A stretch of 64,000 nucleotides of DNA, taken from Vreelandella halophila. GTDB taxonomy: Bacteria; Pseudomonadota; Gammaproteobacteria; Pseudomonadales; Oleiphilaceae. This document shows positions 1 to 64,000 of this stretch, in pieces. The notes beneath the pieces are model-generated. The model saw only the letters and a program-made list of their open reading frames with translations. It ran no database searches and was not told the DNA's origin. The DNA lies in NCBI RefSeq assembly GCF_019903425.1, contig NZ_JACHUZ010000013.1, positions 686,087 through 750,086 of the forward strand, written 5' to 3'. The position numbers and the translations under genes were made by a program. The first letter of the stretch is position 1; the number at the start of each line of letters is the position of its first letter.

Positions 1-929
1 CAGAAGCCTTTTCAAGCCGGATTGATGTTGATCAGTACGCTGCTTATGAGCTGCTGCACCCGGCTTATGCCCGCCAGGTTGTGGCAATGGCGGAGGGTAT
101 TCTGGCGCATGGCCAGGATAGGGTTTCGGGCGAGGTGATTGATATTGGCACCGGCCCGGGTACGGCGTTGCTGATGCTGTGTGAGCTGATTCCTGAATTG
201 CGGGTAAATGCTGTCGAGCCTGATGGTGTCGCTATAGCTCACCTTGAAGCTGTTGCCGGGATCCAGCCTCGAATCCTGCCTCAGAAGGGCGATTTTCTGG
301 CCTTTGATACGCCAGCGGCGTCCCAGGATCTGCTGACCTCGGTCGGTGCCTCCCATCACTTCAATACGGCCTTCATGCTGAAGAAAAGCCATGAGCTGCT
401 GAAGCCCGGAGGGATACTCTGTGTTGCCGATGAATTCCTTCCGGAGTTCCATGATCGGCAGACGCGTCTGCGGGCCCTGGTTCGTCATCACAGTGCCTAC
501 ATACTGACCACGGCCGCCTTTCTGGATCGCTGCGATCTCACGGATACGAACCCCGATCTTCTGGATGATTACGAGGACATCAAGCAGTCTCTGAGCCTGG
601 CGGTACTGGAAGCACAGCGCGGCTTGATTGAGGAAGCCGTCACCCGTTGCAGGGCGCTGTACTTACGGTTGAATGAGGGGGGATGGAGTGCCTCTGCCAG
701 CAGCCCGCTTGATGCCTACGTGCGCTTTTTCCGCCTCGAAATCCAGGCCATGGTGGCCGGGTTTGATTACGAGGTGGAGCGCAAGACCTATACCCGGCGG
801 TTTCTGGAGATGGCCCGGATGAATGGCTTCCAGCTTCTGGAGCACAGGCGGGTATTCGCGACGTCAGGCACGGATGACTGGCAGGGCGGCACCCATGTGA
901 TCACCCTGAGAAAGCCGGAAGCTCATTGA
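1..929 (+). CDS. Class I SAM-dependent methyltransferase (5' end outside window)
   Basis: The frame is open to the left edge of the window, so the gene is cut at its 5' end; an internal ATG lies at 81. A glycine-rich SAM-binding motif I (IDIGTGPGTALL) follows soon after, then an acidic residue ending strand 2 (NAVEPDG), as in Rossmann-fold methyltransferases. The later text ELLKPGGILCVADE resembles the post-motif III region of small-molecule methyltransferases. The substrate is unknown. Its TGA shares one base with the ATG of azlC at 929, so the two are probably cotranscribed. Confidence 0.8.
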   Translation, partial: EAFSSRIDVDQYAAYELLHPAYARQVVAMAEGILAHGQDRVSGEVIDIGTGPGTALLMLCELIPELRVNAVEPDGVAIAHLEAVAGIQPRILPQKGDFLAFDTPAASQDLLTSVGASHHFNTAFMLKKSHELLKPGGILCVADEFLPEFHDRQTRLRALVRHHSAYILTTAAFLDRCDLTDTNPDLLDDYEDIKQSLSLAVLEAQRGLIEEAVTRCRALYLRLNEGGWSASASSPLDAYVRFFRLEIQAMVAGFDYEVERKTYTRRFLEMARMNGFQLLEHRRVFATSGTDDWQGGTHVITLRKPEAH

Positions 930-1612
930 TGAAAAGCCTGTTTCAGGGCGTTGTCAGCAGCCTTTCCATTGCCGCCGGGTATATTCCCATTGCCTTCGGG
1001 TTTGCCCTTACGGCCATGGAGGCTGGGCTGTCGCCCGAGCTTACGTTGCTGGTGTCCATCGCTGTGTTTGCCGGCGCCAGCCAGTTCATACTTGTTGCGT
1101 TACTGGCGTCGGGGGCGGGAATTGTCAGTACGCTGGGTACCGTGCTGATGATGAACGCGCGCCACCTGTTCTATGGGCCGGCCATCCTGCCCAGGTTGAA
1201 GGCTGCCGGACGCGGGCTGCCAACGCCGCTACTGGCCTTCGGCTTGACCGACGAGGTCTTTGCCACCGCATCGGGCCACCTTGAAAAACTCACCCCGGAA
1301 GCGCGGGAGACCTGGCTTCTGGGCCTTGAGGCAGGTGCCTATTCGGCGTGGGTTGGCGGTACGCTTCTGGGGGTAACACTGGGGGCTGGCATGGACGCAT
1401 TGCCGCCGGCCGTGGATGCGGCGCTGGAGTTCATTCTGCCGGCGCTGTTCTTTGTGCTGCTGCTCGAGGTCGGCGTGCGGCAGTGGCTCGGCACCATCCT
1501 GACCACGGCTCTGGTTTCAGCGGCCCTGATGACGGTGCTGCCGGGCTATCACGCCCTCGTGCTGGGAATGCTCGCGGGCGGTGCGTTCAACCTGCTGGGA
1601 GGGAGGCCATGA
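929..1612 (+). CDS. azlC: AzlC-type branched-chain amino-acid exporter, large subunit
   Basis: A 227-residue integral membrane protein with about six hydrophobic segments. It carries the family signature around ASQFILVALLASGAG and the MMNARHLFYGPAI region typical of AzlC (YgaZ). With AzlD it exports branched-chain amino acids and some analogues across the inner membrane. I chose the ATG at 929, which overlaps the upstream stop by one base, rather than the TTG just before it. It overlaps azlD by four bases (ATGA), which implies translational coupling. The link to the upstream methyltransferase is positional only. Confidence 0.88.
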   Translation: MKSLFQGVVSSLSIAAGYIPIAFGFALTAMEAGLSPELTLLVSIAVFAGASQFILVALLASGAGIVSTLGTVLMMNARHLFYGPAILPRLKAAGRGLPTPLLAFGLTDEVFATASGHLEKLTPEARETWLLGLEAGAYSAWVGGTLLGVTLGAGMDALPPAVDAALEFILPALFFVLLLEVGVRQWLGTILTTALVSAALMTVLPGYHALVLGMLAGGAFNLLGGRP

Positions 1613-1944
1613 GTTCGGAGCTGACGCTGACCATACTCCTTGCAGGCCTGATTACCTTCCTCCTGCGGTGGCTACCCTTCCGGTACCAGGGTGACGAGCG
1701 AAAGCCTTTACCACCCACTCTTCAGAAGGTATTGCTTGCTATCGGGCCTGCCGCTATCGCGGCACTGCTGACCGTATCGCTGGTCCCGATGGTATCCACG
1801 TCCCCTTTGGGGACAAAAGGCCTGGGTGCCTGTGCGGCGCTGCTTTCCATTGCACTCTATAAAAGGTATTTCGGGGGCATCGCATTGCCGACCCTGTTGG
1901 GGGCGTTGGTGTTTGGGGTGGCGCATTATTTCTTCAAGTTCTGA
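1609..1944 (+). CDS. azlD: AzlD-type branched-chain amino-acid exporter, small subunit
   Basis: An 111-residue hydrophobic protein with about four membrane segments and the early FLLRWLPFRY stretch found in AzlD (YgaH) proteins. It is the small partner of AzlC in the two-component amino-acid exporter. The ATG at 1609 overlaps the azlC stop in an ATGA arrangement. Much longer readings of this frame upstream of 1609 run through azlC and are not credible. The stop directly abuts the convergent CGNR gene, so there is almost no intergenic space. Confidence 0.87.
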   Translation: MSSELTLTILLAGLITFLLRWLPFRYQGDERKPLPPTLQKVLLAIGPAAIAALLTVSLVPMVSTSPLGTKGLGACAALLSIALYKRYFGGIALPTLLGALVFGVAHYFFKF

Positions 1945-2487
1945 TCAGCCATGGCGGTTGTAGTGCCGCTTGGCCTTGGCCCTGTTTCCGCAGGTCTGCA
2001 TGTCACACCAACGGCGTGTGCCGCTGCGGGTTGCATCCAGGAAATAGAGAATACAATCGGGATGGGCACAGGCGCGGATACGCTTGCGTGACCACTTGTT
2101 CCTGAGTTCAAGATAGTTTCTGGCAGCGACCCACGCCGGATACTGTACCTCGTCAACCTCGACTCTCTCGCCAGGTCCTTCGCTTCCCAGTCGGGGAACG
2201 ATTCGGCCGTATTCCAGAACCTGATTCAGGGCCTCCCTGGCACTGTCGTCCCCGTCATCCGCTTCAAGGCACTGCCGTAGCGCTGTTCGCGCTTCAATGA
2301 GCGTTGCCTGGGTCGTACTTGAATCCCGCGGCTGCTGCAGGCCGTGCTCAGAAAGCCATTGCGCCACGCCGCCCTCCATTGCCAACAGGTCCATACGACT
2401 GCCGCGTTCGTTCCACTGTGTATTCACCAGGTCCAGGGCGATTGGCTCGCCCTCAAGAGGTCTGCTCTGTAAAGGCGTCTCTGTCAT
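1945..2487 (-). CDS. CGNR zinc-finger (ABATE domain) putative transcription regulator
   Basis: A protein of about 180 residues with an N-terminal ABATE-type region (PIALDLVNT near the start) and a C-terminal CGNR zinc finger: CAHPDC, then WCDMQTCGNRAKAKRHYNR. The family is predicted to bind DNA; few members have been studied. A start six codons further upstream (2505) is possible. The gene is divergent from an MFS transporter, and the shared intergenic region holds a 9-bp inverted repeat, so autoregulation and control of the transporter are plausible but inferred. Confidence 0.85.
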   Translation of the reverse strand: MTETPLQSRPLEGEPIALDLVNTQWNERGSRMDLLAMEGGVAQWLSEHGLQQPRDSSTTQATLIEARTALRQCLEADDGDDSAREALNQVLEYGRIVPRLGSEGPGERVEVDEVQYPAWVAARNYLELRNKWSRKRIRACAHPDCILYFLDATRSGTRRWCDMQTCGNRAKAKRHYNRHG

Positions 2488-2520
2488 ATAACCATCATCG
2501 CACATTTGACAGGTTATATG
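2485..2520. promoter_or_regulatory. Inverted repeat between CGNR regulator and MFS gene (candidate operator)
   Basis: CATATAACC at 2485-2493 is the exact reverse complement of GGTTATATG at 2512-2520, with 18 bases between. One arm covers the likely CGNR start codon and the other lies 48 bases before the MFS start. TTGACA at 2506-2511, just before the second arm, could be a -35 element for the MFS gene. An operator role is inferred from geometry. Confidence 0.45.
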
Positions 2521-2567
2521 GACCCTGATTGAATCTAACCATCTTTAACTTTTATGGAGGTTAAGTA

Positions 2568-3812
2568 ATGGGGGCAGGAAGCCAATTCATCGGTGGCCGG
2601 ATGGTCACGATTTCATTCCTGGTGCTGATGGGCGCGTTTGGACTGAACCTTTCAGCCGGGCAGTTCTTCGCGGAACTGCATGAGGTTCACGGCTGGTCTC
2701 TGTCGACGCTCAGCATGGCTGTTTCGGTGAACATGATTGTATGGGGCGTGCTACAGCCGTTCCTTGGGAGGCTCGTTGACCGGATCGGGCCCCGGCCCGT
2801 CATTACCGCATCGGCCGCGTTGATGGGATTTGCGTTCCTGATGTCCGCGACCATTGAGTACCAGTGGCAGTTCTTTCTGTATTACGGGGTTCTAACCGCG
2901 ATCGGGTTTGCCGGCTGTGGCTCCATGGCAAATGCGGTTCTGGTATCCCGCTGGTATGTGAAGGGCAGGGGCAGGATGCTTGCCCGCAGCTCAATGGGGA
3001 TCAATATAGGTCAGTTACTGCTTCTTCCCCTTGCAGGCTGGCTGATCTATCTCGGAGGTTCCCAAATGGCGTTTGCCGTTCTGGGGGCCGGGATGCTGTT
3101 CATTGTGGCTCCCATCGTGTTCTTCGGTGTTCGGAACAACCCGCATGAGGTTGGGCAGCTGCCTGATGGGGATACCGCCCAGGCAGGTGGTGGAACCCAA
3201 TCCAGAAATGCCACCTTTTCAGAAGCGATCCGCTCATTCGATTTCTATTGTGCGACGATTGGCTTTGTGACCTGTGGCTACTCGCTCTACATGGTCGCGA
3301 TGCACCTTCCCGGCTTCGCTGTTGATCTTGGTGGCACCAAGGCACTGGGTGGCAACCTGTTGGGCGTAGCCGCATGTGCCAGTGCTGTGAGCATGTGGAC
3401 GCTTGGCCAGGTAGCGCCTCGTATCGGGAAGAAACCAGTGTTGATCGGGCTGTATGTGGTCCGCGCGCTTGCGCTTGCCTGGTTGGCCATGTCGGGGCAG
3501 ATCTGGCAGCTCTATGTCTTCGCGGTTGTCTATGGTGTCTCTTCGATCCCTATTATTCCGCTCAAGACAGGGCTTATCGGGGACAGGTTCGGAGCGGCGG
3601 GGCTGGGCGCTATTCTTGGATCCGCGTGGTTTGCCCATCAAATCCTTGCCGCCATGGGCGTCTATGTGGGCGGTGCCGTGAGGGAAGCAACAGGTACCTA
3701 CGCTCCTGCTTTCCTCTCCGCAGCAGTTCTACTGGCCATCGGCGCACTTGCCACCGCTGCTTTCAGGGGCGTTCAGGATTTTAAGCCTGTTATCGTATCT
3801 GAACAGGGTTAG
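2568..3812 (+). CDS. MFS transporter
   Basis: A 414-residue protein with about twelve hydrophobic segments in two halves. The loop GRLVDRIGPRPVI after the second segment is the classic MFS motif A, and GQVAPRIGKKPVL is its repeat in the second half. A strong ribosome site (GGAGG at 2556-2560) sits seven bases before the ATG. Its similarity is to the monocarboxylate/OFA-like branch of MFS proteins; the substrate cannot be told. It is divergent from the CGNR regulator, its likely controller. Confidence 0.88.
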   Translation: MGAGSQFIGGRMVTISFLVLMGAFGLNLSAGQFFAELHEVHGWSLSTLSMAVSVNMIVWGVLQPFLGRLVDRIGPRPVITASAALMGFAFLMSATIEYQWQFFLYYGVLTAIGFAGCGSMANAVLVSRWYVKGRGRMLARSSMGINIGQLLLLPLAGWLIYLGGSQMAFAVLGAGMLFIVAPIVFFGVRNNPHEVGQLPDGDTAQAGGGTQSRNATFSEAIRSFDFYCATIGFVTCGYSLYMVAMHLPGFAVDLGGTKALGGNLLGVAACASAVSMWTLGQVAPRIGKKPVLIGLYVVRALALAWLAMSGQIWQLYVFAVVYGVSSIPIIPLKTGLIGDRFGAAGLGAILGSAWFAHQILAAMGVYVGGAVREATGTYAPAFLSAAVLLAIGALATAAFRGVQDFKPVIVSEQG

Positions 3813-3864
3813 TTGGGTGTCGGTTCGCCCTTTATCTAGAGGGGATTACGAGGGAGCAGTTCAA

Positions 3865-4329
3865 ATGGAGTTACACCCTGCTCAGCAATCAGATCTTTTA
3901 ACGGTGCTTAGCTGGGTCAATGGTGAACATGAATGCCTTATGTGGGCAGGGCCCAATATACAGTATCCCGCAACGCCTGAGACGGCATGGCGGGATATGG
4001 AGGCCTCCGAGGGGAACGCTTATGTTCTGGTTGATCCTGCTTCCAAAGTCGTTGGATTTGGCCAGATTCTATCCAGTGGAGGCAGCGCCCTTCATCTGGC
4101 GCGCCTGATTGTTGAGCCCAGGCTTCGGGGCCAGGGTGTCGGCCGGGACCTTTGCGCGGCTCTCATGGATATTGGTTCCGCGAGCCAGCCTGCCGAATAC
4201 GTCACGCTTAATGTGTATGAATCGAACAGAGCGGCAGTTCGGCTTTATCAATCGTTGGGATTTGAGATAAAAGATAGGGACGATTCAGGGGCGGTGGCTA
4301 TGGTAAAAATCCACAAGGAAGAGGGATAA
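3865..4329 (+). CDS. GNAT family N-acetyltransferase
   Basis: A 154-residue acetyltransferase. Acetyl-CoA-binding motif A is visible as RLIVEPRLRGQGVGRDLCAAL (R/QxxGxG/A), followed by NVYESNRAAVRLYQSLGF, the standard GNAT motif B end. I start at the ATG at 3865, preceded by AGGGAG at 3851-3856. Earlier in-frame starts lie inside the MFS gene and would add unrelated residues. The acetyl acceptor is unknown. It is followed after two bases by a small membrane protein gene and is probably cotranscribed with it. Confidence 0.85.
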   Translation: MELHPAQQSDLLTVLSWVNGEHECLMWAGPNIQYPATPETAWRDMEASEGNAYVLVDPASKVVGFGQILSSGGSALHLARLIVEPRLRGQGVGRDLCAALMDIGSASQPAEYVTLNVYESNRAAVRLYQSLGFEIKDRDDSGAVAMVKIHKEEG

Positions 4330-4331
4330 CG

Positions 4332-4727
4332 ATGACATTCGCAAGAACGCTGGTCTGGATTAATTGCGCCCTGTTTATTGCCTTCGGGCTGGGTTTCACG
4401 TTTGCCCCTGCGTTTCTGGCTTCTGTGGTGACCGGGGCAGAGCCGGCAACGCCGAGTGCGGTGATTGATATGCGGGCGACGTACGGTGGTATGGCGCTCG
4501 GTCTGGCTACCCTGTTCTGGCTCTGCGCCCGGGATGAGCAGGGTGTCTCTATCGGTATTCGCGGGGTGCTGGGCGTGATGGTTTTCCTAGCGCTATCCCG
4601 GTTGCTGGGGATAGTCATTGATGGCTCCCCCAATGCGTTTATGGTCCTGTTGCTGGCGGCGGAAGTTGTCATGGCGGTTCTGGCAGTCGTCGCGCTTCGG
4701 GAACATTCCCCTGTGACATCCGACTGA
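4332..4727 (+). CDS. DUF4345-type small membrane protein
   Basis: A 131-residue protein with four predicted membrane segments. The layout (a short first segment, then DMRATYGGMALGLA) matches DUF4345 proteins, whose function is not known. GAGGG at 4321-4325 supplies the ribosome site for the ATG at 4332. It follows the GNAT gene almost without a gap and precedes a small exported protein, so the three may form an operon. Confidence 0.7.
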   Translation: MTFARTLVWINCALFIAFGLGFTFAPAFLASVVTGAEPATPSAVIDMRATYGGMALGLATLFWLCARDEQGVSIGIRGVLGVMVFLALSRLLGIVIDGSPNAFMVLLLAAEVVMAVLAVVALREHSPVTSD

Positions 4728-4750
4728 TGAACTGATTGAGAGGAGGCAAC

Positions 4751-5239
4751 ATGCCAGGGACGATATTTCAGTTTTTCCGGCAATCTGCGCTTTTCTTTTT
4801 ATGCCTGCTTCCGGGTCTGGCCTTGGCCAGCCAACCGAATCCAGCCGACGATATTGCCAGCAAGCCGATGCTGCTGGAAGTCCGATACTGCGAGTGTCAA
4901 GCCACTAAGCTGGACAGCCCATCGAGTGAGTTGCTGCCAGGTTTTCTGGAAGCGTCGAATTCCCTGAAGGTCGGGGTTGCCAGTGAGGATGAAGGGTTCG
5001 TGGCGTTCGATGCGTTTTCCTTGGGTTACAGGGTTAGCCCTGTTGCGGACGAACCGGGAACCTTCAAGCTGACCTGGGCCAGCAGCTACTCACGGAGTAG
5101 TGACTGGAGTACGGCCCAGGGGAAAGCGGCCTTGGTTAAAGGTGAATGGGTCCAGCTTTATGGCTCGCGTAATGAAAGTGATGCGGGGACGCATCATACT
5201 GGTGTCGCTGTGAGGTTGGTTGAATCCACTGATGACTGA
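4751..5239 (+). CDS. Exported protein of unknown function
   Basis: A 162-residue protein with a clear Sec signal peptide (FFLCLLPGLALAS), giving a mature protein starting near residue 27. A Cys-x-Cys pair (YCECQ) follows. I chose the ATG at 4751 because AGGAGG at 4741-4746 is well placed; a TTG at 4736 would lie upstream of that site. I recognise no family. The end overlaps the start region of the nitronate monooxygenase gene. Confidence 0.65.
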   Translation: MPGTIFQFFRQSALFFLCLLPGLALASQPNPADDIASKPMLLEVRYCECQATKLDSPSSELLPGFLEASNSLKVGVASEDEGFVAFDAFSLGYRVSPVADEPGTFKLTWASSYSRSSDWSTAQGKAALVKGEWVQLYGSRNESDAGTHHTGVAVRLVESTDD

Positions 5240-6227
5240 CATGGGCATGAACGAAGAGTCTCTCGAAACACCGCTTACGCGCCTTCTGGGCATCCGCCAC
5301 CCGATTCTTTCGGCCCCGATGGCCTGGGTTGCAGGTGGGCAGCTGGCCTCTGCAGTCTCGGAAGCCGGCGGGCTGGGCCTGATCGGAGGTGGCTACGGTG
5401 ATGCGGAATGGCTCGAGCGGGAGTTGGCCAACGCGGGTGACACGCCCGTCGGCGTTGGTTTCATCACCTGGAGCCTGAAGCAGAAGCCGGAACTGCTTGA
5501 CCAGGTTCTGGCACATCACCCCCGGGCCATGATGCTGTCGTTCGGGGAGCTGGCTGGGTTTGCCCAGCAGATCAGGGAAGCCGGCTGCTGCCTGCTGGCC
5601 CAGGTCCAGACCGTGGAGCAGGCAAAGAAGGCCGTGGATGAAGGGGCGGACGTCATCATCGCCCAGGGCACCGAGGCCGGCGGGCACGGTGCGAACCGGG
5701 CCACGCTGCCCCTGGTTCCCGCCGTGGTGGATGCCGTTGGTTCCGTCCCCGTGGTCGCCGCCGGCGGTATCGCGGATGGGCGCGGCGCAGCGGCGGCGAT
5801 GATGCTCGGGGCAAGTGGGGTTCTGATGGGAAGCCGTTTCTACGCCACCGAGGAATCCCTGGCGCATCCCACCGCCAAGGCGGGCGCGGCTGACGCCCAT
5901 GGTGACGATACGGTTCGCAGTTCCGTATTTGATCGGTTAAGGGGCTACGGTTGGCCGGAGCCCTACACGCTGCGCAGCGTGCGTAATCGCATGACCGACC
6001 AATGGCACGGCCATCTGCCCGATCTGGAGGAAAACCTTACCGATGAACGCGAACGGTTCCAGGCCGCGATACGGGATGCGGATTTCGACCTCGCTCCGCT
6101 TATTGTAGGTGAGGCGGTGGATCTGATTGACCGTGTGCAGACGGCACAGGAGGTAGTTGAGAGTGTGGTTTCTGGAACAGCCGCGTTGCTTGAGCGGGGG
6201 CCGGTGAATGGCTCCGTGCGCCGATGA
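5232..6227 (+). CDS. Nitronate monooxygenase / 2-nitropropane dioxygenase family
   Basis: A TIM-barrel flavoprotein of about 331 residues. The N-terminus HPILSAPMAWVAGGQLA and the FMN-phosphate region VVAAGGIADGRG plus GASGVLMGSRF are typical, and the family motif EAGGHG is present. Such enzymes oxidise alkyl nitronates with FMN and oxygen. Three close ATGs (5232, 5241, 5247) and a TTG at 5220 compete as start; none has a good ribosome site, so translation may be coupled to the overlapping upstream gene. Confidence 0.85.
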   Translation: MTDMGMNEESLETPLTRLLGIRHPILSAPMAWVAGGQLASAVSEAGGLGLIGGGYGDAEWLERELANAGDTPVGVGFITWSLKQKPELLDQVLAHHPRAMMLSFGELAGFAQQIREAGCCLLAQVQTVEQAKKAVDEGADVIIAQGTEAGGHGANRATLPLVPAVVDAVGSVPVVAAGGIADGRGAAAAMMLGASGVLMGSRFYATEESLAHPTAKAGAADAHGDDTVRSSVFDRLRGYGWPEPYTLRSVRNRMTDQWHGHLPDLEENLTDERERFQAAIRDADFDLAPLIVGEAVDLIDRVQTAQEVVESVVSGTAALLERGPVNGSVRR

Positions 6228-6496
6228 GTTGGAAATCAAGTGAACCGCGTTTTCCTGGAGCACAACTTCTTCCCAATACGACCACCAAATAAATGGATCA
6301 TGACGTTAACCCTTAGTCTGATGTGGTGAAGGGGAAACCGGGTTTATCAGCACAGGCATGTTCTGATTTCCTGATACCCTAATGGTATTACCGTAAGCGT
6401 TATTCCCTGAGCCCTCCCCGCAGTCCACTCTCCCCAATGGGGCGACAGGCACAAAGTTGCCCAGCCATTTAATAAGCTGACAATTGGGGATTGATA

Positions 6497-7525
<1,029 letters not shown>

Positions 7526-7548
7526 GGTGTGGATAGAGTCGAGGCACG

Positions 7549-8472
7549 CTATAGGGCTGAGGCTACATTGATGAACCGGTCAGCTGTCCGAAGGACTTCG
7601 GAGCGCGTCTCGCTTGAGCGCCATGTTAACTGAAGCTCAATATTCAACCGGTCTTCAATGTCAGGGACAAATGGCCGATAGACCACCCCAAGGCGGCTTG
7701 CCGCACGCATGGAGGCGGGGAAGAAGGCTATTCCTTCCCCGGCAGCGACCTTCGATAGCAACGTCATATGCTCGCTGGGTTCCGGCTTTCGGGGTGGTTC
7801 ATACTCAAAATCGGTAAAAACCTGCTCGCATTTATCGTAAAAGGCAGGGTTATCGTTTCGAGGGAACCAAAACAAGGTGGTCCCGGCCAGGTCTTCAAAT
7901 GAGACCTGCTCCTTTCGGCTCGCGCTATGCGCTTCCGGAAGCGCAACCATCAGTGGATCGCCCGCGATCTGTCGTACCTCCAGCTCTCTTCCCTGGCTTG
8001 GGATGTTCCCGACAATAGCAAGGTCGATTTCTCCGTTCCGCAATCGTTTAAGAAGTTGTTTTGAATACGCATATTCCGTGCGAATCTGAGCTGATCCCCT
8101 CGGGGAAGTCAGAGCTTCCTGAATGCCTGGTAATAGGCTGAAATCGATCACACTGGTTAAACCCAGCCGAACATCCGCCTCCTCACCGCTCTCTTTCAGG
8201 CGTAGCGAATTAGTGGCTGCGTCGACTCGTGACAGTATCGCATGTGCCTCACGCTCAAAGGCTTCGCCTGCCGAGGTCAAACTTACTTTATGGGTATCAC
8301 GCTCAATGAGCTTTACTCTGAGCAGGTTCTCCAGGCTGCTTATCTGCCTGGATAGCGGTGGCTGAGACATATTCAGGCGTTCCGCCGCACGGCGAAAGTT
8401 AAGCTCCTGGGCTACGGCGACAAAACACTGTAGCTGCTTAATGGTTGGCATTCGGCGAGAGAGAATTGCCAT
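7549..8472 (-). CDS. LysR family transcription regulator
   Basis: A 307-residue regulator. The N-terminal winged helix is seen in QLQCFVAVAQELNFRRAAERLNMSQPPLSRQI, spoken of here by its ends: QLQCF at the start and PPLSRQ at the recognition helix. The remaining 210 residues form the inducer-binding domain. AAGGAG lies eight bases before the ATG at 8472. It is divergent from a carboxymuconolactone-decarboxylase-like gene, which it may control in the usual LysR way, and convergent with the aldo/keto reductase. Confidence 0.88.
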   Translation of the reverse strand: MAILSRRMPTIKQLQCFVAVAQELNFRRAAERLNMSQPPLSRQISSLENLLRVKLIERDTHKVSLTSAGEAFEREAHAILSRVDAATNSLRLKESGEEADVRLGLTSVIDFSLLPGIQEALTSPRGSAQIRTEYAYSKQLLKRLRNGEIDLAIVGNIPSQGRELEVRQIAGDPLMVALPEAHSASRKEQVSFEDLAGTTLFWFPRNDNPAFYDKCEQVFTDFEYEPPRKPEPSEHMTLLSKVAAGEGIAFFPASMRAASRLGVVYRPFVPDIEDRLNIELQLTWRSSETRSEVLRTADRFINVASAL

Positions 8473-8625
8473 AGAGAGGCTCCTTCCAAATCAGTGACAA
8501 CCCCGTGGAGGCCAGTAGTGTGTCACGCCCGCTTGATATTGTCCGCTTTCCTCAAGATCACACATTCTGACCTGCTCACTTCTGGTTTCCCCTTCATTTG
8601 CGATGCAATAAACGTATTACAGAAT

Positions 8626-8639
8626 CCGCAATTCTGCGG
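8626..8639. promoter_or_regulatory. Small palindrome between LysR and CMD-like genes
   Basis: CCGCA at 8626-8630 and TGCGG at 8635-8639 form a perfect inverted repeat around ATTC. It sits in the divergent intergenic region, where a LysR protein would be expected to bind. It does not follow the common T-N11-A form exactly, so the assignment is weak. Confidence 0.3.
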
Positions 8640-8704
8640 TTAACGGAGAAAGCCTACTATTGCGTGGAAACGTTGGTTGCAAGGTTAATGCAAGGAGGTA
8701 AATC

Positions 8705-8755
8705 ATGATCATGCATGCTGTCTTCATCCCTCGGGTTTCCGCGAACCATGAGTGA
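8705..8755 (+). CDS. Possible 16-codon leader ORF ahead of CMD-like gene
   Basis: ATG at 8705 has a near-perfect ribosome site (AAGGAGGT at 8692-8699) and reads 16 codons to a TGA at 8753-8755, which overlaps the ATG at 8748 of the next gene in another frame. The downstream ATG has no visible ribosome site of its own. This looks like a translated leader that couples initiation of the main gene. An alternative is that translation starts at 8715 in the main frame despite the longer spacing. The peptide has no recognisable attenuator features. Confidence 0.35.
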   Translation: MIMHAVFIPRVSANHE

Positions 8756-9152
8756 GCAGGGGAATAGCACGACGAACGGCAAGACCGCCGAGGGTAAACG
8801 GATCATGGATCGGCTCGAAGCGGGAGCAGGTGAGCGTGTTACCAATCGGCTGGCTGAACTGGATCCGGACTTACCCAGGCTGATTACTGACTATGCGTTC
8901 GCGGATGTGGTGGGCCGGCCAGGGCTGGACCTCAAGACACGCGAGATGCTCACGGTTGCGGCCCTTACGGCTATGGGAACAGCTCAGGGACAGTTGGAGT
9001 TCCATATACGTGGTGCCCTGAACGTAGGCGTGGCCAAAGAGGAGCTGCTTGAGGTCATTATCCAGATGGCAGTCTATGCGGGTATCCCTGCCTGCATGAA
9101 TGGAATAACAGCCTATCGTTCAGCCTTAGCGGCTCAGGATTATGATGGATAA
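8748..9152 (+). CDS. Carboxymuconolactone decarboxylase family protein
   Basis: A 134-residue all-helical protein. The core LDLKTREMLTVAALTAMG and the following helix with EFHIRGALNVGVAKEEL match the CMD fold, where a Glu and His take part in catalysis or peroxide handling. Here the usual Cys-x-x-Cys of AhpD-type members is absent, so this is more like the decarboxylase branch. Function is otherwise unknown. An upstream in-frame ATG at 8715 would add 11 residues. It is divergent from the LysR gene. Confidence 0.8.
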   Translation: MSEQGNSTTNGKTAEGKRIMDRLEAGAGERVTNRLAELDPDLPRLITDYAFADVVGRPGLDLKTREMLTVAALTAMGTAQGQLEFHIRGALNVGVAKEELLEVIIQMAVYAGIPACMNGITAYRSALAAQDYDG

Positions 9153-9189
9153 ACCGGTTTGAGTCAGGGAGATTTGGAGCAAGATAGGG

Positions 9190-9870
9190 ATGATCATTCT
9201 GGATATCGACGGAACCCTGATCGACCACGACTCCGCTGAAGAGCAGGCCGCCCGGGAATTCGGCGCCTTCTATGCCGATGCGATTCCGGGATACTCGGCC
9301 GCTACGTTTCCTGGGGTCTGGCGGGGGGCGTCGGAAAAGCACATGGCTGAGTTCCTGGCCGGTGACATCAGTTTTGCCGAGCAAAGGGCCAGGCGGATCC
9401 GGACGGTGCTTGATGACCCATCGCTATCAGAGCGCGATGTGGATGCGGCCTTCAGCCGATATCTGGCCTTCTACGAGGCCGCTTGGGAGCTGTTTCCGGA
9501 CGTGTTGCCGTTTCTTGAGTATTGGTCACATAGGAAAGTTCTTGTGGCCCTTTCGGATGGCTCCCAGGCCCAACAGGAGCGGAAGCTGGAGAAGACTGGT
9601 ATCCGGCATTTCTTCCAGGCAGTGGTTACGGCGGAAAGGGTTGGTGTTGGCAAACCGGATGCCCGTCTTTTCGAGTCGGCGTGTGATCAGGTCGGTGTTC
9701 CTCCTTCTGAGGCCTGCCACATCGGTGACCGTTTGGATAAGGATGCACAAGGTGCCCTGTCAGCGGGTGTTCGCGGTATCTGGCTGAACCGGGAGAAAGC
9801 GACGCCGGTGGACGATGTGGAGATGATCCATTCGTTATCCGAGGCCCGGTTAACAAGGAGTGAGCTGTGA
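9190..9870 (+). CDS. HAD superfamily hydrolase (phosphatase-like)
   Basis: A 226-residue protein with the HAD motifs in order: LDIDGTLID at residues 4-12 (nucleophile Asp and acid/base Asp), VALSDGS near residue 120 (motif II Ser), Lys in GVGKPDARLF, and HIGDRLDKDAQGA (motif IV). The alpha-helical cap between residues 15 and 95 is of the class I type. The substrate is probably a small phosphate ester; it cannot be defined further. Its stop overlaps the next gene by four bases. Confidence 0.85.
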   Translation: MIILDIDGTLIDHDSAEEQAAREFGAFYADAIPGYSAATFPGVWRGASEKHMAEFLAGDISFAEQRARRIRTVLDDPSLSERDVDAAFSRYLAFYEAAWELFPDVLPFLEYWSHRKVLVALSDGSQAQQERKLEKTGIRHFFQAVVTAERVGVGKPDARLFESACDQVGVPPSEACHIGDRLDKDAQGALSAGVRGIWLNREKATPVDDVEMIHSLSEARLTRSEL

Positions 9871-10334
9871 CCTGTCCATTCTGCGAGATCGCAGCGGGCC
9901 AAGCCCCGTGCCACAAGATATGGGAAGACGCGGAGCATATGGCCTTCCTCTCGATTTTTCCGAATACGCCCGGCTTTTCCGTGGTTATCCCGAAACGTCA
10001 TGTCTCCAGCTACCTGTTTGATCAGGAAGATGAGGTGGTTTCCGGGTTGGTCCTGGCCTCAAAGCGGGTGGGGCGTCTGCTTGATCAGGCCCTGGAGGGC
10101 GTTGCGCGAACGGGTCTGATCTTTGAGGGTTATGGCGTTGATCATCTGCACGCGAAGCTGTTCCCGATGCATGGTACGGGGGACAGTTCGGCGTTCAGGC
10201 CCGTTGAATCCAATGTCGACAAGTACTTTGAGCGCTATGAGGGGTACATTTCCTCGCATGATTACAGGCGTGCTGATGACGATGTACTGGGAGCGCTTGC
10301 CGCGAAGATCAGGGAGTACGCAGCAACGGGGTAG
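9867..10334 (+). CDS. HIT family nucleotide-binding protein
   Basis: A 155-residue histidine-triad protein starting with GTG at 9867 in a GTGA overlap with the HAD gene. CPFCEIA at the N-terminus is the usual HIT opening with two cysteines, and VDHLHAKLFPMHG carries the HxHx histidine triad. Such proteins hydrolyse nucleoside phosphoramidates or dinucleoside polyphosphates. Coupling to the HAD hydrolase suggests a joint role in nucleotide clean-up; that is inference. Confidence 0.85.
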   Translation: MTCPFCEIAAGQAPCHKIWEDAEHMAFLSIFPNTPGFSVVIPKRHVSSYLFDQEDEVVSGLVLASKRVGRLLDQALEGVARTGLIFEGYGVDHLHAKLFPMHGTGDSSAFRPVESNVDKYFERYEGYISSHDYRRADDDVLGALAAKIREYAATG

Positions 10335-10416
10335 TCCAGTTGCCCCTCAGGCGCCAAACCTGCTCGCTATGCGTTAGAGTAAAGCTTTGGGTGTTTAGAG
10401 GTCGGAGCTGGTATCC

Positions 10417-10881
10417 GTGCGAATACTCTGCGACGAAATGCTCAACGGCATCGCCCAGTGGCTGCGTGTTGCAGGGTATGACACCACGGTGCCCACGCCC
10501 GGGCTCCCAGACGATCAACTGATGAATCGCGCCCGTGCCGAGGGGCGCTGGCTGGTGACTGCTGATTCCGATCTGCTGGGGTTTTCGGAGGCGGCCGATT
10601 ATGTCATCTATCTGCAGGGCGGCGATGACGAGGCGCGTTTGCGGGAGCTGACCCAGAGGCTGGACCTGGATTGGTGCCGGGCGCCCTTCACGCGCTGCAA
10701 GAACTGCAACGCCCTTTTGCACGAGGCCAGCGATTGGGAAGTGGCGCATTACTACCCCGGTTCCATCCGGCTGGATGGGCAGAGTGTCTGGGCCTGTTCG
10801 AGTTGCTGCCAGCTGTTCTGGGAGGGCAGCCATGTGCGGCGGATGCGAGCCCAGCTGGAAGCCATGAACCGTTGGCGGTGA
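10417..10881 (+). CDS. Mut7-C RNase domain protein with zinc ribbon
   Basis: A 154-residue protein starting at GTG 10417. The N-terminal half has the PIN-like Mut7-C pattern: CDEML near the start, LMNRARAEGRWLVTADSDLL in the middle. The C-terminal half holds a zinc ribbon of two Cys pairs (CKNCN and CSSCC) spaced about 40 residues apart. By family it is a predicted metal-dependent ribonuclease; no substrate is known. Confidence 0.8.
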   Translation: MRILCDEMLNGIAQWLRVAGYDTTVPTPGLPDDQLMNRARAEGRWLVTADSDLLGFSEAADYVIYLQGGDDEARLRELTQRLDLDWCRAPFTRCKNCNALLHEASDWEVAHYYPGSIRLDGQSVWACSSCCQLFWEGSHVRRMRAQLEAMNRWR

Positions 10882-10935
10882 GGGCACGGTTTTAGGCATG
10901 ATTGGCGCCAGTTAGACGAGGCAGGAGGCGGATTC

Positions 10936-11175
10936 TTGGATATCGAACGTGATACGCGAAACGTCATCAAGGTCCTGGTGCAGGACTACAGCTGGATCCA
11001 CCTGACGCTGGGCCTGCTCGGCAACCTGACGTTTTTCATTGGCAGTGCCCTCTTCCTCCCGTCCCTGGAAGAGTACAAAGTGCTGGGCGTCTGGCTGTTC
11101 ATCATTGGTTCCTTTCTCATGCTGATAGGCTCCATCGGGCGGTTCCTGGTGGATATCTGGGAGGAAGAGACCTGA
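10936..11175 (+). CDS. YrhK-like small membrane protein
   Basis: A 79-residue protein with two membrane segments and the pattern of YrhK-domain proteins (WIHLTLGLLGNLTFFIGS, then LGVWLFIIGSFLMLIGS). The start is TTG at 10936, preceded by AGGAGGC at 10923-10929. The role is unknown; YrhK domains are found in small envelope proteins of many bacteria. Confidence 0.7.
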   Translation: MDIERDTRNVIKVLVQDYSWIHLTLGLLGNLTFFIGSALFLPSLEEYKVLGVWLFIIGSFLMLIGSIGRFLVDIWEEET

Positions 11176-11211
11176 TCCTATTCATGTTGGTCGGAAACAG
11201 GGAGCATTGTT

Positions 11212-11889
11212 GTGGAACTGGATCATGTCGTCCCCTGGGGGCGGTCCTTCGCGGAATACCAGCGGATGTTTAACCTGGCGCCCGCCGACCTGGATAAGCG
11301 CATCCTGGGCTGCGGTGATGGCCCCGCCAGCTTCAATGCCACGCTCACGGCCCGCGGTGGCCGGGTGGTGTCCTGCGACCCCGTCTACCGTTTCAGCGCG
11401 GAAGCGATCCGCCGCCGGGTGAATGCGGTCTATCCGGAGATCCTCGCGAAGGTGGGGGCCAACGCTTCGAGTTACCTGTGGGATGAACTCGGTACTGTGG
11501 AGCAGCTTGGCGAGGTCCGGATGGCGGCGATGACGGACTTCCTTGCGGATTTTCCCGAGGGGTGTGAACAGGGGCGTTACCGGGATGCGGCGCTGCCTGA
11601 TCTGCCGTTTGAGGATGCGGCCTTCGACCTCGCGCTCTGTTCCCATTACCTGTTCCTCTACAGCGACCACCTGGATGAAGAAGGGCATCTTCAGGGCATG
11701 CGGGAGCTCTGTCGGGTTGCGAAAGAGGTGAGGGTCTTTCCGTTGGTGGCGCTGAACGGGAACCACTCCAGGCATCTGGAGGCCGTCATGGCGGCGCTGG
11801 CTGATGAGGGAATCCGTACGTCGCTTGAGCCGGTGGATTACCGCTTCCAGAAGGGCGCTACGGAGATGCTGGTGGCAAGGGGAGACTAG
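11212..11889 (+). CDS. SAM-dependent methyltransferase-like protein
   Basis: A 225-residue protein starting with GTG at 11212. Motif I is modified (RILGCGDGPASFNA) and is followed by VSCDPVYRFSAE; LPFEDAAFDLALCSHYLFLYSDHL matches the motif II/III region of class I methyltransferases. The text GDGPASFN identifies a family often annotated only as SAM-dependent methyltransferase. It is unrelated in detail to the methyltransferases at 1 and 13006. The substrate is unknown. Confidence 0.75.
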   Translation: MELDHVVPWGRSFAEYQRMFNLAPADLDKRILGCGDGPASFNATLTARGGRVVSCDPVYRFSAEAIRRRVNAVYPEILAKVGANASSYLWDELGTVEQLGEVRMAAMTDFLADFPEGCEQGRYRDAALPDLPFEDAAFDLALCSHYLFLYSDHLDEEGHLQGMRELCRVAKEVRVFPLVALNGNHSRHLEAVMAALADEGIRTSLEPVDYRFQKGATEMLVARGD

Positions 11890-11928
11890 GGCCGCCGCCC
11901 GGCGACCCAGTCCTGTGGAATCGGCGCT

Positions 11929-12357
11929 TCAGACCGTCACCACCAGCTCCACCGGCACGTTGTTCCGGGTGGCGTTGGAGTATGGGCACACCTGGTGCGC
12001 CTTGTGTACGAGCTCTTCGGCCTGTTGCTGCTCAAGTCCGGGGATGTGCACGTTCAGGGTCACGGCCAGGCCAAAGCCTTCGCCTTCCGGCCCGATGCCC
12101 ACCTGGCCGGTGATGGCGGTTTCCTCCGGCAGCTCAGCCTTGGCCTTGCTGGCGACCAGCTTCAGCGCGCCGAGGAAGCAGGCGGAATAGCCGGCGGCGA
12201 AGAGCTGTTCGGGGTTGGTGCCTTCCCCGCCGGCGCCACCGAGCTCCTTGGGTGTGGTGAGCTTGACGCTGAGCTGACCGTCGTCACTGGCTGCCTTGCC
12301 GTCACGGCCGCCGCTGGCGGTTGCCTGGGCCTGATAAAGGATTTTTTCTGCACCCAT
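11929..12357 (-). CDS. ohr: Organic hydroperoxide resistance protein (OsmC/Ohr family)
   Basis: A 142-residue Ohr peroxidase. The two redox cysteines sit in YSACFLGAL and [11 protein letters not shown], the Ohr signature; the N-terminal Arg of the active site (GGRDGKA) is present. The enzyme reduces organic and fatty-acid hydroperoxides using lipoyl-linked dithiols in the cytosol. It lies directly downstream of a MarR-type gene on the same strand, with a perfect 15-base palindrome 35 bases before its start, so control by OhrR is likely. Confidence 0.92.
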
Positions 12358-12391
12358 GATGATTTCTCCTCTCTCTTTCGCTTCGATTGTA

Positions 12392-12406
12392 CGCGATTAA
12401 ATCGCG
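12392..12406. promoter_or_regulatory. OhrR-type operator upstream of ohr
   Basis: CGCGATTAAATCGCG is a perfect palindrome about a central A, 35 bases before the ohr start codon. A second partly matching element, CGATTTAAAT, follows at 12409-12418. The same core occurs upstream of the ohrR gene. Known OhrR operators are AT-rich palindromes of similar size; binding is inferred. Confidence 0.65.
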
Positions 12407-12433
12407 CACGATTTAAATAATCCAAAAAATGCC

Positions 12434-12883
12434 TCAGCTGGCCAGCCGCTCCCGCAGGTTGTGCAGGTCGTCCCGCAGCCGTTCCAGCTCGTCCGGGCTG
12501 CACTGCGCGGCACACATGACGGACTCCGGCACGGCCTCGGCCTTCTCGCGGAGCTTGTGGCCCTGCTCCGTGAGCACCACGGCGACCTGGCGCTCATCCT
12601 GGCGGCTGCGCTGGCGTTGCAGCAGGCCCGCCCCTTCCAGCCGCTTGAGCAATGGGGTGAGCGTGGCCGAATCCAGGAAGAGCCGCTCGCCGATGCCCGA
12701 GACGGTCTGGCCGTCCTGTTCCCAAAGCACGAGCATGACCAGGTACTGCGGGTAAGTCAGGTCCAGCTCCCGCAGCAGCTTCCGATAGACCTTGCTCATG
12801 GCCAGCTGCGCGGAATACAGGGCAAAGCAGACCTGTCGGTCCAGCGCCAGAAGGCTTTCCTGTGAGTCGTTGCTGTCAGTCAT
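12434..12883 (-). CDS. ohrR: MarR family regulator, OhrR-like peroxide sensor
   Basis: A 149-residue winged-helix protein from the ATG at 12883 (MTDSNDS); longer readings run into the promoter and its palindrome. The conserved peroxide-sensing cysteine is in [12 protein letters not shown], and the wing region [17 protein letters not shown] is typical of MarR. Further cysteines near the C-terminus (MCAAQC) could form the disulfide of two-Cys OhrR types. It should repress ohr and itself until oxidised by organic peroxide. Confidence 0.88.
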
Positions 12884-12904
12884 AGATCGCATTTTAGATA
12901 GCGC

Positions 12905-12917
12905 GCGATTAAATCGC
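12905..12917. promoter_or_regulatory. OhrR-type operator upstream of ohrR
   Basis: GCGATTAAATCGC repeats the core of the ohr operator, 22 bases before the ohrR start codon. Two copies of the same 13-base palindrome in front of the two genes of a sensor/enzyme pair support autoregulation. Confidence 0.6.
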
Positions 12918-13005
12918 AAGCATGGAATCAATGGCAGGGCATCGATCATTGGTATAGTGGCGCCAACCAACAAACGCAGAACAACCGGAAAAGGACTCGA
13001 ATGCC

Positions 13006-13650
13006 ATGACGGACAGGACCATCACCAAGACCGAGATCCTCAACAAGGTCTACACGGCGGATGACCACGAAAAGCTGATGGACGCCTACAAGGACTGGGC
13101 GGCCGATTACGACAGCGACCTGGAAGAGCTGGGCTACGTGGCTCACATCACCAGCGCCAAGGCCCTGGATCAGGCGCTTGGCGGGAATCATGATGCAGTG
13201 ATCCTGGACGCCGGCAGCGGTACGGGGCTGGTGGGCGAAGAGCTGGGCAAGCTGGGCTATCGCACCACGGATGCGCTGGACTATTCCCAGGACATGCTGG
13301 ACCAGGCGGAGACCAAGAACGTTTACCGCAAGCTGATCCAGGCGGACATGAAGGAACCCCTGCCGCTGGAAGACAGTGCTTACGATGCCGTCGTCTGCAC
13401 CGGCACCTTTACCTACGGCCACATTACCGCGGATGGCTTCGACGAGCTGATCCGTGTTACCCGCCCGGGCGGCATGATCGTGTTCACCGTGCGCGAGGGC
13501 GCCTACGAGGAATACGGCTACCGGAAGAAGATGCTGGACCTGGAGGTTCAGGGCACCTGGGAGCTGGTGAGCTTCTACGACACGCCCTACCAGATCGAGG
13601 AAGGCAACACCTGCAAGATGTGCACTTACCGGGTGTGCGATCCCGCCTGA
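13006..13650 (+). CDS. Class I SAM-dependent methyltransferase
   Basis: A 214-residue methyltransferase with motif I LDAGSGTGLVGEEL, then DALDYSQDMLDQAE, and CTGTFTYGHI followed by RPGGMIVFTVREG. This resembles the METTL27/WBSCR27-like group; the substrate is not known. The last 190 coding bases before the final four codons recur at 20245-20434. In this copy the protein ends with DPA; in the remnant copy the stop follows directly after the shared Cys. The gene is therefore the left border of the ethanolamine island. Confidence 0.85.
   Translation: MTDRTITKTEILNKVYTADDHEKLMDAYKDWAADYDSDLEELGYVAHITSAKALDQALGGNHDAVILDAGSGTGLVGEELGKLGYRTTDALDYSQDMLDQAETKNVYRKLIQADMKEPLPLEDSAYDAVVCTGTFTYGHITADGFDELIRVTRPGGMIVFTVREGAYEEYGYRKKMLDLEVQGTWELVSFYDTPYQIEEGNTCKMCTYRVCDPA
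13449..13638 (+). repeat. Left copy of 190-bp direct repeat flanking the ethanolamine island
   Basis: This stretch of the methyltransferase gene matches 20245-20434 without gaps. I count seven mismatches in 190 bases, and all seven are synonymous third-position changes. Confidence 0.92.
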
Positions 13651-13673
13651 TGTGGCGACCAAAGGGGCAGAGT

Positions 13674-13706
13674 GAAAGGGCCCTTGGCTGGCCCAAGAGC
13701 CCTTTC
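13674..13706. terminator. Stem-loop between convergent genes
   Basis: GAAAGGGC at 13674-13681 pairs with GCCCTTTC at 13699-13706, with inner pairing of CTTGG and CCAAG. It lies between the methyltransferase stop and the convergent aldehyde dehydrogenase stop and could serve both directions. There is no strong T-run. Confidence 0.55.
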
Positions 13707-13719
13707 AACGCCACTTGTC

Positions 13720-15240
13720 CTAGAAGAAACCCATGGGGTCCGTATCGTAACTCACCAGCAGATTCTTGGTCTGTTGGTAGTGGTCCAGGGTCATCTTATG
13801 GTTTTCCCGACCCACCCCGGATTTCTTATAACCGCCAAAGGCGGCGTGAGCAGGGTACTGGTGGTAACAGTTAGTCCAGACACGCCCGGCCTGAATGGCT
13901 CGACCCAAGCGGTACGCCCGGTTGATGTCCCGGGTCCAGAGGCCTGCACCTAGTCCAAACTCGGTATCATTGGCGATCTTCAGCGCTTCTTCCTCATCCT
14001 TGAAGGTTGTTACACCGACCACGGGTCCAAAGATTTCTTCCTGGAAGGTGCGCATTTGGTTGCTGCCCTTGAGCAATGTTGGCTGAATGTAGAAACCGTT
14101 GGCGTACTCGCCGCCCAGTTCTTCATGCCAGCCTCCGGTCAGCACTTCGGCGCCTTCCTGTTTGCCAATCTCTAGGTAGGACATGATCTGGTCAAACTGC
14201 TCGCGACTTACTTGTGCACCCACCTGAACGTCCGTATCCAACGGGTTACCCCGTTTGATGTTCTTGACGCGTTCGATCACCATTGCCATGAATTCGTCAT
14301 ACATGTCTTCCTGGATAAGCGCCCGTGATGGGCAGGTGCAGACCTCTCCCTGGTTAAAGAAGGCCAGCGCGAGACCTTCCACACATTTGTCGATGAACTC
14401 CGGCTCAGCCTTCATCACATCAGAGAAGTAGATGTTGGGGGACTTGCCGCCCAGCTCGACAGTGGAGGGAATAATGTTCTGGGCGGCGGCTTTCATGATA
14501 TGAGCGCCCACCGGTGTGGAGCCGGTAAAGGCAATCTTGGCGATGCGTGGGCTTGTGGCCAGGGCCTGCCCCGCTTCCGAACCGTAGCCGTTGACGATGT
14601 TGAGTACGCCCGGGGGCAGCAGGTCAGCAATCAGTTCCATCAGGATCAGGATACTGGCCGGTGTCTGCTCTGCCGGTTTCATGACGGTGCAGTTGCCCGC
14701 AGCCAGGCAGGGTGCCAACTTCCAGGCCGCCATCAGCAAAGGGAAGTTCCAGGGGATGATCTGGCCTACAACCCCGAGCGGCTCATGGTAGTGATACGCC
14801 ACCGTATTAGCATCGATCGCGCTGGAGGTATCTTCCTGGGCCCGGATGCAGCCGGCGAAATAGCGAAAGTGATCCACAGCCAGAGGCACATCGGCGTTTA
14901 GGGTTTCGCGTACAGCCTTGCCGTTATCCCAGGTATCGGCAACGGCCAGCATTTCGGTGTTCTGCTCGATGCGGTCCGCAATCTTAAGGAGCAGGTTCGA
15001 GCGTTCGGTGGTCGAAGTCTTTCCCCATTGCGGCGCGGCCTTGTGGGCGGCGTCGAGGGCAAGCTCTATGTCTTCCGCCGTCGAGCGTGGTATCTCACAG
15101 ATGGTCTTACCGGTGACTGGTGTGATGTTCTCGAAATAGGCGCCTTTAACGGGAGCAACCCATTCACCACCAATGAAGTTGCCATAGCGTGATTGGAAAG
15201 AGACGGTCGAACCTTGTTCGCCTGGATTTTTATAGATCAT
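13720..15240 (-). CDS. exaC: Aldehyde dehydrogenase (acetaldehyde dehydrogenase, ExaC/AldB type)
   Basis: A 506-residue NAD(P)-dependent aldehyde dehydrogenase. Visible are [14 protein letters not shown] (cofactor), [11 protein letters not shown] with the general-base Glu, and [12 protein letters not shown] with the nucleophile Cys; the C-terminus ending GFF is typical of the ExaC/AldB group. In this cluster it would oxidise acetaldehyde released by ethanolamine ammonia-lyase to acetate. It is the last gene of the eutB-eutC-permease-aldehyde dehydrogenase series, separated from the permease by 137 bases with a hairpin. The symbol is by similarity of type. Confidence 0.88.
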
Positions 15241-15260
15241 GTCTCATCCTTATTGTTTGA

Positions 15261-15280
15261 CCCCGCCATTCGCGGCGGGG
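15261..15280. terminator. GC-rich hairpin between permease and aldehyde dehydrogenase genes
   Basis: CCCCGCC at 15261-15267 pairs exactly with GGCGGGG at 15274-15280 across a six-base loop. Read on the operon strand there is no T-run after it, so it may reduce read-through or stabilise an mRNA end rather than terminate fully. Confidence 0.4.
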
Positions 15281-15377
15281 CGGTTTTGGGGAAGATGTCA
15301 TTCCAGCCTTGCAAGAGTGCTGGCTCGAATGACCGGTGCACGGAATGTTTTTCCTGATCCGTTGGCGGCTCCGGTTC

Positions 15378-16805
15378 CTATGAAACAGTGCCGGCTGTTA
15401 ACTCGCTTTCTAGGTCATGCTCTGCATGTTCAAGGAGTTCGAACTCTTCCTGGGCCGTGTTGGCCACCAGGTGATTTCTGCTGTGGAGGAAGTAATACAG
15501 CGCCCCGAGTGCGTAGAGCACCATCGTGTAGTAGAACGCTTTCGGGTCGAAGGCGTAGACGCCGGTAAACGCTACCAGCGATAGCACCAATGCCACCCCT
15601 GACGTAAAGACACCGCCAGGTGTCCTGTAGGGCCGCTCGAGGTCAGGCTGTTGAACACGCAGCAGGATATGACTCAGTGCCATAAGTCCGTAGGACATGG
15701 TTGCGCCAACTACAGCCATGGCCAGGATCAGATCCCCTTTGCCGCTCAGTGATACCAAAAAGCCCAGGAGGCCGGGCACGATCAGAGCCCAGTAGGGCGT
15801 CTTGCGCTTACCAGTCAGTGAGAGAGTTTTGGGGAGATACCCTGCACGTGAGAGAGCAAAGATCATGCGGCTGTAACCGAATATGATCGAGAAAAAGGAC
15901 GCGATCAGACCGGCCAGCCCGAGGACATTGACTACCATTGCCAGCGTCTCGTTACCGGTGGCCTGGAGGGCATGAACAAGCGGCACCCCGCTTTCGCCGA
16001 TCATGTCGGCGCCGGCCGCACCGGCCAACAGGAAGACGACGAGCAGGGCTGTGAACACCAGGAACCCCATGGCTCCAATGATCCCCTTGGGCACGTCTTT
16101 GGCTGGGTTCTTGGCCTCTTCGGCGCCAAGCGGTACGCCTTCCACCGCGAGGAACAGCCACATCGCAAATGGCAAGGCGGCCCAGATGCCATACCAGCCA
16201 AACGGGAGGAACGCCGAGGCACCGGCGGCATCGGTGACCGGGATGTTGAACAGGTTGGCGGTGTCAAAATCACCCACCAATGCGACAGCCGTGGCGAGAA
16301 TCGCAAAAACTGCCAGTCCACTGATGGCCATCATGACCTTCAGGGCTTCACCGACACCAATGATGTGGATGCCTATGAAAACACCGTAAAACGCGGCGTA
16401 AACCCAGGGGCCATTAATGCCAAGAAGCTCTTCAACAGCAGCGCCGATAAAGGTCACTATTGCCGCCGGCGCAAGTGCGTATTCAATCAGCACTGCAAGA
16501 CCAGTCAGGTAGCCACCTGCGGGGCCCATGACTTGCCTTGCGAAGCTGTAACCGCCGCCAGCTGTGGGAATTGCCGCTGACATTTCAGCGAGGGATAAAA
16601 CCAGGGTGAAGTACATTGTGCCCATAAGGGCCGCAGCGATGGCGTAACCGCCCCAACCCGCCTGAGCAATTCCAAAGTTCCAACCAGCAAAGTCACCGGA
16701 GATAACGTACGAGACGCCCAAGCCTGCCAAAAGAATCCATCCGGCGCTGCCGCGTTTCAATTGACGTTGGGCAAGGTATTCCTGATCAACCGATTGTTCA
16801 GACAT
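15378..16805 (-). CDS. eat: Ethanolamine permease (APC family)
   Basis: A 475-residue amino acid/polyamine/organocation transporter with about twelve membrane segments. The N-terminal region GVSYVISGDFAGWNFGIAQ is characteristic of the Eat ethanolamine permeases, and SAAIPTAGGGYSFARQVMGP is the usual APC segment. The ATG at 16805 has AGAGG seven bases upstream. Placement between eutC and the aldehyde dehydrogenase gene matches the Pseudomonas gene set for ethanolamine use without a microcompartment. Confidence 0.9.
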   Translation of the reverse strand: MSEQSVDQEYLAQRQLKRGSAGWILLAGLGVSYVISGDFAGWNFGIAQAGWGGYAIAAALMGTMYFTLVLSLAEMSAAIPTAGGGYSFARQVMGPAGGYLTGLAVLIEYALAPAAIVTFIGAAVEELLGINGPWVYAAFYGVFIGIHIIGVGEALKVMMAISGLAVFAILATAVALVGDFDTANLFNIPVTDAAGASAFLPFGWYGIWAALPFAMWLFLAVEGVPLGAEEAKNPAKDVPKGIIGAMGFLVFTALLVVFLLAGAAGADMIGESGVPLVHALQATGNETLAMVVNVLGLAGLIASFFSIIFGYSRMIFALSRAGYLPKTLSLTGKRKTPYWALIVPGLLGFLVSLSGKGDLILAMAVVGATMSYGLMALSHILLRVQQPDLERPYRTPGGVFTSGVALVLSLVAFTGVYAFDPKAFYYTMVLYALGALYYFLHSRNHLVANTAQEEFELLEHAEHDLESELTAGTVS

Positions 16806-16837
16806 TTTCAAACCTCTTGTTGTTTTTGGAAAAATAA

Positions 16838-17671
16838 CTAGGAGACAAGGAAGTTCTTGGACCCGGCCTTATGCTCTATCACATCATCGTCAGTCCTCTC
16901 CTTCAGTTGGACGCCACTCAGTTGCCGCCGGAAAGACTCACTCAGCAGGTGCACGACTCTGCTGCTCGCTTCCGGATATCGAAGGCCGGCCGGTCGGACG
17001 TTGGAGACACAGTTCCGGTCGGCATCGGTCAGCCCGCGACAAGGCCCCCAGGTCAAATAAAGCCCGAGGCTATCCGGGCTGCTCAGGCCCGGGCGTTCAC
17101 CGATGAGCACCAGCACCGCCCTGGCATTCAGTAGCTCGCCCACGTCATCTCCGATCGCGACCCGCCCCTGCTGGACCACGGTCAGGGGAGCCAATTGCCA
17201 GTCGCGATGCTCATCCGCCTCTAGCTCCCCAAGCAGAGCCTCCAGAAATGGCGGTGCATGCGTCTGTACCGCCAGTGCCGAAAGCCCATCCACCATGACT
17301 ATGGCCAGGTCAGAGGCGGTTGCTGGTTGCTCAGTCTGTTGGTGTAGGCGTTGTCGGGATTCGGAAGACAGCACTCGGCCCAGGTCAGGACGTTGCACGT
17401 AGGTCATCCGGTCGGCGGCCTGCGTTTGCAGCTGTAAAGGCGGCTCAATGGTGAAGGGCGACTCAATCGCCATAACCTGCTCACAGAGCGCTTCCACGTT
17501 CAGCGGCCAATGGACGGCATCGCGCGCCTGGGCGTGGGCCATCTGGAACGCCAGAAGCTGATGCGTCGGCAGGCTTACCCCGGTGCAGCCCAAGCCGATG
17601 CGCGCATCCGTGAACGCCTGTAAACGGTCCCAGAGGCTGTCAGTACTGGGAGAATGATTGCCTTCAGTCAT
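16838..17671 (-). CDS. eutC: Ethanolamine ammonia-lyase small subunit
   Basis: A 277-residue EutC. Recognisable parts are DARIGLGCTGVSLPTHQLLAFQ.. at the N-terminal third, given here by its ends, and LVLIGERPGLSSPDSLGLYLTW, also by its ends, near the middle: the GERPGLSSPDSLG motif is diagnostic. With EutB it forms the coenzyme B12-dependent enzyme that splits ethanolamine to acetaldehyde and ammonia. The ATG at 17671 overlaps the eutB stop by eight bases; an upstream ATG at 17692 is possible. Confidence 0.92.
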   Translation of the reverse strand: MTEGNHSPSTDSLWDRLQAFTDARIGLGCTGVSLPTHQLLAFQMAHAQARDAVHWPLNVEALCEQVMAIESPFTIEPPLQLQTQAADRMTYVQRPDLGRVLSSESRQRLHQQTEQPATASDLAIVMVDGLSALAVQTHAPPFLEALLGELEADEHRDWQLAPLTVVQQGRVAIGDDVGELLNARAVLVLIGERPGLSSPDSLGLYLTWGPCRGLTDADRNCVSNVRPAGLRYPEASSRVVHLLSESFRRQLSGVQLKERTDDDVIEHKAGSKNFLVS

Positions 17672-19076
17672 TTGAGGTAACTCCTGGAACATTGCCCAAT
17701 GAGCGCGCGAACTGTTCCGGTATCAGATCGTTAAGGTGGGGGCCGTTGGCATCCGTGAAGATGCCCATTTCGGTGAGCCAGCGCTCGAATTCAGGGGCGG
17801 GGCGGAGACCGAGAGCCCGACGAGCGTAGAGCGCATCGTGGAATGACGTGGTCTGGTAATTGAGCATGATGTCGTCGGAGCCGGGAATCCCCATGATGAA
17901 GGTGCAGCCAGCTACACCCAGCAGGGTCAGCAGGTTATCCATGTCATCCTGGTCGGCCTCGGCGTGATTGGTGTAGCACACGTCGCACCCCATCGGAACG
18001 CCCAGGAGCTTGCCGCAGAAGTGGTCTTCAAGCCCCGCCCGGATGATTTCCTTGCCATCGAACAGGTATTCGGGTCCGATGAAGCCAACCACGGTATTGA
18101 CGAGTAATGGATTGAACTTGCGGGCCACGGCGTAGGCGCGCGCTTCGCACGTTTGCTGGTCCAGTCCGTGATGGGCATTGGCGGAGAGGCAGCTGCCCTG
18201 GCCGGTTTCAAAGTACATAACGTTGTTGCCGGCGGTACCACGGTTGAGCGACAGTGCGGCATCTTCGGCTTCCGCCAGTGTGTTCAGATTGAAGCCGAAA
18301 CTGCTGTTGATGGCTTCCGTTCCACCGATGGACTGGAAGACCAGGTCAACCGGTGCTCCCTGCTCAATTGCTTCGAGAGTGTTGGTGACGTGAGTCAGAA
18401 CACAGGATTGGGTTGGTATCTGGTACTTCTGGATCACCTCGTCCATGAGTTGCATGAGCTTCATAGCCTGGGGCACGTTATCCCGGGCCGGGTTAATACC
18501 GATGACCGCATCACCACTGCCGTACAGCAGCCCATCCAGAATGCTGGCGGCTATTCCGGTGGCGTCATCAGTGGGGTGATTGGGTTGAAGCCGGGTTGAG
18601 AGATGGCCGGGCAAGCCGATGGTATTTCGAAATGCCGTCTGGATTTGGCACTTGCTGGCGACCATGATCAGGTCCTGATTGCGCATAACCTTGCTGACCG
18701 CGGCTGCCATCTCTGGCGTGATGCCGGGCCTTATTGATGCCAGCACATCAGGCGTTGCCTGGTCGCTGAGCAGCCAGTTGCGGAAGTCGCCCACCGTCAG
18801 GTGTGAAATGGGGGCGAAAGCCTCGGGGTCATGCCCGTCAATGATCATCCGCGTTATCTCGTCGTCTTCGTAGGGGATCAGAAGGTCCTCAAGAAAGGTC
18901 TTGAGTGGCACGTCTGAAAGCGCCATCTGAGCTGCAACACGCTCCTCGGCTGTCAGTGCGATAACGCCTGCCAGGCGATCACCGGAGCGCCCGGGCGTTG
19001 CTTTCGCCATGAGTTGCGCAAGTCCATCGAACCGGTAAGCTTTTCGTCCGAGCGTATAGCTGTATGTCCTGCTCAT
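17664..19076 (-). CDS. eutB: Ethanolamine ammonia-lyase large subunit
   Basis: A 470-residue EutB from the ATG at 19076 (MSRTYSYTLG), with AGGTGA upstream; longer readings would enter the promoter region. Diagnostic segments are GINPARDN, SCVLTHVTNT, FQSIGGTEAINSSFG and YFETGQGSCLSANAHHG, which line the barrel that holds substrate and the adenosyl group of cobalamin. No EutA reactivase or microcompartment shell genes are nearby, so this is a minimal cytosolic route. Confidence 0.95.
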   Translation of the reverse strand: MSRTYSYTLGRKAYRFDGLAQLMAKATPGRSGDRLAGVIALTAEERVAAQMALSDVPLKTFLEDLLIPYEDDEITRMIIDGHDPEAFAPISHLTVGDFRNWLLSDQATPDVLASIRPGITPEMAAAVSKVMRNQDLIMVASKCQIQTAFRNTIGLPGHLSTRLQPNHPTDDATGIAASILDGLLYGSGDAVIGINPARDNVPQAMKLMQLMDEVIQKYQIPTQSCVLTHVTNTLEAIEQGAPVDLVFQSIGGTEAINSSFGFNLNTLAEAEDAALSLNRGTAGNNVMYFETGQGSCLSANAHHGLDQQTCEARAYAVARKFNPLLVNTVVGFIGPEYLFDGKEIIRAGLEDHFCGKLLGVPMGCDVCYTNHAEADQDDMDNLLTLLGVAGCTFIMGIPGSDDIMLNYQTTSFHDALYARRALGLRPAPEFERWLTEMGIFTDANGPHLNDLIPEQFARSLGNVPGVTSND

Positions 19077-19268
19077 TGTGAGATCACCTTTGGACGTCAA
19101 TCTGAATGCCCTTGGAAACGACCCTAAAGAGCTCGACATCCTGGGTGGTATCAAGATTTGGCAAATTAATGACCGGGCGTGAGGATCGGCATCGAAAGGG
19201 GCGTTGACCGGGCTGAGATTCTGCTATGTTGGGTTGGGGTGTGGCCCTAGGAAAAGGAGGCTGTGTTG

Positions 19269-20222
19269 ATGCAACCCGATAATGAGGCGGCTGAAACGGG
19301 CCTTTGCACAATGAAAGCCCATGATGCGGACAGGCACGCCCGCAACCTGACCCACTGGCGCCAGGAATATGACCAGATCAGTTGTGGCCATTTCTATGGC
19401 CGTCTGGATGAACTCGAGCTGTCACATGTTCAGGTTTTCAAGGAACACACCAGCCAAGCTTTGCGCCAACAGTGCAGCGTCTGGCCGAATGGACTCTGGC
19501 TGGGGATTCCTGCCTTCCAAGGAAAGGAAAGCAGTCGGATCAACGGCCTTGTCATTGATACTAATGATATCTTCTGCCGCCCTGGGGGATATGACTTTGA
19601 GTTGGTTACTCCCGTTGGATTCGATATCTTCGGCATTGTTATTGACCAACAAGTGCTGAACCGTACAGCAGAGATTCAAGGCATCAAACTCTGGGAGGCT
19701 GCGGAGCACCAATGCCCGCGTCTGGCTGTGCCAGCTAGAACTCTGGGAAGGATTCGGTTGCTGCTGGACCAGATTCTGAATGCAAAAGAGTCGCCTGTTC
19801 TGCCCGAGCTTCAACAGGAAATGGTAATACTTGCCCTCATGGAGCTTTTGCATGAGAAAGCTCCCAACATGAAAGCAGTCCCGAGCTATCGCCACCGCAA
19901 ATTCGTGGTCAGTAGGGTGAAAGAGTACATCAACGAATATAACGATGCGCCAATCACCATGACCGACCTGTGCAAGCTCACGAATGTGAGTCGTCGAACG
20001 CTCCAATACAGTTTCGAATCCATTATTGGTATCAGCCCGATGCAGTTTTTGCGGATGACCCGACTTAATCGCGTTCGCCGCTCCCTCACCCATGAGCCCC
20101 ACGTGTCTGTTGCAGACATAGCAGCTTATTGGGGATTCTGGCATGGAGGTCAGTTTGCTAAGGATTACAAGCAGCTCTTTGGTGAAACCCCGTCAGAAAC
20201 CCGCGGGAAAGCTTTGGGGTAG
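19269..20222 (+). CDS. eutR: AraC family regulator, EutR-like
   Basis: A 317-residue regulator with a C-terminal double HTH: TMTDLCKLTNVSRRTLQYSF and then SVADIAAYWGFWHGGQFAKDY. The second helix text (YWGFWHGGQF) is typical of EutR-like proteins, and the long N-terminal domain fits an ethanolamine/B12-responsive activator. AGGAGG at 19255-19260 favours ATG 19269 over GTG 19263. It is divergent from eutB, so it is the likely activator of the island. The symbol is by context. Confidence 0.8.
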   Translation: MQPDNEAAETGLCTMKAHDADRHARNLTHWRQEYDQISCGHFYGRLDELELSHVQVFKEHTSQALRQQCSVWPNGLWLGIPAFQGKESSRINGLVIDTNDIFCRPGGYDFELVTPVGFDIFGIVIDQQVLNRTAEIQGIKLWEAAEHQCPRLAVPARTLGRIRLLLDQILNAKESPVLPELQQEMVILALMELLHEKAPNMKAVPSYRHRKFVVSRVKEYINEYNDAPITMTDLCKLTNVSRRTLQYSFESIIGISPMQFLRMTRLNRVRRSLTHEPHVSVADIAAYWGFWHGGQFAKDYKQLFGETPSETRGKALG

Positions 20223-20244
20223 ATCACACCGACAGAAGTAATCA

Positions 20245-20437
20245 GATCCGCGTTACCCGCCCGGGCGGCATGATCGTGTTCACCGTGCGCGAGGGCGCCT
20301 ACGAGGAATACGGTTACCGGAAGAAGATGCTGGATCTGGAAGTGCAGGGCACCTGGGAGCTGGTGAGCTTCTACGACACGCCCTACCAGATCGAGGAAGG
20401 CAACACCTGCAAGATGTGCACCTATCGGGTGTGCTGA
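20245..20437 (+). pseudogene. 3' remnant of the methyltransferase gene; right border of ethanolamine island
   Basis: These 193 bases encode only the last 63 residues of the methyltransferase at 13006, beginning mid-gene (IRVTRPGGM) with no start or 5' part, and ending with its own stop right after the conserved final Cys. Compared with the intact copy it has seven synonymous differences and no amino-acid change over the shared part. It is thus a truncated allele that had been under selection until recently. It sits between eutR and the RND permease gene. Confidence 0.9.
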
Positions 20438-20454
20438 GGGGCCATTAAGGCCCC
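20438..20454. terminator. Hairpin after methyltransferase remnant
   Basis: GGGGCC at 20438-20443 pairs exactly with GGCCCC at 20449-20454 over the loop ATTAA. It is between the remnant's stop and the convergent RND gene's stop, so it probably was the original terminator of the methyltransferase gene. Confidence 0.55.
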
Positions 20455-20455
20455 A

Positions 20456-23400
20456 CTACTCCTTGGCGCGGATACCCATGAGCCGCACATAGCCCGCCGG
20501 CAGCACCAGGATGGTCAGAACCGCGGCGAAGGCCAGCCCGAACATGATCGCCAGCGCCATGGGGGCCCAGAAGGGGCCGGAAAGCGCCAGCGGGAGCATG
20601 CCGAGCATGGTCGTGGCGGCGGTCAGGAGGATGGGCCGCACGCGGCTGGTTGCGGCCTCGCCAATGGCCTCCAGCGTACCGCTTTCGGCCAGCGCCATGT
20701 CCATTTTCTGGATCATGACCACAGCATTGCGGATGATCATGCCGGAGAGACTCATGGTTCCCAGAAGGGCCATGAAGCCGAACGGCTGCTGGAACAGGAG
20801 CAACCCGATGCTGACACCAACCAGCCCCAGAGGCACCATCAGCATGACCAGCAGGGTGCGCCGGAATGAATTGAACTGGGCCATGAGCACAAGCACCATC
20901 AGGCCAAGGATCACGGGGACGGGTTTCAGAACACTCGCACGCGCCTCGGCGGACTGGTGCACCTCGCCGTCCCACTGTGTCTCGTAGCCCGAGGGCAGCT
21001 CTACGTCCTCGATTTCGGAGGCCAGTGATGCCCGCACGCCGGACGCGGTAGTGCCGGGGGCCAGGTCCGCCTGGAGCGTAATGGCCCGTTCCCGGTTGTG
21101 CCGCCAGATCACCGGGCGCTCCCAGTTGAGTTCGATATCGGCGACCTGGGTGATGGGCACGGGCTTACCGCCGCTCTCAGGCCAGACGACCATGGTTTCA
21201 AGCTCGGACGGGTCCGTCCGCTCGGGCAGCGGGAAGCGCCATACAATGGGGATCTGCTTGTCGTCCTCGCGGAAGATGCCGACACCCTGCCCCGCAAAGG
21301 CCGTGTTCAGGGCCTGGTTGATACTCTCCGTGGTGACCCCGGCACGCCGGGCCCGATCCTGGTCCACATCAACGGTCACCCGGGGCTGACTCTGGCGCCA
21401 GTTGTGCCGGAGGTTCGTGACGCCCGGGTGCTCAGCCATGATGCCCTGCAGCGTTCCGGCCGTATCGAGCAGCTGCTCCCGATCCGGTCCGGTGACCCGC
21501 AGCTGGAGCGGGAATCGCACGGGCTCGCCAAGCTGCATCGGCCGCACCCTTGGTTCGGCTTCGGGGTAGCCCTTGGCCAGGTGATCCCGGACCCTGGCCA
21601 TGACCGGATCGACATCTACCTTGGTCTCAACATTGACCAGGATCTGGCCGAACGCCGGGTTGGGTGTTCGAGGAATCATGGGCAGGTAAAACCTCGGAGC
21701 GCCCTCTCCGATGAAGGCGGTTACGTCGGTCACCGCGTCCATTTCCAGAAGGTGTTCCTCAATCCGAGCCATGTCCTCGCTGGTCTGCTCGATGCGACTG
21801 CCTTCCGGGAGCCAGTAATCGACCATGAACTGGGAGCGCTCGGCCGGAGGGAAAAAGGTCTGTGGCACGAAACTGAAGGCAACGGCACTGGCGGCAAAGA
21901 CCACGAGAGCGCCGGTTGTGAGGATCCAGGGTCGCTGGATCGAGCCCCCGATAAGGCTGTGGGCCCATTGATAGAAGGGCCGATCCGCCGGGTCGCCAAG
22001 CCTGCTCTTGCTGTCCAGGAGCCAGTAGTTCATCAACGGTGTGGCAAAGACCGCCAGAAGCCAGGATATGGCGAGGCTGATGGCGATGACCCAGAACAGG
22101 GAGCGCGTGAACTCGCCCGTCGCGGTGTTGGTCAGGGCAATGGGTGCGAATGCCAGAACCGCGATCGCGGTGGCTGCCAGCAGGGGCCAGGCGGTTTCCT
22201 GGACGGACTCGACGGCGGCTTTCAGGCGCTCAGTGCCGCGCTGCATCTTCACCTGCATCAGCTCGGAGATGACGATGGCGTTGTCCACAATCATGCCGAG
22301 GACGATCACCAGGGCCCCAAGGGATACCCGGTGAAGCTCAATGCCCATCATGTACATGCCCATGAAGGTGGCGAGAATGGTCAACGGGACCCCGAGCCCG
22401 ACCACAAAGCCGGTGCGCAGACCCAGTGAGACCATCAGTACGGCCAGGACAATGGCTACGGCAGTGGCGAGATTGATCAGGAATTCGCCAACGGCCTGTT
22501 CAACTTCTTCGGACTGCAGTGCGATGCCGCCAAACTCAATGCCGACGGGCATCCGAGCTTCGATCCGCTCAAGCTCCTTCTGGACCCGTTCGGTCAGCTC
22601 CACCACGTTGGCGCCTTCGGCCGGAACCACGCCAAGCGCGAGAGCGGACTCACCCTCATGCCGCAGGCTGGCGTCCGGTGGGTCGGCGTAACCGCGCCTG
22701 ACCTCCGCAAAATCGCGCAGCTGAACGAGCCCGCCGGTCACCGGGCTGCGGATGTTCAGTCTGGCCAGCTCGTCCACGGACTCAAAGGTGCCGGTGGCGT
22801 TGATCTGCAGCCGCCGGGAGCCCATCTCAGTGAAGCCGCTGGGCGCCACCACGTTCTGCTTGTTGAGGGCATTCACCACCAGGGCCGGGGTCAGCCCCAG
22901 TTCCGCAATCTTGGCGCGGCTGGTTTCGATGTAGACACGCTCACCCTGGTCGCCGAACAGGTCGACCTTGGCCACGTCATCAACACGCAGCAGGCGCTGC
23001 CGGAGATGATCGGCAATGTCATTGAGCTCGGCGTAGCTGTAATCGGCTCCTTCCACGGACAGCAGCATGCTGTAGACATCGCCGTAGTCGTCATTCACGC
23101 GCGGGCCTTTCACGGAATCGGGCAGGCTGGCGCGGGCCGTGAGGACCTTCTTGTTGAGTTCATCCCAGATCTGGCGCAGTTCCTCGCCACCGTACTGGTC
23201 CTTCACCTCAACGTAGATGATGGAGGTTCCGTTCCGGCTCATCGATTCAATGCTTTCCAGCTCACCGAGTTGCTGGATCTGTTTTTCAAGGGGTTCGGTG
23301 ACCTGCTGTTCCACCCGTTCCGCATCCGCTCCCGGATAGCCGGTCATAACGATAGCCGTGCGGATCGTGAATTCGGGATCCTCAAGCTGCCCCAGCCGGG

Positions 23401-23497
23401 TGAATGCAATGATTCCCAGAAGGGTTACCAGAAGGACCAGAAATCCGACAAAGCGATTGCGGCTGATCGCACCGCGCACCAGTTGCCCCAGCATCAC
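20456..23497 (-). CDS. RND efflux transporter permease (AcrB/HAE1-like)
   Basis: A 1013-residue inner-membrane pump subunit with twelve membrane segments in two repeats and two large periplasmic domains. GMIVDNAIVISELM and SGMIIRNAVVMIQKMD lie in the TM4 and TM10 regions; the Asp in the first is the proton-relay site, while the second repeat shows Asn-Ala as in some divergent family members. It overlaps the adaptor gene by four bases. No outer-membrane channel gene is adjacent. Substrates cannot be predicted. Confidence 0.9.
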   Translation of the reverse strand: MMLGQLVRGAISRNRFVGFLVLLVTLLGIIAFTRLGQLEDPEFTIRTAIVMTGYPGADAERVEQQVTEPLEKQIQQLGELESIESMSRNGTSIIYVEVKDQYGGEELRQIWDELNKKVLTARASLPDSVKGPRVNDDYGDVYSMLLSVEGADYSYAELNDIADHLRQRLLRVDDVAKVDLFGDQGERVYIETSRAKIAELGLTPALVVNALNKQNVVAPSGFTEMGSRRLQINATGTFESVDELARLNIRSPVTGGLVQLRDFAEVRRGYADPPDASLRHEGESALALGVVPAEGANVVELTERVQKELERIEARMPVGIEFGGIALQSEEVEQAVGEFLINLATAVAIVLAVLMVSLGLRTGFVVGLGVPLTILATFMGMYMMGIELHRVSLGALVIVLGMIVDNAIVISELMQVKMQRGTERLKAAVESVQETAWPLLAATAIAVLAFAPIALTNTATGEFTRSLFWVIAISLAISWLLAVFATPLMNYWLLDSKSRLGDPADRPFYQWAHSLIGGSIQRPWILTTGALVVFAASAVAFSFVPQTFFPPAERSQFMVDYWLPEGSRIEQTSEDMARIEEHLLEMDAVTDVTAFIGEGAPRFYLPMIPRTPNPAFGQILVNVETKVDVDPVMARVRDHLAKGYPEAEPRVRPMQLGEPVRFPLQLRVTGPDREQLLDTAGTLQGIMAEHPGVTNLRHNWRQSQPRVTVDVDQDRARRAGVTTESINQALNTAFAGQGVGIFREDDKQIPIVWRFPLPERTDPSELETMVVWPESGGKPVPITQVADIELNWERPVIWRHNRERAITLQADLAPGTTASGVRASLASEIEDVELPSGYETQWDGEVHQSAEARASVLKPVPVILGLMVLVLMAQFNSFRRTLLVMLMVPLGLVGVSIGLLLFQQPFGFMALLGTMSLSGMIIRNAVVMIQKMDMALAESGTLEAIGEAATSRVRPILLTAATTMLGMLPLALSGPFWAPMALAIMFGLAFAAVLTILVLPAGYVRLMGIRAKE

Positions 23498-24621
23498 TGG
23501 ACCACCCCGCCTTCAAGGCGGCTGACCTTCTGGCCTTCCTCCAGGTGCTGGGCACCAGCGACAACGATCTGTTCGCCGGCACTGATCTTGCCGGTAATCC
23601 TGACACTGTCCGCTTCCAGGGATTCCGTGGTGACCGGGCGGGACGCCACCTCGCCGGAGTCCGGATCCCAGACCCAGACATGGGGTTGATCCTCTTTCTC
23701 GAACAGGGCCTCCACCGGGATCAGGAAACTGTCATCCCAGGGGGTGTCCGTGAGGCTGGCCTTGAACGAGACTTCGGCGGTCATACCCGGCAGCAGTTCG
23801 CGCTCGGGATTGTTCACAGCAACCCGGACCGGATAGGCCTGGGTGTCCGGCGAGACATCCAGGCGGACGTTCTCGACCCGAGCGTCAAAGATCCGGTTAT
23901 CCAGGACGGGCATGTAGACGTGGACGTCCTCCAGGTGATTGCGGAACTGCATCAGGCGCTCCGGGATGCTGACCTCGACTTCCACGGTCTCGATATTGTC
24001 AATCGAGAATACCGGGCGTTGCGGGCTGACCTGCTCGAACGGCTCCACCATGCGGCGGTTGATCACCCCATCAAACGGGGCTTCGAGTACGGTGTCATCA
24101 AGGGCTGAACGGGCGGTTTCAAGCGCTTCCCGGGTGGCATTGCGTTTGGCGCGGGCCTGTTCATAGGCGCTTTCGAGTCGGTCGAATTCGGCATCGCTGA
24201 TCGCGCCGGTGTCCACCAGTTCTTTCCCGCGCTGCCAGTTCTTGCGGGCTTCTTCCAGTGTGGCCCGGACCGAGTCCAGTTGGCTCTCGGTCTCACGCAC
24301 CTGCAGGCGGAAGTCCCTCTGGTCCAGTTGGCCGAGGGTGTCCCCTTCACTGACTTCATCGCCAACGTCCGCGTTGAGCGTCTCAATCTGGCCGGGCACC
24401 CGGAAGCTCAGGGTTGTGGTCTCGGCGGGCTCAACGCGGCCACTGAAACGGCGTGAGGCCAGTTCAGAGGGGGTCTCGAGGGTCATCATCCGGGCAGGCC
24501 GGATGGGCTTTTCGTCGTTCGTGGCCGGGGTACTGCCTGAATTGCCGTCACAGCCGCCGAGCAGCAGCAGGATGACCGGTATCCAGAGGTAACGCCCGGG
24601 GTGGGAGCAGAGGTGGGTCAT
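23494..24621 (-). CDS. RND efflux periplasmic adaptor lipoprotein (MFP)
   Basis: A 375-residue membrane-fusion protein. The start at 24621 gives a lipoprotein signal (PVILLLLGGCDGN); longer readings add a poor N-terminus. FRVPGQIETLNADVGDEVSEGD is the lipoyl half-motif (given by ends FRVPG and VSEGD), followed by a long coiled-coil hairpin around residues 90-155 and the second lipoyl half VLEAPFDGVINR. The TGA overlaps the permease ATG (ATGA), so it is the first gene of a two-gene operon. Confidence 0.9.
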   Translation of the reverse strand: MTHLCSHPGRYLWIPVILLLLGGCDGNSGSTPATNDEKPIRPARMMTLETPSELASRRFSGRVEPAETTTLSFRVPGQIETLNADVGDEVSEGDTLGQLDQRDFRLQVRETESQLDSVRATLEEARKNWQRGKELVDTGAISDAEFDRLESAYEQARAKRNATREALETARSALDDTVLEAPFDGVINRRMVEPFEQVSPQRPVFSIDNIETVEVEVSIPERLMQFRNHLEDVHVYMPVLDNRIFDARVENVRLDVSPDTQAYPVRVAVNNPERELLPGMTAEVSFKASLTDTPWDDSFLIPVEALFEKEDQPHVWVWDPDSGEVASRPVTTESLEADSVRITGKISAGEQIVVAGAQHLEEGQKVSRLEGGVVQ

Positions 24622-24833
24622 GAAACGGGTCCCTGTTGCATCTGAGTAATCTGGCTGGGGCGGTATTCTGAGCCTGGCAGTGGTTTTCCGCAATCTGTCG
24701 GAAGTGATAGTACGGGCCTGATCCATCAGGTTGCCGCCGCCCCTTAATCTGGGCTGCTTCTACATACTGGCCATAAGGCCGTCATGATTATTACTGGGGC
24801 CCTGATTCCACTTTAGTGCCTGTGTGGCCCAGT

Positions 24834-25490
24834 TCAGATCACCGACCGCAACCAGGCCCCGATCGCCTGGATCTCTTCCAGGCACACCTCATGCTCCATG
24901 GGGTAGGTGCGGTACTCCGGCTCATAGCCCAGCTTGCGAAGGTGTTGCAGCGCTTCCTGCCCGAGGAATTCGGGCAGCATGGAGTCGTTGGTGCCGTGGG
25001 CCATGAAGATGGGCAGCTGTTTGTTGGCCTCGGAGGGCGTGGTCAGCTTCATGGTGGCGAAGTAGCTGGAGAGGACCATGAGCCCGGCCAGCGGCTTCTC
25101 GAAGGTCAACGCGGTGTGGTAGGCCACGGCGCCGCCCTGGGAGAAGCCGGCGATGACGATGCGGTTGCTGGGCACGCCGCGTTCCATCTCGCGTTGGATC
25201 AGGTCCCGGGTGCGGCCAGCGGAGGCGAGGATGCCCTGCTCGTCCGTGTCGTTGTGGCGGTCCAGGGAACGGATGTCGTACCAGGCGGGCATGACCATGC
25301 CGCCGTTGAGGGTAACCGGAATCTCCGGGGCATGGGGGAAGACAAAGCGTACGCTGGCATCCTGCGGTAGCCCCAGGTGCGGGATCACGGGCTCGAAGTC
25401 ATGCCCGCTGGCGCCCAGGCCGTGCAGCCAGATGACGCTGGCATCCGGGTTCTCGCCGGTGGTCTTTTCCACGCATTCCAGGTATTCCAT
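24834..25490 (-). CDS. Alpha/beta hydrolase, carboxylesterase/phospholipase family
   Basis: A 218-residue serine hydrolase. The oxyanion region is VIWLHGLGASGHDF, the nucleophile elbow is IAGFSQGGAVAYH (GxSxG), Asp lies in AHGTNDSMLP and the catalytic His in YPMEHEVCLEE. This is the EstB/acyl-protein-thioesterase-like group acting on short-chain esters. It stands alone between the RND operon and hslO, on the same strand as both. Confidence 0.9.
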   Translation of the reverse strand: MEYLECVEKTTGENPDASVIWLHGLGASGHDFEPVIPHLGLPQDASVRFVFPHAPEIPVTLNGGMVMPAWYDIRSLDRHNDTDEQGILASAGRTRDLIQREMERGVPSNRIVIAGFSQGGAVAYHTALTFEKPLAGLMVLSSYFATMKLTTPSEANKQLPIFMAHGTNDSMLPEFLGQEALQHLRKLGYEPEYRTYPMEHEVCLEEIQAIGAWLRSVI

Positions 25491-25568
25491 GGTTTGCTCC
25501 GCTGTTGAGTGGGGCCGCTGTTCAGTGAGGGCGTTACTCTAGCGTGCCGGGCGGTGTCCGGGCCAGTG

Positions 25569-26417
25569 TCAGTGGCGCTGGTGGGGGCCGAAGAGGGCTT
25601 CCAGGTCTTCCTGGCCGAAGCGGTACTGCTGGTTGCAGAACTGGCAGTCCACGCTGATCTCGCCCTGTTCCGCCAGCAGGTCGTAGCATTCCTGGGCGCC
25701 CAGGGTCTCCAGGGCGTTGGCGGTGCGCTCGCGGGTGCAGTGGCAATGGAAGAACACCGGCTCCTCGGGGTAGAGGCTGATGGACTCCTCATGGAAGAGG
25801 CGGTGCAGCAGCGTTTCCGGCGCCACTGAAAGCAGTTCGTCCTGGCCGGTGGTGCTGGCCAGCTGGGTGAGCCGGTTCCAGAGGTCATCGTCCTCGGTGG
25901 TCTCGTAGCCGGGCATCTTCTGCAGCATCAGCCCACCGGCGCGCTCGCTGTCCGCAAAGAGCAGGATGAGGGTGTCGAGCTGTTCCGAGCGGGTGAAGTA
26001 GTCCTGCAGGCATTCCTGGAGGGTGTCGGATTCCAGCGGCACGATGCCCTGGTAGCGCTGACCCTGTTCCGGCTCGATGGTGATGACGAGCTGGCCGTGA
26101 CCGAGCTGATCGCCAATGGAGCCGTGCTGGATGCTGTCCTCGGTGTGGATGAGCCCGCGCGCGCCACGCTCATCGCTGCAGTCCGCCATCAGCAGGGTCA
26201 CCGGGCCCTGCCCCTTGGCCTGGAGGCTGATGCGGCCCTTCATCTTGAGCACGCCCCCGAGCAGTACGGCGGCGCTGAGGCTCTGGGCCAGCAGCTGCTG
26301 GGCGGGCTCAGGGTAGTCGCGTCCTTCAAGGGCGGTCTTGAGGGTCTCCTCGATCAGCACGAGCTCACCACGGACCTCGCCCTCGTTGAAGACAAAACGC
26401 TGCAGGGTATCGGTCAT
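25569..26417 (-). CDS. hslO: Redox-regulated chaperone Hsp33
   Basis: A 282-residue Hsp33. The C-terminal zinc switch is complete: FFHCHCTRER gives a CxC pair and DCQFCNQQY a CxxC pair about 30 residues later. In its family, oxidation by peroxide or hypochlorite releases the zinc, forms two disulfides and turns on holdase activity in the cytosol. It lies ten bases after hslR on the same strand, in the order yrfG-hslR-hslO known from enterobacteria. Confidence 0.95.
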   Translation of the reverse strand: MTDTLQRFVFNEGEVRGELVLIEETLKTALEGRDYPEPAQQLLAQSLSAAVLLGGVLKMKGRISLQAKGQGPVTLLMADCSDERGARGLIHTEDSIQHGSIGDQLGHGQLVITIEPEQGQRYQGIVPLESDTLQECLQDYFTRSEQLDTLILLFADSERAGGLMLQKMPGYETTEDDDLWNRLTQLASTTGQDELLSVAPETLLHRLFHEESISLYPEEPVFFHCHCTRERTANALETLGAQECYDLLAEQGEISVDCQFCNQQYRFGQEDLEALFGPHQRH

Positions 26418-26426
26418 GTTGGCTCG

Positions 26427-26846
26427 CTAGTGGGACATCTGGTTCTTTACGCGCTGCAGTTCGCGGCGCTGCTTCTTGTTCGGGCGGCGCGCTGGCGGAT
26501 GCTCGGCGGCCACCATCATGCGGCGGCGCCAGGCGTTCTCCTCGCGCTTCTCCTTGCTGGCCTCGGTCTCGGTGTAGAGCATCTCGGCCTGGGGGGCGCT
26601 GCCACGCTTTTCGCTGAGCTCATCGATGATGACCTCAAAAGTGGTCGAGCCCTTGTGCACCTGCACTTTCGCGCCCTGGGTCACGAACTTGCCCGCCTTG
26701 GGGCGCTGCCCCTCGTAGCGGACCTTGCCGCCTTCAATGGCCTCGCGGGCCAGGGTGCGGGTCTTGAAGAAGCGCGCGGCCCAGAGCCATTTGTCGAGGC
26801 GCACGCGCTCGGAGCCGGAGTCGGATTGGTCGCCCTTTTTGCTCAT
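26427..26846 (-). CDS. hslR: Heat shock protein Hsp15, ribosome-associated S4 protein
   Basis: A 139-residue protein with an N-terminal S4 RNA-binding domain: VRLDKWLWAARFFKTRTLA at residues 16-34 and GGKVRYEGQRPKAGKFV after it. The C-terminus is long, basic and helical. Hsp15 binds stalled 50S subunits carrying a nascent chain and helps recycle them. It is between yrfG and hslO on the minus strand; heat control through the nearby-encoded RpoH is expected but no promoter was identified. Confidence 0.93.
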   Translation of the reverse strand: MSKKGDQSDSGSERVRLDKWLWAARFFKTRTLAREAIEGGKVRYEGQRPKAGKFVTQGAKVQVHKGSTTFEVIIDELSEKRGSAPQAEMLYTETEASKEKREENAWRRRMMVAAEHPPARRPNKKQRRELQRVKNQMSH

Positions 26847-26850
26847 GGGC

Positions 26851-27525
26851 TCATTGTACCGTCTGGGGCGGCGTGATCGGAAGGAGCGTCTCGAAGCGCT
26901 CCAGCGCCGGCCAGCGGCCCGCCGGGACGGGCTCGCGCTGGCTGTCCGGCTGGTGGATGCTCAGCAGGTGGTTGATGCCGAAAGTCTCGGCGGCGCTGAG
27001 GGCGGTGTGGTTGTCGTCGATCAGCACAGTGGTGGCCGGATCGAAGGGGTCCTTGGCATGAAGGGCCGGCCAGAACGCCGGGTCCTCCTTGGGGCGCCCG
27101 AAGCTGTGGGTACTGTGGATGGCGTCCACCCACTGGTCCAGGCCGGTACGTTCGCGCTTAAGATCCAGTCCGCCCGGGTGGGCGTTGGTGACGATCACGG
27201 TGCGGCAGTGGGACGCTTTCAGGGCGCGCAGGAAGGCGACCGCATCCGCCCGGAAGCGGATGCGGTCGCCCACTTCATGCTTGAGCCCGCTCACGTCCAT
27301 GCCCAGGCGGTCACTCCAGAAATCCAGGCAGTACCAGTCCAGGGAGCCCTTGAGGCTCTGGATGGTCTCGTGGATCTCCCGGCTGGCCTGCTCCGGATCA
27401 ACGCCCCGGGTCTCGGCATAACGGGCCGGGAGGTGGGTGAGCCAGAAGTGCGTGTCGTAGTGGAGGTCCAGAAGGGTGCCGTCCATATCCAGCAGGACGG
27501 TCTGGACCCGCCCCCAGTCAATCAT
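26851..27525 (-). CDS. yrfG: GMP/IMP nucleotidase, HAD family
   Basis: A 224-residue HAD hydrolase from ATG 27525. Motif I is LLDMDGTLLDL, motif II is VIVTNAH, Lys lies in FGRPKEDPAFW and motif IV is VLIDDNHTAL. In E. coli YrfG dephosphorylates purine mononucleotides. The long N-terminal extension available in this frame has shadow-like composition and was discarded. Its first eight bases overlap the end of the upstream exported-protein gene. Confidence 0.88.
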   Translation of the reverse strand: MIDWGRVQTVLLDMDGTLLDLHYDTHFWLTHLPARYAETRGVDPEQASREIHETIQSLKGSLDWYCLDFWSDRLGMDVSGLKHEVGDRIRFRADAVAFLRALKASHCRTVIVTNAHPGGLDLKRERTGLDQWVDAIHSTHSFGRPKEDPAFWPALHAKDPFDPATTVLIDDNHTALSAAETFGINHLLSIHQPDSQREPVPAGRWPALERFETLLPITPPQTVQ

Positions 27526-27850
27526 TGGGTTCGTTGACGACCTCACTGGCATTGCGGCCGGACTGGGTGCAGCCCAGGCAGCGCACGAAGGTGGCCTTGG
27601 CCGGGCCGACCACCAGGGTCTCGCCCACTTCATCGGCATTGCCGCCCAGTGCCGAGAACGGCAGCGTGACGGTGTGCACGACACTGCCCACCACGGTGGC
27701 GCCCAGCAGCAGCGGGCGAGCGATGACGGCATCACCGACCATGGCCAGGGCGGAGGGCTTTTCCTCAACGCGCTGGGCCTGTGCGGGACCGGCAAACGCC
27801 ATGAAACCGCTCAGGAGGGCAACGGTAACCAGTGTGCTCAGCTTTTTCAT
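27518..27850 (-). CDS. Small exported protein of unknown function
   Basis: A 110-residue protein with a good signal peptide ending GPAQAQ near residue 26, followed by a hydrophobic Gly-rich centre (ARPLLLGATVVGSVVHTV) and a C-terminal CLGC pair. Similar small proteins occur in other Gammaproteobacteria, but I know of no function. It overlaps the yrfG start by eight bases and is probably cotranscribed with the yrfG-hslR-hslO genes. Confidence 0.7.
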   Translation of the reverse strand: MKKLSTLVTVALLSGFMAFAGPAQAQRVEEKPSALAMVGDAVIARPLLLGATVVGSVVHTVTLPFSALGGNADEVGETLVVGPAKATFVRCLGCTQSGRNASEVVNEPND

Positions 27851-27935
27851 CAGGTGTCTCCGGGACTGTGTGATACTGCCTTCACTATGGCCCAGATGCG
27901 CGTTTTTTCAAGCCCCGGCGCTACCGGAAGCGGGC

Positions 27936-28745
27936 TCAACGCTGACAACGGCTGCAGAACACGGTGCCGCGCTGGCCGATGACACGGTGGCGCAGTGGCT
28001 GGCCGCAGTGGTGGCAGGGTTCCCCCTCGCGGCCGTAGACGGTCAGTGACTGGCGGAAGTAGCCGGGGTTGCCCTGGCTGTCCGTGAAATCGCGCAGGGT
28101 GGTGCCGCCAAGCTCGATGGCGTTCGCCAGGACCTCCCGGATGGCCTCCGCGAGCCGGCGGTAGCGGGCCCGGCCCACTCGGCCGGCCGGGCGCTGGGGG
28201 TGGATGCCGGCCATGAACAGGGCCTCGGAGGCGTAGATGTTGCCCACGCCCACCACGATCTTCGCGTCCATGATGAAGGCCTTGACCGAGGCCCGGCGAC
28301 CCCGGCTCCGCCGGTAGAGAAAATCGCCGTCAAAGTCCGGACCCAGGGGCTCCGGGCCAAGAGGCGCGAGAAGCGGATGCTGTTCCGGGTCCGTGCTCCA
28401 GAGCCAGGCGCCGAAGCGGCGCGGGTCATTGAACCGAAGAATCCGTTCCGCCAGCGGGATCTCCACATGGTCGTGGGGACGGCGGGGCTCGTCCGGCGGG
28501 CTCAGGCGCAGGCTCCCGGACATGCCCAGGTGCACCAGGGCCGTGCCGCGTTCATTCCGCAGCAGCAGGTACTTGGCGCGCCGGTCCACGGCGGTGATGG
28601 GCGTGCCGGTCAGGCGCTCCGGCAGCTCCGGCGGGATGGGCCAGCGCAGGGACGGGTTGTGCAGACGGACCTCGCGGGGCGATACGCCTTCCAGCCAGGG
28701 CGCGATGCCGCGGCGCGTGGTCTCAACTTCAGGGAGTTCTGGCAT
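27936..28745 (-). CDS. mutM: Formamidopyrimidine-DNA glycosylase
   Basis: A 269-residue Fpg. The catalytic Pro-Glu follows the start Met ([13 protein letters not shown]), the helix-two-turn-helix region is [13 protein letters not shown], and the zinc finger near the C-terminus holds CHHCGQPL and CSRCQR. It removes 8-oxoguanine and formamidopyrimidines and nicks the strand. It lies five bases after rsmD on the same strand. Confidence 0.96.
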
Positions 28746-28750
28746 GGGGT

Positions 28751-29341
28751 TCAGGCCACCTCGAACAGGCTGTAGGCGACCTGCCCCGCCTGCTTGCGCC
28801 GGGCCAGTGCCCAGCCCGGCGGCATCGAGGGCTCGTGATCGCTTTCGTGTTCCACATAGACGCGGGCATTGTCCGCGAGCAGGCCGGAGGCCGCCAATGC
28901 GTCGCAGACCGGTTCCACCAGGCCGGCCCGGAAGGGCGGATCCATGAAGACGATCCGGAAGGGTCCGGTTGGTTCCCGCGCCTTGAGCCAGTTCAGGACA
29001 TCCTGTTTGACCACGGCCCCACCGTTGGCGTTGAGGGTGGCCAGGTTCTGCGAGAGCGCGCGGGCCAGCTCCGCGCTGTGCTCTACAAAGGTAACGCGGT
29101 CCGCTCCGCGCGACAGGGCTTCCAGCCCAAGGGCGCCGCTGCCGGCGAACAGGTCCAGGCAGTGAGTGCCAGGAAGCACCGGCATCAGCCAGTTGAACAG
29201 GGTCTCGCGCACTCGGTCCGGCGTGGGGCGCACGCCGTCGACAGCGGGGAAGCTGAGTGTGCGGCGCCGCCAGTCACCGCCGATCAGGCGGACCTGGCCC
29301 TGGTCGTTACGCCGGCCCCGGCGCTGGTTGCGTATTGCCAT
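28751..29341 (-). CDS. rsmD: 16S rRNA (guanine(966)-N(2))-methyltransferase
   Basis: A 196-residue RsmD from ATG 29341 (MAIRNQRRG). [16 protein letters not shown] and [15 protein letters not shown] are the N-terminal signature, motif I is [20 protein letters not shown], and the catalytic motif is FMDPPF (N/DPPY/F type). It methylates G966 of 16S rRNA in the assembled small subunit. It is divergent from ftsY, as in many Gammaproteobacteria. The long frame continuing upstream across ftsY is a shadow. Confidence 0.95.
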
Positions 29342-29465
29342 GCTGTGTTCGCTTTTTGGACGGCCCTGTTGCGGGCCGGTAGAATAACCCGCCTTGACCG
29401 CGCCCGACCAGTTTCCCTGATGGTCGGCCAATGGCACCGATGAACCATGGGCAGGATTGATCGCC

Positions 29466-30617
29466 ATGAACGCAGAACTGATTTTCAACGCCCTCTTCGT
29501 GCTTCTTGTTGCCTGGTTTGTGGTGGACCTGGTGCGAGGCCGGCAGCAGATCCCGAGGCCCCCCAAACCGCCCGAGCGCCAGCAGCGCGAATCGGGGGCA
29601 GAGGCACAGGCCCCCGAGGCGGAAGCACCCTCGAAGCAGGCGCCCGCCGAGGCTGAGCCGGCCCCGGCCCCTGAGCCGGAACCCGAAGAGCCGGTCAGCT
29701 TCTTCCAGCGCATGCGCGAGGGTCTGGGCCGTACCCGGGGCCAACTGGCGGATGGCCTGGCCGGCCTGTTCGCCAGCAATAAGAAGATTGACCAGGACCT
29801 GCTGGAAGAGATCGAGAACCTGCTGCTCACTGCCGACGTGGGCATGACGGCGACCACGGAGATCATCGACAGCCTGAAGGAAAAGCTCGAGCGCAGTGAA
29901 CTCAGGGATTCGGATGCCCTGTTCCAAGCCCTGCGCGAGGAACTGCACGGCATCCTGGAACCCTGCACCACGCCGCTGGAGCCGGAAACGGAGAACAAAC
30001 CCTTCGTCATCCTGATGGTGGGCGTCAACGGCGTGGGCAAGACCACCACTATCGGTAAGCTGGCACAGCGCTACCAGAGGGATGGCAAGAGCGTGATGCT
30101 GGCAGCCGGCGATACCTTCCGCGCTGCGGCGGTGGAACAGCTCCAGGTCTGGGGCGAGCGCAACAACGTGCCGGTGGTGGCCCAGCACACCGGCTCCGAC
30201 AGCGCCTCCGTCATCTACGATGCGCTGGAGTCCGCCCAGTCCAAGGGCACGGACGTGCTGATCGCCGATACCGCCGGGCGGCTCCAGAACAAGGACAACC
30301 TGATGAACGAGCTGGCCAAGGTGGTGCGGGTGATGAAGAAGCTCGACCCCGAGGCCCCACACGAGATCATGTTGGTGCTGGATGCGGGCACCGGCCAGAA
30401 CGCGCTCAGCCAGGCCCAGACCTTCCAGGAGGCGGTGGGCGTGAGCGGCGTGACCCTGACCAAGCTCGACGGCACCGCCAAGGGCGGCATCATCTTCGCC
30501 ATTGCGCGTCAGCTGGGGCTGCCGATACGCTACATTGGCGTGGGTGAGACGGCCGACGACCTGCGCCCCTTCGCCGCGGATGAGTTTGTCCAGGCCCTGT
30601 TCGACGGTCGGGAATGA
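29466..30617 (+). CDS. ftsY: Signal recognition particle receptor FtsY
   Basis: A 383-residue GTPase from ATG 29466. An N-terminal hydrophobic segment and an acidic, Pro/Ala/Glu-rich linker (to about residue 80) lead into the NG domain, with the P-loop GVNGVGKTTTIGKL, DTAGRLQNKDNLMNEL and TKLDGTAKGG. It docks SRP-bound ribosomes to the inner membrane. First gene of the ftsY-ftsE-ftsX cluster. Confidence 0.96.
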   Translation: MNAELIFNALFVLLVAWFVVDLVRGRQQIPRPPKPPERQQRESGAEAQAPEAEAPSKQAPAEAEPAPAPEPEPEEPVSFFQRMREGLGRTRGQLADGLAGLFASNKKIDQDLLEEIENLLLTADVGMTATTEIIDSLKEKLERSELRDSDALFQALREELHGILEPCTTPLEPETENKPFVILMVGVNGVGKTTTIGKLAQRYQRDGKSVMLAAGDTFRAAAVEQLQVWGERNNVPVVAQHTGSDSASVIYDALESAQSKGTDVLIADTAGRLQNKDNLMNELAKVVRVMKKLDPEAPHEIMLVLDAGTGQNALSQAQTFQEAVGVSGVTLTKLDGTAKGGIIFAIARQLGLPIRYIGVGETADDLRPFAADEFVQALFDGRE

Positions 30618-30641
30618 CCCGGCTTCCAGAGATGAGGCGCG

Positions 30642-31331
30642 ATGATTGAATTCCGCCAGGTAACCAAGCGCTACGGACAGCAGTTCACCGCCCTGAGGGG
30701 GGTGAACTTCGCGCTCGGGCGTGGTGAGATGGCGTTCCTTACCGGCCACTCCGGCGCTGGCAAGAGTACCCTCCTCAAGCTCATCATGCTGATGGAGCGC
30801 GCTACCGCCGGGCAGGTTCTGGTTGGCGGCCAGGCGCTGGAGAAGACCCCGCGCCGGCGCATTCCCTACATCCGTCGTCATATCGGGGTTGTCTTCCAGG
30901 ATCACCAGCTCCTTTTTGATCGCACCGTTTTCGATAACGTGGCCATGCCCCTGCAGGTGACGGGCGTGCCGCCCAATGAGATCGGCCGGCGGGTACGCGC
31001 GGCGTTGGACAAGGTGGGCCTGCTGAAAAAGGAGCAGCTCAACCCCATCAGCCTCTCCGGCGGGGAGCAGCAGCGCGTGGGGATTGCCCGGGCGGTGGTG
31101 AACAAGCCACCACTGCTGCTGGCGGACGAGCCCACGGGGAACCTGGATCCGGCGCTGTCGTCCGAGATCATGGACCTGTTCCGGGAGTTCAGCCGCGTGG
31201 GCGTCTGCGTGATGGTGGCAACCCACGACATCGGGCTGATCGAGACCATGGGCCAGCGCACCCTGGAACTTGCGCAGGGCGAACTGGTGCACGACGGCTT
31301 GCCGGCCGGGGTGGAGATCGGGCATGGCTGA
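30642..31331 (+). CDS. ftsE: Cell division ATP-binding protein FtsE
   Basis: A 229-residue ABC ATPase with Walker A GHSGAGKSTLLK, signature LSGGEQQRVGIARAV and Walker B LLLADEPTGNLDP. With FtsX it regulates cell-wall amidase activators during division. It starts 24 bases after ftsY and overlaps ftsX by eight bases. Confidence 0.95.
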   Translation: MIEFRQVTKRYGQQFTALRGVNFALGRGEMAFLTGHSGAGKSTLLKLIMLMERATAGQVLVGGQALEKTPRRRIPYIRRHIGVVFQDHQLLFDRTVFDNVAMPLQVTGVPPNEIGRRVRAALDKVGLLKKEQLNPISLSGGEQQRVGIARAVVNKPPLLLADEPTGNLDPALSSEIMDLFREFSRVGVCVMVATHDIGLIETMGQRTLELAQGELVHDGLPAGVEIGHG

Positions 31332-32304
31332 AACACGGCAGCAGGCCTCACGCGGCGCCGCCCGGGCCCGCACGCCCTGGCGGGACCAGCTCCGGAGCTG
31401 GTTCAGTCACCACCGGCGTTCCGCTCGGGACAGTGCGGCACGCCTGCGTAATGCGCCGCTTTCCAGCCTGATGACGGGGCTGGTGATGGGCATTGCCCTG
31501 GCCCTGCCCACGGCCCTGTTCCTGATCATGGGCAGCATCCAGCAGATTGGTGGCGGCTGGGAGCAGGCCGGTCGCCTGAGCGTCTATCTCACGCCCGAGA
31601 CCGGCATGGCACGGGTGGAAGAGTTGGCCGGGCGCTGGATTGAGAACGCAGCAGTGGGGGATGTGACGGTCATCCCCCGGGATGAGGCCATGGCAACCAT
31701 GCGCTCCAGCGAAGGACTCAGCGGCACGCTGGACTTTCTGGATGGGAACCCGCTGCCGCACACCCTGGTGCTGACGCCGGACAGAGCCTACCGGGAAGCC
31801 GCCGCCCTTGAGGATCTGGCAGAGCGCCTGCGCCAGGCGGAAGGGGTAAGCGAAGTGAAGCTGGACCTGGCCTGGCTGCAGCGTCTCAACGCCATGGCGG
31901 AGGTGCTCGGCCGAGCGACGCAGGCACTGGCGCTACTGCTGGTTATCGGCGTGGTTCTGGTCATTGCCAATACCGTGCGGCTGGCCATCGAGAGCCGCCG
32001 CCGCGAGATCATCGTGGCGCGCCTGGTGGGAGGAACAGACAGTTTTGTCCGCCGGCCCTTCCTCTACACAGGCCTCTGGTACGGTGCTCTTGGTGGGCTG
32101 CTGGCGTGGTGGCTGGTGGAAGTGGCATTCTGGTGGCTGAGCGGCCCGGTTGGCCGCCTGGCGGAGCTCTACAACAGTGGGTTTGAACTCCAGAGGCCGG
32201 GCATTGATGAAGTGGTCCTGCTGCTCGGCTGCGCCCTGGTGCTGGGATGGCTTGGGGCCTGGTGGGCCGTGCACCGCCACCTCCGGGCCGTGGAGCCGGA
32301 ATGA
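31324..32304 (+). CDS. ftsX: Cell division protein FtsX
   Basis: A 326-residue permease-like protein from ATG 31324, the start that gives MAETRQQ. It has a cytoplasmic N-terminus, one membrane segment (about residues 60-80), a periplasmic domain with SVYLTPE and VTVIPRDEAMATM, then three membrane segments with the FtsX core RREIIVARLVGGTDSFVRRPFL (ends RREII and RRPFL). It lacks ATP-binding motifs, as expected, and pairs with FtsE. Confidence 0.95.
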   Translation: MAETRQQASRGAARARTPWRDQLRSWFSHHRRSARDSAARLRNAPLSSLMTGLVMGIALALPTALFLIMGSIQQIGGGWEQAGRLSVYLTPETGMARVEELAGRWIENAAVGDVTVIPRDEAMATMRSSEGLSGTLDFLDGNPLPHTLVLTPDRAYREAAALEDLAERLRQAEGVSEVKLDLAWLQRLNAMAEVLGRATQALALLLVIGVVLVIANTVRLAIESRRREIIVARLVGGTDSFVRRPFLYTGLWYGALGGLLAWWLVEVAFWWLSGPVGRLAELYNSGFELQRPGIDEVVLLLGCALVLGWLGAWWAVHRHLRAVEPE

Positions 32305-32306
32305 TC

Positions 32307-32340
32307 CCCTGTAAGGGATAGTCCGTATGGACATACAGGG
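32307..32340. terminator. Imperfect stem-loop between ftsX and rpoH
   Basis: CCCTGTA at 32307-32313 pairs with TACAGGG at 32334-32340, and GTCC at 32321-32324 pairs with GGAC at 32329-32332 inside it. There is no T-run. It may end ftsX transcripts or act in the rpoH leader region. Confidence 0.35.
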
Positions 32341-32341
32341 C

Positions 32342-32369
32342 TTGAAAACGTAATAAATGATCATATATT
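32342..32369 (+). promoter_or_regulatory. Sigma-70-type promoter for rpoH
   Basis: TTGAAA at 32342-32347 and TATATT at 32364-32369 are separated by 16 bases, about 47 bases before the rpoH start. The AT-rich context contrasts with the GC-rich surroundings. Confidence 0.5.
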
Positions 32370-32415
32370 GGATTCAGACTCTTTGTCGGGAGACAATGAA
32401 CAGAGGGGGAGCACC

Positions 32416-33270
32416 ATGGGTACAGAACTTCAGCTCAGCCACAATCTGGTGCCGGGTGCCAACCTGGAGAGCTACATCCAGACTGTCAGTCAGATTCCGG
32501 TCCTGAGTGTGGACGAGGAACAGAACCTGGCCCAGCGTTTCCAGGAGCACGGGGATATCGAAGCCGCACGGCAGATGGTTCTGTCGCATCTGCGGTTTGT
32601 GGTGCACATTGCACGCAGCTATTCCGGCTATGGTCTGGCCCAGGCGGACCTGATCCAGGAAGGCAACGTTGGCCTGATGAAGGCGGTCAAGCGCTTTGAT
32701 CCGGGCTATGGCGTGCGCCTGGTTTCCTTTGCCGTACACTGGATCAAGGCGGAGATCCACGAGTTCATTCTGCGCAACTGGCGCATTGTGAAAGTGGCCA
32801 CCACCAAGGCCCAGCGCAAGCTGTTCTTTAACCTGCGCAGCTCCAAGAAGCGCCTGGCCTGGCTCAACAACGACGAGACCGAGGCCGTGGCGAAGGATCT
32901 GGGCGTTGAGCCGAAGGTTGTCCGTGAAATGGAAGGTCGTATGGCCTCCCACGATATGGCCTTTGATGCGCCAACGGATGACGACGACGAAACCGGCTGG
33001 CAGTCGCCCGTCCATTATCTGGACGACAAGCGCTACGATCCGGCCAGCCAGCTCGAGCAGGCAGACTGGAGCCAGGATTCCAGCGAACGCCTTGGCCATG
33101 CCCTGTCGGAACTGGACGAACGCAGCCAGGACATCCTGCGCCGGCGCTGGCTTGGTGAGAACAAGGCCACCCTGCATGAGCTGGCCGATGAGTATGGCGT
33201 TTCCGCCGAAAGGATCCGCCAGCTGGAGAAAAACGCCATGAAGAAGATTCGTACCAGCATGGTGGCCTGA
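32416..33270 (+). CDS. rpoH: RNA polymerase sigma factor RpoH (sigma-32)
   Basis: A 284-residue heat-shock sigma factor from ATG 32416, preceded by AGGGGGAG. Region 2 holds [27 protein letters not shown] (ends HLRFV and IQEGN), the RpoH box is [13 protein letters not shown], and region 4 ends with [19 protein letters not shown]. It directs transcription of chaperone and protease genes. Placement after ftsYEX is the standard gammaproteobacterial order. Confidence 0.97.
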
Positions 33271-33295
33271 ACGCCGCCGCCAGTCGCGCATCCGC

Positions 33296-33327
33296 AAGAA
33301 GGCCGCTCCCCCGGGAGCGGCCTTCTT
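33296..33327 (+). terminator. Rho-independent terminator after rpoH
   Basis: A 15-base arm, AAGAAGGCCGCTCCC, is exactly complementary to the following GGGAGCGGCCTTCTT with only CC between, so the apical pairs will open into a loop. The hairpin starts 25 bases after the rpoH stop and ends in a T-containing tail. Confidence 0.85.
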
Positions 33328-33442
33328 GTTTGGGGCTCATCAGCCTTAAAACATGGTAACTTTGCCGGTAAGGTGCCTCGCCCGTAACCTGCCGGCGATC
33401 TGTTAATGTTTATCATGGCCTTTTGGAAAGGGGGATTTCAGG

Positions 33443-34123
33443 GTGCGTGTACTGGTGATTGAAGACGATCAGGATGTGGCGGATTACCTCAACAAGGGGC
33501 TCCGCGAGAGCGATTATGTGGTCGATCATGCCACCGATGGCAAGGAGGGCATGACTATGGCGGCGTCGGGGGACTACGACGTGATGATCATCGACCGTAT
33601 GCTGCCGGGAATGGACGGTCTCAACATCATCAAGACCATCCGTGCTACCGGCAACCAGACCCCGGTGCTGATCCTGAGCGCGCTGGGTGATGTGGATGCG
33701 CGGGTGGAAGGCCTGCGTGGTGGCGGTGATGACTACCTCACCAAGCCGTTTTCCTTCACAGAGCTGCTGGCGCGGCTGGATGTGCTCGCACGGCGGGCGC
33801 GCAGCGGCGGGGAGACCGAGACGGTGCTGAAGGTCGCGGATCTGGAAATGGACCTTCTGGCACGCACCGTTAAGCGCAATGGCATGAACATCGACGTCCA
33901 GCCCCGTGAGTTCCGGCTCCTGGAATACCTGATGCGCCATGCCGATCAGGTGGTGACGCGCACCATGCTGCTGGAGAAAGTCTGGGATTATCACTTCGAT
34001 CCGCAGACCAACGTCATCGACGTGCATATCAGTCGCCTGCGTTCCAAGATCGACAAAGGGTTCGAGAAACCGTTGCTGCAGACCATCCGTGGCGCCGGGT
34101 ACATGCTTCGTGACGATTCTTAG
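33443..34123 (+). CDS. OmpR-family response regulator
   Basis: A 226-residue regulator starting with GTG at 33443. The receiver has the acidic pair ED at residues 7-8, phospho-acceptor Asp51 in IIDRMLPGMDG and Lys in YLTKPF; the C-terminal winged helix has the usual REFRLLEYLMRHADQVVTR region (ends REFRL and VVTR) and RGAGYML. It overlaps its kinase gene by 14 bases. Signal and targets are unknown. Confidence 0.92.
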   Translation: MRVLVIEDDQDVADYLNKGLRESDYVVDHATDGKEGMTMAASGDYDVMIIDRMLPGMDGLNIIKTIRATGNQTPVLILSALGDVDARVEGLRGGGDDYLTKPFSFTELLARLDVLARRARSGGETETVLKVADLEMDLLARTVKRNGMNIDVQPREFRLLEYLMRHADQVVTRTMLLEKVWDYHFDPQTNVIDVHISRLRSKIDKGFEKPLLQTIRGAGYMLRDDS

Positions 34124-35528
34124 CCAGCTCCGAACCTCCACGTTCCAGGTCGCGATGCTCTACATGGTGGTGTTCGCCACCTCCGTGTTCATACTGCTGG
34201 CGTTCATCTACTGGCGTACTGCCGGGTTCATGATGGAGCAGACCGACCAGACCATCGAGGCGGAAATCGCCGGCCTGGCGGAGCAGTACCGCTCGCGGGG
34301 CATCAATGGCCTTATGAACGTGGTGCGCGAGCGGGTGGCACGTGATCCGGACGGTCAGTCCCTGTATCTGTTCGCCACTGAAGACTACCTCAAGCTTGCC
34401 GGTAACCTGCCCGAGTGGCCGGAGAGCGCGCGCACGGACAACGGCTGGATCGACTTCACCCTCGATGACTCCATGGGCTATGAAGGCGAAGAGCGGCGGG
34501 CCCGGGCAAGGGTGTTCGAGGTCCAGGGCGGGCTGCGCCTGCTTGTGGGGCAGGACATCAGTGAACTCAACCGGGTGAAAAGCCTGATCGAGACGGCCAT
34601 GAACTGGGGCATGGGCATTTCCCTGGGGCTGGCACTGATCGGCGGCTTTCTCATGAGCCGGAGTACCACCCGACGGATCGAGGTCATCAACCAGACCGCC
34701 TACCGGATCATGCACGGTGATCTTTCCCAGCGTGTGCCCACACGCGGGACCCAGGACGACTTTGACCAGCTGGCGGACAACCTCAACCAGATGCTCGACC
34801 GCATCGAGTACCTGATGGAAGGTATCCGCCATGTATCAGACAGCATTGCCCATGACCTGCGGACCCCGCTGACCCGGCTCCGCAGCCAGCTCGAGAATAC
34901 CCTGATCAATCTGAAGGATACGGATGCCCAGGAACAGGTGGGCGAGGCGGTGGCCGAAGCGGACCAGTTGCTGGGGACCTTCAACGCCCTGCTTCGCATC
35001 GCCCGGCTGGAGACCGGTGGCAAGACGCTGCAGAGTGAACCTCTGGAGCTGGGCACACTGGTAACAGACGCGGTTGAACTCTACGAGGCGCTGGCCGAGG
35101 AGAAGGACCAGGTTCTGGATTACCAGGCTGAGGAAGATGTGCCACTGCTTGGCGACCGGGACCTTCTGTTCCAGGCGGTCAGTAACCTTATCGACAACGC
35201 CATCAAGTACACCGACGAAGGTGGGCGCATCGGTGTGGCCGTGCGGCGTGAAGGCGGTCAGGCGGTTCTGGAAGTGGCGGACAGCGGCGATGGTGTACCG
35301 GACCACGAAAAGGAAAACATCTTCGGCCGCTTTTACCGGGTGGGCAAGAGCCGGTCACAGCCGGGTAACGGGCTCGGGCTCAGCCTGGTGAGTGCCGTGG
35401 TGGAGCTGCACGAGGGCCATATTGGCCTCTCGGATGCCGAACCCGACGCCGAGAGGCCCGGGCTGAAGGTCACACTCTATCTTCCGGCCCAACCGCCGTC
35501 CGAGGACAGCAGCGAACGGGAGCAGTAA
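34110..35528 (+). CDS. Sensor histidine kinase
   Basis: A 472-residue membrane kinase from GTG 34110. A first membrane segment near residues 15-37, a periplasmic domain of about 130 residues, and a second segment near residues 165-185 precede a HAMP region. The HisKA box is SIAHDLRTPLTRL (His near residue 247). The ATPase domain shows the N box NLIDNAIKY, G1 DSGDGVPD and G2 GNGLGLSLV. Partner of the overlapping OmpR-type regulator. Confidence 0.92.
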   Translation: MTILSQLRTSTFQVAMLYMVVFATSVFILLAFIYWRTAGFMMEQTDQTIEAEIAGLAEQYRSRGINGLMNVVRERVARDPDGQSLYLFATEDYLKLAGNLPEWPESARTDNGWIDFTLDDSMGYEGEERRARARVFEVQGGLRLLVGQDISELNRVKSLIETAMNWGMGISLGLALIGGFLMSRSTTRRIEVINQTAYRIMHGDLSQRVPTRGTQDDFDQLADNLNQMLDRIEYLMEGIRHVSDSIAHDLRTPLTRLRSQLENTLINLKDTDAQEQVGEAVAEADQLLGTFNALLRIARLETGGKTLQSEPLELGTLVTDAVELYEALAEEKDQVLDYQAEEDVPLLGDRDLLFQAVSNLIDNAIKYTDEGGRIGVAVRREGGQAVLEVADSGDGVPDHEKENIFGRFYRVGKSRSQPGNGLGLSLVSAVVELHEGHIGLSDAEPDAERPGLKVTLYLPAQPPSEDSSEREQ

Positions 35529-35539
35529 AGGGCGCTGGT

Positions 35540-35815
35540 TCAGGCGCTCTTGCCGCTGATCAGGCTGCGTACCGTCTCGGTTGCAGCGCGGGCCGGGCGG
35601 AACGCCAGTTCGGCCGCATTCTCGGCAATGGCCCGGTAGCGTGCCGTGCGGGCGTTCAGGCTGTCCATCTCTCCCTCAAACCGGTTCTTTTCAGCCATCA
35701 TGAAAGCCGCCAGCGTATGACGGTTAACCCGGTTGGTGATGCCGAAGTTTTCGAGTTCGTAGCCGACACGATCAAGGCCGTTCAGCGCCACTGCGGTCAG
35801 TTTCTTGGTATCCAT
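35540..35815 (-). CDS. Small helical protein of unknown function
   Basis: A 91-residue protein from ATG 35815, with AGAGGTGA just upstream. It has no signal peptide, is predicted to be mostly helical and has a charged centre, slightly reminiscent of phasin-like proteins, but I cannot assign a family. It is convergent with the histidine kinase gene. Confidence 0.6.
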   Translation of the reverse strand: MDTKKLTAVALNGLDRVGYELENFGITNRVNRHTLAAFMMAEKNRFEGEMDSLNARTARYRAIAENAAELAFRPARAATETVRSLISGKSA

Positions 35816-35930
35816 GGGAATCACCTCTTATTGGGTTCCTGCTTCAGTCTGGCGAAAGATTACTGCCAATGATTAGAGTGCACAACCTATAACAACCGCC
35901 GTTACGGATCAGTGATCCACGGGAGAAGCC

Positions 35931-36431
35931 ATGGGACGCTATCGACCACCGCGCGAGCGCGGTTCCCGCTATATCACACCCGAAGGGGAGCGGGCCCTGA
36001 GAGAGGAGCTGCGCTATCTCTGGAAGGAGAAACGCCCGGCGGTGACCCAGGCCGTCAAGGAGGCGGCCGCCCAGGGGGACCGTTCCGAGAATGCCGAGTA
36101 CATTTATGGCAAGAAGCAGCTGCGCGAGATCGACAGCCGGGTACGCTTTCTCAGTAAACGCCTGGATGAGCTTACCGTGGTGCGTGAATCCCCCCGGGAC
36201 GCCAGCCGCGTCTTCTTCGGCGCCTGGGTGACCCTGGAGGATGATGAAACCGGCGCTGAGGTACGCTACCGCCTTGTCGGGCCCGATGAGTTCGATGTGA
36301 GCCAGGGGCTGCTGAGTGTGGATGCGCCCTTTGCCAGGGCCATGCTGCGGAAACGTGTGGACGACGAAGTGGTCCAGAACACCAGTGAAGGCGAACGGCT
36401 GTGGATCATCACAGCGATCGATTACCCCTGA
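35931..36431 (+). CDS. greB: Transcription elongation factor GreB
   Basis: A 166-residue Gre factor. The N-terminal coiled coil begins YITPEGERALREEL and contains GDRSENAEYIYGKKQLREID (the acidic DxSEN tip that enters the polymerase channel); the C-terminal FKBP-like domain includes FFGAWVTLEDDETG. The wording GKKQLREIDSRVRFL favours GreB over GreA. It stimulates cleavage of backtracked RNA. Confidence 0.93.
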   Translation: MGRYRPPRERGSRYITPEGERALREELRYLWKEKRPAVTQAVKEAAAQGDRSENAEYIYGKKQLREIDSRVRFLSKRLDELTVVRESPRDASRVFFGAWVTLEDDETGAEVRYRLVGPDEFDVSQGLLSVDAPFARAMLRKRVDDEVVQNTSEGERLWIITAIDYP

Positions 36432-36516
36432 ATGCCGGGAATGCGAGAGTGTTGGCGATTTTCTGAACGCAGGCGCGCTATCATGGGGTGAATCCGCTGG
36501 ATAGGGAGTATCCGGT

Positions 36517-36957
36517 ATGCCGGCCCAACACCGCAGTCGCGCTTACTGGCTCAGCGCCCTCATGATGGCGTTTACGGGGGCGCTGTGTGCACAGGAGGCG
36601 GTTGAGGACGGGGAAAACAGCTTTGCCTCCCCGCGCGAGCGCTCGACTCCCGAAAGCATCCAGTTCGCGCCGGTGGGCGAGGAACAGCTGGGCGACACTA
36701 CCATCCAGGGCGCACTGGGGCCGCCCTCCGCGGGCCTGGTGGGCCCGGATACGGAGGTCCTGGTGGAACCCGTTTACCTGAGTGATGAACTGCGTCGCTC
36801 TCTCGACCTGGAACGGAGCCAACTGGAGCGCCAGCGCGAGCAGTTGATCGGGCCCAATTTGGACAGGCCCGCAACACCACCGCAGGTCCAGTATCCCGGT
36901 TTCCAGAACCGAGCCTATGATCCAGGTTCCACAACCAGCACACAGGTGCGGGAGTAA
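36517..36957 (+). CDS. Exported protein of unknown function
   Basis: A 146-residue protein with a signal peptide ending GALCAQ near residue 27. The mature part is low in structure-forming text, rich in Pro, Glu and Arg, with a short Glu/Arg helix (LERSQLERQREQL). I recognise no family. It stands between greB and the acyl-CoA-binding protein gene on the same strand. Confidence 0.6.
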   Translation: MPAQHRSRAYWLSALMMAFTGALCAQEAVEDGENSFASPRERSTPESIQFAPVGEEQLGDTTIQGALGPPSAGLVGPDTEVLVEPVYLSDELRRSLDLERSQLERQREQLIGPNLDRPATPPQVQYPGFQNRAYDPGSTTSTQVRE

Positions 36958-37025
36958 CAGCCAGTGTCATTCATGGGTTTTTCTGGTAGTTTCCGGGAAA
37001 ACGACCGATAACAAAGAGGTAGCGC

Positions 37026-37298
37026 ATGAGTGACCTGAAACAGCAGTTCGACGAAGCCGTCAACTACGTCCAGACAGCGGAGGGTGACTTCAAACCTTCC
37101 AATGACCTCAAGCTCCAGTTCTATGCCCTGTATAAGCAGGCCACCGAAGGCGATGTTAAGGGCAAGAAGCCCGGCATGCTGGACCAGGTGGGCCGTGCCA
37201 AGTACAGCGCCTGGGAAAAGGTCAAAGGCACCAGCTCCGAGGATGCCATGCAGCAGTACGTGGATCTGCTGGAGAGCCTGAAGCAGAAGCACGGCTGA
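37026..37298 (+). CDS. Acyl-CoA-binding protein
   Basis: A 90-residue four-helix protein with the ACBP signature: FDEAVNYVQTAEG, LQFYALYKQATEGDV, then KYSAWEKVKGTSSEDAMQQYV (ends KYSAW and MQQYV). It binds medium to long acyl-CoA esters in the cytosol and buffers the acyl-CoA pool. ACBP genes are common in eukaryotes and found in a minority of bacteria, including marine hydrocarbon users. Confidence 0.93.
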   Translation: MSDLKQQFDEAVNYVQTAEGDFKPSNDLKLQFYALYKQATEGDVKGKKPGMLDQVGRAKYSAWEKVKGTSSEDAMQQYVDLLESLKQKHG

Positions 37299-37857
37299 GG
37301 CGCCGCTCTCAGTCGCGCCAGCCCATCAGATCACGGGCTTTTGAGGCGTAGAGAGGCCTGTGTTCTGAAGGAAGTCTAGGATAGCGAGCTGAAGAGGGAG
37401 GTTTGGGCGCAGATTGAGTTTTATGAATGGTTTGGTAGGATTTGGTCCGATTCTCAAAAGTGGACTGCTGGTTTGCAATCAGCTTTAAGCAAGTGATAAC
37501 GTCTTTCACTTATCCTCTTTTGAGGATAGATGGTTCGAACACCACCTTAATAAAATTAGCATGTTGATCTGTACGATCAGCGTCGGCCCGGCAAACAAGG
37601 AGTGCTTGGCGAAAAGGAAGAAAACGGTTTAGCTTGGCAGGATGCTGGGCGGTCGGTCACTACAGACCGGCTTTCAGAGCGTGAGAGTCATACCGCTCGC
37701 CGCTTAACCCTCCCCATCCTTCTATTAAATCATCCTTTTACTGCATGCCGAGCGTTTTTGTTTGTGATCGGCTAGGGAGCAGCACGGCGCTGTATACACG
37801 GCGCCGGGCTAATACAGGGGCGGAGCCCCATGATAGCGACGAAAAGGAGATCTAGGC
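37299..37857. other. 559-bp intergenic region upstream of the Tad locus
   Basis: I see no credible gene here. AGCCC at 37320-37324 pairs with GGGCT at 37335-37339 followed by TTT, a weak terminator for the acyl-CoA-binding protein gene. TATCCTC/GAGGATA forms a perfect hairpin at 37511-37528. GGCGC (37786-37790) pairs with GCGCC (37801-37805). GGGGC/GCCCC forms a tight hairpin at 37817-37829, shortly before the flp ribosome site. The length and structure suggest a regulated leader for the pilin gene, or a small RNA. Confidence 0.45.
37511..37528. promoter_or_regulatory. Perfect 7-bp inverted repeat in the Tad upstream region
   Basis: TATCCTC (37511-37517) and GAGGATA (37522-37528) around TTTT. 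It could be a regulator site or an RNA hairpin; there is no further evidence. Confidence 0.35.
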
Positions 37858-38139
37858 ATGAGACAATCCATCCTGACAAGGAAGCGCAATCTGGGTCAGG
37901 GCATGACTGAGTACATTATCATCACCGCCCTGATCGCGATCGCGGCAATCGGCGTCTACAGCATGTTCGGCGAAACCGTTCGGAACCAGGTTGCCGGTAT
38001 GGCGCAGGAGATGCGCGGTGAAGACGCGCAGGACGAAATTGATGCGGCAGGGGATGCTGCTGATGACGCCACAGATACGGCCGACACAACAGTTGATCTC
38101 GGCGACTATAACGATACAGGGTCAAGCGCCGCAGACTGA
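37858..38139 (+). CDS. flp: Flp-type IVb pilin
   Basis: A 93-residue pilin. The class III leader ends at Gly14, and the mature protein would begin QGMTEYIIITALIAIAAIGVY (ends QGMTEY and IGVY), with Glu at +5 and Tyr at +6 as in Flp pilins. The mature C-terminus is unusually long and acidic, rich in Asp and Ala (about 40 residues). A strong ribosome site (AAAAGGAGA) precedes it. It is the first gene of the Tad locus and separated from the next gene by 99 bases with possible hairpins, so it may be expressed in excess. Confidence 0.88.
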   Translation: MRQSILTRKRNLGQGMTEYIIITALIAIAAIGVYSMFGETVRNQVAGMAQEMRGEDAQDEIDAAGDAADDATDTADTTVDLGDYNDTGSSAAD

Positions 38140-38238
38140 CAGATAATTCCATCCGCAACGGGTGGCGCTCGCCTTCCGGCTTGTGCCGGGAGGGAGCGTT
38201 CTGGGGTAAACGGACGAACCGCACAAGGATGAAGAAAG

Positions 38239-39804
38239 ATGCGTGCCAGGTTGCTGACCATTAAAAACCCTCCCTCAAGTCGACAGCGTGGTTACGCTAC
38301 GATTTTTACGCTGCTGCTTTTTGTTGCGGTAGCGCTTGTCGTTTTCTCCATCTACGACGTCGGCCAGACCAATACTGACAAGGTTCGTCTTCAGAATGCT
38401 GCCGATGCAGCTGCCTATAGCGGCGCCAATATGATGGCCCGTGACTTTAATTTTATGGCCTACACCAATAGGGCGATGGTCGCCAATCAGGCCGCTATTG
38501 GGCAGGTGATTGGCATGGCTTCGTGGACAGCGCAGATCGACAAGACCACTGAGAATATCCGGCGCGTTTCCAACGTTGCTGCCGCCATTCCGGTTGTTGG
38601 GCCGATTGTCAGGGGAGCAGCTCAAGTGCTCGATCAAGTCACGGACATACTCAATCGGGTCGTGGAAAGGGTCGGCGCCGTGCTGATCAGCGGCCTTGAT
38701 GCTGTCAATTTCGGGCTTTCCCGTGCCCAGTTGGGTCACCATGGTGCGACGCTTGCTACTGCCCCCAATACACTGAGCGCAGTCCTTCAGGAGAATGACC
38801 CGGACGCACGGCTCGGTCTGGCGGGCAATGCGCTGTTCTGGGAGAATTTTTTTGAAGCCTGGGAGGGGTATGTCAGCCACAACAAGCATGACCGTGGTCT
38901 TCCAAGAAGGGGCGAAAGAAGAGACTTTATGGTCGAACGTTTCGAGGAATTCACCGAAATCGTGAACCACTCGACCGATGATTTCACTCATGAACGAAAT
39001 AAAAGATGGTTGGATCCTCCTACGGGGTTTTTAGGTGTCAGGGGCAGAATGGACAAGCGTGGTGGCAACGAGTTCGAGATGCGGGATAATCGTGCCCGGA
39101 ATCGCCTGGAATGGAACTGGAGCGCCATGGATACCGAAAGCTTCTGGATCGATCACAAAGGGTGCGGCATGCTTGGTTTCAGCTGGTGCGGTTACAATGA
39201 AATCCTTCCCGTTGGTTGGGGAGCGGCCCATGGCAAGGACCATGAAACCTTCAGCAGGCGTTTTATTTATCGGCCCTCCAATAAATGGGGCGATGCGTGG
39301 CACAACTCGACCTCAGCAGGACTCGCGAGCGTCCAGTTTGCCACGAACAACATTCGTAAGATTAGTGGCCTCAAGGGTTATTATGATTTTGCCCGCGATA
39401 AAGACCCGAAATACAACGCTGACCTGGAGCCTGGCGATACCAGCGATGGCCCTTCGCTAGGGGTATTTGCTCACAAGCGTGCCAGCGACATAACCACCAC
39501 CAGAACCCTGGCTGACAAGCACGAGGGATTCCCGGACAGCGCTGCCCTTGATGTCGAAGAGCAGGGCGGGGCGGCCAGCAACATGATTGGTGCCCTCTCG
39601 CGCGCGGAATTGTATTTCAAGCGACCGAGCAACCTCTGGCCGAAACGCGGAACCCGGGAGGGCCGCTACGTAGGAAAGCGCGAACACGGTAACCTTTACA
39701 ACCCCTATTGGCAGGTTCGCCTCACGGAGCCCACCTCGGTACAGCGGGCAGTTGCTGTGGCCCGAGCTTTCGGACTGAGCAATCTTTCTTTCATGAACAA
39801 CTGA
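38239..39804 (+). CDS. TadG-like Flp pilus assembly protein
   Basis: A 521-residue protein. After a short basic start it has one membrane segment (YATIFTLLLFVAVALVVF) followed by VRLQNAADAAAYSGA, the hallmark of TadG/TadE-G-like N-terminal domains. The remaining 450 residues are periplasmic, and I see no von Willebrand A domain with a MIDAS motif, unlike classical TadG. It probably anchors or scaffolds the pilus machine in the envelope. The C-terminal part is not recognised. Confidence 0.75.
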   Translation: MRARLLTIKNPPSSRQRGYATIFTLLLFVAVALVVFSIYDVGQTNTDKVRLQNAADAAAYSGANMMARDFNFMAYTNRAMVANQAAIGQVIGMASWTAQIDKTTENIRRVSNVAAAIPVVGPIVRGAAQVLDQVTDILNRVVERVGAVLISGLDAVNFGLSRAQLGHHGATLATAPNTLSAVLQENDPDARLGLAGNALFWENFFEAWEGYVSHNKHDRGLPRRGERRDFMVERFEEFTEIVNHSTDDFTHERNKRWLDPPTGFLGVRGRMDKRGGNEFEMRDNRARNRLEWNWSAMDTESFWIDHKGCGMLGFSWCGYNEILPVGWGAAHGKDHETFSRRFIYRPSNKWGDAWHNSTSAGLASVQFATNNIRKISGLKGYYDFARDKDPKYNADLEPGDTSDGPSLGVFAHKRASDITTTRTLADKHEGFPDSAALDVEEQGGAASNMIGALSRAELYFKRPSNLWPKRGTREGRYVGKREHGNLYNPYWQVRLTEPTSVQRAVAVARAFGLSNLSFMNN

Positions 39805-39858
39805 CTCAGTCGTGCGGTGCCCAGAACCGCTTTTAATCCAACACGCAAGGGAGGTGTA

Positions 39859-40974
39859 ATGATGAAATGGAACAAGATTCTGATCCGGCCGGCGGTTCTG
39901 GGCGGCATGGTTTTGGTGGCGGGGTGTCTGGGGTCATCGAGTGGGGGGGGCGAGGGCGCCGGATCCGAACAGAGTGAGGCCAATACGGTCAGTGATCACG
40001 AGTCGGCTGTGAGCCTGGCCAGTCGCTCCATTTGGTTCGATGTTTCTGTTGAGGTGTTTTCGATTCCGATGCAGGCAGTGGCTCTCGGACATATGGGAGA
40101 AGAGCCCATTGAATGGTTTTTTTGGCGGCAGCTCCTTGCACCGGAAGGGGTTGACACTATCGCGCCCGAGGGCGGTCCCGTGAAACCGGACTGCAGTGAG
40201 GGATCGGTTGACTTTGCCGATTCAAGTAAGAGCTTCGAGGCCGTCTATACAGACTGTCGTATCCCTGCCCCGGACGTAACGGCACCGGGCATAGGGGGTG
40301 CCCTTATGGAACTGGGTCTTGATCAGCCCCAGGTCTGGAACGGGACCCAGCGCTTTGAGCGTCAATTGAATACCCCCGATTGGAAGCGCGTTTACGCAAT
40401 AGAACATGACAATATGACGTTTTCCGTCGAGGGCGCGGATACCCCGTTTATGGTGTTCGATGGGGGGGGGATGATGGTTCGATACAATGCTATCAATGAC
40501 ATTGAGTTTGAGGGCTCCCTGAGAGCAGGCGTTTTATTGCCGGTTCTTACAAATACAAAGCCGAATAGGTCAGTTAATACAAAGGCGCCCACGGAACTCA
40601 CCTTTCGGGACTATACAAATGTGGATGTGGCATGGCAGCCCGATGGGCTCGAAGGAACCAAGGTCAGCGGTCGGATGGAGGTCGACATCCAGGCTACGCC
40701 GCCCGCGGAGATACCGGACAACGGCTGGTATGGGCACTGGATCGTTGAAACCAAGGAGCCCATTCGTTATGCGGAAACTGAAACAACGGATACTAATCCC
40801 ATTGATGGTGAGGTTCATATAACCGCGGAAGATGGCAACACCATCAAGATCGCCTTTGAACAGTCCGGTTTTTTCCTGGACGGCGTGTTCGTGTCCTGGG
40901 AGCGAAAGAAAAAGTTTAATGAAGGCGAGGAATCTATAGGGCGCTTTGTGAAGGAAAACTTCCCGGGCTCTTAA
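39859..40974 (+). CDS. Lipoprotein of unknown function with two poly-G tracts
   Basis: A 371-residue protein with a lipobox (LVAGCLGSS) giving a lipid-linked Cys near residue 28. GGAGGTG lies just before the paired ATGs at 39859 and 39862. The mature part is rich in aromatic and acidic residues and resembles nothing I can name. Runs of eight G (39943-39950) and nine G (40462-40470) lie in frame in the coding part and could cause frameshifting by slippage. Context suggests an envelope component of the Tad system. Confidence 0.7.
   Translation: MMKWNKILIRPAVLGGMVLVAGCLGSSSGGGEGAGSEQSEANTVSDHESAVSLASRSIWFDVSVEVFSIPMQAVALGHMGEEPIEWFFWRQLLAPEGVDTIAPEGGPVKPDCSEGSVDFADSSKSFEAVYTDCRIPAPDVTAPGIGGALMELGLDQPQVWNGTQRFERQLNTPDWKRVYAIEHDNMTFSVEGADTPFMVFDGGGMMVRYNAINDIEFEGSLRAGVLLPVLTNTKPNRSVNTKAPTELTFRDYTNVDVAWQPDGLEGTKVSGRMEVDIQATPPAEIPDNGWYGHWIVETKEPIRYAETETTDTNPIDGEVHITAEDGNTIKIAFEQSGFFLDGVFVSWERKKKFNEGEESIGRFVKENFPGS
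39943..39950 (+). repeat. Poly-G tract (8 G) near the lipoprotein N-terminus
   Basis: Eight consecutive G in codons 29-31, directly after the lipidated Cys region. Loss or gain of one base would end the protein early. Confidence 0.85.
40462..40470 (+). repeat. Poly-G tract (9 G) in the lipoprotein gene
   Basis: Nine consecutive G encoding Gly-Gly-Gly between FD and MM. It is the longest homopolymer I noticed in the window. Confidence 0.85.
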
Positions 40975-41005
40975 TTACGCAGTTGCGAGAAGAGGAGGAT
41001 ACAGG

Positions 41006-41470
41006 ATGGTCATTGAGCCGATGCCGCGGGGGGTCAAGCGAATGAGGCAATGTCTGGCCACAGCGCTGATGCTGGGGCTTTTTTCTGGAAGCGTTGTAGC
41101 GGAGAGTGCGCCATCATTGCAGGGAAAAGAACCGTACGAATTAATAATGGATTCTTGGGAGCTTATAAAGTGGGAGCAGAAAACGCCAGAGGATCATATT
41201 TGCCTTCAGTGGCTCCATGAGGCCCGAGGGATTTATAAGAAATTTACGGATGAGGGGGGGCAGACACCTGAATCGTATAAGAAGTCTATTCGCATGCACT
41301 TTCCGGAGGGTAGCGTGGGCTATGTGCTGAATATGCTTGCCACTGATGCAACCGTGGCGGGTAAATCGGCGGAGGAAGTGGGAAAACTTGTCTGGGAAAA
41401 GTGTCAGGAATACGATCCGTTTTATGTCTTTCCAGGTAAGAAACCGAACCCGGAGAAAAAGAAGGAGTAA
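41006..41470 (+). CDS. Exported protein of unknown function in the Tad locus
   Basis: A 154-residue protein with a signal peptide (ALMLGLFSGSVVAES). AGGAGG at 40993-40998 fits the ATG at 41006. The mature part has two cysteines (ICLQW and EKCQEY) and a basic tail ending KKKE. No family recognised. A run of seven G (41254-41260) is also present. Its placement inside the operon suggests a periplasmic accessory role. Confidence 0.65.
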   Translation: MVIEPMPRGVKRMRQCLATALMLGLFSGSVVAESAPSLQGKEPYELIMDSWELIKWEQKTPEDHICLQWLHEARGIYKKFTDEGGQTPESYKKSIRMHFPEGSVGYVLNMLATDATVAGKSAEEVGKLVWEKCQEYDPFYVFPGKKPNPEKKKE

Positions 41471-41476
41471 CCCACC

Positions 41477-42343
41477 ATGGAGTGGGGACAGGGAATGATG
41501 ATTAACGGCGACCGTGCGAACAGGGGAAGCGAGGGCCAGGTGACCACCGAGTTTGTGATCACTGTGCTGTTTGTGGTGCTGCCACTTATGATCCTGCTGC
41601 CAACGTTGGGCAAGTACCTGGATGCGAAGCACAAGGTGGAAGTCGGCGCCCGGTATGCCGCCTGGGAACGCACTGCCTGGTTTCCCAGTGAACGCACTGG
41701 TGGTTTCGGCGCCGTGAAGAATCGGAATGTGATCCGTGATGAGGTCCAGTATCGCGTCTTCAATCGTCGCGAGGCACCGGTCTATACGGGCCAGGCTGGG
41801 GATGATCCGGACCTGGACCCGCTGCTGATGTATGCTTACGCGGATTATAGCGAATACGGGCCTGTGCTCGAGGAGCGCGATTCCGACAATAACTCGACTA
41901 GACACGTGGCCACCGAGGTCGACGGGACGCAAACGCCGGGAATTGGCGGAGATGTCGAGGATGCATTCAGGATCGTCAGCAACCTGCCTGTTGGCGGGAA
42001 CTTTGATGTTGGCGCACACAGTGGTTCCCATGAAGGCCGGGTAACTGTCTCGTTGCGTACACCTGGGGGTATTGATGAGTTTGAAAACCTGGATCTGGAT
42101 CTGAGCCGGCACAATATGCTCGTGGCGGATGGCTGGAATGTTGGCGGTCCCGAGCATAACGAGCGTCGAGTGAAGGGGCTGGTGCCTACCAGCATCATGG
42201 ATAATGACATTGTCGATGCGATAACGACTGGTGCAGCAAGCGGCCTTAGCTTTTTTTATCCGCCTGCTGAAATCCTCGATGATTATGAACCGGGGCATGT
42301 GGACGTGGAGCCTGTCCCGGAACAATACCTGGAGAACAAGTAA
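41477..42343 (+). CDS. TadE-like pseudopilin
   Basis: A 288-residue protein with a pilin-like start: SEG followed by QVTTEFVITVLFVVLPLMIL, which puts Glu at +5 after Gly and then a hydrophobic helix, as in TadE/TadF. The C-terminal part is much longer than in classic TadE (about 190 residues) and extends into the periplasm. AAGGAG nine bases upstream supports the start. It likely forms a minor pilin with the other TadE-like proteins here. Confidence 0.78.
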   Translation: MEWGQGMMINGDRANRGSEGQVTTEFVITVLFVVLPLMILLPTLGKYLDAKHKVEVGARYAAWERTAWFPSERTGGFGAVKNRNVIRDEVQYRVFNRREAPVYTGQAGDDPDLDPLLMYAYADYSEYGPVLEERDSDNNSTRHVATEVDGTQTPGIGGDVEDAFRIVSNLPVGGNFDVGAHSGSHEGRVTVSLRTPGGIDEFENLDLDLSRHNMLVADGWNVGGPEHNERRVKGLVPTSIMDNDIVDAITTGAASGLSFFYPPAEILDDYEPGHVDVEPVPEQYLENK

Positions 42344-42384
42344 CCGGTTAGCGCGATAAACGCCATGGAGTGGCTGCTTTGAAG

Positions 42385-43077
42385 ATGTCTGTATTTACAC
42401 GAATGATGGTTGGTGTGGCGTTGTTACTGCCGTACCACAGTCTCTGGGCTTTTGAATACCCGGAGTTTCCCGCGGCGGACTTCATGGAAGTGAAGGTCGT
42501 GGCCGAGAACATCCAGTACAACCATCTCCCCATGCGCATTTTCAATTTCCGCAGCGGCCAATCGGTGGAGGCAGTTAGGGCTTTCTATAACGATGAGTGG
42601 GAAGGTGAGATTGCCGAAAAGGATGTTGAGAGATGGAAGATTCTTTCTCACCGTGAGGGCGATTTCCTGCTGACGGTTCAGATCCGTAAGGAACAGGAGC
42701 TTGCGACCCACGGCACCCTGTCCATTGCGCCGGTCTTTTCGGATTCCCCCGAACTTGACGAAGAGCTGGGACGGGGCGTGGATACGATGCCCGGTGCCAA
42801 GGTGATCAACGATATCCAATCAGTGGATGGCGGTAAAAGCAGCAGGACGCTGGTGCTGGAGCATCCGGACAGCGTTCAGAGAACGGCAGATTACTATAGC
42901 GCGTTATATGAACGTCAGGGCTGGAACAGGACCTTGAGTAACGTCGGTGATCTTGTGCCTGGCATCGGGCAAGTGGATGTCCGGGCGCTTGGCTTTCAAA
43001 AGGGTAGCCGGCGTCTGGATATGGCGTTTTCCCGCAAAGAAGGAAAGACCTATACGGTTATGGTTTTCGTTGAATAG
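42385..43077 (+). CDS. Exported protein of unknown function in the Tad locus
   Basis: A protein of about 230 residues with a signal peptide (VGVALLLPYHSLWAFEY). A GTG at 42370 would add five residues. The mature part seems to hold two similar alpha/beta units of about 100 residues, each with a helix near the text AVRAFYNDEW and TADYYSALYERQGW. That duplicated pattern is my reading only; no family is recognised. The next gene begins 11 bases later. Confidence 0.65.
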   Translation: MSVFTRMMVGVALLLPYHSLWAFEYPEFPAADFMEVKVVAENIQYNHLPMRIFNFRSGQSVEAVRAFYNDEWEGEIAEKDVERWKILSHREGDFLLTVQIRKEQELATHGTLSIAPVFSDSPELDEELGRGVDTMPGAKVINDIQSVDGGKSSRTLVLEHPDSVQRTADYYSALYERQGWNRTLSNVGDLVPGIGQVDVRALGFQKGSRRLDMAFSRKEGKTYTVMVFVE

Positions 43078-43088
43078 GGAGGATCAAC

Positions 43089-43271
43089 ATGGCTTTTAAG
43101 AGAATAAGGCAAAGAGGCTCGGTTACCGCAGAATACGTCGTGGGACTGACGTTCTTTGTGTTGGTAATCATGACGCCCATCAATGATGGTAATAGCGCGT
43201 TCGAAATGCTGGTGAATGCCATAAAGGAACAGCATGCGGCCTACATGCATGCAACGTCCTTACCGCTGTAA
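43089..43271 (+). CDS. Very small TadE/Flp-like pseudopilin
   Basis: A 60-residue protein with a basic start, then RG followed by SVTAEYVVGLTFFVLVIM. This again is Gly followed by a hydrophobic helix with Glu at +5 and Tyr at +6, so it has the substrate form of a prepilin peptidase. Only about 30 residues follow the helix. GGGAGGA precedes the ATG. It could be a minor pilin or a second major pilin. Confidence 0.72.
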   Translation: MAFKRIRQRGSVTAEYVVGLTFFVLVIMTPINDGNSAFEMLVNAIKEQHAAYMHATSLPL

Positions 43272-43309
43272 CCAACTTCAAATTTCGATTTTTTTAAATG
43301 GAGCAGTAC

Positions 43310-44362
43310 ATGAAAGGAGTCAACGCTTTCGGGTCCTGGACGGTCCTGATTCTCGCCGGCGTGGCCGGAATCGTGGCGCTCGGACTGACGAAGGTCTATC
43401 TCGACCAGAAAGAGGCTGAACTCCGGGAGCAATACACCTCCGGGGAGAGCGAGAAGCGCTACATGGTCGTGGTGGCCACCGACTCCATTGACCCCGGTGA
43501 TGTTGCCAGTCCGCGCAATCTGCGTGGCCAGGCAGTGCCCGGTAAACACCTTCCCGCAACCGCCGTTACGGTAGAACAGTTCAAACAGGGAGACGTTGAG
43601 GGCCGGGTCATCAATCAGCCCATGCGCCCGGGTGAGCCCCTGTTGAGCAGTTTCCTGGCCGGTGGTGCCATTGACAGATTTTCCGATCTCCTCAAGCCAG
43701 GTGAACGGGCGGTAACCCTGGAGGTGGATCAAATTGCAAGCAACGCCGGGATGTTGGAGATGGGAGACTACGTCGATCTTTACGTTCGAACGGAAGGCTC
43801 CGAGGTTCAGCCGGCTACCACGGGGGCTCAGTCCGGGGGAGATGATGGAGAAAAGCTCGTTCCATTAAGGGATCGGGTCCGCGTTCTTTCCGTGGGGCGT
43901 CAACCATTGCGGACTCGGGATCAGGATTTTGTATCTCGTTCCCGGGGTGGTCGTAATGGTCAACGATCCGGCGTTCTGGGTGGTGACTCCTCGGCCTCTT
44001 CCAGGCGTGATCGGTACGCCACGGTGACCGTCGCCCTGAAAGAGGAGGAAGCGGCCCGCGTGGCTCTCGCCCGGGAGGCGGGTGATCTGGTGTTTATGTT
44101 GCGTAATACCAACGATGAAGGCAAGGGCATTCAACAGATGGTGGATGAGCAATCCATCTGGGAAGCCGTATCCGGTCGGCAGGAGGCCGGTTCCAGGGTG
44201 ACCTTCTATGCGCCAAGCCAGGCCGAAGGTTTCATGATCCGTCCGGGGCATCTTCGGAAGAGGCGGTCACGCTCTGGAACGGACCGCCGATTTATCAAAA
44301 GTGAGCCCGTTAATGGCAACAGAAAACGCGTTGCGAGTAGTGCAAAGGAAGGTGAGAAGTGA
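43310..44362 (+). CDS. cpaB: Flp pilus assembly protein CpaB/RcpC
   Basis: A 350-residue protein from ATG 43310, with GGAG six bases before it. After a membrane segment (WTVLILAGVAGIVALGL) comes a SAF-like domain: VVATDSIDPGDVASPRNLRG, and GAIDRFSDLLKPGERAVTLEVD (ends shown) followed by GDYVDLYV, all typical of CpaB. It is a periplasmic partner of the CpaC secretin. Its TGA overlaps the GTG of cpaC. Confidence 0.88.
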   Translation: MKGVNAFGSWTVLILAGVAGIVALGLTKVYLDQKEAELREQYTSGESEKRYMVVVATDSIDPGDVASPRNLRGQAVPGKHLPATAVTVEQFKQGDVEGRVINQPMRPGEPLLSSFLAGGAIDRFSDLLKPGERAVTLEVDQIASNAGMLEMGDYVDLYVRTEGSEVQPATTGAQSGGDDGEKLVPLRDRVRVLSVGRQPLRTRDQDFVSRSRGGRNGQRSGVLGGDSSASSRRDRYATVTVALKEEEAARVALAREAGDLVFMLRNTNDEGKGIQQMVDEQSIWEAVSGRQEAGSRVTFYAPSQAEGFMIRPGHLRKRRSRSGTDRRFIKSEPVNGNRKRVASSAKEGEK

Positions 44363-45684
44363 TTGGTTGTATGAGCAGTAGGACCCGACAAATAGCGGAG
44401 CGTTTACTGGGTTTTTGGTGCCTGCTTTTAATGGCTGCTTCTGTGAGTGCCCAGGACATTGAAATGTACCCCGGCGAGGTCGACACGGTTAACGTTGGCA
44501 CCGTGGATCGGGTTGCAGTTGGTGATGAGGAGGTAGCGAAGGTCAGCGTCATGGACGATGGTAAGCTCCTGATCGTGGCAAACGCACCAGGGGAAACGGA
44601 TCTCGTTATCTGGCAGGAGGGCCAGCGCGAGTCGCGCTATGGGATAACCGTCACGACTGACAATGTAAGTCGGCGTCATCGAATGGTGCGTTCTGCTCTT
44701 TCTGAGTTTCCCGGTTTAACCACCCGCGAGGTTAATGGCCTGATCATCATCAGTGGTGAGTTGGATCCGGAGGATATGAAGCGCTACGAGACGCTGGTTG
44801 GCGAATTGACAGGCGTTGTTTCTCAAGTGAAACCGAAAGAAGTTCCCATGCGCGACATGATCAAGCTCAAGGCGCAGATTCTGGAAGTGGACCAGGATTA
44901 TCGGCGCAATCTTGGCGTCGACTGGGATGATACCTTGAATGGGCCCACGGTGGCTGCGGTCGGAACGGGGGTCTCCAATGATGAATTCCAGGTTTTACCT
45001 GAAGAAGGCAATGTCAATTTTGAGAATCTTTCGTCCAGCACTGCTCTGAGCGAACGTAGCTTTTATCCATTTGTTGGTATCGCCACCGGATTAACGTCCA
45101 GCATTAATCTGATGAAACACCAGGGGGCCGCGCGAACGCTTGCGGAGCCGGTATTGATAACGCGCAGTGGGGAAACGGCGGAATTCCTTTCTGGTGGGGA
45201 AATTCCCTTCGAAACCCAGGACGAGGTCGGCAACAGTATCGTTCAGTTTCGTGAGTTCGGGATCCAGCTTGAAATTGAGCCTCGCTCCGATGGTGACGGC
45301 AACATCCTGGCTATGATCGATGCTGAAGTGAGTAGCGCCGACTTCGCCACCGGCGTTGAGGGGGTGCCAGGGCTTGATACGCGGCGGGCGAACTCTGTTG
45401 TCAACGTCCAGAGTGGTGAAACCATCCTTATCTCGGGATTGGTGAGTACTGAGGATAATGTCAGTCATGAAGGGATCCCGTATCTCAGCGAGATTCCCTA
45501 TCTGGGCAGCCTTTTCAGTTTCACGGATCGCTCCGAGTCACGTAAGGAATTGATTATTCTTGTAACACCTGAAATCACCAACAGGGGTGAGGACGTCGGT
45601 GTCTGGAACCGTCTCAAGCCGCATATGAAGGAGCTTCAGGAAATCCAGAAGAACGACGATATCGACAATCATCTTCAGGATTGA
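44359..45684 (+). CDS. cpaC: Flp pilus outer-membrane secretin CpaC/RcpA
   Basis: A 441-residue secretin with a signal peptide ending SVSAQD. The N-terminal pilus-secretin domain includes VDRVAVGDEEVAKV, then a BON-like unit, and the secretin core runs from IKLKAQILEVDQDYRRNLGV (ends IKLKA and NLGV) to ETILISGLVS and KELIILVTPEI. It should form the outer-membrane ring. The start is GTG in a GTGA overlap with cpaB; ATG 44371 is an alternative. Confidence 0.92.
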   Translation: MIGCMSSRTRQIAERLLGFWCLLLMAASVSAQDIEMYPGEVDTVNVGTVDRVAVGDEEVAKVSVMDDGKLLIVANAPGETDLVIWQEGQRESRYGITVTTDNVSRRHRMVRSALSEFPGLTTREVNGLIIISGELDPEDMKRYETLVGELTGVVSQVKPKEVPMRDMIKLKAQILEVDQDYRRNLGVDWDDTLNGPTVAAVGTGVSNDEFQVLPEEGNVNFENLSSSTALSERSFYPFVGIATGLTSSINLMKHQGAARTLAEPVLITRSGETAEFLSGGEIPFETQDEVGNSIVQFREFGIQLEIEPRSDGDGNILAMIDAEVSSADFATGVEGVPGLDTRRANSVVNVQSGETILISGLVSTEDNVSHEGIPYLSEIPYLGSLFSFTDRSESRKELIILVTPEITNRGEDVGVWNRLKPHMKELQEIQKNDDIDNHLQD

Positions 45685-45737
45685 GGTTTTCCCTGACTTG
45701 AGTGCATGCAGGGAAATGGCAAAGGGATGGATGAATT

Positions 45738-47444
45738 ATGTTCGAAGTATCAGTTGCCACAAAAAAGGGAACGAAGGTAAGCAGCCTTATTTGTTCCGAT
45801 TCGGAGTGCTTTCTCGGAAAAGGGGATGAATGTCTTATCCCCCTTCATGGCTGGAAAGTCGCTAGGCGCCATATCCGGTTTTATAACGATTCGGACGGGG
45901 TCCACCTGGAATGGAACGGCCAGGGGGCGCCAGTAACCGTCAATGGGAAAAAAGTCGAGCAGTACGGCCCGTTAAACAGGGACGATAGAATTGAAATCCA
46001 TTCATACCGGATCACGATACAGTCCCACGGAAATCGCAAGGCGAGCAGTTCGGCGCCCGGACCGGATGCCGAAGGAGGTGCGGGAACCACATCGTCGACG
46101 CTGCCACAACAGGTGAATACCGAGAGCAAGCAGGTTGCGGAGTTGGCGCAACCTTCCGAACAGGACCAGGAACTCGGTCACCGTTGGCGTGAATACCTTC
46201 ACAGGCAGCTTATTGAGCAACTGGATCTCCGGCGTCTGAATACGCATGAGATGAATGACACCCAACTGCGCGACGTCAGCAGTGAGATCGTCACTGAGCT
46301 GGTTCAGGAACTTGAAGAGTTTCCCGCGGAACTGGATCGGGATGAACTCGCCCGCCAGGTGCTTGATGAAGCGGTGGGCCTCGGGCCGCTGGAGGGGCTT
46401 CTGGACGACAAGGAAGTAACCGAGGTTATGGTGAATTCCGCTGAGGAGATTTTCTACGAAAAAGCGGGCAGGCTTTATAAGTCGCCAATCACCTTTACAA
46501 ATGACCAGGCGGTTCACGCGGCGATTGAACGGATCGTGGCGCCGATTGGTCGCCGTATCGATGAAAGTTCGCCGATGGTGGACGCGAGGTTGAAGGACGG
46601 TTCTCGTGTGAATGCGGTGATACCGCCGCTGGCGCTCAAGGGACCCTGCATCACAATTCGTAAGTTCCCCGAAGAACGCCTTACGCCCCAGAACCTTATC
46701 GAGTTTGGCTCCATCAGCGCGCCTATGATGGAGTTCCTTCAGACTGCTGTTAATAACCGCTGTAACGTGATCATTTCCGGGGGTACGGGGTCGGGTAAGA
46801 CGACATTGCTGAACGTTCTTTCGGGCTTTATTCCGGATGATGAGCGCATCATTACGGTGGAGGATGCGGCCGAGTTGAAGCTGCACCAGCCGAACCTTAT
46901 CTCGCTCGAGGCGCGACCACCGAACCAGGAAGGCAAGGGCGCCATTGTCATCCGTGACCTGATTCGCAACTGCCTGCGCATGCGGCCGGACCGGATCGTC
47001 GTCGGCGAGTGTCGTGGCGGTGAGGCTTTGGACATGTTGCAGGCGATGAATACCGGTCACGATGGATCGCTTACCACTATTCACTCGAACTCGCCCCGGG
47101 ATTGTCTGTCACGGCTGGAAGTCATGGTGATGATGTCGGGCATGGACCTGCCGGTTCAGGCGATACGAGAACAAATTGCGTCGGCTACTGACATTATTAT
47201 TCAGCAAACCCGGTTTAGCTGTGGTACTCGAAAGGTGACAAGCATCACGGAGGTTTCGGGTGTTGAAGGTGGGCGCGTTCAGAGCGGCGAGTTGTTCCGG
47301 TTTGAACAGCAGGGGTATGACGAGAATGGAAAAGTTCAGGGCAAGCTGGTTTCCACCGGCCATATTCCTGAACTTTACGAAAACCTCCGGGACCGTGGCA
47401 TATCCGTTGATCTGAGCATGTTCACAGCTGGTGAGGCTGTCTAA
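45738..47444 (+). CDS. tadA: FHA domain-CpaF/TadA fusion ATPase
   Basis: A 568-residue secretion ATPase. Residues 1-100 form an FHA domain ([21 protein letters not shown] then VTVNGKK, given by their main parts), followed by an acidic linker to residue 140 and a full CpaF ATPase. Walker A is [12 protein letters not shown] near residue 347, then [16 protein letters not shown] and the His box [13 protein letters not shown]. Ordinary TadA lacks the FHA part. It powers pilus assembly; the FHA domain suggests control by Thr phosphorylation or a localising role. Confidence 0.92.
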
Positions 47445-47445
47445 C

Positions 47446-48291
47446 GTGATTTATCTCATCATCCTCCTTTTCGGGATCACTGTTGCAAGCCTGATGGCGG
47501 TCGGCGCTCGTATCCTGACGTCGGCTGCTGCGCGATACAGGGAGACCTTCAAGACCCAGGCCCGGGTCAATCTGACTGAACTATACGTATTCATCGAGCC
47601 CGAAAAGGTCTTCGTTCTCAATGTTGCTGCCTTGATACTTGCGGCCCTCATTGCGCTCCTGCTTTCGGGCAGCTTTATCGTGGCGGGCATGGTTGGCGTG
47701 GCGCTCGGTTTTACGCCCCCGTTTATTTTTCGGTATCTCCGGAATAAGCGAATCGACAAGATCATGGAGCAGCTTCCGGACAGTCTTGTGAGCCTATCGG
47801 CCTCGCTCAAGGCGGGTTCCAGCCTGGTTCAGGCCCTGGAGGTAACCGTTAAGGAGGAGGCTCCGCCTATTTCGCAGGAGCTGAACCTTCTGCTCAAGGA
47901 AATCCGTGTGGGCGTTGGGTTCGCCGAAGCCATGGACAACATGGGCAAACGGGTGAACACCCAGGATATGGATCTGGTGATCGCGGGCATGAAGATTTCC
48001 CGGGAGGTCGGGGGCAATCTGGCGGAAGTACTGGATCGACTGGCGAGCACTGTACGCCGCAAGCGTGAAATGGAAGGAAAGATCGATGCCCTGACGTCTC
48101 AGGGCAAGATGCAAGGCGTTGTTATGACGGCGCTCCCTTTTCTGCTTGCGGCAGCATTGTGGCATATCGAGGGCGAGCACATGCATCGATTGTTCACGGA
48201 ACCCATGGGCTGGGGTGCACTCGCCGTAATTATTGTACTGGTCAGCATTGGTTTCTTTTTTATCCGGAAGATTGTGAATATCGATGTCTAA
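47446..48291 (+). CDS. tadB: Tad inner-membrane platform protein TadB
   Basis: A protein of about 281 residues of the T2SF (GspF) type. It has membrane segments near the N-terminus and C-terminus, and the T2SF domain with QLPDSLVSLSASLKAGSSLVQAL (ends QLPDSL and VQAL) and REVGGNLAEVLDRLA. The GTG at 47446 directly follows the tadA stop; a GTG at 47431 overlapping tadA is the alternative. It forms the platform with TadC and overlaps it by eight bases. Confidence 0.88.
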   Translation: MIYLIILLFGITVASLMAVGARILTSAAARYRETFKTQARVNLTELYVFIEPEKVFVLNVAALILAALIALLLSGSFIVAGMVGVALGFTPPFIFRYLRNKRIDKIMEQLPDSLVSLSASLKAGSSLVQALEVTVKEEAPPISQELNLLLKEIRVGVGFAEAMDNMGKRVNTQDMDLVIAGMKISREVGGNLAEVLDRLASTVRRKREMEGKIDALTSQGKMQGVVMTALPFLLAAALWHIEGEHMHRLFTEPMGWGALAVIIVLVSIGFFFIRKIVNIDV

Positions 48292-49162
48292 CGAACTGCT
48301 TTTTTATTCAGTGTTGGGGGCGTTTGCGGTATTCGCGATGCTTGTTGCATCCGGTGTCGAGATGGCTCGTCAATCGGTTCCGATCGACAACCGCAAGTAT
48401 ATGGACCCCTTGCCGAAGTTCCTTCGGCTGATATGGCCATTAATCGTATTTTTCTCGCACTACGTGGGCGAGCGGGCAGGCATTGAATATCTGGAATGGC
48501 TCCGTACCCACCTGAGACGTTCCGGTCTGAACTACATGATGACACCGGAACAGTTTGTCGGGTTGCAGTGCGTAGCCTCAGCGTTCGGTGGCCTGGTCGC
48601 GGTGGTGATTTACAACGGCACTTTGTTGAGCACGCTGATTTTCACACTCCTGGGTGTGTCCGTCGGGGCGGTGCTGCCGTTCCTGAAGATAAAGGATCGT
48701 CGTCAGAAGCGGGAGAAGGAAATTATTCGAGCGCTTCCGGTGTATCTGGACTTTATTACCATGGCGGTGGAAGCGGGTATGAACATTAATGGCGCCTTTA
48801 TGCAGGCTGTGGAAAAGGGGCCCGACGGCCCGCTGAAGGTGGAACTCCAGAGCGTTTTGCGTGACATAAACGCGGGCATGGCCAGAATCGATGCTTTGCG
48901 CGCCATGGCGGATCGTCTGGATATTCGTGAAATAACAACGCTTGTCTCTGCCTTGGTCCAGGCTGAGCATACCGGTGGCAGCGTTTCCAATGCCCTGCGA
49001 ATTCAGGGCGAACAGCGCCGTGTCGAACGTTTCCAGCGTGCGGAAAAGCAGGCACTTGAAGCGCCGGTCAAGCTGGTTTTCCCATTGGTTGCCTTTATTT
49101 TCCCAACCACGTTCGTGATCCTCTTTTTCCCGATCCTGATGAGGTTTATGTATGACATGTAA
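48284..49162 (+). CDS. tadC: Tad inner-membrane platform protein TadC
   Basis: A 292-residue T2SF protein: RALPVYLDFITMAVEAGMNI and later HTGGSVSNALRIQGEQRRVERFQRAEKQA (ends HTGGS and EKQA), then two C-terminal membrane segments ending in FFPILMRFMYDM. Together with TadB it gives the cytoplasmic platform on which TadA acts. It overlaps tadB by eight bases and the next gene by 11. Confidence 0.9.
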   Translation: MSNELLFYSVLGAFAVFAMLVASGVEMARQSVPIDNRKYMDPLPKFLRLIWPLIVFFSHYVGERAGIEYLEWLRTHLRRSGLNYMMTPEQFVGLQCVASAFGGLVAVVIYNGTLLSTLIFTLLGVSVGAVLPFLKIKDRRQKREKEIIRALPVYLDFITMAVEAGMNINGAFMQAVEKGPDGPLKVELQSVLRDINAGMARIDALRAMADRLDIREITTLVSALVQAEHTGGSVSNALRIQGEQRRVERFQRAEKQALEAPVKLVFPLVAFIFPTTFVILFFPILMRFMYDM

Positions 49163-49511
49163 GGCTCGTGTCGCATTGCTGGATGATCAGGGTGTGGTCC
49201 TGGTAAACGACCTGGGGATGGCTAGGAGTTTTCGAGAGCGTGCGATCGGTTTGCTGGGATGCCGGCGTCTTTCACCGCAACAGGGCTTGTATTTCGAACG
49301 CTGCCGTTCCGTTCATATGTTCGGTATGCGTTTTCCTGTCGACGTTCTTTTCCTTGATGAGGATGGCGTGGTTGTACGGACAGTGCCGGCACTTCGCCCA
49401 TGGCGAATCACCGGGTGCCGGAGAGCGGAACACACAGTGGAACTTGCGGCCGGTATGATTGATGGGTTGCGGTTACAGACGGGGCAATGTCTTTCGTTGA
49501 GGAGGAAATGA
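49152..49511 (+). CDS. DUF192 protein inside the Tad locus
   Basis: A 119-residue DUF192 protein: RERAIGLLGCRRL, GLYFERCRSVHMFGMRFPVDVLFLD (by ends GLYFE and VLFLD) and RAEHTVELAAG are its family signature. Unlike most DUF192 proteins it has no signal peptide. Function is not established. It overlaps tadC by 11 bases and tadD by four, so it is part of the operon; its role in the pilus is not known. Confidence 0.85.
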   Translation: MTCKARVALLDDQGVVLVNDLGMARSFRERAIGLLGCRRLSPQQGLYFERCRSVHMFGMRFPVDVLFLDEDGVVVRTVPALRPWRITGCRRAEHTVELAAGMIDGLRLQTGQCLSLRRK

Positions 49512-49939
49512 TGTACAGCAGAACAGTTGCGTTCTTGGTAGGGATGATACTTGTTCTGTCCGGTTGTGCAGTCACCCCGGAGATCGATCATCTTCTGAAA
49601 AAGGGCAATACGGCCTATGAGGAAGGCCGACTGGGTGAAGCGGAGCAGTACCTGAATCGGGCGGTGGAAAAGGATCAGACCATCAAGGGGGCCTGGTTCC
49701 TGCTGGGCAACATTCATTACCGCCATGGTCGTTATCCAGCGGCGGTGACCGCCTATGAGAAGACCCTGCAGTACGATTCGGACCACGCCGACGCCTGGCA
49801 TAATCTGGCGTTGACGCGGATGCGCCAGGCCGGGGATATAGCGGAATCCGGCATCAAGGCCCTGCCTGCGGAAAAAAACGGGGTTAAAAAGCTGCTCAAA
49901 CTCCGGCGGGAACTCATGCTCAATGACGTCCGGGAGTGA
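49508..49939 (+). CDS. tadD: TadD-like TPR lipoprotein
   Basis: A 143-residue lipoprotein (lipobox LVLSGCAVT) with two to three tetratricopeptide repeats: GNTAYEEGRLGEAEQYLNRAVE, by ends GNTAY and RAVE, then GNIHYRHGRYPAAVTAYEKTL and HADAWHNLALT. TadD-type pilotins help assemble the secretin in the outer membrane. GAGGAGGAA precedes the ATG at 49508, which overlaps the DUF192 stop (ATGA). Its own stop overlaps the next gene's GTG. Confidence 0.82.
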   Translation: MMYSRTVAFLVGMILVLSGCAVTPEIDHLLKKGNTAYEEGRLGEAEQYLNRAVEKDQTIKGAWFLLGNIHYRHGRYPAAVTAYEKTLQYDSDHADAWHNLALTRMRQAGDIAESGIKALPAEKNGVKKLLKLRRELMLNDVRE

Positions 49940-50715
49940 ATGCATTGCTGAGCGACTTGGCACAATGGGTGCCCGGCTATAAAGGGGGGCGTTTAAGGTC
50001 AGGGGTTTCCGGGGCTACAACCACGGAGTTTGTGATCATCATGCCCATCTTTTTCGTCATTCTGTTTGGAATCATTGAGACTGCGTTTATCTTCAGGACC
50101 CGTTCAACCCTCAACACTGCCACCTTTGATGCGGCGCGCCATGGAGCGATGAATCATGCTCTCGTCGAGCCCATGAATGAACGGCTGGTGCGGGGAATGA
50201 TGCCGTTGTATATGGATGCTGATAAAGACGTTGGTCAGTACACGCAAGCCTATTCGAAGTCTCAGGCAAGAATGACTGCCGCGAACAGTTTTGGTTTGAA
50301 TCCCGTAAAGGTTGTGAGTCCAACACAATCCATGCTGGATGAACTGGGTGTGGAGAGGTCCCTGAGGTTGCCAGGCCATCCTTATGAGCAAGAGTTCCAG
50401 GTTATCCCCAATGACAATCTCAGTTACCGACCCAGTAGTGAGGTCAGCGTCCGAATTGATGGTGAGAGTAGAAAAGTGAATGTTCAGGATGCGAACATTT
50501 TAAAAATTCAGACCTACTGGTGTCATCCGTTGATTGTGCCGGTAGTAGGACCACTTATTGAGGAGGCCGCAACCAACCTTCTGAATGCGACTGCTGAAAC
50601 GGCGGCTTGCGCGGCACTGAGTCAGTCGGTAGGAGGGCACCATATCCCGATCACTTCACAAGCAACGGTGCGAATGCAAAGTGATGTGGTTGGACATGAT
50701 CTTCCTGCGAACTAG
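49936..50715 (+). CDS. tadE: TadE-like minor pilin/pseudopilin
   Basis: A 259-residue protein starting at GTG 49936. GVSG is followed by ATTTEFVIIMPIFFVILFG, a TadE-type helix with Glu at +5, and then ETAFIFRTRSTLNTATFDAAR, the typical TadE continuation. The C-terminal region is long, with two cysteines (YWCHP and AACAAL). It is the best TadE match in the locus. The IS5-family element begins 34 bases after its stop. Confidence 0.85.
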   Translation: MNALLSDLAQWVPGYKGGRLRSGVSGATTTEFVIIMPIFFVILFGIIETAFIFRTRSTLNTATFDAARHGAMNHALVEPMNERLVRGMMPLYMDADKDVGQYTQAYSKSQARMTAANSFGLNPVKVVSPTQSMLDELGVERSLRLPGHPYEQEFQVIPNDNLSYRPSSEVSVRIDGESRKVNVQDANILKIQTYWCHPLIVPVVGPLIEEAATNLLNATAETAACAALSQSVGGHHIPITSQATVRMQSDVVGHDLPAN

Positions 50716-50749
50716 TAGGCAGTGGCAGTCTTTATGAGTTTTTCGCTAA

Positions 50750-51912
50750 GGAACCTCTGAAAAAGCCCCCGGATTTGCGACAATAGCGCCAGAGCCACCA
50801 ATCGGGAAGGTCTTCACGCCATGAGCCAGATCAGCTTTGCCGAAGCCGAATACCAGAACAAAAAGCGCAAGACCCGCCGCGAGAAGTTCCTGGAGCGCAT
50901 GGATCAGCTGATCCCCTGGAAGAAGCTGGAGAACAAGGTTGCCCGCTACTATCCCAAGGGCGAGAACGGCCGCCGGCCGTATCCATTGCAGGTGATGCTT
51001 CGCATCCACTGCATGCAGCTGTTCTACAACCTTTCCGATCCAGCGATGGAAGACGAACTCTACGAGATCGAGTCCATGCGCCGCTTTGCCGGCCTGACCC
51101 TGGCCGATTCGATTCCGGACGAAACCACCATTCTCAACTTCCGCCATTTTCTGGAGCAGCACAACCTGGGCAAGGCGATGTTCAAGGAAGTGAACAAGCA
51201 CCTGGAGCGCCAGGGCCTGATGCTGCGCGAAGGCAGCATCGTGGATGCCAGCATCATCTCCGCGCCCAGCTCGACCAAGAACAAAAGCGGCGAGAGGGAT
51301 CCGGAAATGCACCAGACCCGCAAGGGCAACCAGTGGTATTTCGGAATGAAGATGCACACTGGTGTGGATGACGGTTTTGGGATGATCCATTCGCTGGAAG
51401 TGACTGCTGCCAATGAGCACGATCTCAATGCGGCTGGCGCGTTGCTCCACGGCGATGAAACACGGGTTTTTGGCGATTCCGGTTACCGGGGCATTGAGAA
51501 GCGCAAAGAGCACCGGCACCGGAACGTCGACTGGTTCATCGCCCGGCGCCCTGGTGTTACCCGACAGCTGGCGGAAGGCAGCAACCTTGCCAGGGCGGAA
51601 AAGATCAAGGCCAGTGTTCGGGCGAAGGTCGAGCATCCGTTTCGTACCATCAAGCGTCAGTTTGGTTACGCTAAGGTCCGCTACCGCGGCCTGGCGAAGA
51701 ACGCCAATCGGCTTTACCTGTTGGCAGCGTTCAGCAACATGCTTGTCGGTGAACGATACCTCCCCGCGTAGGGGAAGTGTGTCCGGTGGCCGCCAAAAAG
51801 GCGTTAACCGGACAAAAGATGAACAAATAGACCGGGCATTTATCGCCGAAATCGGTTCATCTCCGGATCGAAATCGGGAATTGGCGTTCAAAACTGGTTA
51901 TTCAGAGGTTCC
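50750..51912 (+). mobile_element. IS5-family insertion sequence, 1163 bp, apparently complete
   Basis: Both ends carry GGAACCTCTGAA as inverted repeats (12 exact bases, 14 of the first 15), at 50750 and reading inward from 51912. A single transposase gene fills the element. Intact ends, target duplication and full-length transposase indicate a recent insertion. It sits between tadE and the OmpA-like gene, where it could separate their transcription. Confidence 0.92.
50821..51771 (+). CDS. IS5-family transposase
   Basis: A 316-residue DDE transposase: N-terminal DUF772-like part with RRPYPLQVMLRIHCMQLFYNLSDPAMEDELYEI (by ends RRPYP and LYEI) and PDETTILNFRH; the catalytic Asp in IVDASIISAPSSTKN, a second in FGDSGYRG and Glu in KVEHPFRTIKRQFG. 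No frameshift is needed for expression. It appears intact. Confidence 0.93.
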   Translation: MSQISFAEAEYQNKKRKTRREKFLERMDQLIPWKKLENKVARYYPKGENGRRPYPLQVMLRIHCMQLFYNLSDPAMEDELYEIESMRRFAGLTLADSIPDETTILNFRHFLEQHNLGKAMFKEVNKHLERQGLMLREGSIVDASIISAPSSTKNKSGERDPEMHQTRKGNQWYFGMKMHTGVDDGFGMIHSLEVTAANEHDLNAAGALLHGDETRVFGDSGYRGIEKRKEHRHRNVDWFIARRPGVTRQLAEGSNLARAEKIKASVRAKVEHPFRTIKRQFGYAKVRYRGLAKNANRLYLLAAFSNMLVGERYLPA

Positions 51913-51943
51913 CTAATGAATATCCGATGAAATGGAGGATGCA

Positions 51944-52864
51944 ATGGACTTTGCCAATGGATGGTCGATCGTTCGTAAAGCTTTGATTACTTACTGGCTT
52001 TTTTTGGTGGCCGCGCCCGGCGCATTGGCCACGAATGAACTGAACTGGGAAACCTTCAACAACAGCATCTTTGACCGCAGCCGTGTGGTTGGTACGGATG
52101 TAGAATTGGTGACCGGTCCGATGGTTTACCAGGAAGAAGAGGACGAGCATTTCACGGAAGGCTATCGACCGGAGTCTTCCCGGGAACTGGCCGGCGCTCG
52201 TAAACGGCGTGAGGTTTATGATTTGCCACGAGTCTGGGGCGCAGCCGGTGTATTTTCCTGGACGCTGGCACGTCTGAAAGATGCGGGGTTTGAGCCTGTT
52301 TTTCAGTGCGAGGAGAGTGCCTGTGGGGATGTTGCGGCCTGGAGGCTCTACCTCAGCGATCTGGTGGCTGGCCCGCAAAAGGGGCAGCATTACGTCCTGG
52401 CACGAACAAGTAACGAGTCTGGCTGGAGTGTCTGGGTAGCTGCTTACGTTAACGAGTTTGATGGGCAGACACGGCTGATTCTGGATCATGTGGTGCCATC
52501 TCAGACCACCTGGTCTGATAAGCACTTTTTATCCAGGGGTACGATCCGCTTCTCACCGGGTGTGGCCGAAGCGGATGAGTCGGCTTTGGCCAATCTTGGC
52601 CGTGCCGTCGAGCAGGTTGGTTCTCTGGAGGATGGCAAGCTGGTGATTCTGGGGAATACTGATGCTGAAGGGTCACTATTCATGAACATCTGGCTTTCTG
52701 GCCTTCGTGCCCGGAATGTTCGCGATTATCTGGCAACAAGGGATGGCCTTTCCGCTGACAATCTCATCGTTAAACCGTTCAGCTCACTTCTGCCGAGGGA
52801 GAATAATGGCTCCCCGAACGGCAGACGGGAAAACCGAAGGGTTGATGTGTTGATGGCGAATTAA
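51944..52864 (+). CDS. OmpA family protein with DUF4892-like N-terminal part
   Basis: A 306-residue exported protein from ATG 51944, with GGAGG upstream and a signal peptide ending GALAT. The N-terminal 180 residues resemble DUF4892. The C-terminal 110 residues are an OmpA-like peptidoglycan-binding domain: IRFSPGVAEADESALANL, ILGNTDAEGSLFMNIWLSGLRARNV (by ends) and NRRVDVLMAN. It may tie the pilus machine to the cell wall, as OmpA-like proteins do in some Tad loci. Confidence 0.75.
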   Translation: MDFANGWSIVRKALITYWLFLVAAPGALATNELNWETFNNSIFDRSRVVGTDVELVTGPMVYQEEEDEHFTEGYRPESSRELAGARKRREVYDLPRVWGAAGVFSWTLARLKDAGFEPVFQCEESACGDVAAWRLYLSDLVAGPQKGQHYVLARTSNESGWSVWVAAYVNEFDGQTRLILDHVVPSQTTWSDKHFLSRGTIRFSPGVAEADESALANLGRAVEQVGSLEDGKLVILGNTDAEGSLFMNIWLSGLRARNVRDYLATRDGLSADNLIVKPFSSLLPRENNGSPNGRRENRRVDVLMAN

Positions 52865-52981
52865 ACACTAGGCTTTGTTGAGGTTGAAACAGGCCTGAGT
52901 TCTGTGTATTGAGTCTACTGGCGTAGCGGCGAGTATACCCAGGATATATACAATTAGAGTTATCCACAGGGAGGAAGAGCA

Positions 52982-53395
52982 ATGCTGAATGGTTATCTTC
53001 AAACTCAAAGAGTCGGCAAGAGCTCGATGATGGCGCTGGTTCTGACTGCCGGCTTGAGTGTTGGAGGGCCCGCCATAAGTGCGGAGCGGGAACTCCACAC
53101 CGGTTTCGGTAAAACCATTTATCACGATGGATGTGGCGAGGCTTTACGCTTAGCAGAAGTATTGCGGAAAACTGCACGGGGTATGGAAGAGATGCAGAAG
53201 AACCAGGGGTTACGTGTCGATCATGAACCTATACGCGATTATCTTCGTGATAATCTGGAGTTGGATAGCACTCCTGAAGGTAGTGCGGAACACACACTGT
53301 TTAGCGGTATCATCAAGTTAATTCTGGAGGGGGAGGGCCGCGAAACGGTCAATGACAAAACCATGGAACTTTGCAAGCGGGAATTCGGATCCTAG
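52982..53395 (+). CDS. Exported protein of unknown function
   Basis: A 137-residue protein with a signal peptide (ALVLTAGLSVGGPAISAE). GGGAGGAAG precedes the ATG. The mature part is helical with two cysteines (DGCGEAL and ELCKREF) far apart. No family recognised. It is the last gene on the plus strand in the Tad region and may belong to it. Confidence 0.6.
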   Translation: MLNGYLQTQRVGKSSMMALVLTAGLSVGGPAISAERELHTGFGKTIYHDGCGEALRLAEVLRKTARGMEEMQKNQGLRVDHEPIRDYLRDNLELDSTPEGSAEHTLFSGIIKLILEGEGRETVNDKTMELCKREFGS

Positions 53396-53699
53396 ACCAC
53401 AATCGGATCTTCCAGTAAGTGGCCCTGATCCCTTTTCAGTTCGCTCTCTACCAAGCCTGACGGTTTACTGTGTCCTCGGCCACATACTTATAAAGGAGCA
53501 ACAAAGCCCGATGCTACGTCAAGGGGCTTCCGGGAACGACCCTGTAAAGGCTTCAAGGCATTGAAGCAGGCGCCAGGTTGGATAAAGGCTCTCCACGCCC
53601 AGGCCAAGCTCCAACGCGGAGACTTCGAGCTGGTGTTCGATTTGCTGGATGATGTTACTGCTGCACGACTGAATCTTGTGGAGGGCCTGAGCGGCTGAC
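53396..53699. other. Intergenic region with a start-less open frame; possible gene remnant
   Basis: No intact gene is seen. One plus-strand frame stays open from about 53430 to the TGA at 53697-53699 without an ATG. Its last 46 codons, from a TTG, read as a protein-like helix (GWIKALHAQAKL, then DFELVFDLLDDV). The text is faintly like the end of an outer-membrane efflux channel, but too short to assign. It may be a decayed 3' end. Confidence 0.3.
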
Positions 53700-55343
53700 T
53701 CAGCGCACCGGATTCCGGCTGAACCGGATCACGGAGCTTGGGACACCGAATTCCCGTGCGCTCGCCTCTTCCCAGTAGTGATCAAAGAGCTCGTACCCGG
53801 TGTCGCCATTGAGCAGGGCGCCGGGTTCGAGGAACGGATAGAGGTCCCGGTAGGTCCGGAACTCGGTCTGGGAGGTCTGCTGGATGATGTGGTCCGGGCC
53901 CAGTTCCGAGGTGTCACGCAGGCCGGCGGCGCCAATCAGGTTGCCGAGGGCCTGCACCGTATTCCGGTGGTAGTGGTACACGCGCTCGCTTTTAAGCGGC
54001 ACGTCCAGCTTGTCGCCCCGCCGTGGATCCTGTGTGGCCACACCGCTGGGGCATCGCCCGGTGTGGCAGCTCAGAGCCTGGATGCAGCCCAGGGCGAACA
54101 TGTAGCCACGCCCGGCGTTGCACCAATCCGCGCCTAGGGCGAGGGTCTTGGCCAGATGGAAGCCGGAGGTGATCTTGCCGGCGGACCCCACGGCAATGAC
54201 GTCCCGCAGGTTGGTACCCACCAGGGTGTTGTGGACCAGCAGCAGGGCATCCAGAAGCGGCATGCCAAGCCGGTTGATGAACTCCAGGGGCGCGGCGCCG
54301 GTACCGCCCTCGCCACCGTCGACCACGATGAAATCCGGGTGCCGTCCGGTCTCCAGCATGGCCTTAACGATGGAGAACCATTCCCAGGGGTGACCGATGG
54401 CCAGCTTGAAGCCCACCGGCTTGCCGCCGGACAGTTCCCGCAGCCGGTCCAGGAACTCAAGCAGCTCGATGGGCGTGCTGAAGGCCGAGTGGCTGGGTGG
54501 CGAGACCACGTCCTCGCCAGGGGGCACGCCCCGTGCCTCGGCGATTTCCCCTGTGACCTTGGCACCGGGCAGGATGCCACCATGGCCCGGCTTGGCGCCC
54601 TGGGAGAGTTTCACCTCGATCATCTTCACCGCGTCCCGCGTGGCGTTCTCCACGAACAGGTCCTCATCGAAATACCCCTGTTCGTCCCGGCAGCCAAAGT
54701 AACCGGAGCCGATTTCCCAGACCAGGTCGCCACCGCCTTCCAGGTGATAGCGGGAGATCGATCCCTCCCCCGTATCATGATAGAAACCGCCGCGGGCGGC
54801 GCCATGGTTCAGGGCACGGATGGCATTGGCGGAGAGCGAACCAAAGCTCATGGCGGAGATGTTGAAGATGCTGGCGCTGTAGGGCTGGGCGCAGCGGCTG
54901 CCGATGGTGATGCGGAAGTCCGTGTCGGCATGGTCCACCGGCGTCAGCGAGTGGTTGATCCATTCGTAGCCGGGGTTGTCCATGTCCAGGAGGCTGCCGA
55001 AGGGGCGCTTGTCGAGGGTGTTCTTGGCGCGCTGGTAGACAATGCGTCGCTGCTCGCGGCTGAACGGGCGGCCCTCGGTATCCGAGAAGATGAAGTACTG
55101 GCGGATCTCCGGGCCAATGGACTCAAAAAAGTAGCGGAAGTGCGCCAGTACCGGGTAGTTGCGGCTGACGGTGCGCCGGGGCTGCAGAAGATCCCAGGTG
55201 CCCAGCAGGCTGAATGCAAAGGCAGGCAACGCAATGGCCAGCCACCATAGGGACAGGGTGCTGAGTGCCAGCGTGATCAGGCTGACCAGGATGCAGGCCA
55301 CGAAGGCACTGTAGCGTAAGGGGATCAGTGTCCGTTCTGTCAT
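53700..55343 (-). CDS. FMN-binding glutamate synthase family protein
   Basis: A 547-residue protein. Two N-terminal membrane segments (residues 10-48) precede a glutamate-synthase-like barrel. NISAMSFGSLSANAIRALNHGA (by ends), LSQGAKPGHGGILPG, VVDGGEGGTGAAPLEF and the Cys-rich CIQALSCHTGRCPSGVATQDP (by ends) match GltB domain 2, with FMN and a 3Fe-4S cluster site. It lacks the glutaminase domain, so it is not an ordinary glutamate synthase. The physiological reaction is unclear. Confidence 0.88.
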   Translation of the reverse strand: MTERTLIPLRYSAFVACILVSLITLALSTLSLWWLAIALPAFAFSLLGTWDLLQPRRTVSRNYPVLAHFRYFFESIGPEIRQYFIFSDTEGRPFSREQRRIVYQRAKNTLDKRPFGSLLDMDNPGYEWINHSLTPVDHADTDFRITIGSRCAQPYSASIFNISAMSFGSLSANAIRALNHGAARGGFYHDTGEGSISRYHLEGGGDLVWEIGSGYFGCRDEQGYFDEDLFVENATRDAVKMIEVKLSQGAKPGHGGILPGAKVTGEIAEARGVPPGEDVVSPPSHSAFSTPIELLEFLDRLRELSGGKPVGFKLAIGHPWEWFSIVKAMLETGRHPDFIVVDGGEGGTGAAPLEFINRLGMPLLDALLLVHNTLVGTNLRDVIAVGSAGKITSGFHLAKTLALGADWCNAGRGYMFALGCIQALSCHTGRCPSGVATQDPRRGDKLDVPLKSERVYHYHRNTVQALGNLIGAAGLRDTSELGPDHIIQQTSQTEFRTYRDLYPFLEPGALLNGDTGYELFDHYWEEASAREFGVPSSVIRFSRNPVR

Positions 55344-55394
55344 TCGGGATCGCCCCTTGTCGGTACGCGGATGGTTCCTGAGAGTACGACAGCG

Positions 55395-56405
55395 TCAGAG
55401 CCGCCAGACCAGTGAAACAGTACCAAAAGACAGTGGCTCTTTGTTGGTCGCGTCCTGTGAGGTGGTGGTCCGAAGTGAGACCGAGAAATGAACGTCCCGG
55501 GTGTGGAGGCTTGCGCCGATGCCCGCATGGCCGACCAGGGGTTCCTGATCGTACTGGTAGCGGCCGGAACGTTCGTCCAGGTAGGAGTAGGGGATCCATT
55601 CCCCCAGAACGCCGATGAAGACGGACCATCCCGGGCCGGGCGCATCCAGAAGGCCCGGCATGCCCACTGAGGATGAGAGCCCGGCGTAATCAGTAATGAA
55701 ATTATCCGGAAGATTGGTGCCAAAACGCCAGCCCGCACCAATCTGGGCGTTGGAGATGAAGTTGCCGGCCTCGGCGCTCACCAGCCAGTTCAGGTCCTGT
55801 TGCAGGCCATCCGACTTACCGGTTTTGAAAGCGCGGCGTGCATGCTGGGCCTGGATGCCACCAACCCAGTCGGTGCCCAGTTGGTTCTCCCAGCCTCTCG
55901 GGTCGGTGCTGCCGGTAATGCCATGCACCCATTCCTGAGCTTCCTCTGCCAGGGAGTCCGGCCCAATAACCCCGGCCGATACGCCATAGCCCGTAATGCT
56001 GCGGTCATCCCAGCTCCAGAGGGTAACGCTGCCGGAAAGATGCCCTGTGTAGGGGATATCGTCGTACTGCGGCTCGCGGCGTTCGATATCCTGGGGCGTG
56101 ATCATCAGCTGGCGCAGGGACCACGCCAGGGCGTGATTGTTGCCCGACGCGCCCACGCCGGGCAGTGGGTCAAGGGCATCCCGTGCTTGGCCGCTCAGGC
56201 ACGGGCTGCAGTCGGAACTTTTCTCTGCCGCTTCACCCAGGTAGGAAATCCGCAGACCGTTTGTGTAGCCCTTGTCCTCACCGGTCAGCAGGTCGTTGTC
56301 CCAGGAAAGGCTCAGGGTGCCTGCTGAGGCCGGACCGGCCAGCAGCAGTACTGCCAGAAGACGCAGGGCCTGTCCCGCGCAGATTCGGATCTTTAACGTC
56401 AGCAT
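55395..56405 (-). CDS. LpxR family lipid A deacylase-like outer-membrane protein (DUF2219)
   Basis: A 336-residue beta-barrel protein with a signal peptide ending GPASAG. The active-site opening SLSWDNDLLTGEDKGYTNG and the WVHGITGSTDPRGWENQLGTD stretch (ends WVHG and LGTD) match LpxR, where Asn, Asp, His and Glu residues in these parts are catalytic. LpxR removes the 3'-acyloxyacyl chain of lipid A. The C-terminal FGTVSLVWRL ends in an aromatic-rich barrel strand. Confidence 0.85.
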   Translation of the reverse strand: MLTLKIRICAGQALRLLAVLLLAGPASAGTLSLSWDNDLLTGEDKGYTNGLRISYLGEAAEKSSDCSPCLSGQARDALDPLPGVGASGNNHALAWSLRQLMITPQDIERREPQYDDIPYTGHLSGSVTLWSWDDRSITGYGVSAGVIGPDSLAEEAQEWVHGITGSTDPRGWENQLGTDWVGGIQAQHARRAFKTGKSDGLQQDLNWLVSAEAGNFISNAQIGAGWRFGTNLPDNFITDYAGLSSSVGMPGLLDAPGPGWSVFIGVLGEWIPYSYLDERSGRYQYDQEPLVGHAGIGASLHTRDVHFSVSLRTTTSQDATNKEPLSFGTVSLVWRL

Positions 56406-56503
56406 GCTGAGTCTATACGTTTCCTTAAAAGTGGGCTCATTCTACGCCCGAACTGCTAGGATTGGATTCGGGGATTCCCGAATAGCCAGTCAAAGGAGGT
56501 AAT

Positions 56504-56647
56504 ATGACGTTTCACATTGATCTCGCCCCGCTGATTTCGCTGGGCGCCGGGATCGGCATCCTCATCTTCCCGAAGCTTCTCAACTACATCGTGGCGGGCT
56601 ACCTGATCGCAATGGGGGTTCTCGGCCTCATGGGGCATGGCCTCTGA
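56504..56647 (+). CDS. DUF3096-type 47-residue membrane protein
   Basis: A short gene with an excellent ribosome site (AAAGGAGGT) before ATG 56504 and a TGA at 56645-56647. The peptide has two hydrophobic stretches (PLISLGAGIGILIFPKLLNYIVAGYLIA, by ends PLISL and YLIA), the exact layout of DUF3096 proteins. Function unknown. It lies between the LpxR-like gene (divergent) and the DUF5924 gene (convergent). Confidence 0.75.
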   Translation: MTFHIDLAPLISLGAGIGILIFPKLLNYIVAGYLIAMGVLGLMGHGL

Positions 56648-56667
56648 AACGCCTTCCGGGGTCCGGA

Positions 56668-57702
56668 TCATTCCCGGACCCGGAAACTGATCTGCCCGAT
56701 CATCTGGTCCGACCCGGTCTTAACCCGCACATGCCAGACCCCCTCCGGTTTGGGCGGAAAACGGAGCTTGTGGGTCCAGGCACGGTACCCCGCTTCACGG
56801 CCACCGGTAACCTCCAGCGGGATACGGTCATAGACCCGGCCGTTGTGAACCCACTCGTGATAGACCGTCTCATGCAGCCCGCGTGGCGCCCGGATTGCGG
56901 TGTAGGCGTAGAGTCCGCGCTCCAGTACCTCACTGGCAGTGGCTCCCTCCAGAGAGCGTCCCGGTTCCATCTCATCCTGGTCCACCAGATGGGATATGCT
57001 GCTTTCGGTCAGCCACAGGGTGGCGGGTGGAACGGCCAAGCGTCCGAACCAGGCGGTGGCCGTGAGGACCGTGAGAACCCCAGCCATACCGACCAGGCGC
57101 AGGGCACCCCCGAGCGGCACAGCCTGGGCCAGACTCGGCAACGCCAGAGTGAGGGTGAGCCCTGTCGTGATGATGTAGCTCTCCCAGGTGCTCAGATGCA
57201 GGATGATGGGCAGTGCCGTCAGCAGGATGGTCGACAGCGCCAGGCAGTGATAGGCGAGATAGAGCCAGCGGTGGCGGGTGAGGCAGCCGTGGTACAGCGG
57301 ATCAATGATCGAGATGAGGCCGGCGGCCCCGATCATCACCGTGAACAGAGACTGTGTGCTTGTCCAGGTGGTGGTGATGGCAAAGAACGGCAGCGCGAAG
57401 AAGAAGCTTTCCTGGTGGATGAGCTGGGTCGTGAAGCGGACCAGTGGGGGTGGCAGGTCCACGCCTGGAATCAGGCTGATCAGGCGGCGGATCGGATCCT
57501 CCAGCAGAAGCCAGAGCCAGCCTGCCAGCATCAGCACCGCGATCAGTCCCGCCGTATCCTGCTGACGTTCAACAAGGAGGAAGCTGGCAATGCCCGAGAA
57601 GAAACCCAGCGCTGCAAACAGCCAGGGATGGCGACGTGCGTGCACGGCGGCACGCAGGGCTTTCCATTTCCAGTTAACCGGGCCGGGCAGTGGGGTACTC
57701 AT
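56668..57702 (-). CDS. DUF5924/DUF2914 membrane protein
   Basis: A 344-residue protein with about eight membrane segments in the first 230 residues, then a soluble domain of about 90 residues (LYAYTAIRAPRGLHETVYHEW, by ends; RAWTHKLRFPPKPEGVWHVRV, by ends) that matches DUF2914. The combination is known from many Gammaproteobacteria but is uncharacterised. It follows the DUF4399 gene on the same strand. Confidence 0.8.
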   Translation of the reverse strand: MSTPLPGPVNWKWKALRAAVHARRHPWLFAALGFFSGIASFLLVERQQDTAGLIAVLMLAGWLWLLLEDPIRRLISLIPGVDLPPPLVRFTTQLIHQESFFFALPFFAITTTWTSTQSLFTVMIGAAGLISIIDPLYHGCLTRHRWLYLAYHCLALSTILLTALPIILHLSTWESYIITTGLTLTLALPSLAQAVPLGGALRLVGMAGVLTVLTATAWFGRLAVPPATLWLTESSISHLVDQDEMEPGRSLEGATASEVLERGLYAYTAIRAPRGLHETVYHEWVHNGRVYDRIPLEVTGGREAGYRAWTHKLRFPPKPEGVWHVRVKTGSDQMIGQISFRVRE

Positions 57703-57746
57703 AGCGGAAGGAACATAGGCTGACCGGCCCGGCTGGTCAAAGGCTG

Positions 57747-58166
57747 TTATTCAACGGTGATGGTAATGGTCTCGGATTTGACCGGCGGCTCGTGGGGCGT
57801 GTGGGTCTCGTCCCCGAGAAGCAGCGTCAGCTCGTGTTCGCCGGGCTCAAGATCCAGTGTGGTCTGGGTCTGCCCACCGCCGAAGTGCCGGTGCTGGTCG
57901 TCGGAGGGAATGGGTTCATCCATCGCGGGCATCTCATCCACATCCACCAGCAGGTGGTGGTGGCCGGTGTTCTCCCGGTCGACCCCGGCGGGCGCCACAC
58001 CCATGCCTTCAAGGCCGAAGCGCACCGTTACGGGAGAGCTGACGGTTTCGCCATCCTGTGGGGTAATGAAATACGCGGAGGCGTTTTCGGGCGCATCGCT
58101 GGCGAGGGCGGCGGTTGTGCCCAGTGCCAGGGTGATGCCGGTCAGTGTTCGGGTCAGTGCGTTCAT
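57747..58166 (-). CDS. DUF4399 exported protein
   Basis: A 139-residue protein with a signal peptide ending AALAS. The mature part is a single beta-sandwich-like domain with VRFGLEGMGVAPAG, the His-rich TGHHHLLVD and HRHFGGGQTQTTLDLEPGEH (by ends), the signature of DUF4399. The His-rich loops suggest metal binding in the periplasm; this is inference. Confidence 0.85.
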   Translation of the reverse strand: MNALTRTLTGITLALGTTAALASDAPENASAYFITPQDGETVSSPVTVRFGLEGMGVAPAGVDRENTGHHHLLVDVDEMPAMDEPIPSDDQHRHFGGGQTQTTLDLEPGEHELTLLLGDETHTPHEPPVKSETITITVE

Positions 58167-58202
58167 GCTGTAACTCCCTGTGTGGATGGGATACCAGCAT
58201 AA

Positions 58203-58240
58203 AAAGCCGGGGCGGGCGGCGACAAGCCACCACGCCCCGG
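58203..58240 (-). terminator. Rho-independent terminator for the formate/nitrite-type channel operon
   Basis: CGCCCCGG at 58233-58240 and CCGGGGCG at 58207-58214 pair exactly, with additional GGC/GCC pairing inside. Read on the minus strand the hairpin is followed by CTTTTT, so it terminates leftward transcription coming from the channel gene. Confidence 0.8.
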
Positions 58241-58252
58241 TTGGGAGGGTTA

Positions 58253-58274
58253 TTACCGGATGGTCATCCGGTAA
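58253..58274. repeat. Near-perfect 22-bp palindrome after the channel gene
   Basis: TTACCGGATG (58253-58262) and CATCCGGTAA (58265-58274) are exact reverse complements around GT. It lies between the channel stop codon and the terminator. It could be a transcript-stabilising hairpin or a protein site. Confidence 0.6.
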
Positions 58275-58289
58275 AGGGCGTCGCCCCGA

Positions 58290-59102
58290 TCAGGAAAAGG
58301 TCTTCTTCGGCTGGGTGCGGACGTGGGTTGTGTACAGAACCAGACCAACCAGCGTCAGGCCACCCACCAGGTTGCCCAGCACGGTCGGGATCTCGTTCCA
58401 CATGATGTATTGGTAAAGGGTGAAGTCCGCGCCCATCATCAGGCCGATCGGGAACAGGAACATGTTCACGACTGAGTGCTCGAAACCGAGATAGAAGAAG
58501 ATGATGATCGGCATCCACATGGCCATGATCTTGCCGGACACGTGAGTGGAAATGCTCGCGCCGACAACGCCCATGGAAACCATCCAGTTACAGAACATGC
58601 CGCGCATGAAGAGAACGATCCAGCCGGCAATACCGGCTTCCTGGTAACCCACGGTCCGGCTTTCGCCAACGGCCATGATCTTCTGGCCGACTTCATTGAT
58701 GGCTTCGGAGCCCCCCATGGAGAAGTTGAGGTAGCCGAAAATGGCGATGAAGAGCGCGCCGCCGAGGTTCCCGAGCCCGACCAGGCCCCAGTTCTTCAGC
58801 ATGCGCGGGAAGGTGACGCCGGGGCGCTTATCCAGCAGGGCCATGGGCACCAGCGTGAACACGCCCGTGAGCAGGTCGTACCCCATGAGGTAGAGCATGC
58901 AGAAGCCCACGGGGAAGAGCAGGGCGCCGACCAGGAAGGAGCCGGTCTGCACCGCAATGGTGATGGTGAAGATCACCGCCAGCGCGAGCGTTGCCCCCGC
59001 CATGAAGGCACGGATGAGCGTGTCCCGGGTGCCCATGTGGATCTTGGCTTCGCCCGCGTCCACCAGCTTGGTGACGAATTCGTTGGGTTGAAGATAGGAC
59101 AT
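58290..59102 (-). CDS. Formate/nitrite transporter family channel
   Basis: A 270-residue channel of the FNT family with six membrane segments. FLVGALLFPVGFCMLYLMGYDLLTG (by ends) and the family signature GFEHSVVNMFLFPIGLM contain the conserved Glu-His. Members conduct formate, nitrite or hydrosulfide. Its place downstream of cyanase and a porin in one operon suggests cyanate or bicarbonate as the physiological ion; that is inference. AAGGAG precedes the ATG. Confidence 0.9.
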   Translation of the reverse strand: MSYLQPNEFVTKLVDAGEAKIHMGTRDTLIRAFMAGATLALAVIFTITIAVQTGSFLVGALLFPVGFCMLYLMGYDLLTGVFTLVPMALLDKRPGVTFPRMLKNWGLVGLGNLGGALFIAIFGYLNFSMGGSEAINEVGQKIMAVGESRTVGYQEAGIAGWIVLFMRGMFCNWMVSMGVVGASISTHVSGKIMAMWMPIIIFFYLGFEHSVVNMFLFPIGLMMGADFTLYQYIMWNEIPTVLGNLVGGLTLVGLVLYTTHVRTQPKKTFS

Positions 59103-59136
59103 GGTTTTTCTCCTTCAGGAAGTTGAGGTTCGATGG

Positions 59137-60366
59137 TCAGAAACTGGCATCGACCCAGAGCCAGGCTTTGTCGGTGTCGGAGGTCTGCGTGTTGCCATCC
59201 TCGCTCTGATAGAGCGCAGCCTTGGCGCCGACCGTGTAGGTGCTGTTCGGGGACCAGGTGGCGACGAGCCCAGTTTCAGAGCCGTAGTCGTTACTGCCTT
59301 CGTCACTCTCGAAGCGGTGGTGGACCGCCTTGAGAGAAACCCCGCTGATGGCGGTTGCTACCGAGGCATAGGTGTCCCGCAGGCCGGCATCCGGGGTGCT
59401 CAGGAATTTGTCGGCCCAGCCATTCATGGCGTGGAGCGTGGCCAGTGGAGTCTGGAAGGCGTGCGTGCCATCGTCCGATCCCAGCAACTCCTGCCCCAGC
59501 TTCGCCGTCACACCGCCCGAGCGTGCTCCGGCTTCCACTCGGTAGTAGTCCGTATCAAAGCTGTCCGGGTTGTTGTCGTAATCCGACTGGCGGGCGACTT
59601 CCAGCGTGTAGAGGGCCGTCACGTCGTTGGTGAGTCCGCTCTCGCCACTGAACCGCAGGCCATGGCTGCGGGTTGAGTCTTCTGGTGCATTCTCGTAGGA
59701 CAGCAGGTAGGTGTAAGCGGTGAGTGATCCTGCGGCGAGCCCGTCATAGCGCGCATTGAGTACGCCCGTATCCATGGGCGCGTTGCCGTTGGGGCTGGCA
59801 TCGGAAAAGATGCGGTTGGCGTTGTAGAGGTAGCCCCCGGTCAGGGTGGTATCGGGCAGGGACTCATTGACAATGGTGAAGCCGTCAAAGGTCTGCTCGT
59901 TCTGGCGCCAGCCCACCGTGCCGATGAACCGGTGGTTGTCCAGGAAGAAGCGCTGGCGACCATAGGTCATCTGCGTATCCGCCAGCCCCTCGTAGCGCAC
60001 CCAGGCCTGGTTGATCTCGGTTTCCGCTGGGTCGGCAACAACGGGGCGGTTGTCAACGCCATTGATTGTGCTGTTGTAGGTGTCCCCTCCGAGCTGGGTG
60101 ACGTGCTCGGCTTCAAGGAAACCCGTGAAGCCGCTGACCTCGCCGGTGCGATAGCCCAGTCGGGTTCTCAGTGTGGAGGCACCGGCATCCTTGGGAACAC
60201 CCTCCTGGTCAACGAGCTCATAGCGGTAGCGCGCATCCAGGTTGGTTTCGCCGTTGCTGAGGGCCTCTGTTATCGGGTCCGCGGCCTGCGCCGTTGCGGT
60301 CACCGACAGGCACATCAGCATCAGCGATGCTCTGCGTGTTGCTGGTCTGGAGTCAGTGTCTGTCAT
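59137..60366 (-). CDS. Alginate-export-type outer-membrane porin
   Basis: A 409-residue outer-membrane protein with a signal peptide ending TAQAAD. The mature part is a 16-18-strand barrel of the alginate export family: RYRYELVDQEG, LRTRLGYRTG, INQAWVRYEGLADTQMTYGRQRFFLDN (by ends), ending in WLWVDASF with terminal Phe. In this operon it may let small anions such as cyanate across the outer membrane. It lies between cynS and the channel gene. Confidence 0.82.
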   Translation of the reverse strand: MTDTDSRPATRRASLMLMCLSVTATAQAADPITEALSNGETNLDARYRYELVDQEGVPKDAGASTLRTRLGYRTGEVSGFTGFLEAEHVTQLGGDTYNSTINGVDNRPVVADPAETEINQAWVRYEGLADTQMTYGRQRFFLDNHRFIGTVGWRQNEQTFDGFTIVNESLPDTTLTGGYLYNANRIFSDASPNGNAPMDTGVLNARYDGLAAGSLTAYTYLLSYENAPEDSTRSHGLRFSGESGLTNDVTALYTLEVARQSDYDNNPDSFDTDYYRVEAGARSGGVTAKLGQELLGSDDGTHAFQTPLATLHAMNGWADKFLSTPDAGLRDTYASVATAISGVSLKAVHHRFESDEGSNDYGSETGLVATWSPNSTYTVGAKAALYQSEDGNTQTSDTDKAWLWVDASF

Positions 60367-60423
60367 GGTTGCTCCGTCTGTTACTGGTCCGGTTTACGCC
60401 GGGAGGGGCCGGAGCCCCGCCCG

Positions 60424-60867
60424 TTACCAGCGCTTAAAGGGGAGGAACTTGCCATCCATGGTGATCACGACCCGGTCTCCCTTCGGATCCTCGACCCGAT
60501 CCACGTGCATCTTGTAATCGATCGCGCTCATGATCCCGTCGCCGAACTTTTCGTGAATGATGTCTTTCACGCTGTCGCCGTAGATCATGCAGGCTTCGTA
60601 GATGCGATAGATGAGGGGGTCGGTCGGGACGGCGTTGTCCCAGTGCTTGTGAGGGCAGGTCTGCAGGGTCTGTGCCACTTCGTCACCGAGATTGAGCGCC
60701 TTGCACAGCCCCTTGGCCTGATCCTCCAGCATGGTGTTCATGCCGTAGCAGCAGGAAGCGGTCCACACGGGCGACATGCCGATGGATTCGGCCAGCTGTT
60801 CCCAGGTGTAGCCCTGCTCGTTCTTGGCATTGAGGATGGTCGCGGTCATGGTTTCGTGGTTCATCAT
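60424..60867 (-). CDS. cynS: Cyanase (cyanate hydratase)
   Basis: A 147-residue cyanase from ATG 60867, preceded by AGGAGC; longer readings include the leader. The catalytic Arg and Glu are in YRIYEACMIYG and the Ser in GDGIMSAIDYKM, matching the E. coli triad Arg96, Glu99, Ser122. It converts cyanate and bicarbonate to ammonia and carbon dioxide in a decamer. No carbonic anhydrase gene is adjacent. Transcription probably comes from the sigma-54 promoter at 60977-60991. Confidence 0.93.
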   Translation of the reverse strand: MMNHETMTATILNAKNEQGYTWEQLAESIGMSPVWTASCCYGMNTMLEDQAKGLCKALNLGDEVAQTLQTCPHKHWDNAVPTDPLIYRIYEACMIYGDSVKDIIHEKFGDGIMSAIDYKMHVDRVEDPKGDRVVITMDGKFLPFKRW

Positions 60868-60976
60868 GGTGCTGCTCCTGTTCCAGCGTTGTGCATATTG
60901 GTTTGACGTGCCCTGAAAAGGGGCATTGCCGGAATTGCCCGGCAATGCCGTTATCGGGCTGCTCGCAATGGCTGTC

Positions 60977-60991
60977 GCAGTGATCGTGCCA
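60977..60991 (-). promoter_or_regulatory. Sigma-54 promoter of the cyanase operon
   Basis: Read on the minus strand, TGGCACGATCACTGC has GG and GC exactly ten bases apart, and matches the -24/-12 consensus TGGCACG-N4-TTGC in all but one position. It is about 110 bases before cynS and faces it. A sigma-54 activator gene is divergent. Confidence 0.75.
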
Positions 60992-61060
60992 ATCTGTCCG
61001 AAACCCAGAATGTCCTTTCCAGTCAGCGCTTTATTGACGTCAGGGGTGATTGAAAGGGGC

Positions 61061-61114
61061 TACGTGATTTCGTAATACACGGGAATTCGTAGTGCTTCGC
61101 TACGGGAATTCGTA
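61061..61114. promoter_or_regulatory. Three 14-bp inverted repeats: likely activator binding sites
   Basis: Three copies of (T/C)ACG-N6-CGTA lie at 61061-61074, 61078-61091 and 61101-61114; the last two share the centre GGAATT. They are 70 to 137 bases upstream of the sigma-54 promoter, where enhancer-binding proteins act, and 50 to 105 bases before the activator gene, so they may also serve autoregulation. Confidence 0.65.
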
Positions 61115-61166
61115 ATCCGGCACGGCGTTTGATTGGGAGGAAGGGAGAGCAACGACGGAGGCCCCC

Positions 61167-63092
61167 ATGAACGCTGTCATCAAACCACAGGCGAATCTGG
61201 ACTGGATCGAGGCGCTGCCTGAACCCGGCCTGTTGGTGGATCCGGTGCGCGATACCATTGAGGCTGCCAACAGCCACCTCGCCCGGATGCTGGGACATTC
61301 GGTGGAGACACTGATGTCTCGGCGTGTCACTACGCTTTTCGGGGGGCAGATTCCACAGCTGGTCAGTCTCACCGACGAGGCCATGACCCATGGCGAGGCC
61401 TGGAGCCGGGATCTGAATCTGGTGGCCAGTGATGAACGGGTCATCGAGCTCGAAATGTCCCTGTCCGTCTTGACGCAAGCCGGGGAGCCCCGCGTTCTGA
61501 TGCTGCTGCGGGATCTGACACTGCTGCGCGAGCGCCGTGAGCGCCACGAAATCAACAGCTATCACCGGGGCGGTCTTCTGCACTGGAAACGGGTAGAGAC
61601 CCTGTTCCGGGAGATCGAGCGCGAGAACCAGCTGATCCTGGAGGCAGTGGGCGAGGGCATCTACGGCGTGGATGCCGAGGGCCGCACCACCTTCATCAAC
61701 TCCGCCGCCGAGCGCATGCTGGGCTGGCACCGGGATGAACTGCTCGGGCGGGTTATGCACACGGCCATCCATCACAGCCATTCAGACGGCACGCCCCACC
61801 AGCGCGAGTGCTGCCCCATCTACCGGGCCTTCAGCGACGGGGCGGTCCACCGGGTCAATGACGATTTCTTCTGGCGACAGGACGGCTCCGGCTTCCCCGT
61901 GGAGTACACCAGCACGCCGATCGTGGACAATGGCCAGCTCGTGGGGGCCGTGGTGGTATTCCGTGACATCACCGAACGCCGCCGCACCGAGGACAGCCTC
62001 AAGGAGGCGCTGGAAGAGGTGGAGACCCTCAAGCACCGGCTGGAGATGGAAAACGCCTACCTCCAGGAGGAGATCAGCGCCGAGCACAACACCCACGAGA
62101 TCGTTGGGCGCAGTGAGGCGGTGGCGGCCATGATCCAGCGCATCGACCTGGTCGCGCCCACCGGCGCCAATGTGCTGGTCACCGGCGAGTCCGGTACCGG
62201 CAAGGAGCTGATTGCCCGGGCTATTCACAATGTCAGTGATCGTTCGGAACGACCCATGATCCGGGTCAACTGCGCCGCCATTCCGGCGGAGCTGTTCGAG
62301 AGCGAATTCTTCGGCCATGTTAAGGGGGCTTTCACGGGGGCTGTGAACGACCGGGTCGGGCGCTTCGAGCTGGCCGACGGCGGTACCCTGTTCCTGGATG
62401 AGGTGGGCGAGATTCCGCTGTCACTGCAGGGCAAGCTGCTGCGGGTTCTGCAGGAGCAGACGTTTGAGCGTATTGGTGAAACCCGCACACGCAGCGTGGA
62501 TGTGCGGGTCATTGCGGCGACGAACCGGGACCTGAAAAACGAGGTTGAGGCGGGCCGATTCCGCGAGGATCTCTATTTCCGGCTGAATGTGTTCCCGATC
62601 GAGTCCGTGCCGCTGCGCGAGCGTCCGGAGGACATCCCGCCGCTGGCGCAGCTTTTCCTGCGTAATGCCTGCCGCAGGTTCCACCGGGAGCCGCTGGAGC
62701 TCAGCCATGCCAATGTGGAAGCCCTCCAGCGTTACAGCTGGCCGGGGAACGTCCGGGAGCTGGAGAATGTGATCGAACGGCAGGTGATCGTCACACGGGG
62801 TCGTAAGCTGAGCTTTGACCTGCCAGCGGATCGGGGCGCCGCGTGGGCGGAACCGGTTGCCGCCGGGCCTGAAACCACCGGATCGGCACAGCGGCCACTG
62901 ACCGAGGGTGAGAAGCGGGATCAGGAGCGTGAAAACATGATCAGTGCCCTGCGTCAGTGTCGCGGCAAGGTGTTCGGGCAGGGTGGCGCGGCCGAACTGT
63001 TGGAGGTCAAACCCACGACCCTTGCCTCCAGACTCAAGCGTTATGGCATTGACCCCCGCCAGTACAGAAACCAGGGCGAGACGGCTGCATGA
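61167..63092 (+). CDS. PAS-containing sigma-54-dependent activator of the cyanase operon
   Basis: A 641-residue enhancer-binding protein. Two PAS domains (about residues 10-110 and 150-275) and a coiled coil are followed by the AAA+ domain: Walker A GESGTGKE near 340, the sigma-54 loop KGAFTGA near 388, Walker [16 protein letters not shown] Fis-type helix-turn-helix ends the protein ([22 protein letters not shown], by ends). It has no receiver domain, so it senses a signal through PAS. It is divergent from cynS. Confidence 0.9.
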
Positions 63093-63171
63093 CAGAAGGG
63101 TGACTCAGTATCTTTATCCAGGCTTCCGCCAGCGCTAGAGTGGAGACACTTTATCCTGTGGGAATTCACCT

Positions 63172-64000
63172 ATGAGTCAACGCCCCGGTTGGGTCTTCTA
63201 TACCTCCCTGCTTCTGCTGCTTGCCTTCGTTGGGGCTGGTGTGGCCTGGCCGGAACCGTTCGCGGCCTACAGCGCGCAGGCGCTGGAGTTCACCACCCTG
63301 CATTTCGGCTGGCTCTATCTGTTCGTCACCTCCGGTTTTCTGCTGTTCTGTCTGGGGGTGGCCTTCAGCGATTACGGCCATATCCGCCTGGGGGCGGACG
63401 GTGAGAGTCCGGAGTTCTCCTTTCTCACCTGGCTGGGGATGATCTTCTCCGCCGGCATGGGGGTGGGACTGGTTTTCTGGGGTGTGGCCGAGCCCATGAG
63501 CCATTACCTGCAGCCACCCCTGGGCAGCGCTGAAGGTGGAACACCGGCGGCGGCGCGGCTGGCGATGCAGTATTCCCTGTTCCACTGGGGCTTCCACCAG
63601 TGGGCCAACTTTGCGGTGGTGGGGCTTGCCATTGCCTATGTGCGCTTCCGCCACCAGCGCGCGGGGCTGATCAGCGAAGCCTTCCGCAACAGCATCGGTG
63701 ATCGTGTTGATGGCTTCGCTGGTCACGGCATCAACGTCCTGGCTGTGGTCTCCACGGTTTTCGGTGTGGCCACCACGCTGGGGCTGGGGGTCATACAGAT
63801 CAACAGTGGCCTGGTTGCCGTGTCGGATACCGCCTTTGGTACCGACCAGCAGCTCATGATCCTGGGCGGGGTTTCCGTGGTTTTCCTGCTCTGTTCGCTG
63901 GCCCCTCTGGAAAGCGGCGTACGCTATGTGAGCGACGCCAACATGATCCTGGCGGGGCTGCTCCTGGTGTTCGTTTTCTTCGCCGGACCCACGGATTTCA
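63172..64000 (+). CDS. BCCT family transporter (3' end outside window)
   Basis: The first 276 residues of a betaine/carnitine/choline-type transporter. An N-terminal membrane segment, LGMIFSAGMGVGLVFWGVAEPMSHY (by ends LGMIF and SHY), and the HWGFHQWANF stretch are family marks; the Gly-rich GMGVGL loop is the sodium/substrate site region. Substrates of the family are compatible solutes or quaternary amines. It follows the sigma-54 activator by 79 bases, but a shared function is not shown. The frame is open at the right edge. Confidence 0.9.
   Translation, partial: MSQRPGWVFYTSLLLLLAFVGAGVAWPEPFAAYSAQALEFTTLHFGWLYLFVTSGFLLFCLGVAFSDYGHIRLGADGESPEFSFLTWLGMIFSAGMGVGLVFWGVAEPMSHYLQPPLGSAEGGTPAAARLAMQYSLFHWGFHQWANFAVVGLAIAYVRFRHQRAGLISEAFRNSIGDRVDGFAGHGINVLAVVSTVFGVATTLGLGVIQINSGLVAVSDTAFGTDQQLMILGGVSVVFLLCSLAPLESGVRYVSDANMILAGLLLVFVFFAGPTDF

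Follow-up and report, generated by a model that had tools for sequence, protein, structure and literature searches.

Two diverged alleles of a methyltransferase gene flank an old ethanolamine island with a recent joint in Vreelandella halophila

In Vreelandella halophila, an operon for ethanolamine catabolism stands between an intact methyltransferase gene and a second 3' end of that gene, which raises the question of how two versions of one gene end came to flank a metabolic operon, and which part of the arrangement is new. The locus was analyzed in a window of 64,000 nucleotides, the whole stretch of DNA under study (contig NZ_JACHUZ010000013.1, positions 686,087 to 750,086), and compared with related genomes. 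The genus group consists of five genomes including that of the window; the comparisons rely mostly on Halovibrio salipaludis YL5-2 (genome G002, locus L003), "Vreelandella utahensis" 22507_15_FS (G004, L004) and, as a further relative, Tamilnaduibacter salinus (L014).

The locus begins with an intact class I SAM-dependent methyltransferase of 214 amino acids (13006..13650, plus strand; Pfam Methyltransf_11), the left allele, whose full-length orthologues are 92% identical in H. salipaludis and 94% in "V. utahensis". Its last codons form an Asp-Pro-Ala-stop tail that, together with a hairpin, separates it from the convergent exaC gene (13639..13719, plus strand), and a similar tail and flank are found in H. 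salipaludis. Four genes follow on the minus strand: an exaC-type acetaldehyde dehydrogenase (13720..15240; NF050026, 956 bits against a cut-off of 900), the ethanolamine permease eat (15378..16805; TIGR00908, above its cut-off), and the light and heavy chains of ethanolamine ammonia-lyase, eutC (16838..17671; PF05985, NF003971) and eutB (17664..19076; PF06751, NF011649), both above the NCBIfam cut-off. The fifth gene, on the plus strand (19263..20222), encodes an AraC-family regulator and is EutR-like, as EutR was its best NCBIfam match with 224.5 bits, below the cut-off of 319. After the eutR stop, 22 junction bases (20223..20244) lead into the right fragment (20245..20437, plus strand), a second methyltransferase allele of which only the 3' end is present. 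A hairpin (20438..20454, plus strand) follows, and the convergent right-hand neighbor is an RND efflux permease (20456..23497, minus strand; PF00873). Matches to this permease of at least 90% were found in four of 163 family genomes, namely the window's own, H. salipaludis, "V. utahensis" and a Tamilnaduibacter genome (G161). The five genes between the two methyltransferase copies, here called the island, form an ethanolamine catabolic operon of the type without microcompartment, with shell genes absent between the island genes at this locus. By family models all five are of the eut or exaC type, and no integrase is among them.

The two methyltransferase ends form a direct repeat of 190 nt (13449..13638, plus strand, and 20245..20434), which runs from the last base of codon 148 to codon 211 of the left allele and is 96.3% identical without gaps (repeat search; blastn E about 1e-84). 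A DNA search of the whole genome returned only these two copies. Codons 1-147 are missing from the right copy, as is codon 148 apart from its last base, but its own stop (20435..20437) has been kept. The sequence behind this stop, GGGGCCATTAAGGCCCC, folds into a hairpin with a weak signal (z of -1.5, equalled by 16 of 200 shuffles); it is identical in "V. utahensis" and differs by one base in T. salinus and by two in H. salipaludis. All seven mismatches of the repeat are synonymous third-position changes, and comparison of codons 149-211 gave seven synonymous and no nonsynonymous differences over 46.2 synonymous and 143 nonsynonymous sites. The initial annotation had described both the recurrence with its silent mismatches and the truncated right copy with stop and hairpin, and this description holds in every part.

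Random substitutions on codons 149-211 are expected to be silent in 22-30% of cases, so that chance alone would make seven out of seven silent with P between 2.5e-5 and 2e-4, according to the transition bias assumed. When the changes were polarized with H. salipaludis, "V. utahensis" and T. salinus as outgroups, four fell on the left copy and two on the right copy, and one was ambiguous. For a neutrally evolving right copy, six to nine replacement changes would be expected if its own two or three silent changes serve as the clock, and about 12 if the four silent changes of the left copy do. None was observed (P of 2e-3 to 4e-6 for the range of 6-12). A neutrally decaying duplicate is thereby ruled out, and since replacement changes are missing, the right copy belonged to a working gene until recently. 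Thus, as the earlier reading of the silent changes had it, the two repeats are alleles that diverged under selection and were both working until recently. The right fragment also differs from H. salipaludis by seven silent changes, the same number as from the left copy.

Both states of the island occur in congeners. In "V. utahensis" the island is absent, no EutB match was found at E <= 1e-50, and the methyltransferase is followed directly by stop, hairpin and RND gene, with an end like that of the right copy; this is the island-free arrangement that the initial annotation had predicted. In H. salipaludis the order is methyltransferase, island and RND gene at the same site, and the right fragment is absent; the methyltransferase stop and hairpin, TGAGGGGCC, directly follow eutR. 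The two halves of the methyltransferase end in H. salipaludis correspond to the island-free end of "V. utahensis" when rejoined at the stop codon, which is the state left by a simple insertion at the stop codon; a later deletion ending there is possible as well, but less likely. In a check for att repeats, the repeat flanking the island in the window proved to be coding sequence of the gene that is intact in island-free "V. utahensis". A locus in which all relatives carried the island and both copies would have spoken against the exchange of alleles; instead, H. salipaludis has the island without the right copy, and "V. utahensis" has no island. Island-free relatives lacking the methyltransferase would have done the same. 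Here "V. utahensis" possesses the gene, but the two remaining genomes of the group, G001 and G003, had no close match to it (only a 36% relative in G001, and none in G003, a genome that is 68% complete). They also had no EutB match at E <= 1e-50 and no RND match at E <= 1e-200, and since with the RND gene the entire locus is missing, they are uninformative on the island-free state; sequence pieces retrieved from G001 did not enter the comparisons. T. salinus carries only the 3' end of the methyltransferase before the RND gene, with replacement changes and one lost base, and the island was absent from the 20 kb fetched.

H. salipaludis and "V. utahensis" are sisters by core genes, being the closest pair in 34 of 40 ORFs, a count that includes six ORFs probably read in the wrong frame. 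Therefore, "V. utahensis" must have lost the island or had it replaced by an island-free allele, unless H. salipaludis gained it separately. In four other parts of the genome, median dS was 0.335 and 0.348 from the window to the two relatives and 0.154 between these.

According to the initial annotation, the left gene and the island were probably newcomers from a related strain. The data do not show this, since H. salipaludis carries the island at the corresponding site and its dS between the two genomes resembles that of core genes (island, 0.42 over 2039 codons; 34 core ORFs of the same pair, median 0.37; Mann-Whitney p = 0.51). The 34 values remained from 40 after six ORFs, each close to zero in dS whichever pair was compared and probably in the wrong frame, had been left out, and they include two rows (83 codons each, identical values) that are probably one match counted twice. 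A recent arrival of the island in the genus is ruled out by this core-like divergence. The island is old in the genus: either its copies have been apart for as long as the core genes, or they reached the two lineages from sources separated by a similar distance.

The composition of the island may point further back. In the window the island genes have a GC3 of 0.58-0.70, and their counterparts in H. salipaludis have 0.55-0.67. Among 12 other window genes, 11 have values of 0.76-0.89, the exception being a gene at 9190 with 0.65, and two flanking genes measured in H. salipaludis have 0.80-0.84. As GC3 of the island is low in both genomes, an older import from a source outside the genus is suggested. 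No near donor was present among the family, order and class genomes searched. Outside the genus, EutR identity peaked at 57% in a search of 390 genomes of the order, the window's own among them, and at 59% in the family genome L072 among 20 fetched loci, and the best full-length EutB outside the genus group reached 81-82% among 163 family genomes and 82% among 369 class genomes. Genome G089 was considered as a near donor because of an EutB identity of 89%; this value holds for residues 114-398 alone, identity falling to 61-63% on both sides of them, and dS to the window is 1.24. As the matching part is the conserved central portion of a gene that has two frame breaks, G089 was rejected. A plasmid origin found no support: identity stayed below 60% for all PLSDB matches of the methyltransferase (50 records, E <= 1e-5) and of the RND protein (898 records, E <= 1e-100). 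A literature search for Halovibrio paired with ethanolamine, the only pairing looked up, returned no paper.

What is recent in the arrangement is the joint between the island and the right fragment, and only this joint. For the 22 junction bases (20223..20244), the best ungapped match in H. salipaludis, "V. utahensis" and T. salinus was 14-15 of 22 bases, and no second copy was found in the window's own genome within three mismatches of a 25-base pattern including the stop. The similarity of the left-allele tail to the right hairpin, which would be a sign of target-site duplication, was no better than in shuffles (the score was reached in 458 of 2000 with the H. salipaludis tail and in 1056 of 2000 with the window's tail). 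Because the joint has no detectable homology, it must be illegitimate, and homologous recombination at both ends does not suffice to explain the locus. Homology for a single anchor is available on either side, as both the methyltransferase with its upstream flank and the RND flank are conserved in H. salipaludis and "V. utahensis".

The account that probably applies is that one recent recombination event joined both alleles. The right fragment would come from an island-free chromosome within the genus group, where it formed the 3' end of the methyltransferase gene, and the left gene would be the allele with the ethanolamine island behind it. Homology would have guided the event at one end only, either in the RND flank or in the methyltransferase with the flank upstream of it. 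At the other end the joint would be illegitimate and would tie the eutR end, through some 22 bases without a match, to codon 149 of the island-free allele. The island, by then old, probably entered earlier behind the methyltransferase stop codon from a lower-GC source and would have diverged with its host lineages. A strain with the exact partner alleles was not found among the genomes compared, H. salipaludis and "V. utahensis" being more distant with a core dS of about 0.35. In this salt-loving bacterium the locus is a clear trace of alleles exchanged around an operon for catabolism, and the scar behind the cluster appears to be fresh, from DNA exchange between related bacteria.

Which allele moved depends on how the flanks are read, and either direction is possible: an island-free strain may have acquired the left allele together with the island, or an island strain may have acquired an island-free allele along with the RND side. 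When the codon divergence of the island was compared with that of its flanks, as had been proposed, the island was core-like to H. salipaludis, and the odd alleles lay on the right and not on the left. Indeed, ohr, ohrR, the methyltransferase and the island all have core-like dS to H. salipaludis, whereas within a tract at 20732..24711 both relatives differ unusually strongly from the window in their RND and membrane-fusion alleles. There, dS from the window to both relatives is 0.70 for the RND gene and about 0.9 for the fusion protein, with 0.10 and 0.22 between the relatives, and the window's alleles are about as far from both as Tamilnaduibacter is. Foreign alleles probably entered on this right side, either in the window or in the ancestor of the relatives. 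The divergent tract starts near 20.73 kb, about 300 bases further in than the right fragment, so that a link between the two is not established; the tract may stem from an allelic replacement of its own, or it may be the distal portion of one and the same import. Within the methyltransferase the three-way signal shifts, with H. salipaludis often odd to the left of about 13.28 kb and the window odd to the right, and such changes inside and beside the locus indicate earlier allele exchange there. In a tree of the 190 bases the right copy had no firm place: none of five topologies was rejected by the AU test at 0.05 (lowest value 0.064), the best of them pairing it with the Tamilnaduibacter fragment.

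An event in which an island-free strain with the right allele and the RND gene received the left allele and the island from a congener, by homology on the left and illegitimately on the right, is tentatively favored, if short of probable. Such an import would have brought a selectable function, the gain of which would matter to a strain of the "V. utahensis" type with no EutB match at E <= 1e-50, and "V. utahensis" exemplifies an island-free locus with a gene end like that of the right copy; the slight preference for this direction comes from the function gained. However, no feature of the left flank or island sets it apart as foreign to the window in comparison with H. salipaludis, and the clearly odd alleles of the region sit to the right. 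These RND and fusion-protein alleles (dS 0.70 and about 0.9) are what speaks for the opposite direction, in which an island strain with the order seen in H. salipaludis, a plausible starting point, received an island-free methyltransferase end and the right flank, by homology on the RND side and illegitimately at the eutR end. This direction is more doubtful, as the anomaly begins near 20.73 kb and not at 20.245 kb, and the right methyltransferase fragment, with its seven silent differences to H. salipaludis, is itself not anomalous.

Outside the proposed joining of two alleles, a simple duplication in one lineage, with the copies kept alike by gene conversion, would fit repeats of 190 bp and 96% identity and would account for the replacement states at codons 157, 182 and 184, which are common to both copies and absent from the two close relatives. 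It is nevertheless improbable, as a useless copy should have gained replacements after the last conversion, and none accompanies the seven silent changes. Even less credit is given to a right fragment dating from the original insertion of the island, with a subsequent deletion at a microhomology having removed it from H. salipaludis. A three-base overlap (CTG) can be read at the joint there, but the deletion would have to end exactly at the stop codon, and a fragment older than the split of the lineages (core dS about 0.37) should be full of replacements.

The preferred account of one event, homologous at one end and illegitimate at the other, is of a kind already known, and no new mechanism is revealed. 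Homology-facilitated illegitimate recombination (HFIR) is described for three competent species and, at low rate, for E. coli (PMC3240628). The locus resembles a product of HFIR and is described by this likeness, not as a proven case: it shares one homologous anchor, one non-homologous joint, the gain of genes and a piece of the old gene left at the joint (PMC3240628), but here the event is read from one genome and its relatives, and either direction is possible. An HFIR-like process was also proposed for variable segments in bacterial genomes (PMC2884548) and for the T6SS clusters of Vibrio cholerae, in which orphan immunity genes and a 3' effector end lie behind displaced modules (PMC5361080). 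As there, the 3' part of the displaced allele remains downstream of the incoming module; in contrast, the window has a methyltransferase and a catabolic operon, with one fragment and no array. The operon itself is similar to that of Acinetobacter baumannii, where eutBC likewise serve ethanolamine catabolism without a metabolosome (PMC9426561), but differs in its order of exaC-eat-eutC-eutB/eutR behind a methyltransferase.

As a speculative and rather unlikely consequence, the right fragment might make a fixed island excisable, such scars might give rise to island-free strains like "V. utahensis", and the 3' end of the methyltransferase might be a recurrent point of exchange. RecA-mediated exchange between the 190-bp alleles would then remove the island and place a methyltransferase beside the RND gene, and this gene would be restored intact because all differences between the repeats are silent.

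As to such a point of exchange, three breaks in the methyltransferase gene, those of the window's right copy, the Tamilnaduibacter fragment and a deletion in Halospina, lie within 26 bases around codons that form a 12-base palindrome.

The methyltransferase gene was found to be broken at three sites, each in a different genome and all falling inside 26 bases. These sites lie at the equivalents of 13449-13474 in the window, at about position 9981 of the Tamilnaduibacter salinus locus (L014) and at about position 5554 of the Halospina denitrificans locus (L017). The palindrome CCGCCCGGGCGG (codons 152-156) marks the area round which the three breaks cluster, a pattern that was spotted post hoc, and the exact palindrome is absent from the locus of "Vreelandella utahensis" 22507_15_FS (L004). 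Halospina denitrificans retains, at 5500-5605 of L017, an internally deleted remnant of the methyltransferase gene, and none of the ten locus proteins could be matched in the rest of the examined L017 stretch at E <= 1e-10. Upstream of the Tamilnaduibacter methyltransferase fragment, an opposite-strand ORF is located at 9700-9980 of L014, which, by resemblance, we take to be a putative REP-type transposase.

To the right of the ethanolamine island, the window alleles of the RND permease and the membrane-fusion protein (20732-24711) are about as distant from both congeners as from Tamilnaduibacter. This star-like pattern of divergence suggests that the efflux genes have undergone allelic replacement.

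A second EutB, ~70% identical and with an adjoining EutC, is present both in the genome of the window (G000:C13:1823900-1825219) and in Halovibrio salipaludis (G002:C19:237796-239121); no EutB was identified in the "V. utahensis" genome (G004) at E <= 1e-50.

Elsewhere in the window, 37304-53685 gave zero blastn matches (E <= 1e-20) in the compared parts of G002 and G004. Judged from their translations, the ORFs at 38239-50715 constitute a putative tad/flp pilus locus, after which an ORF that resembles a transposase occupies 50821-51771.
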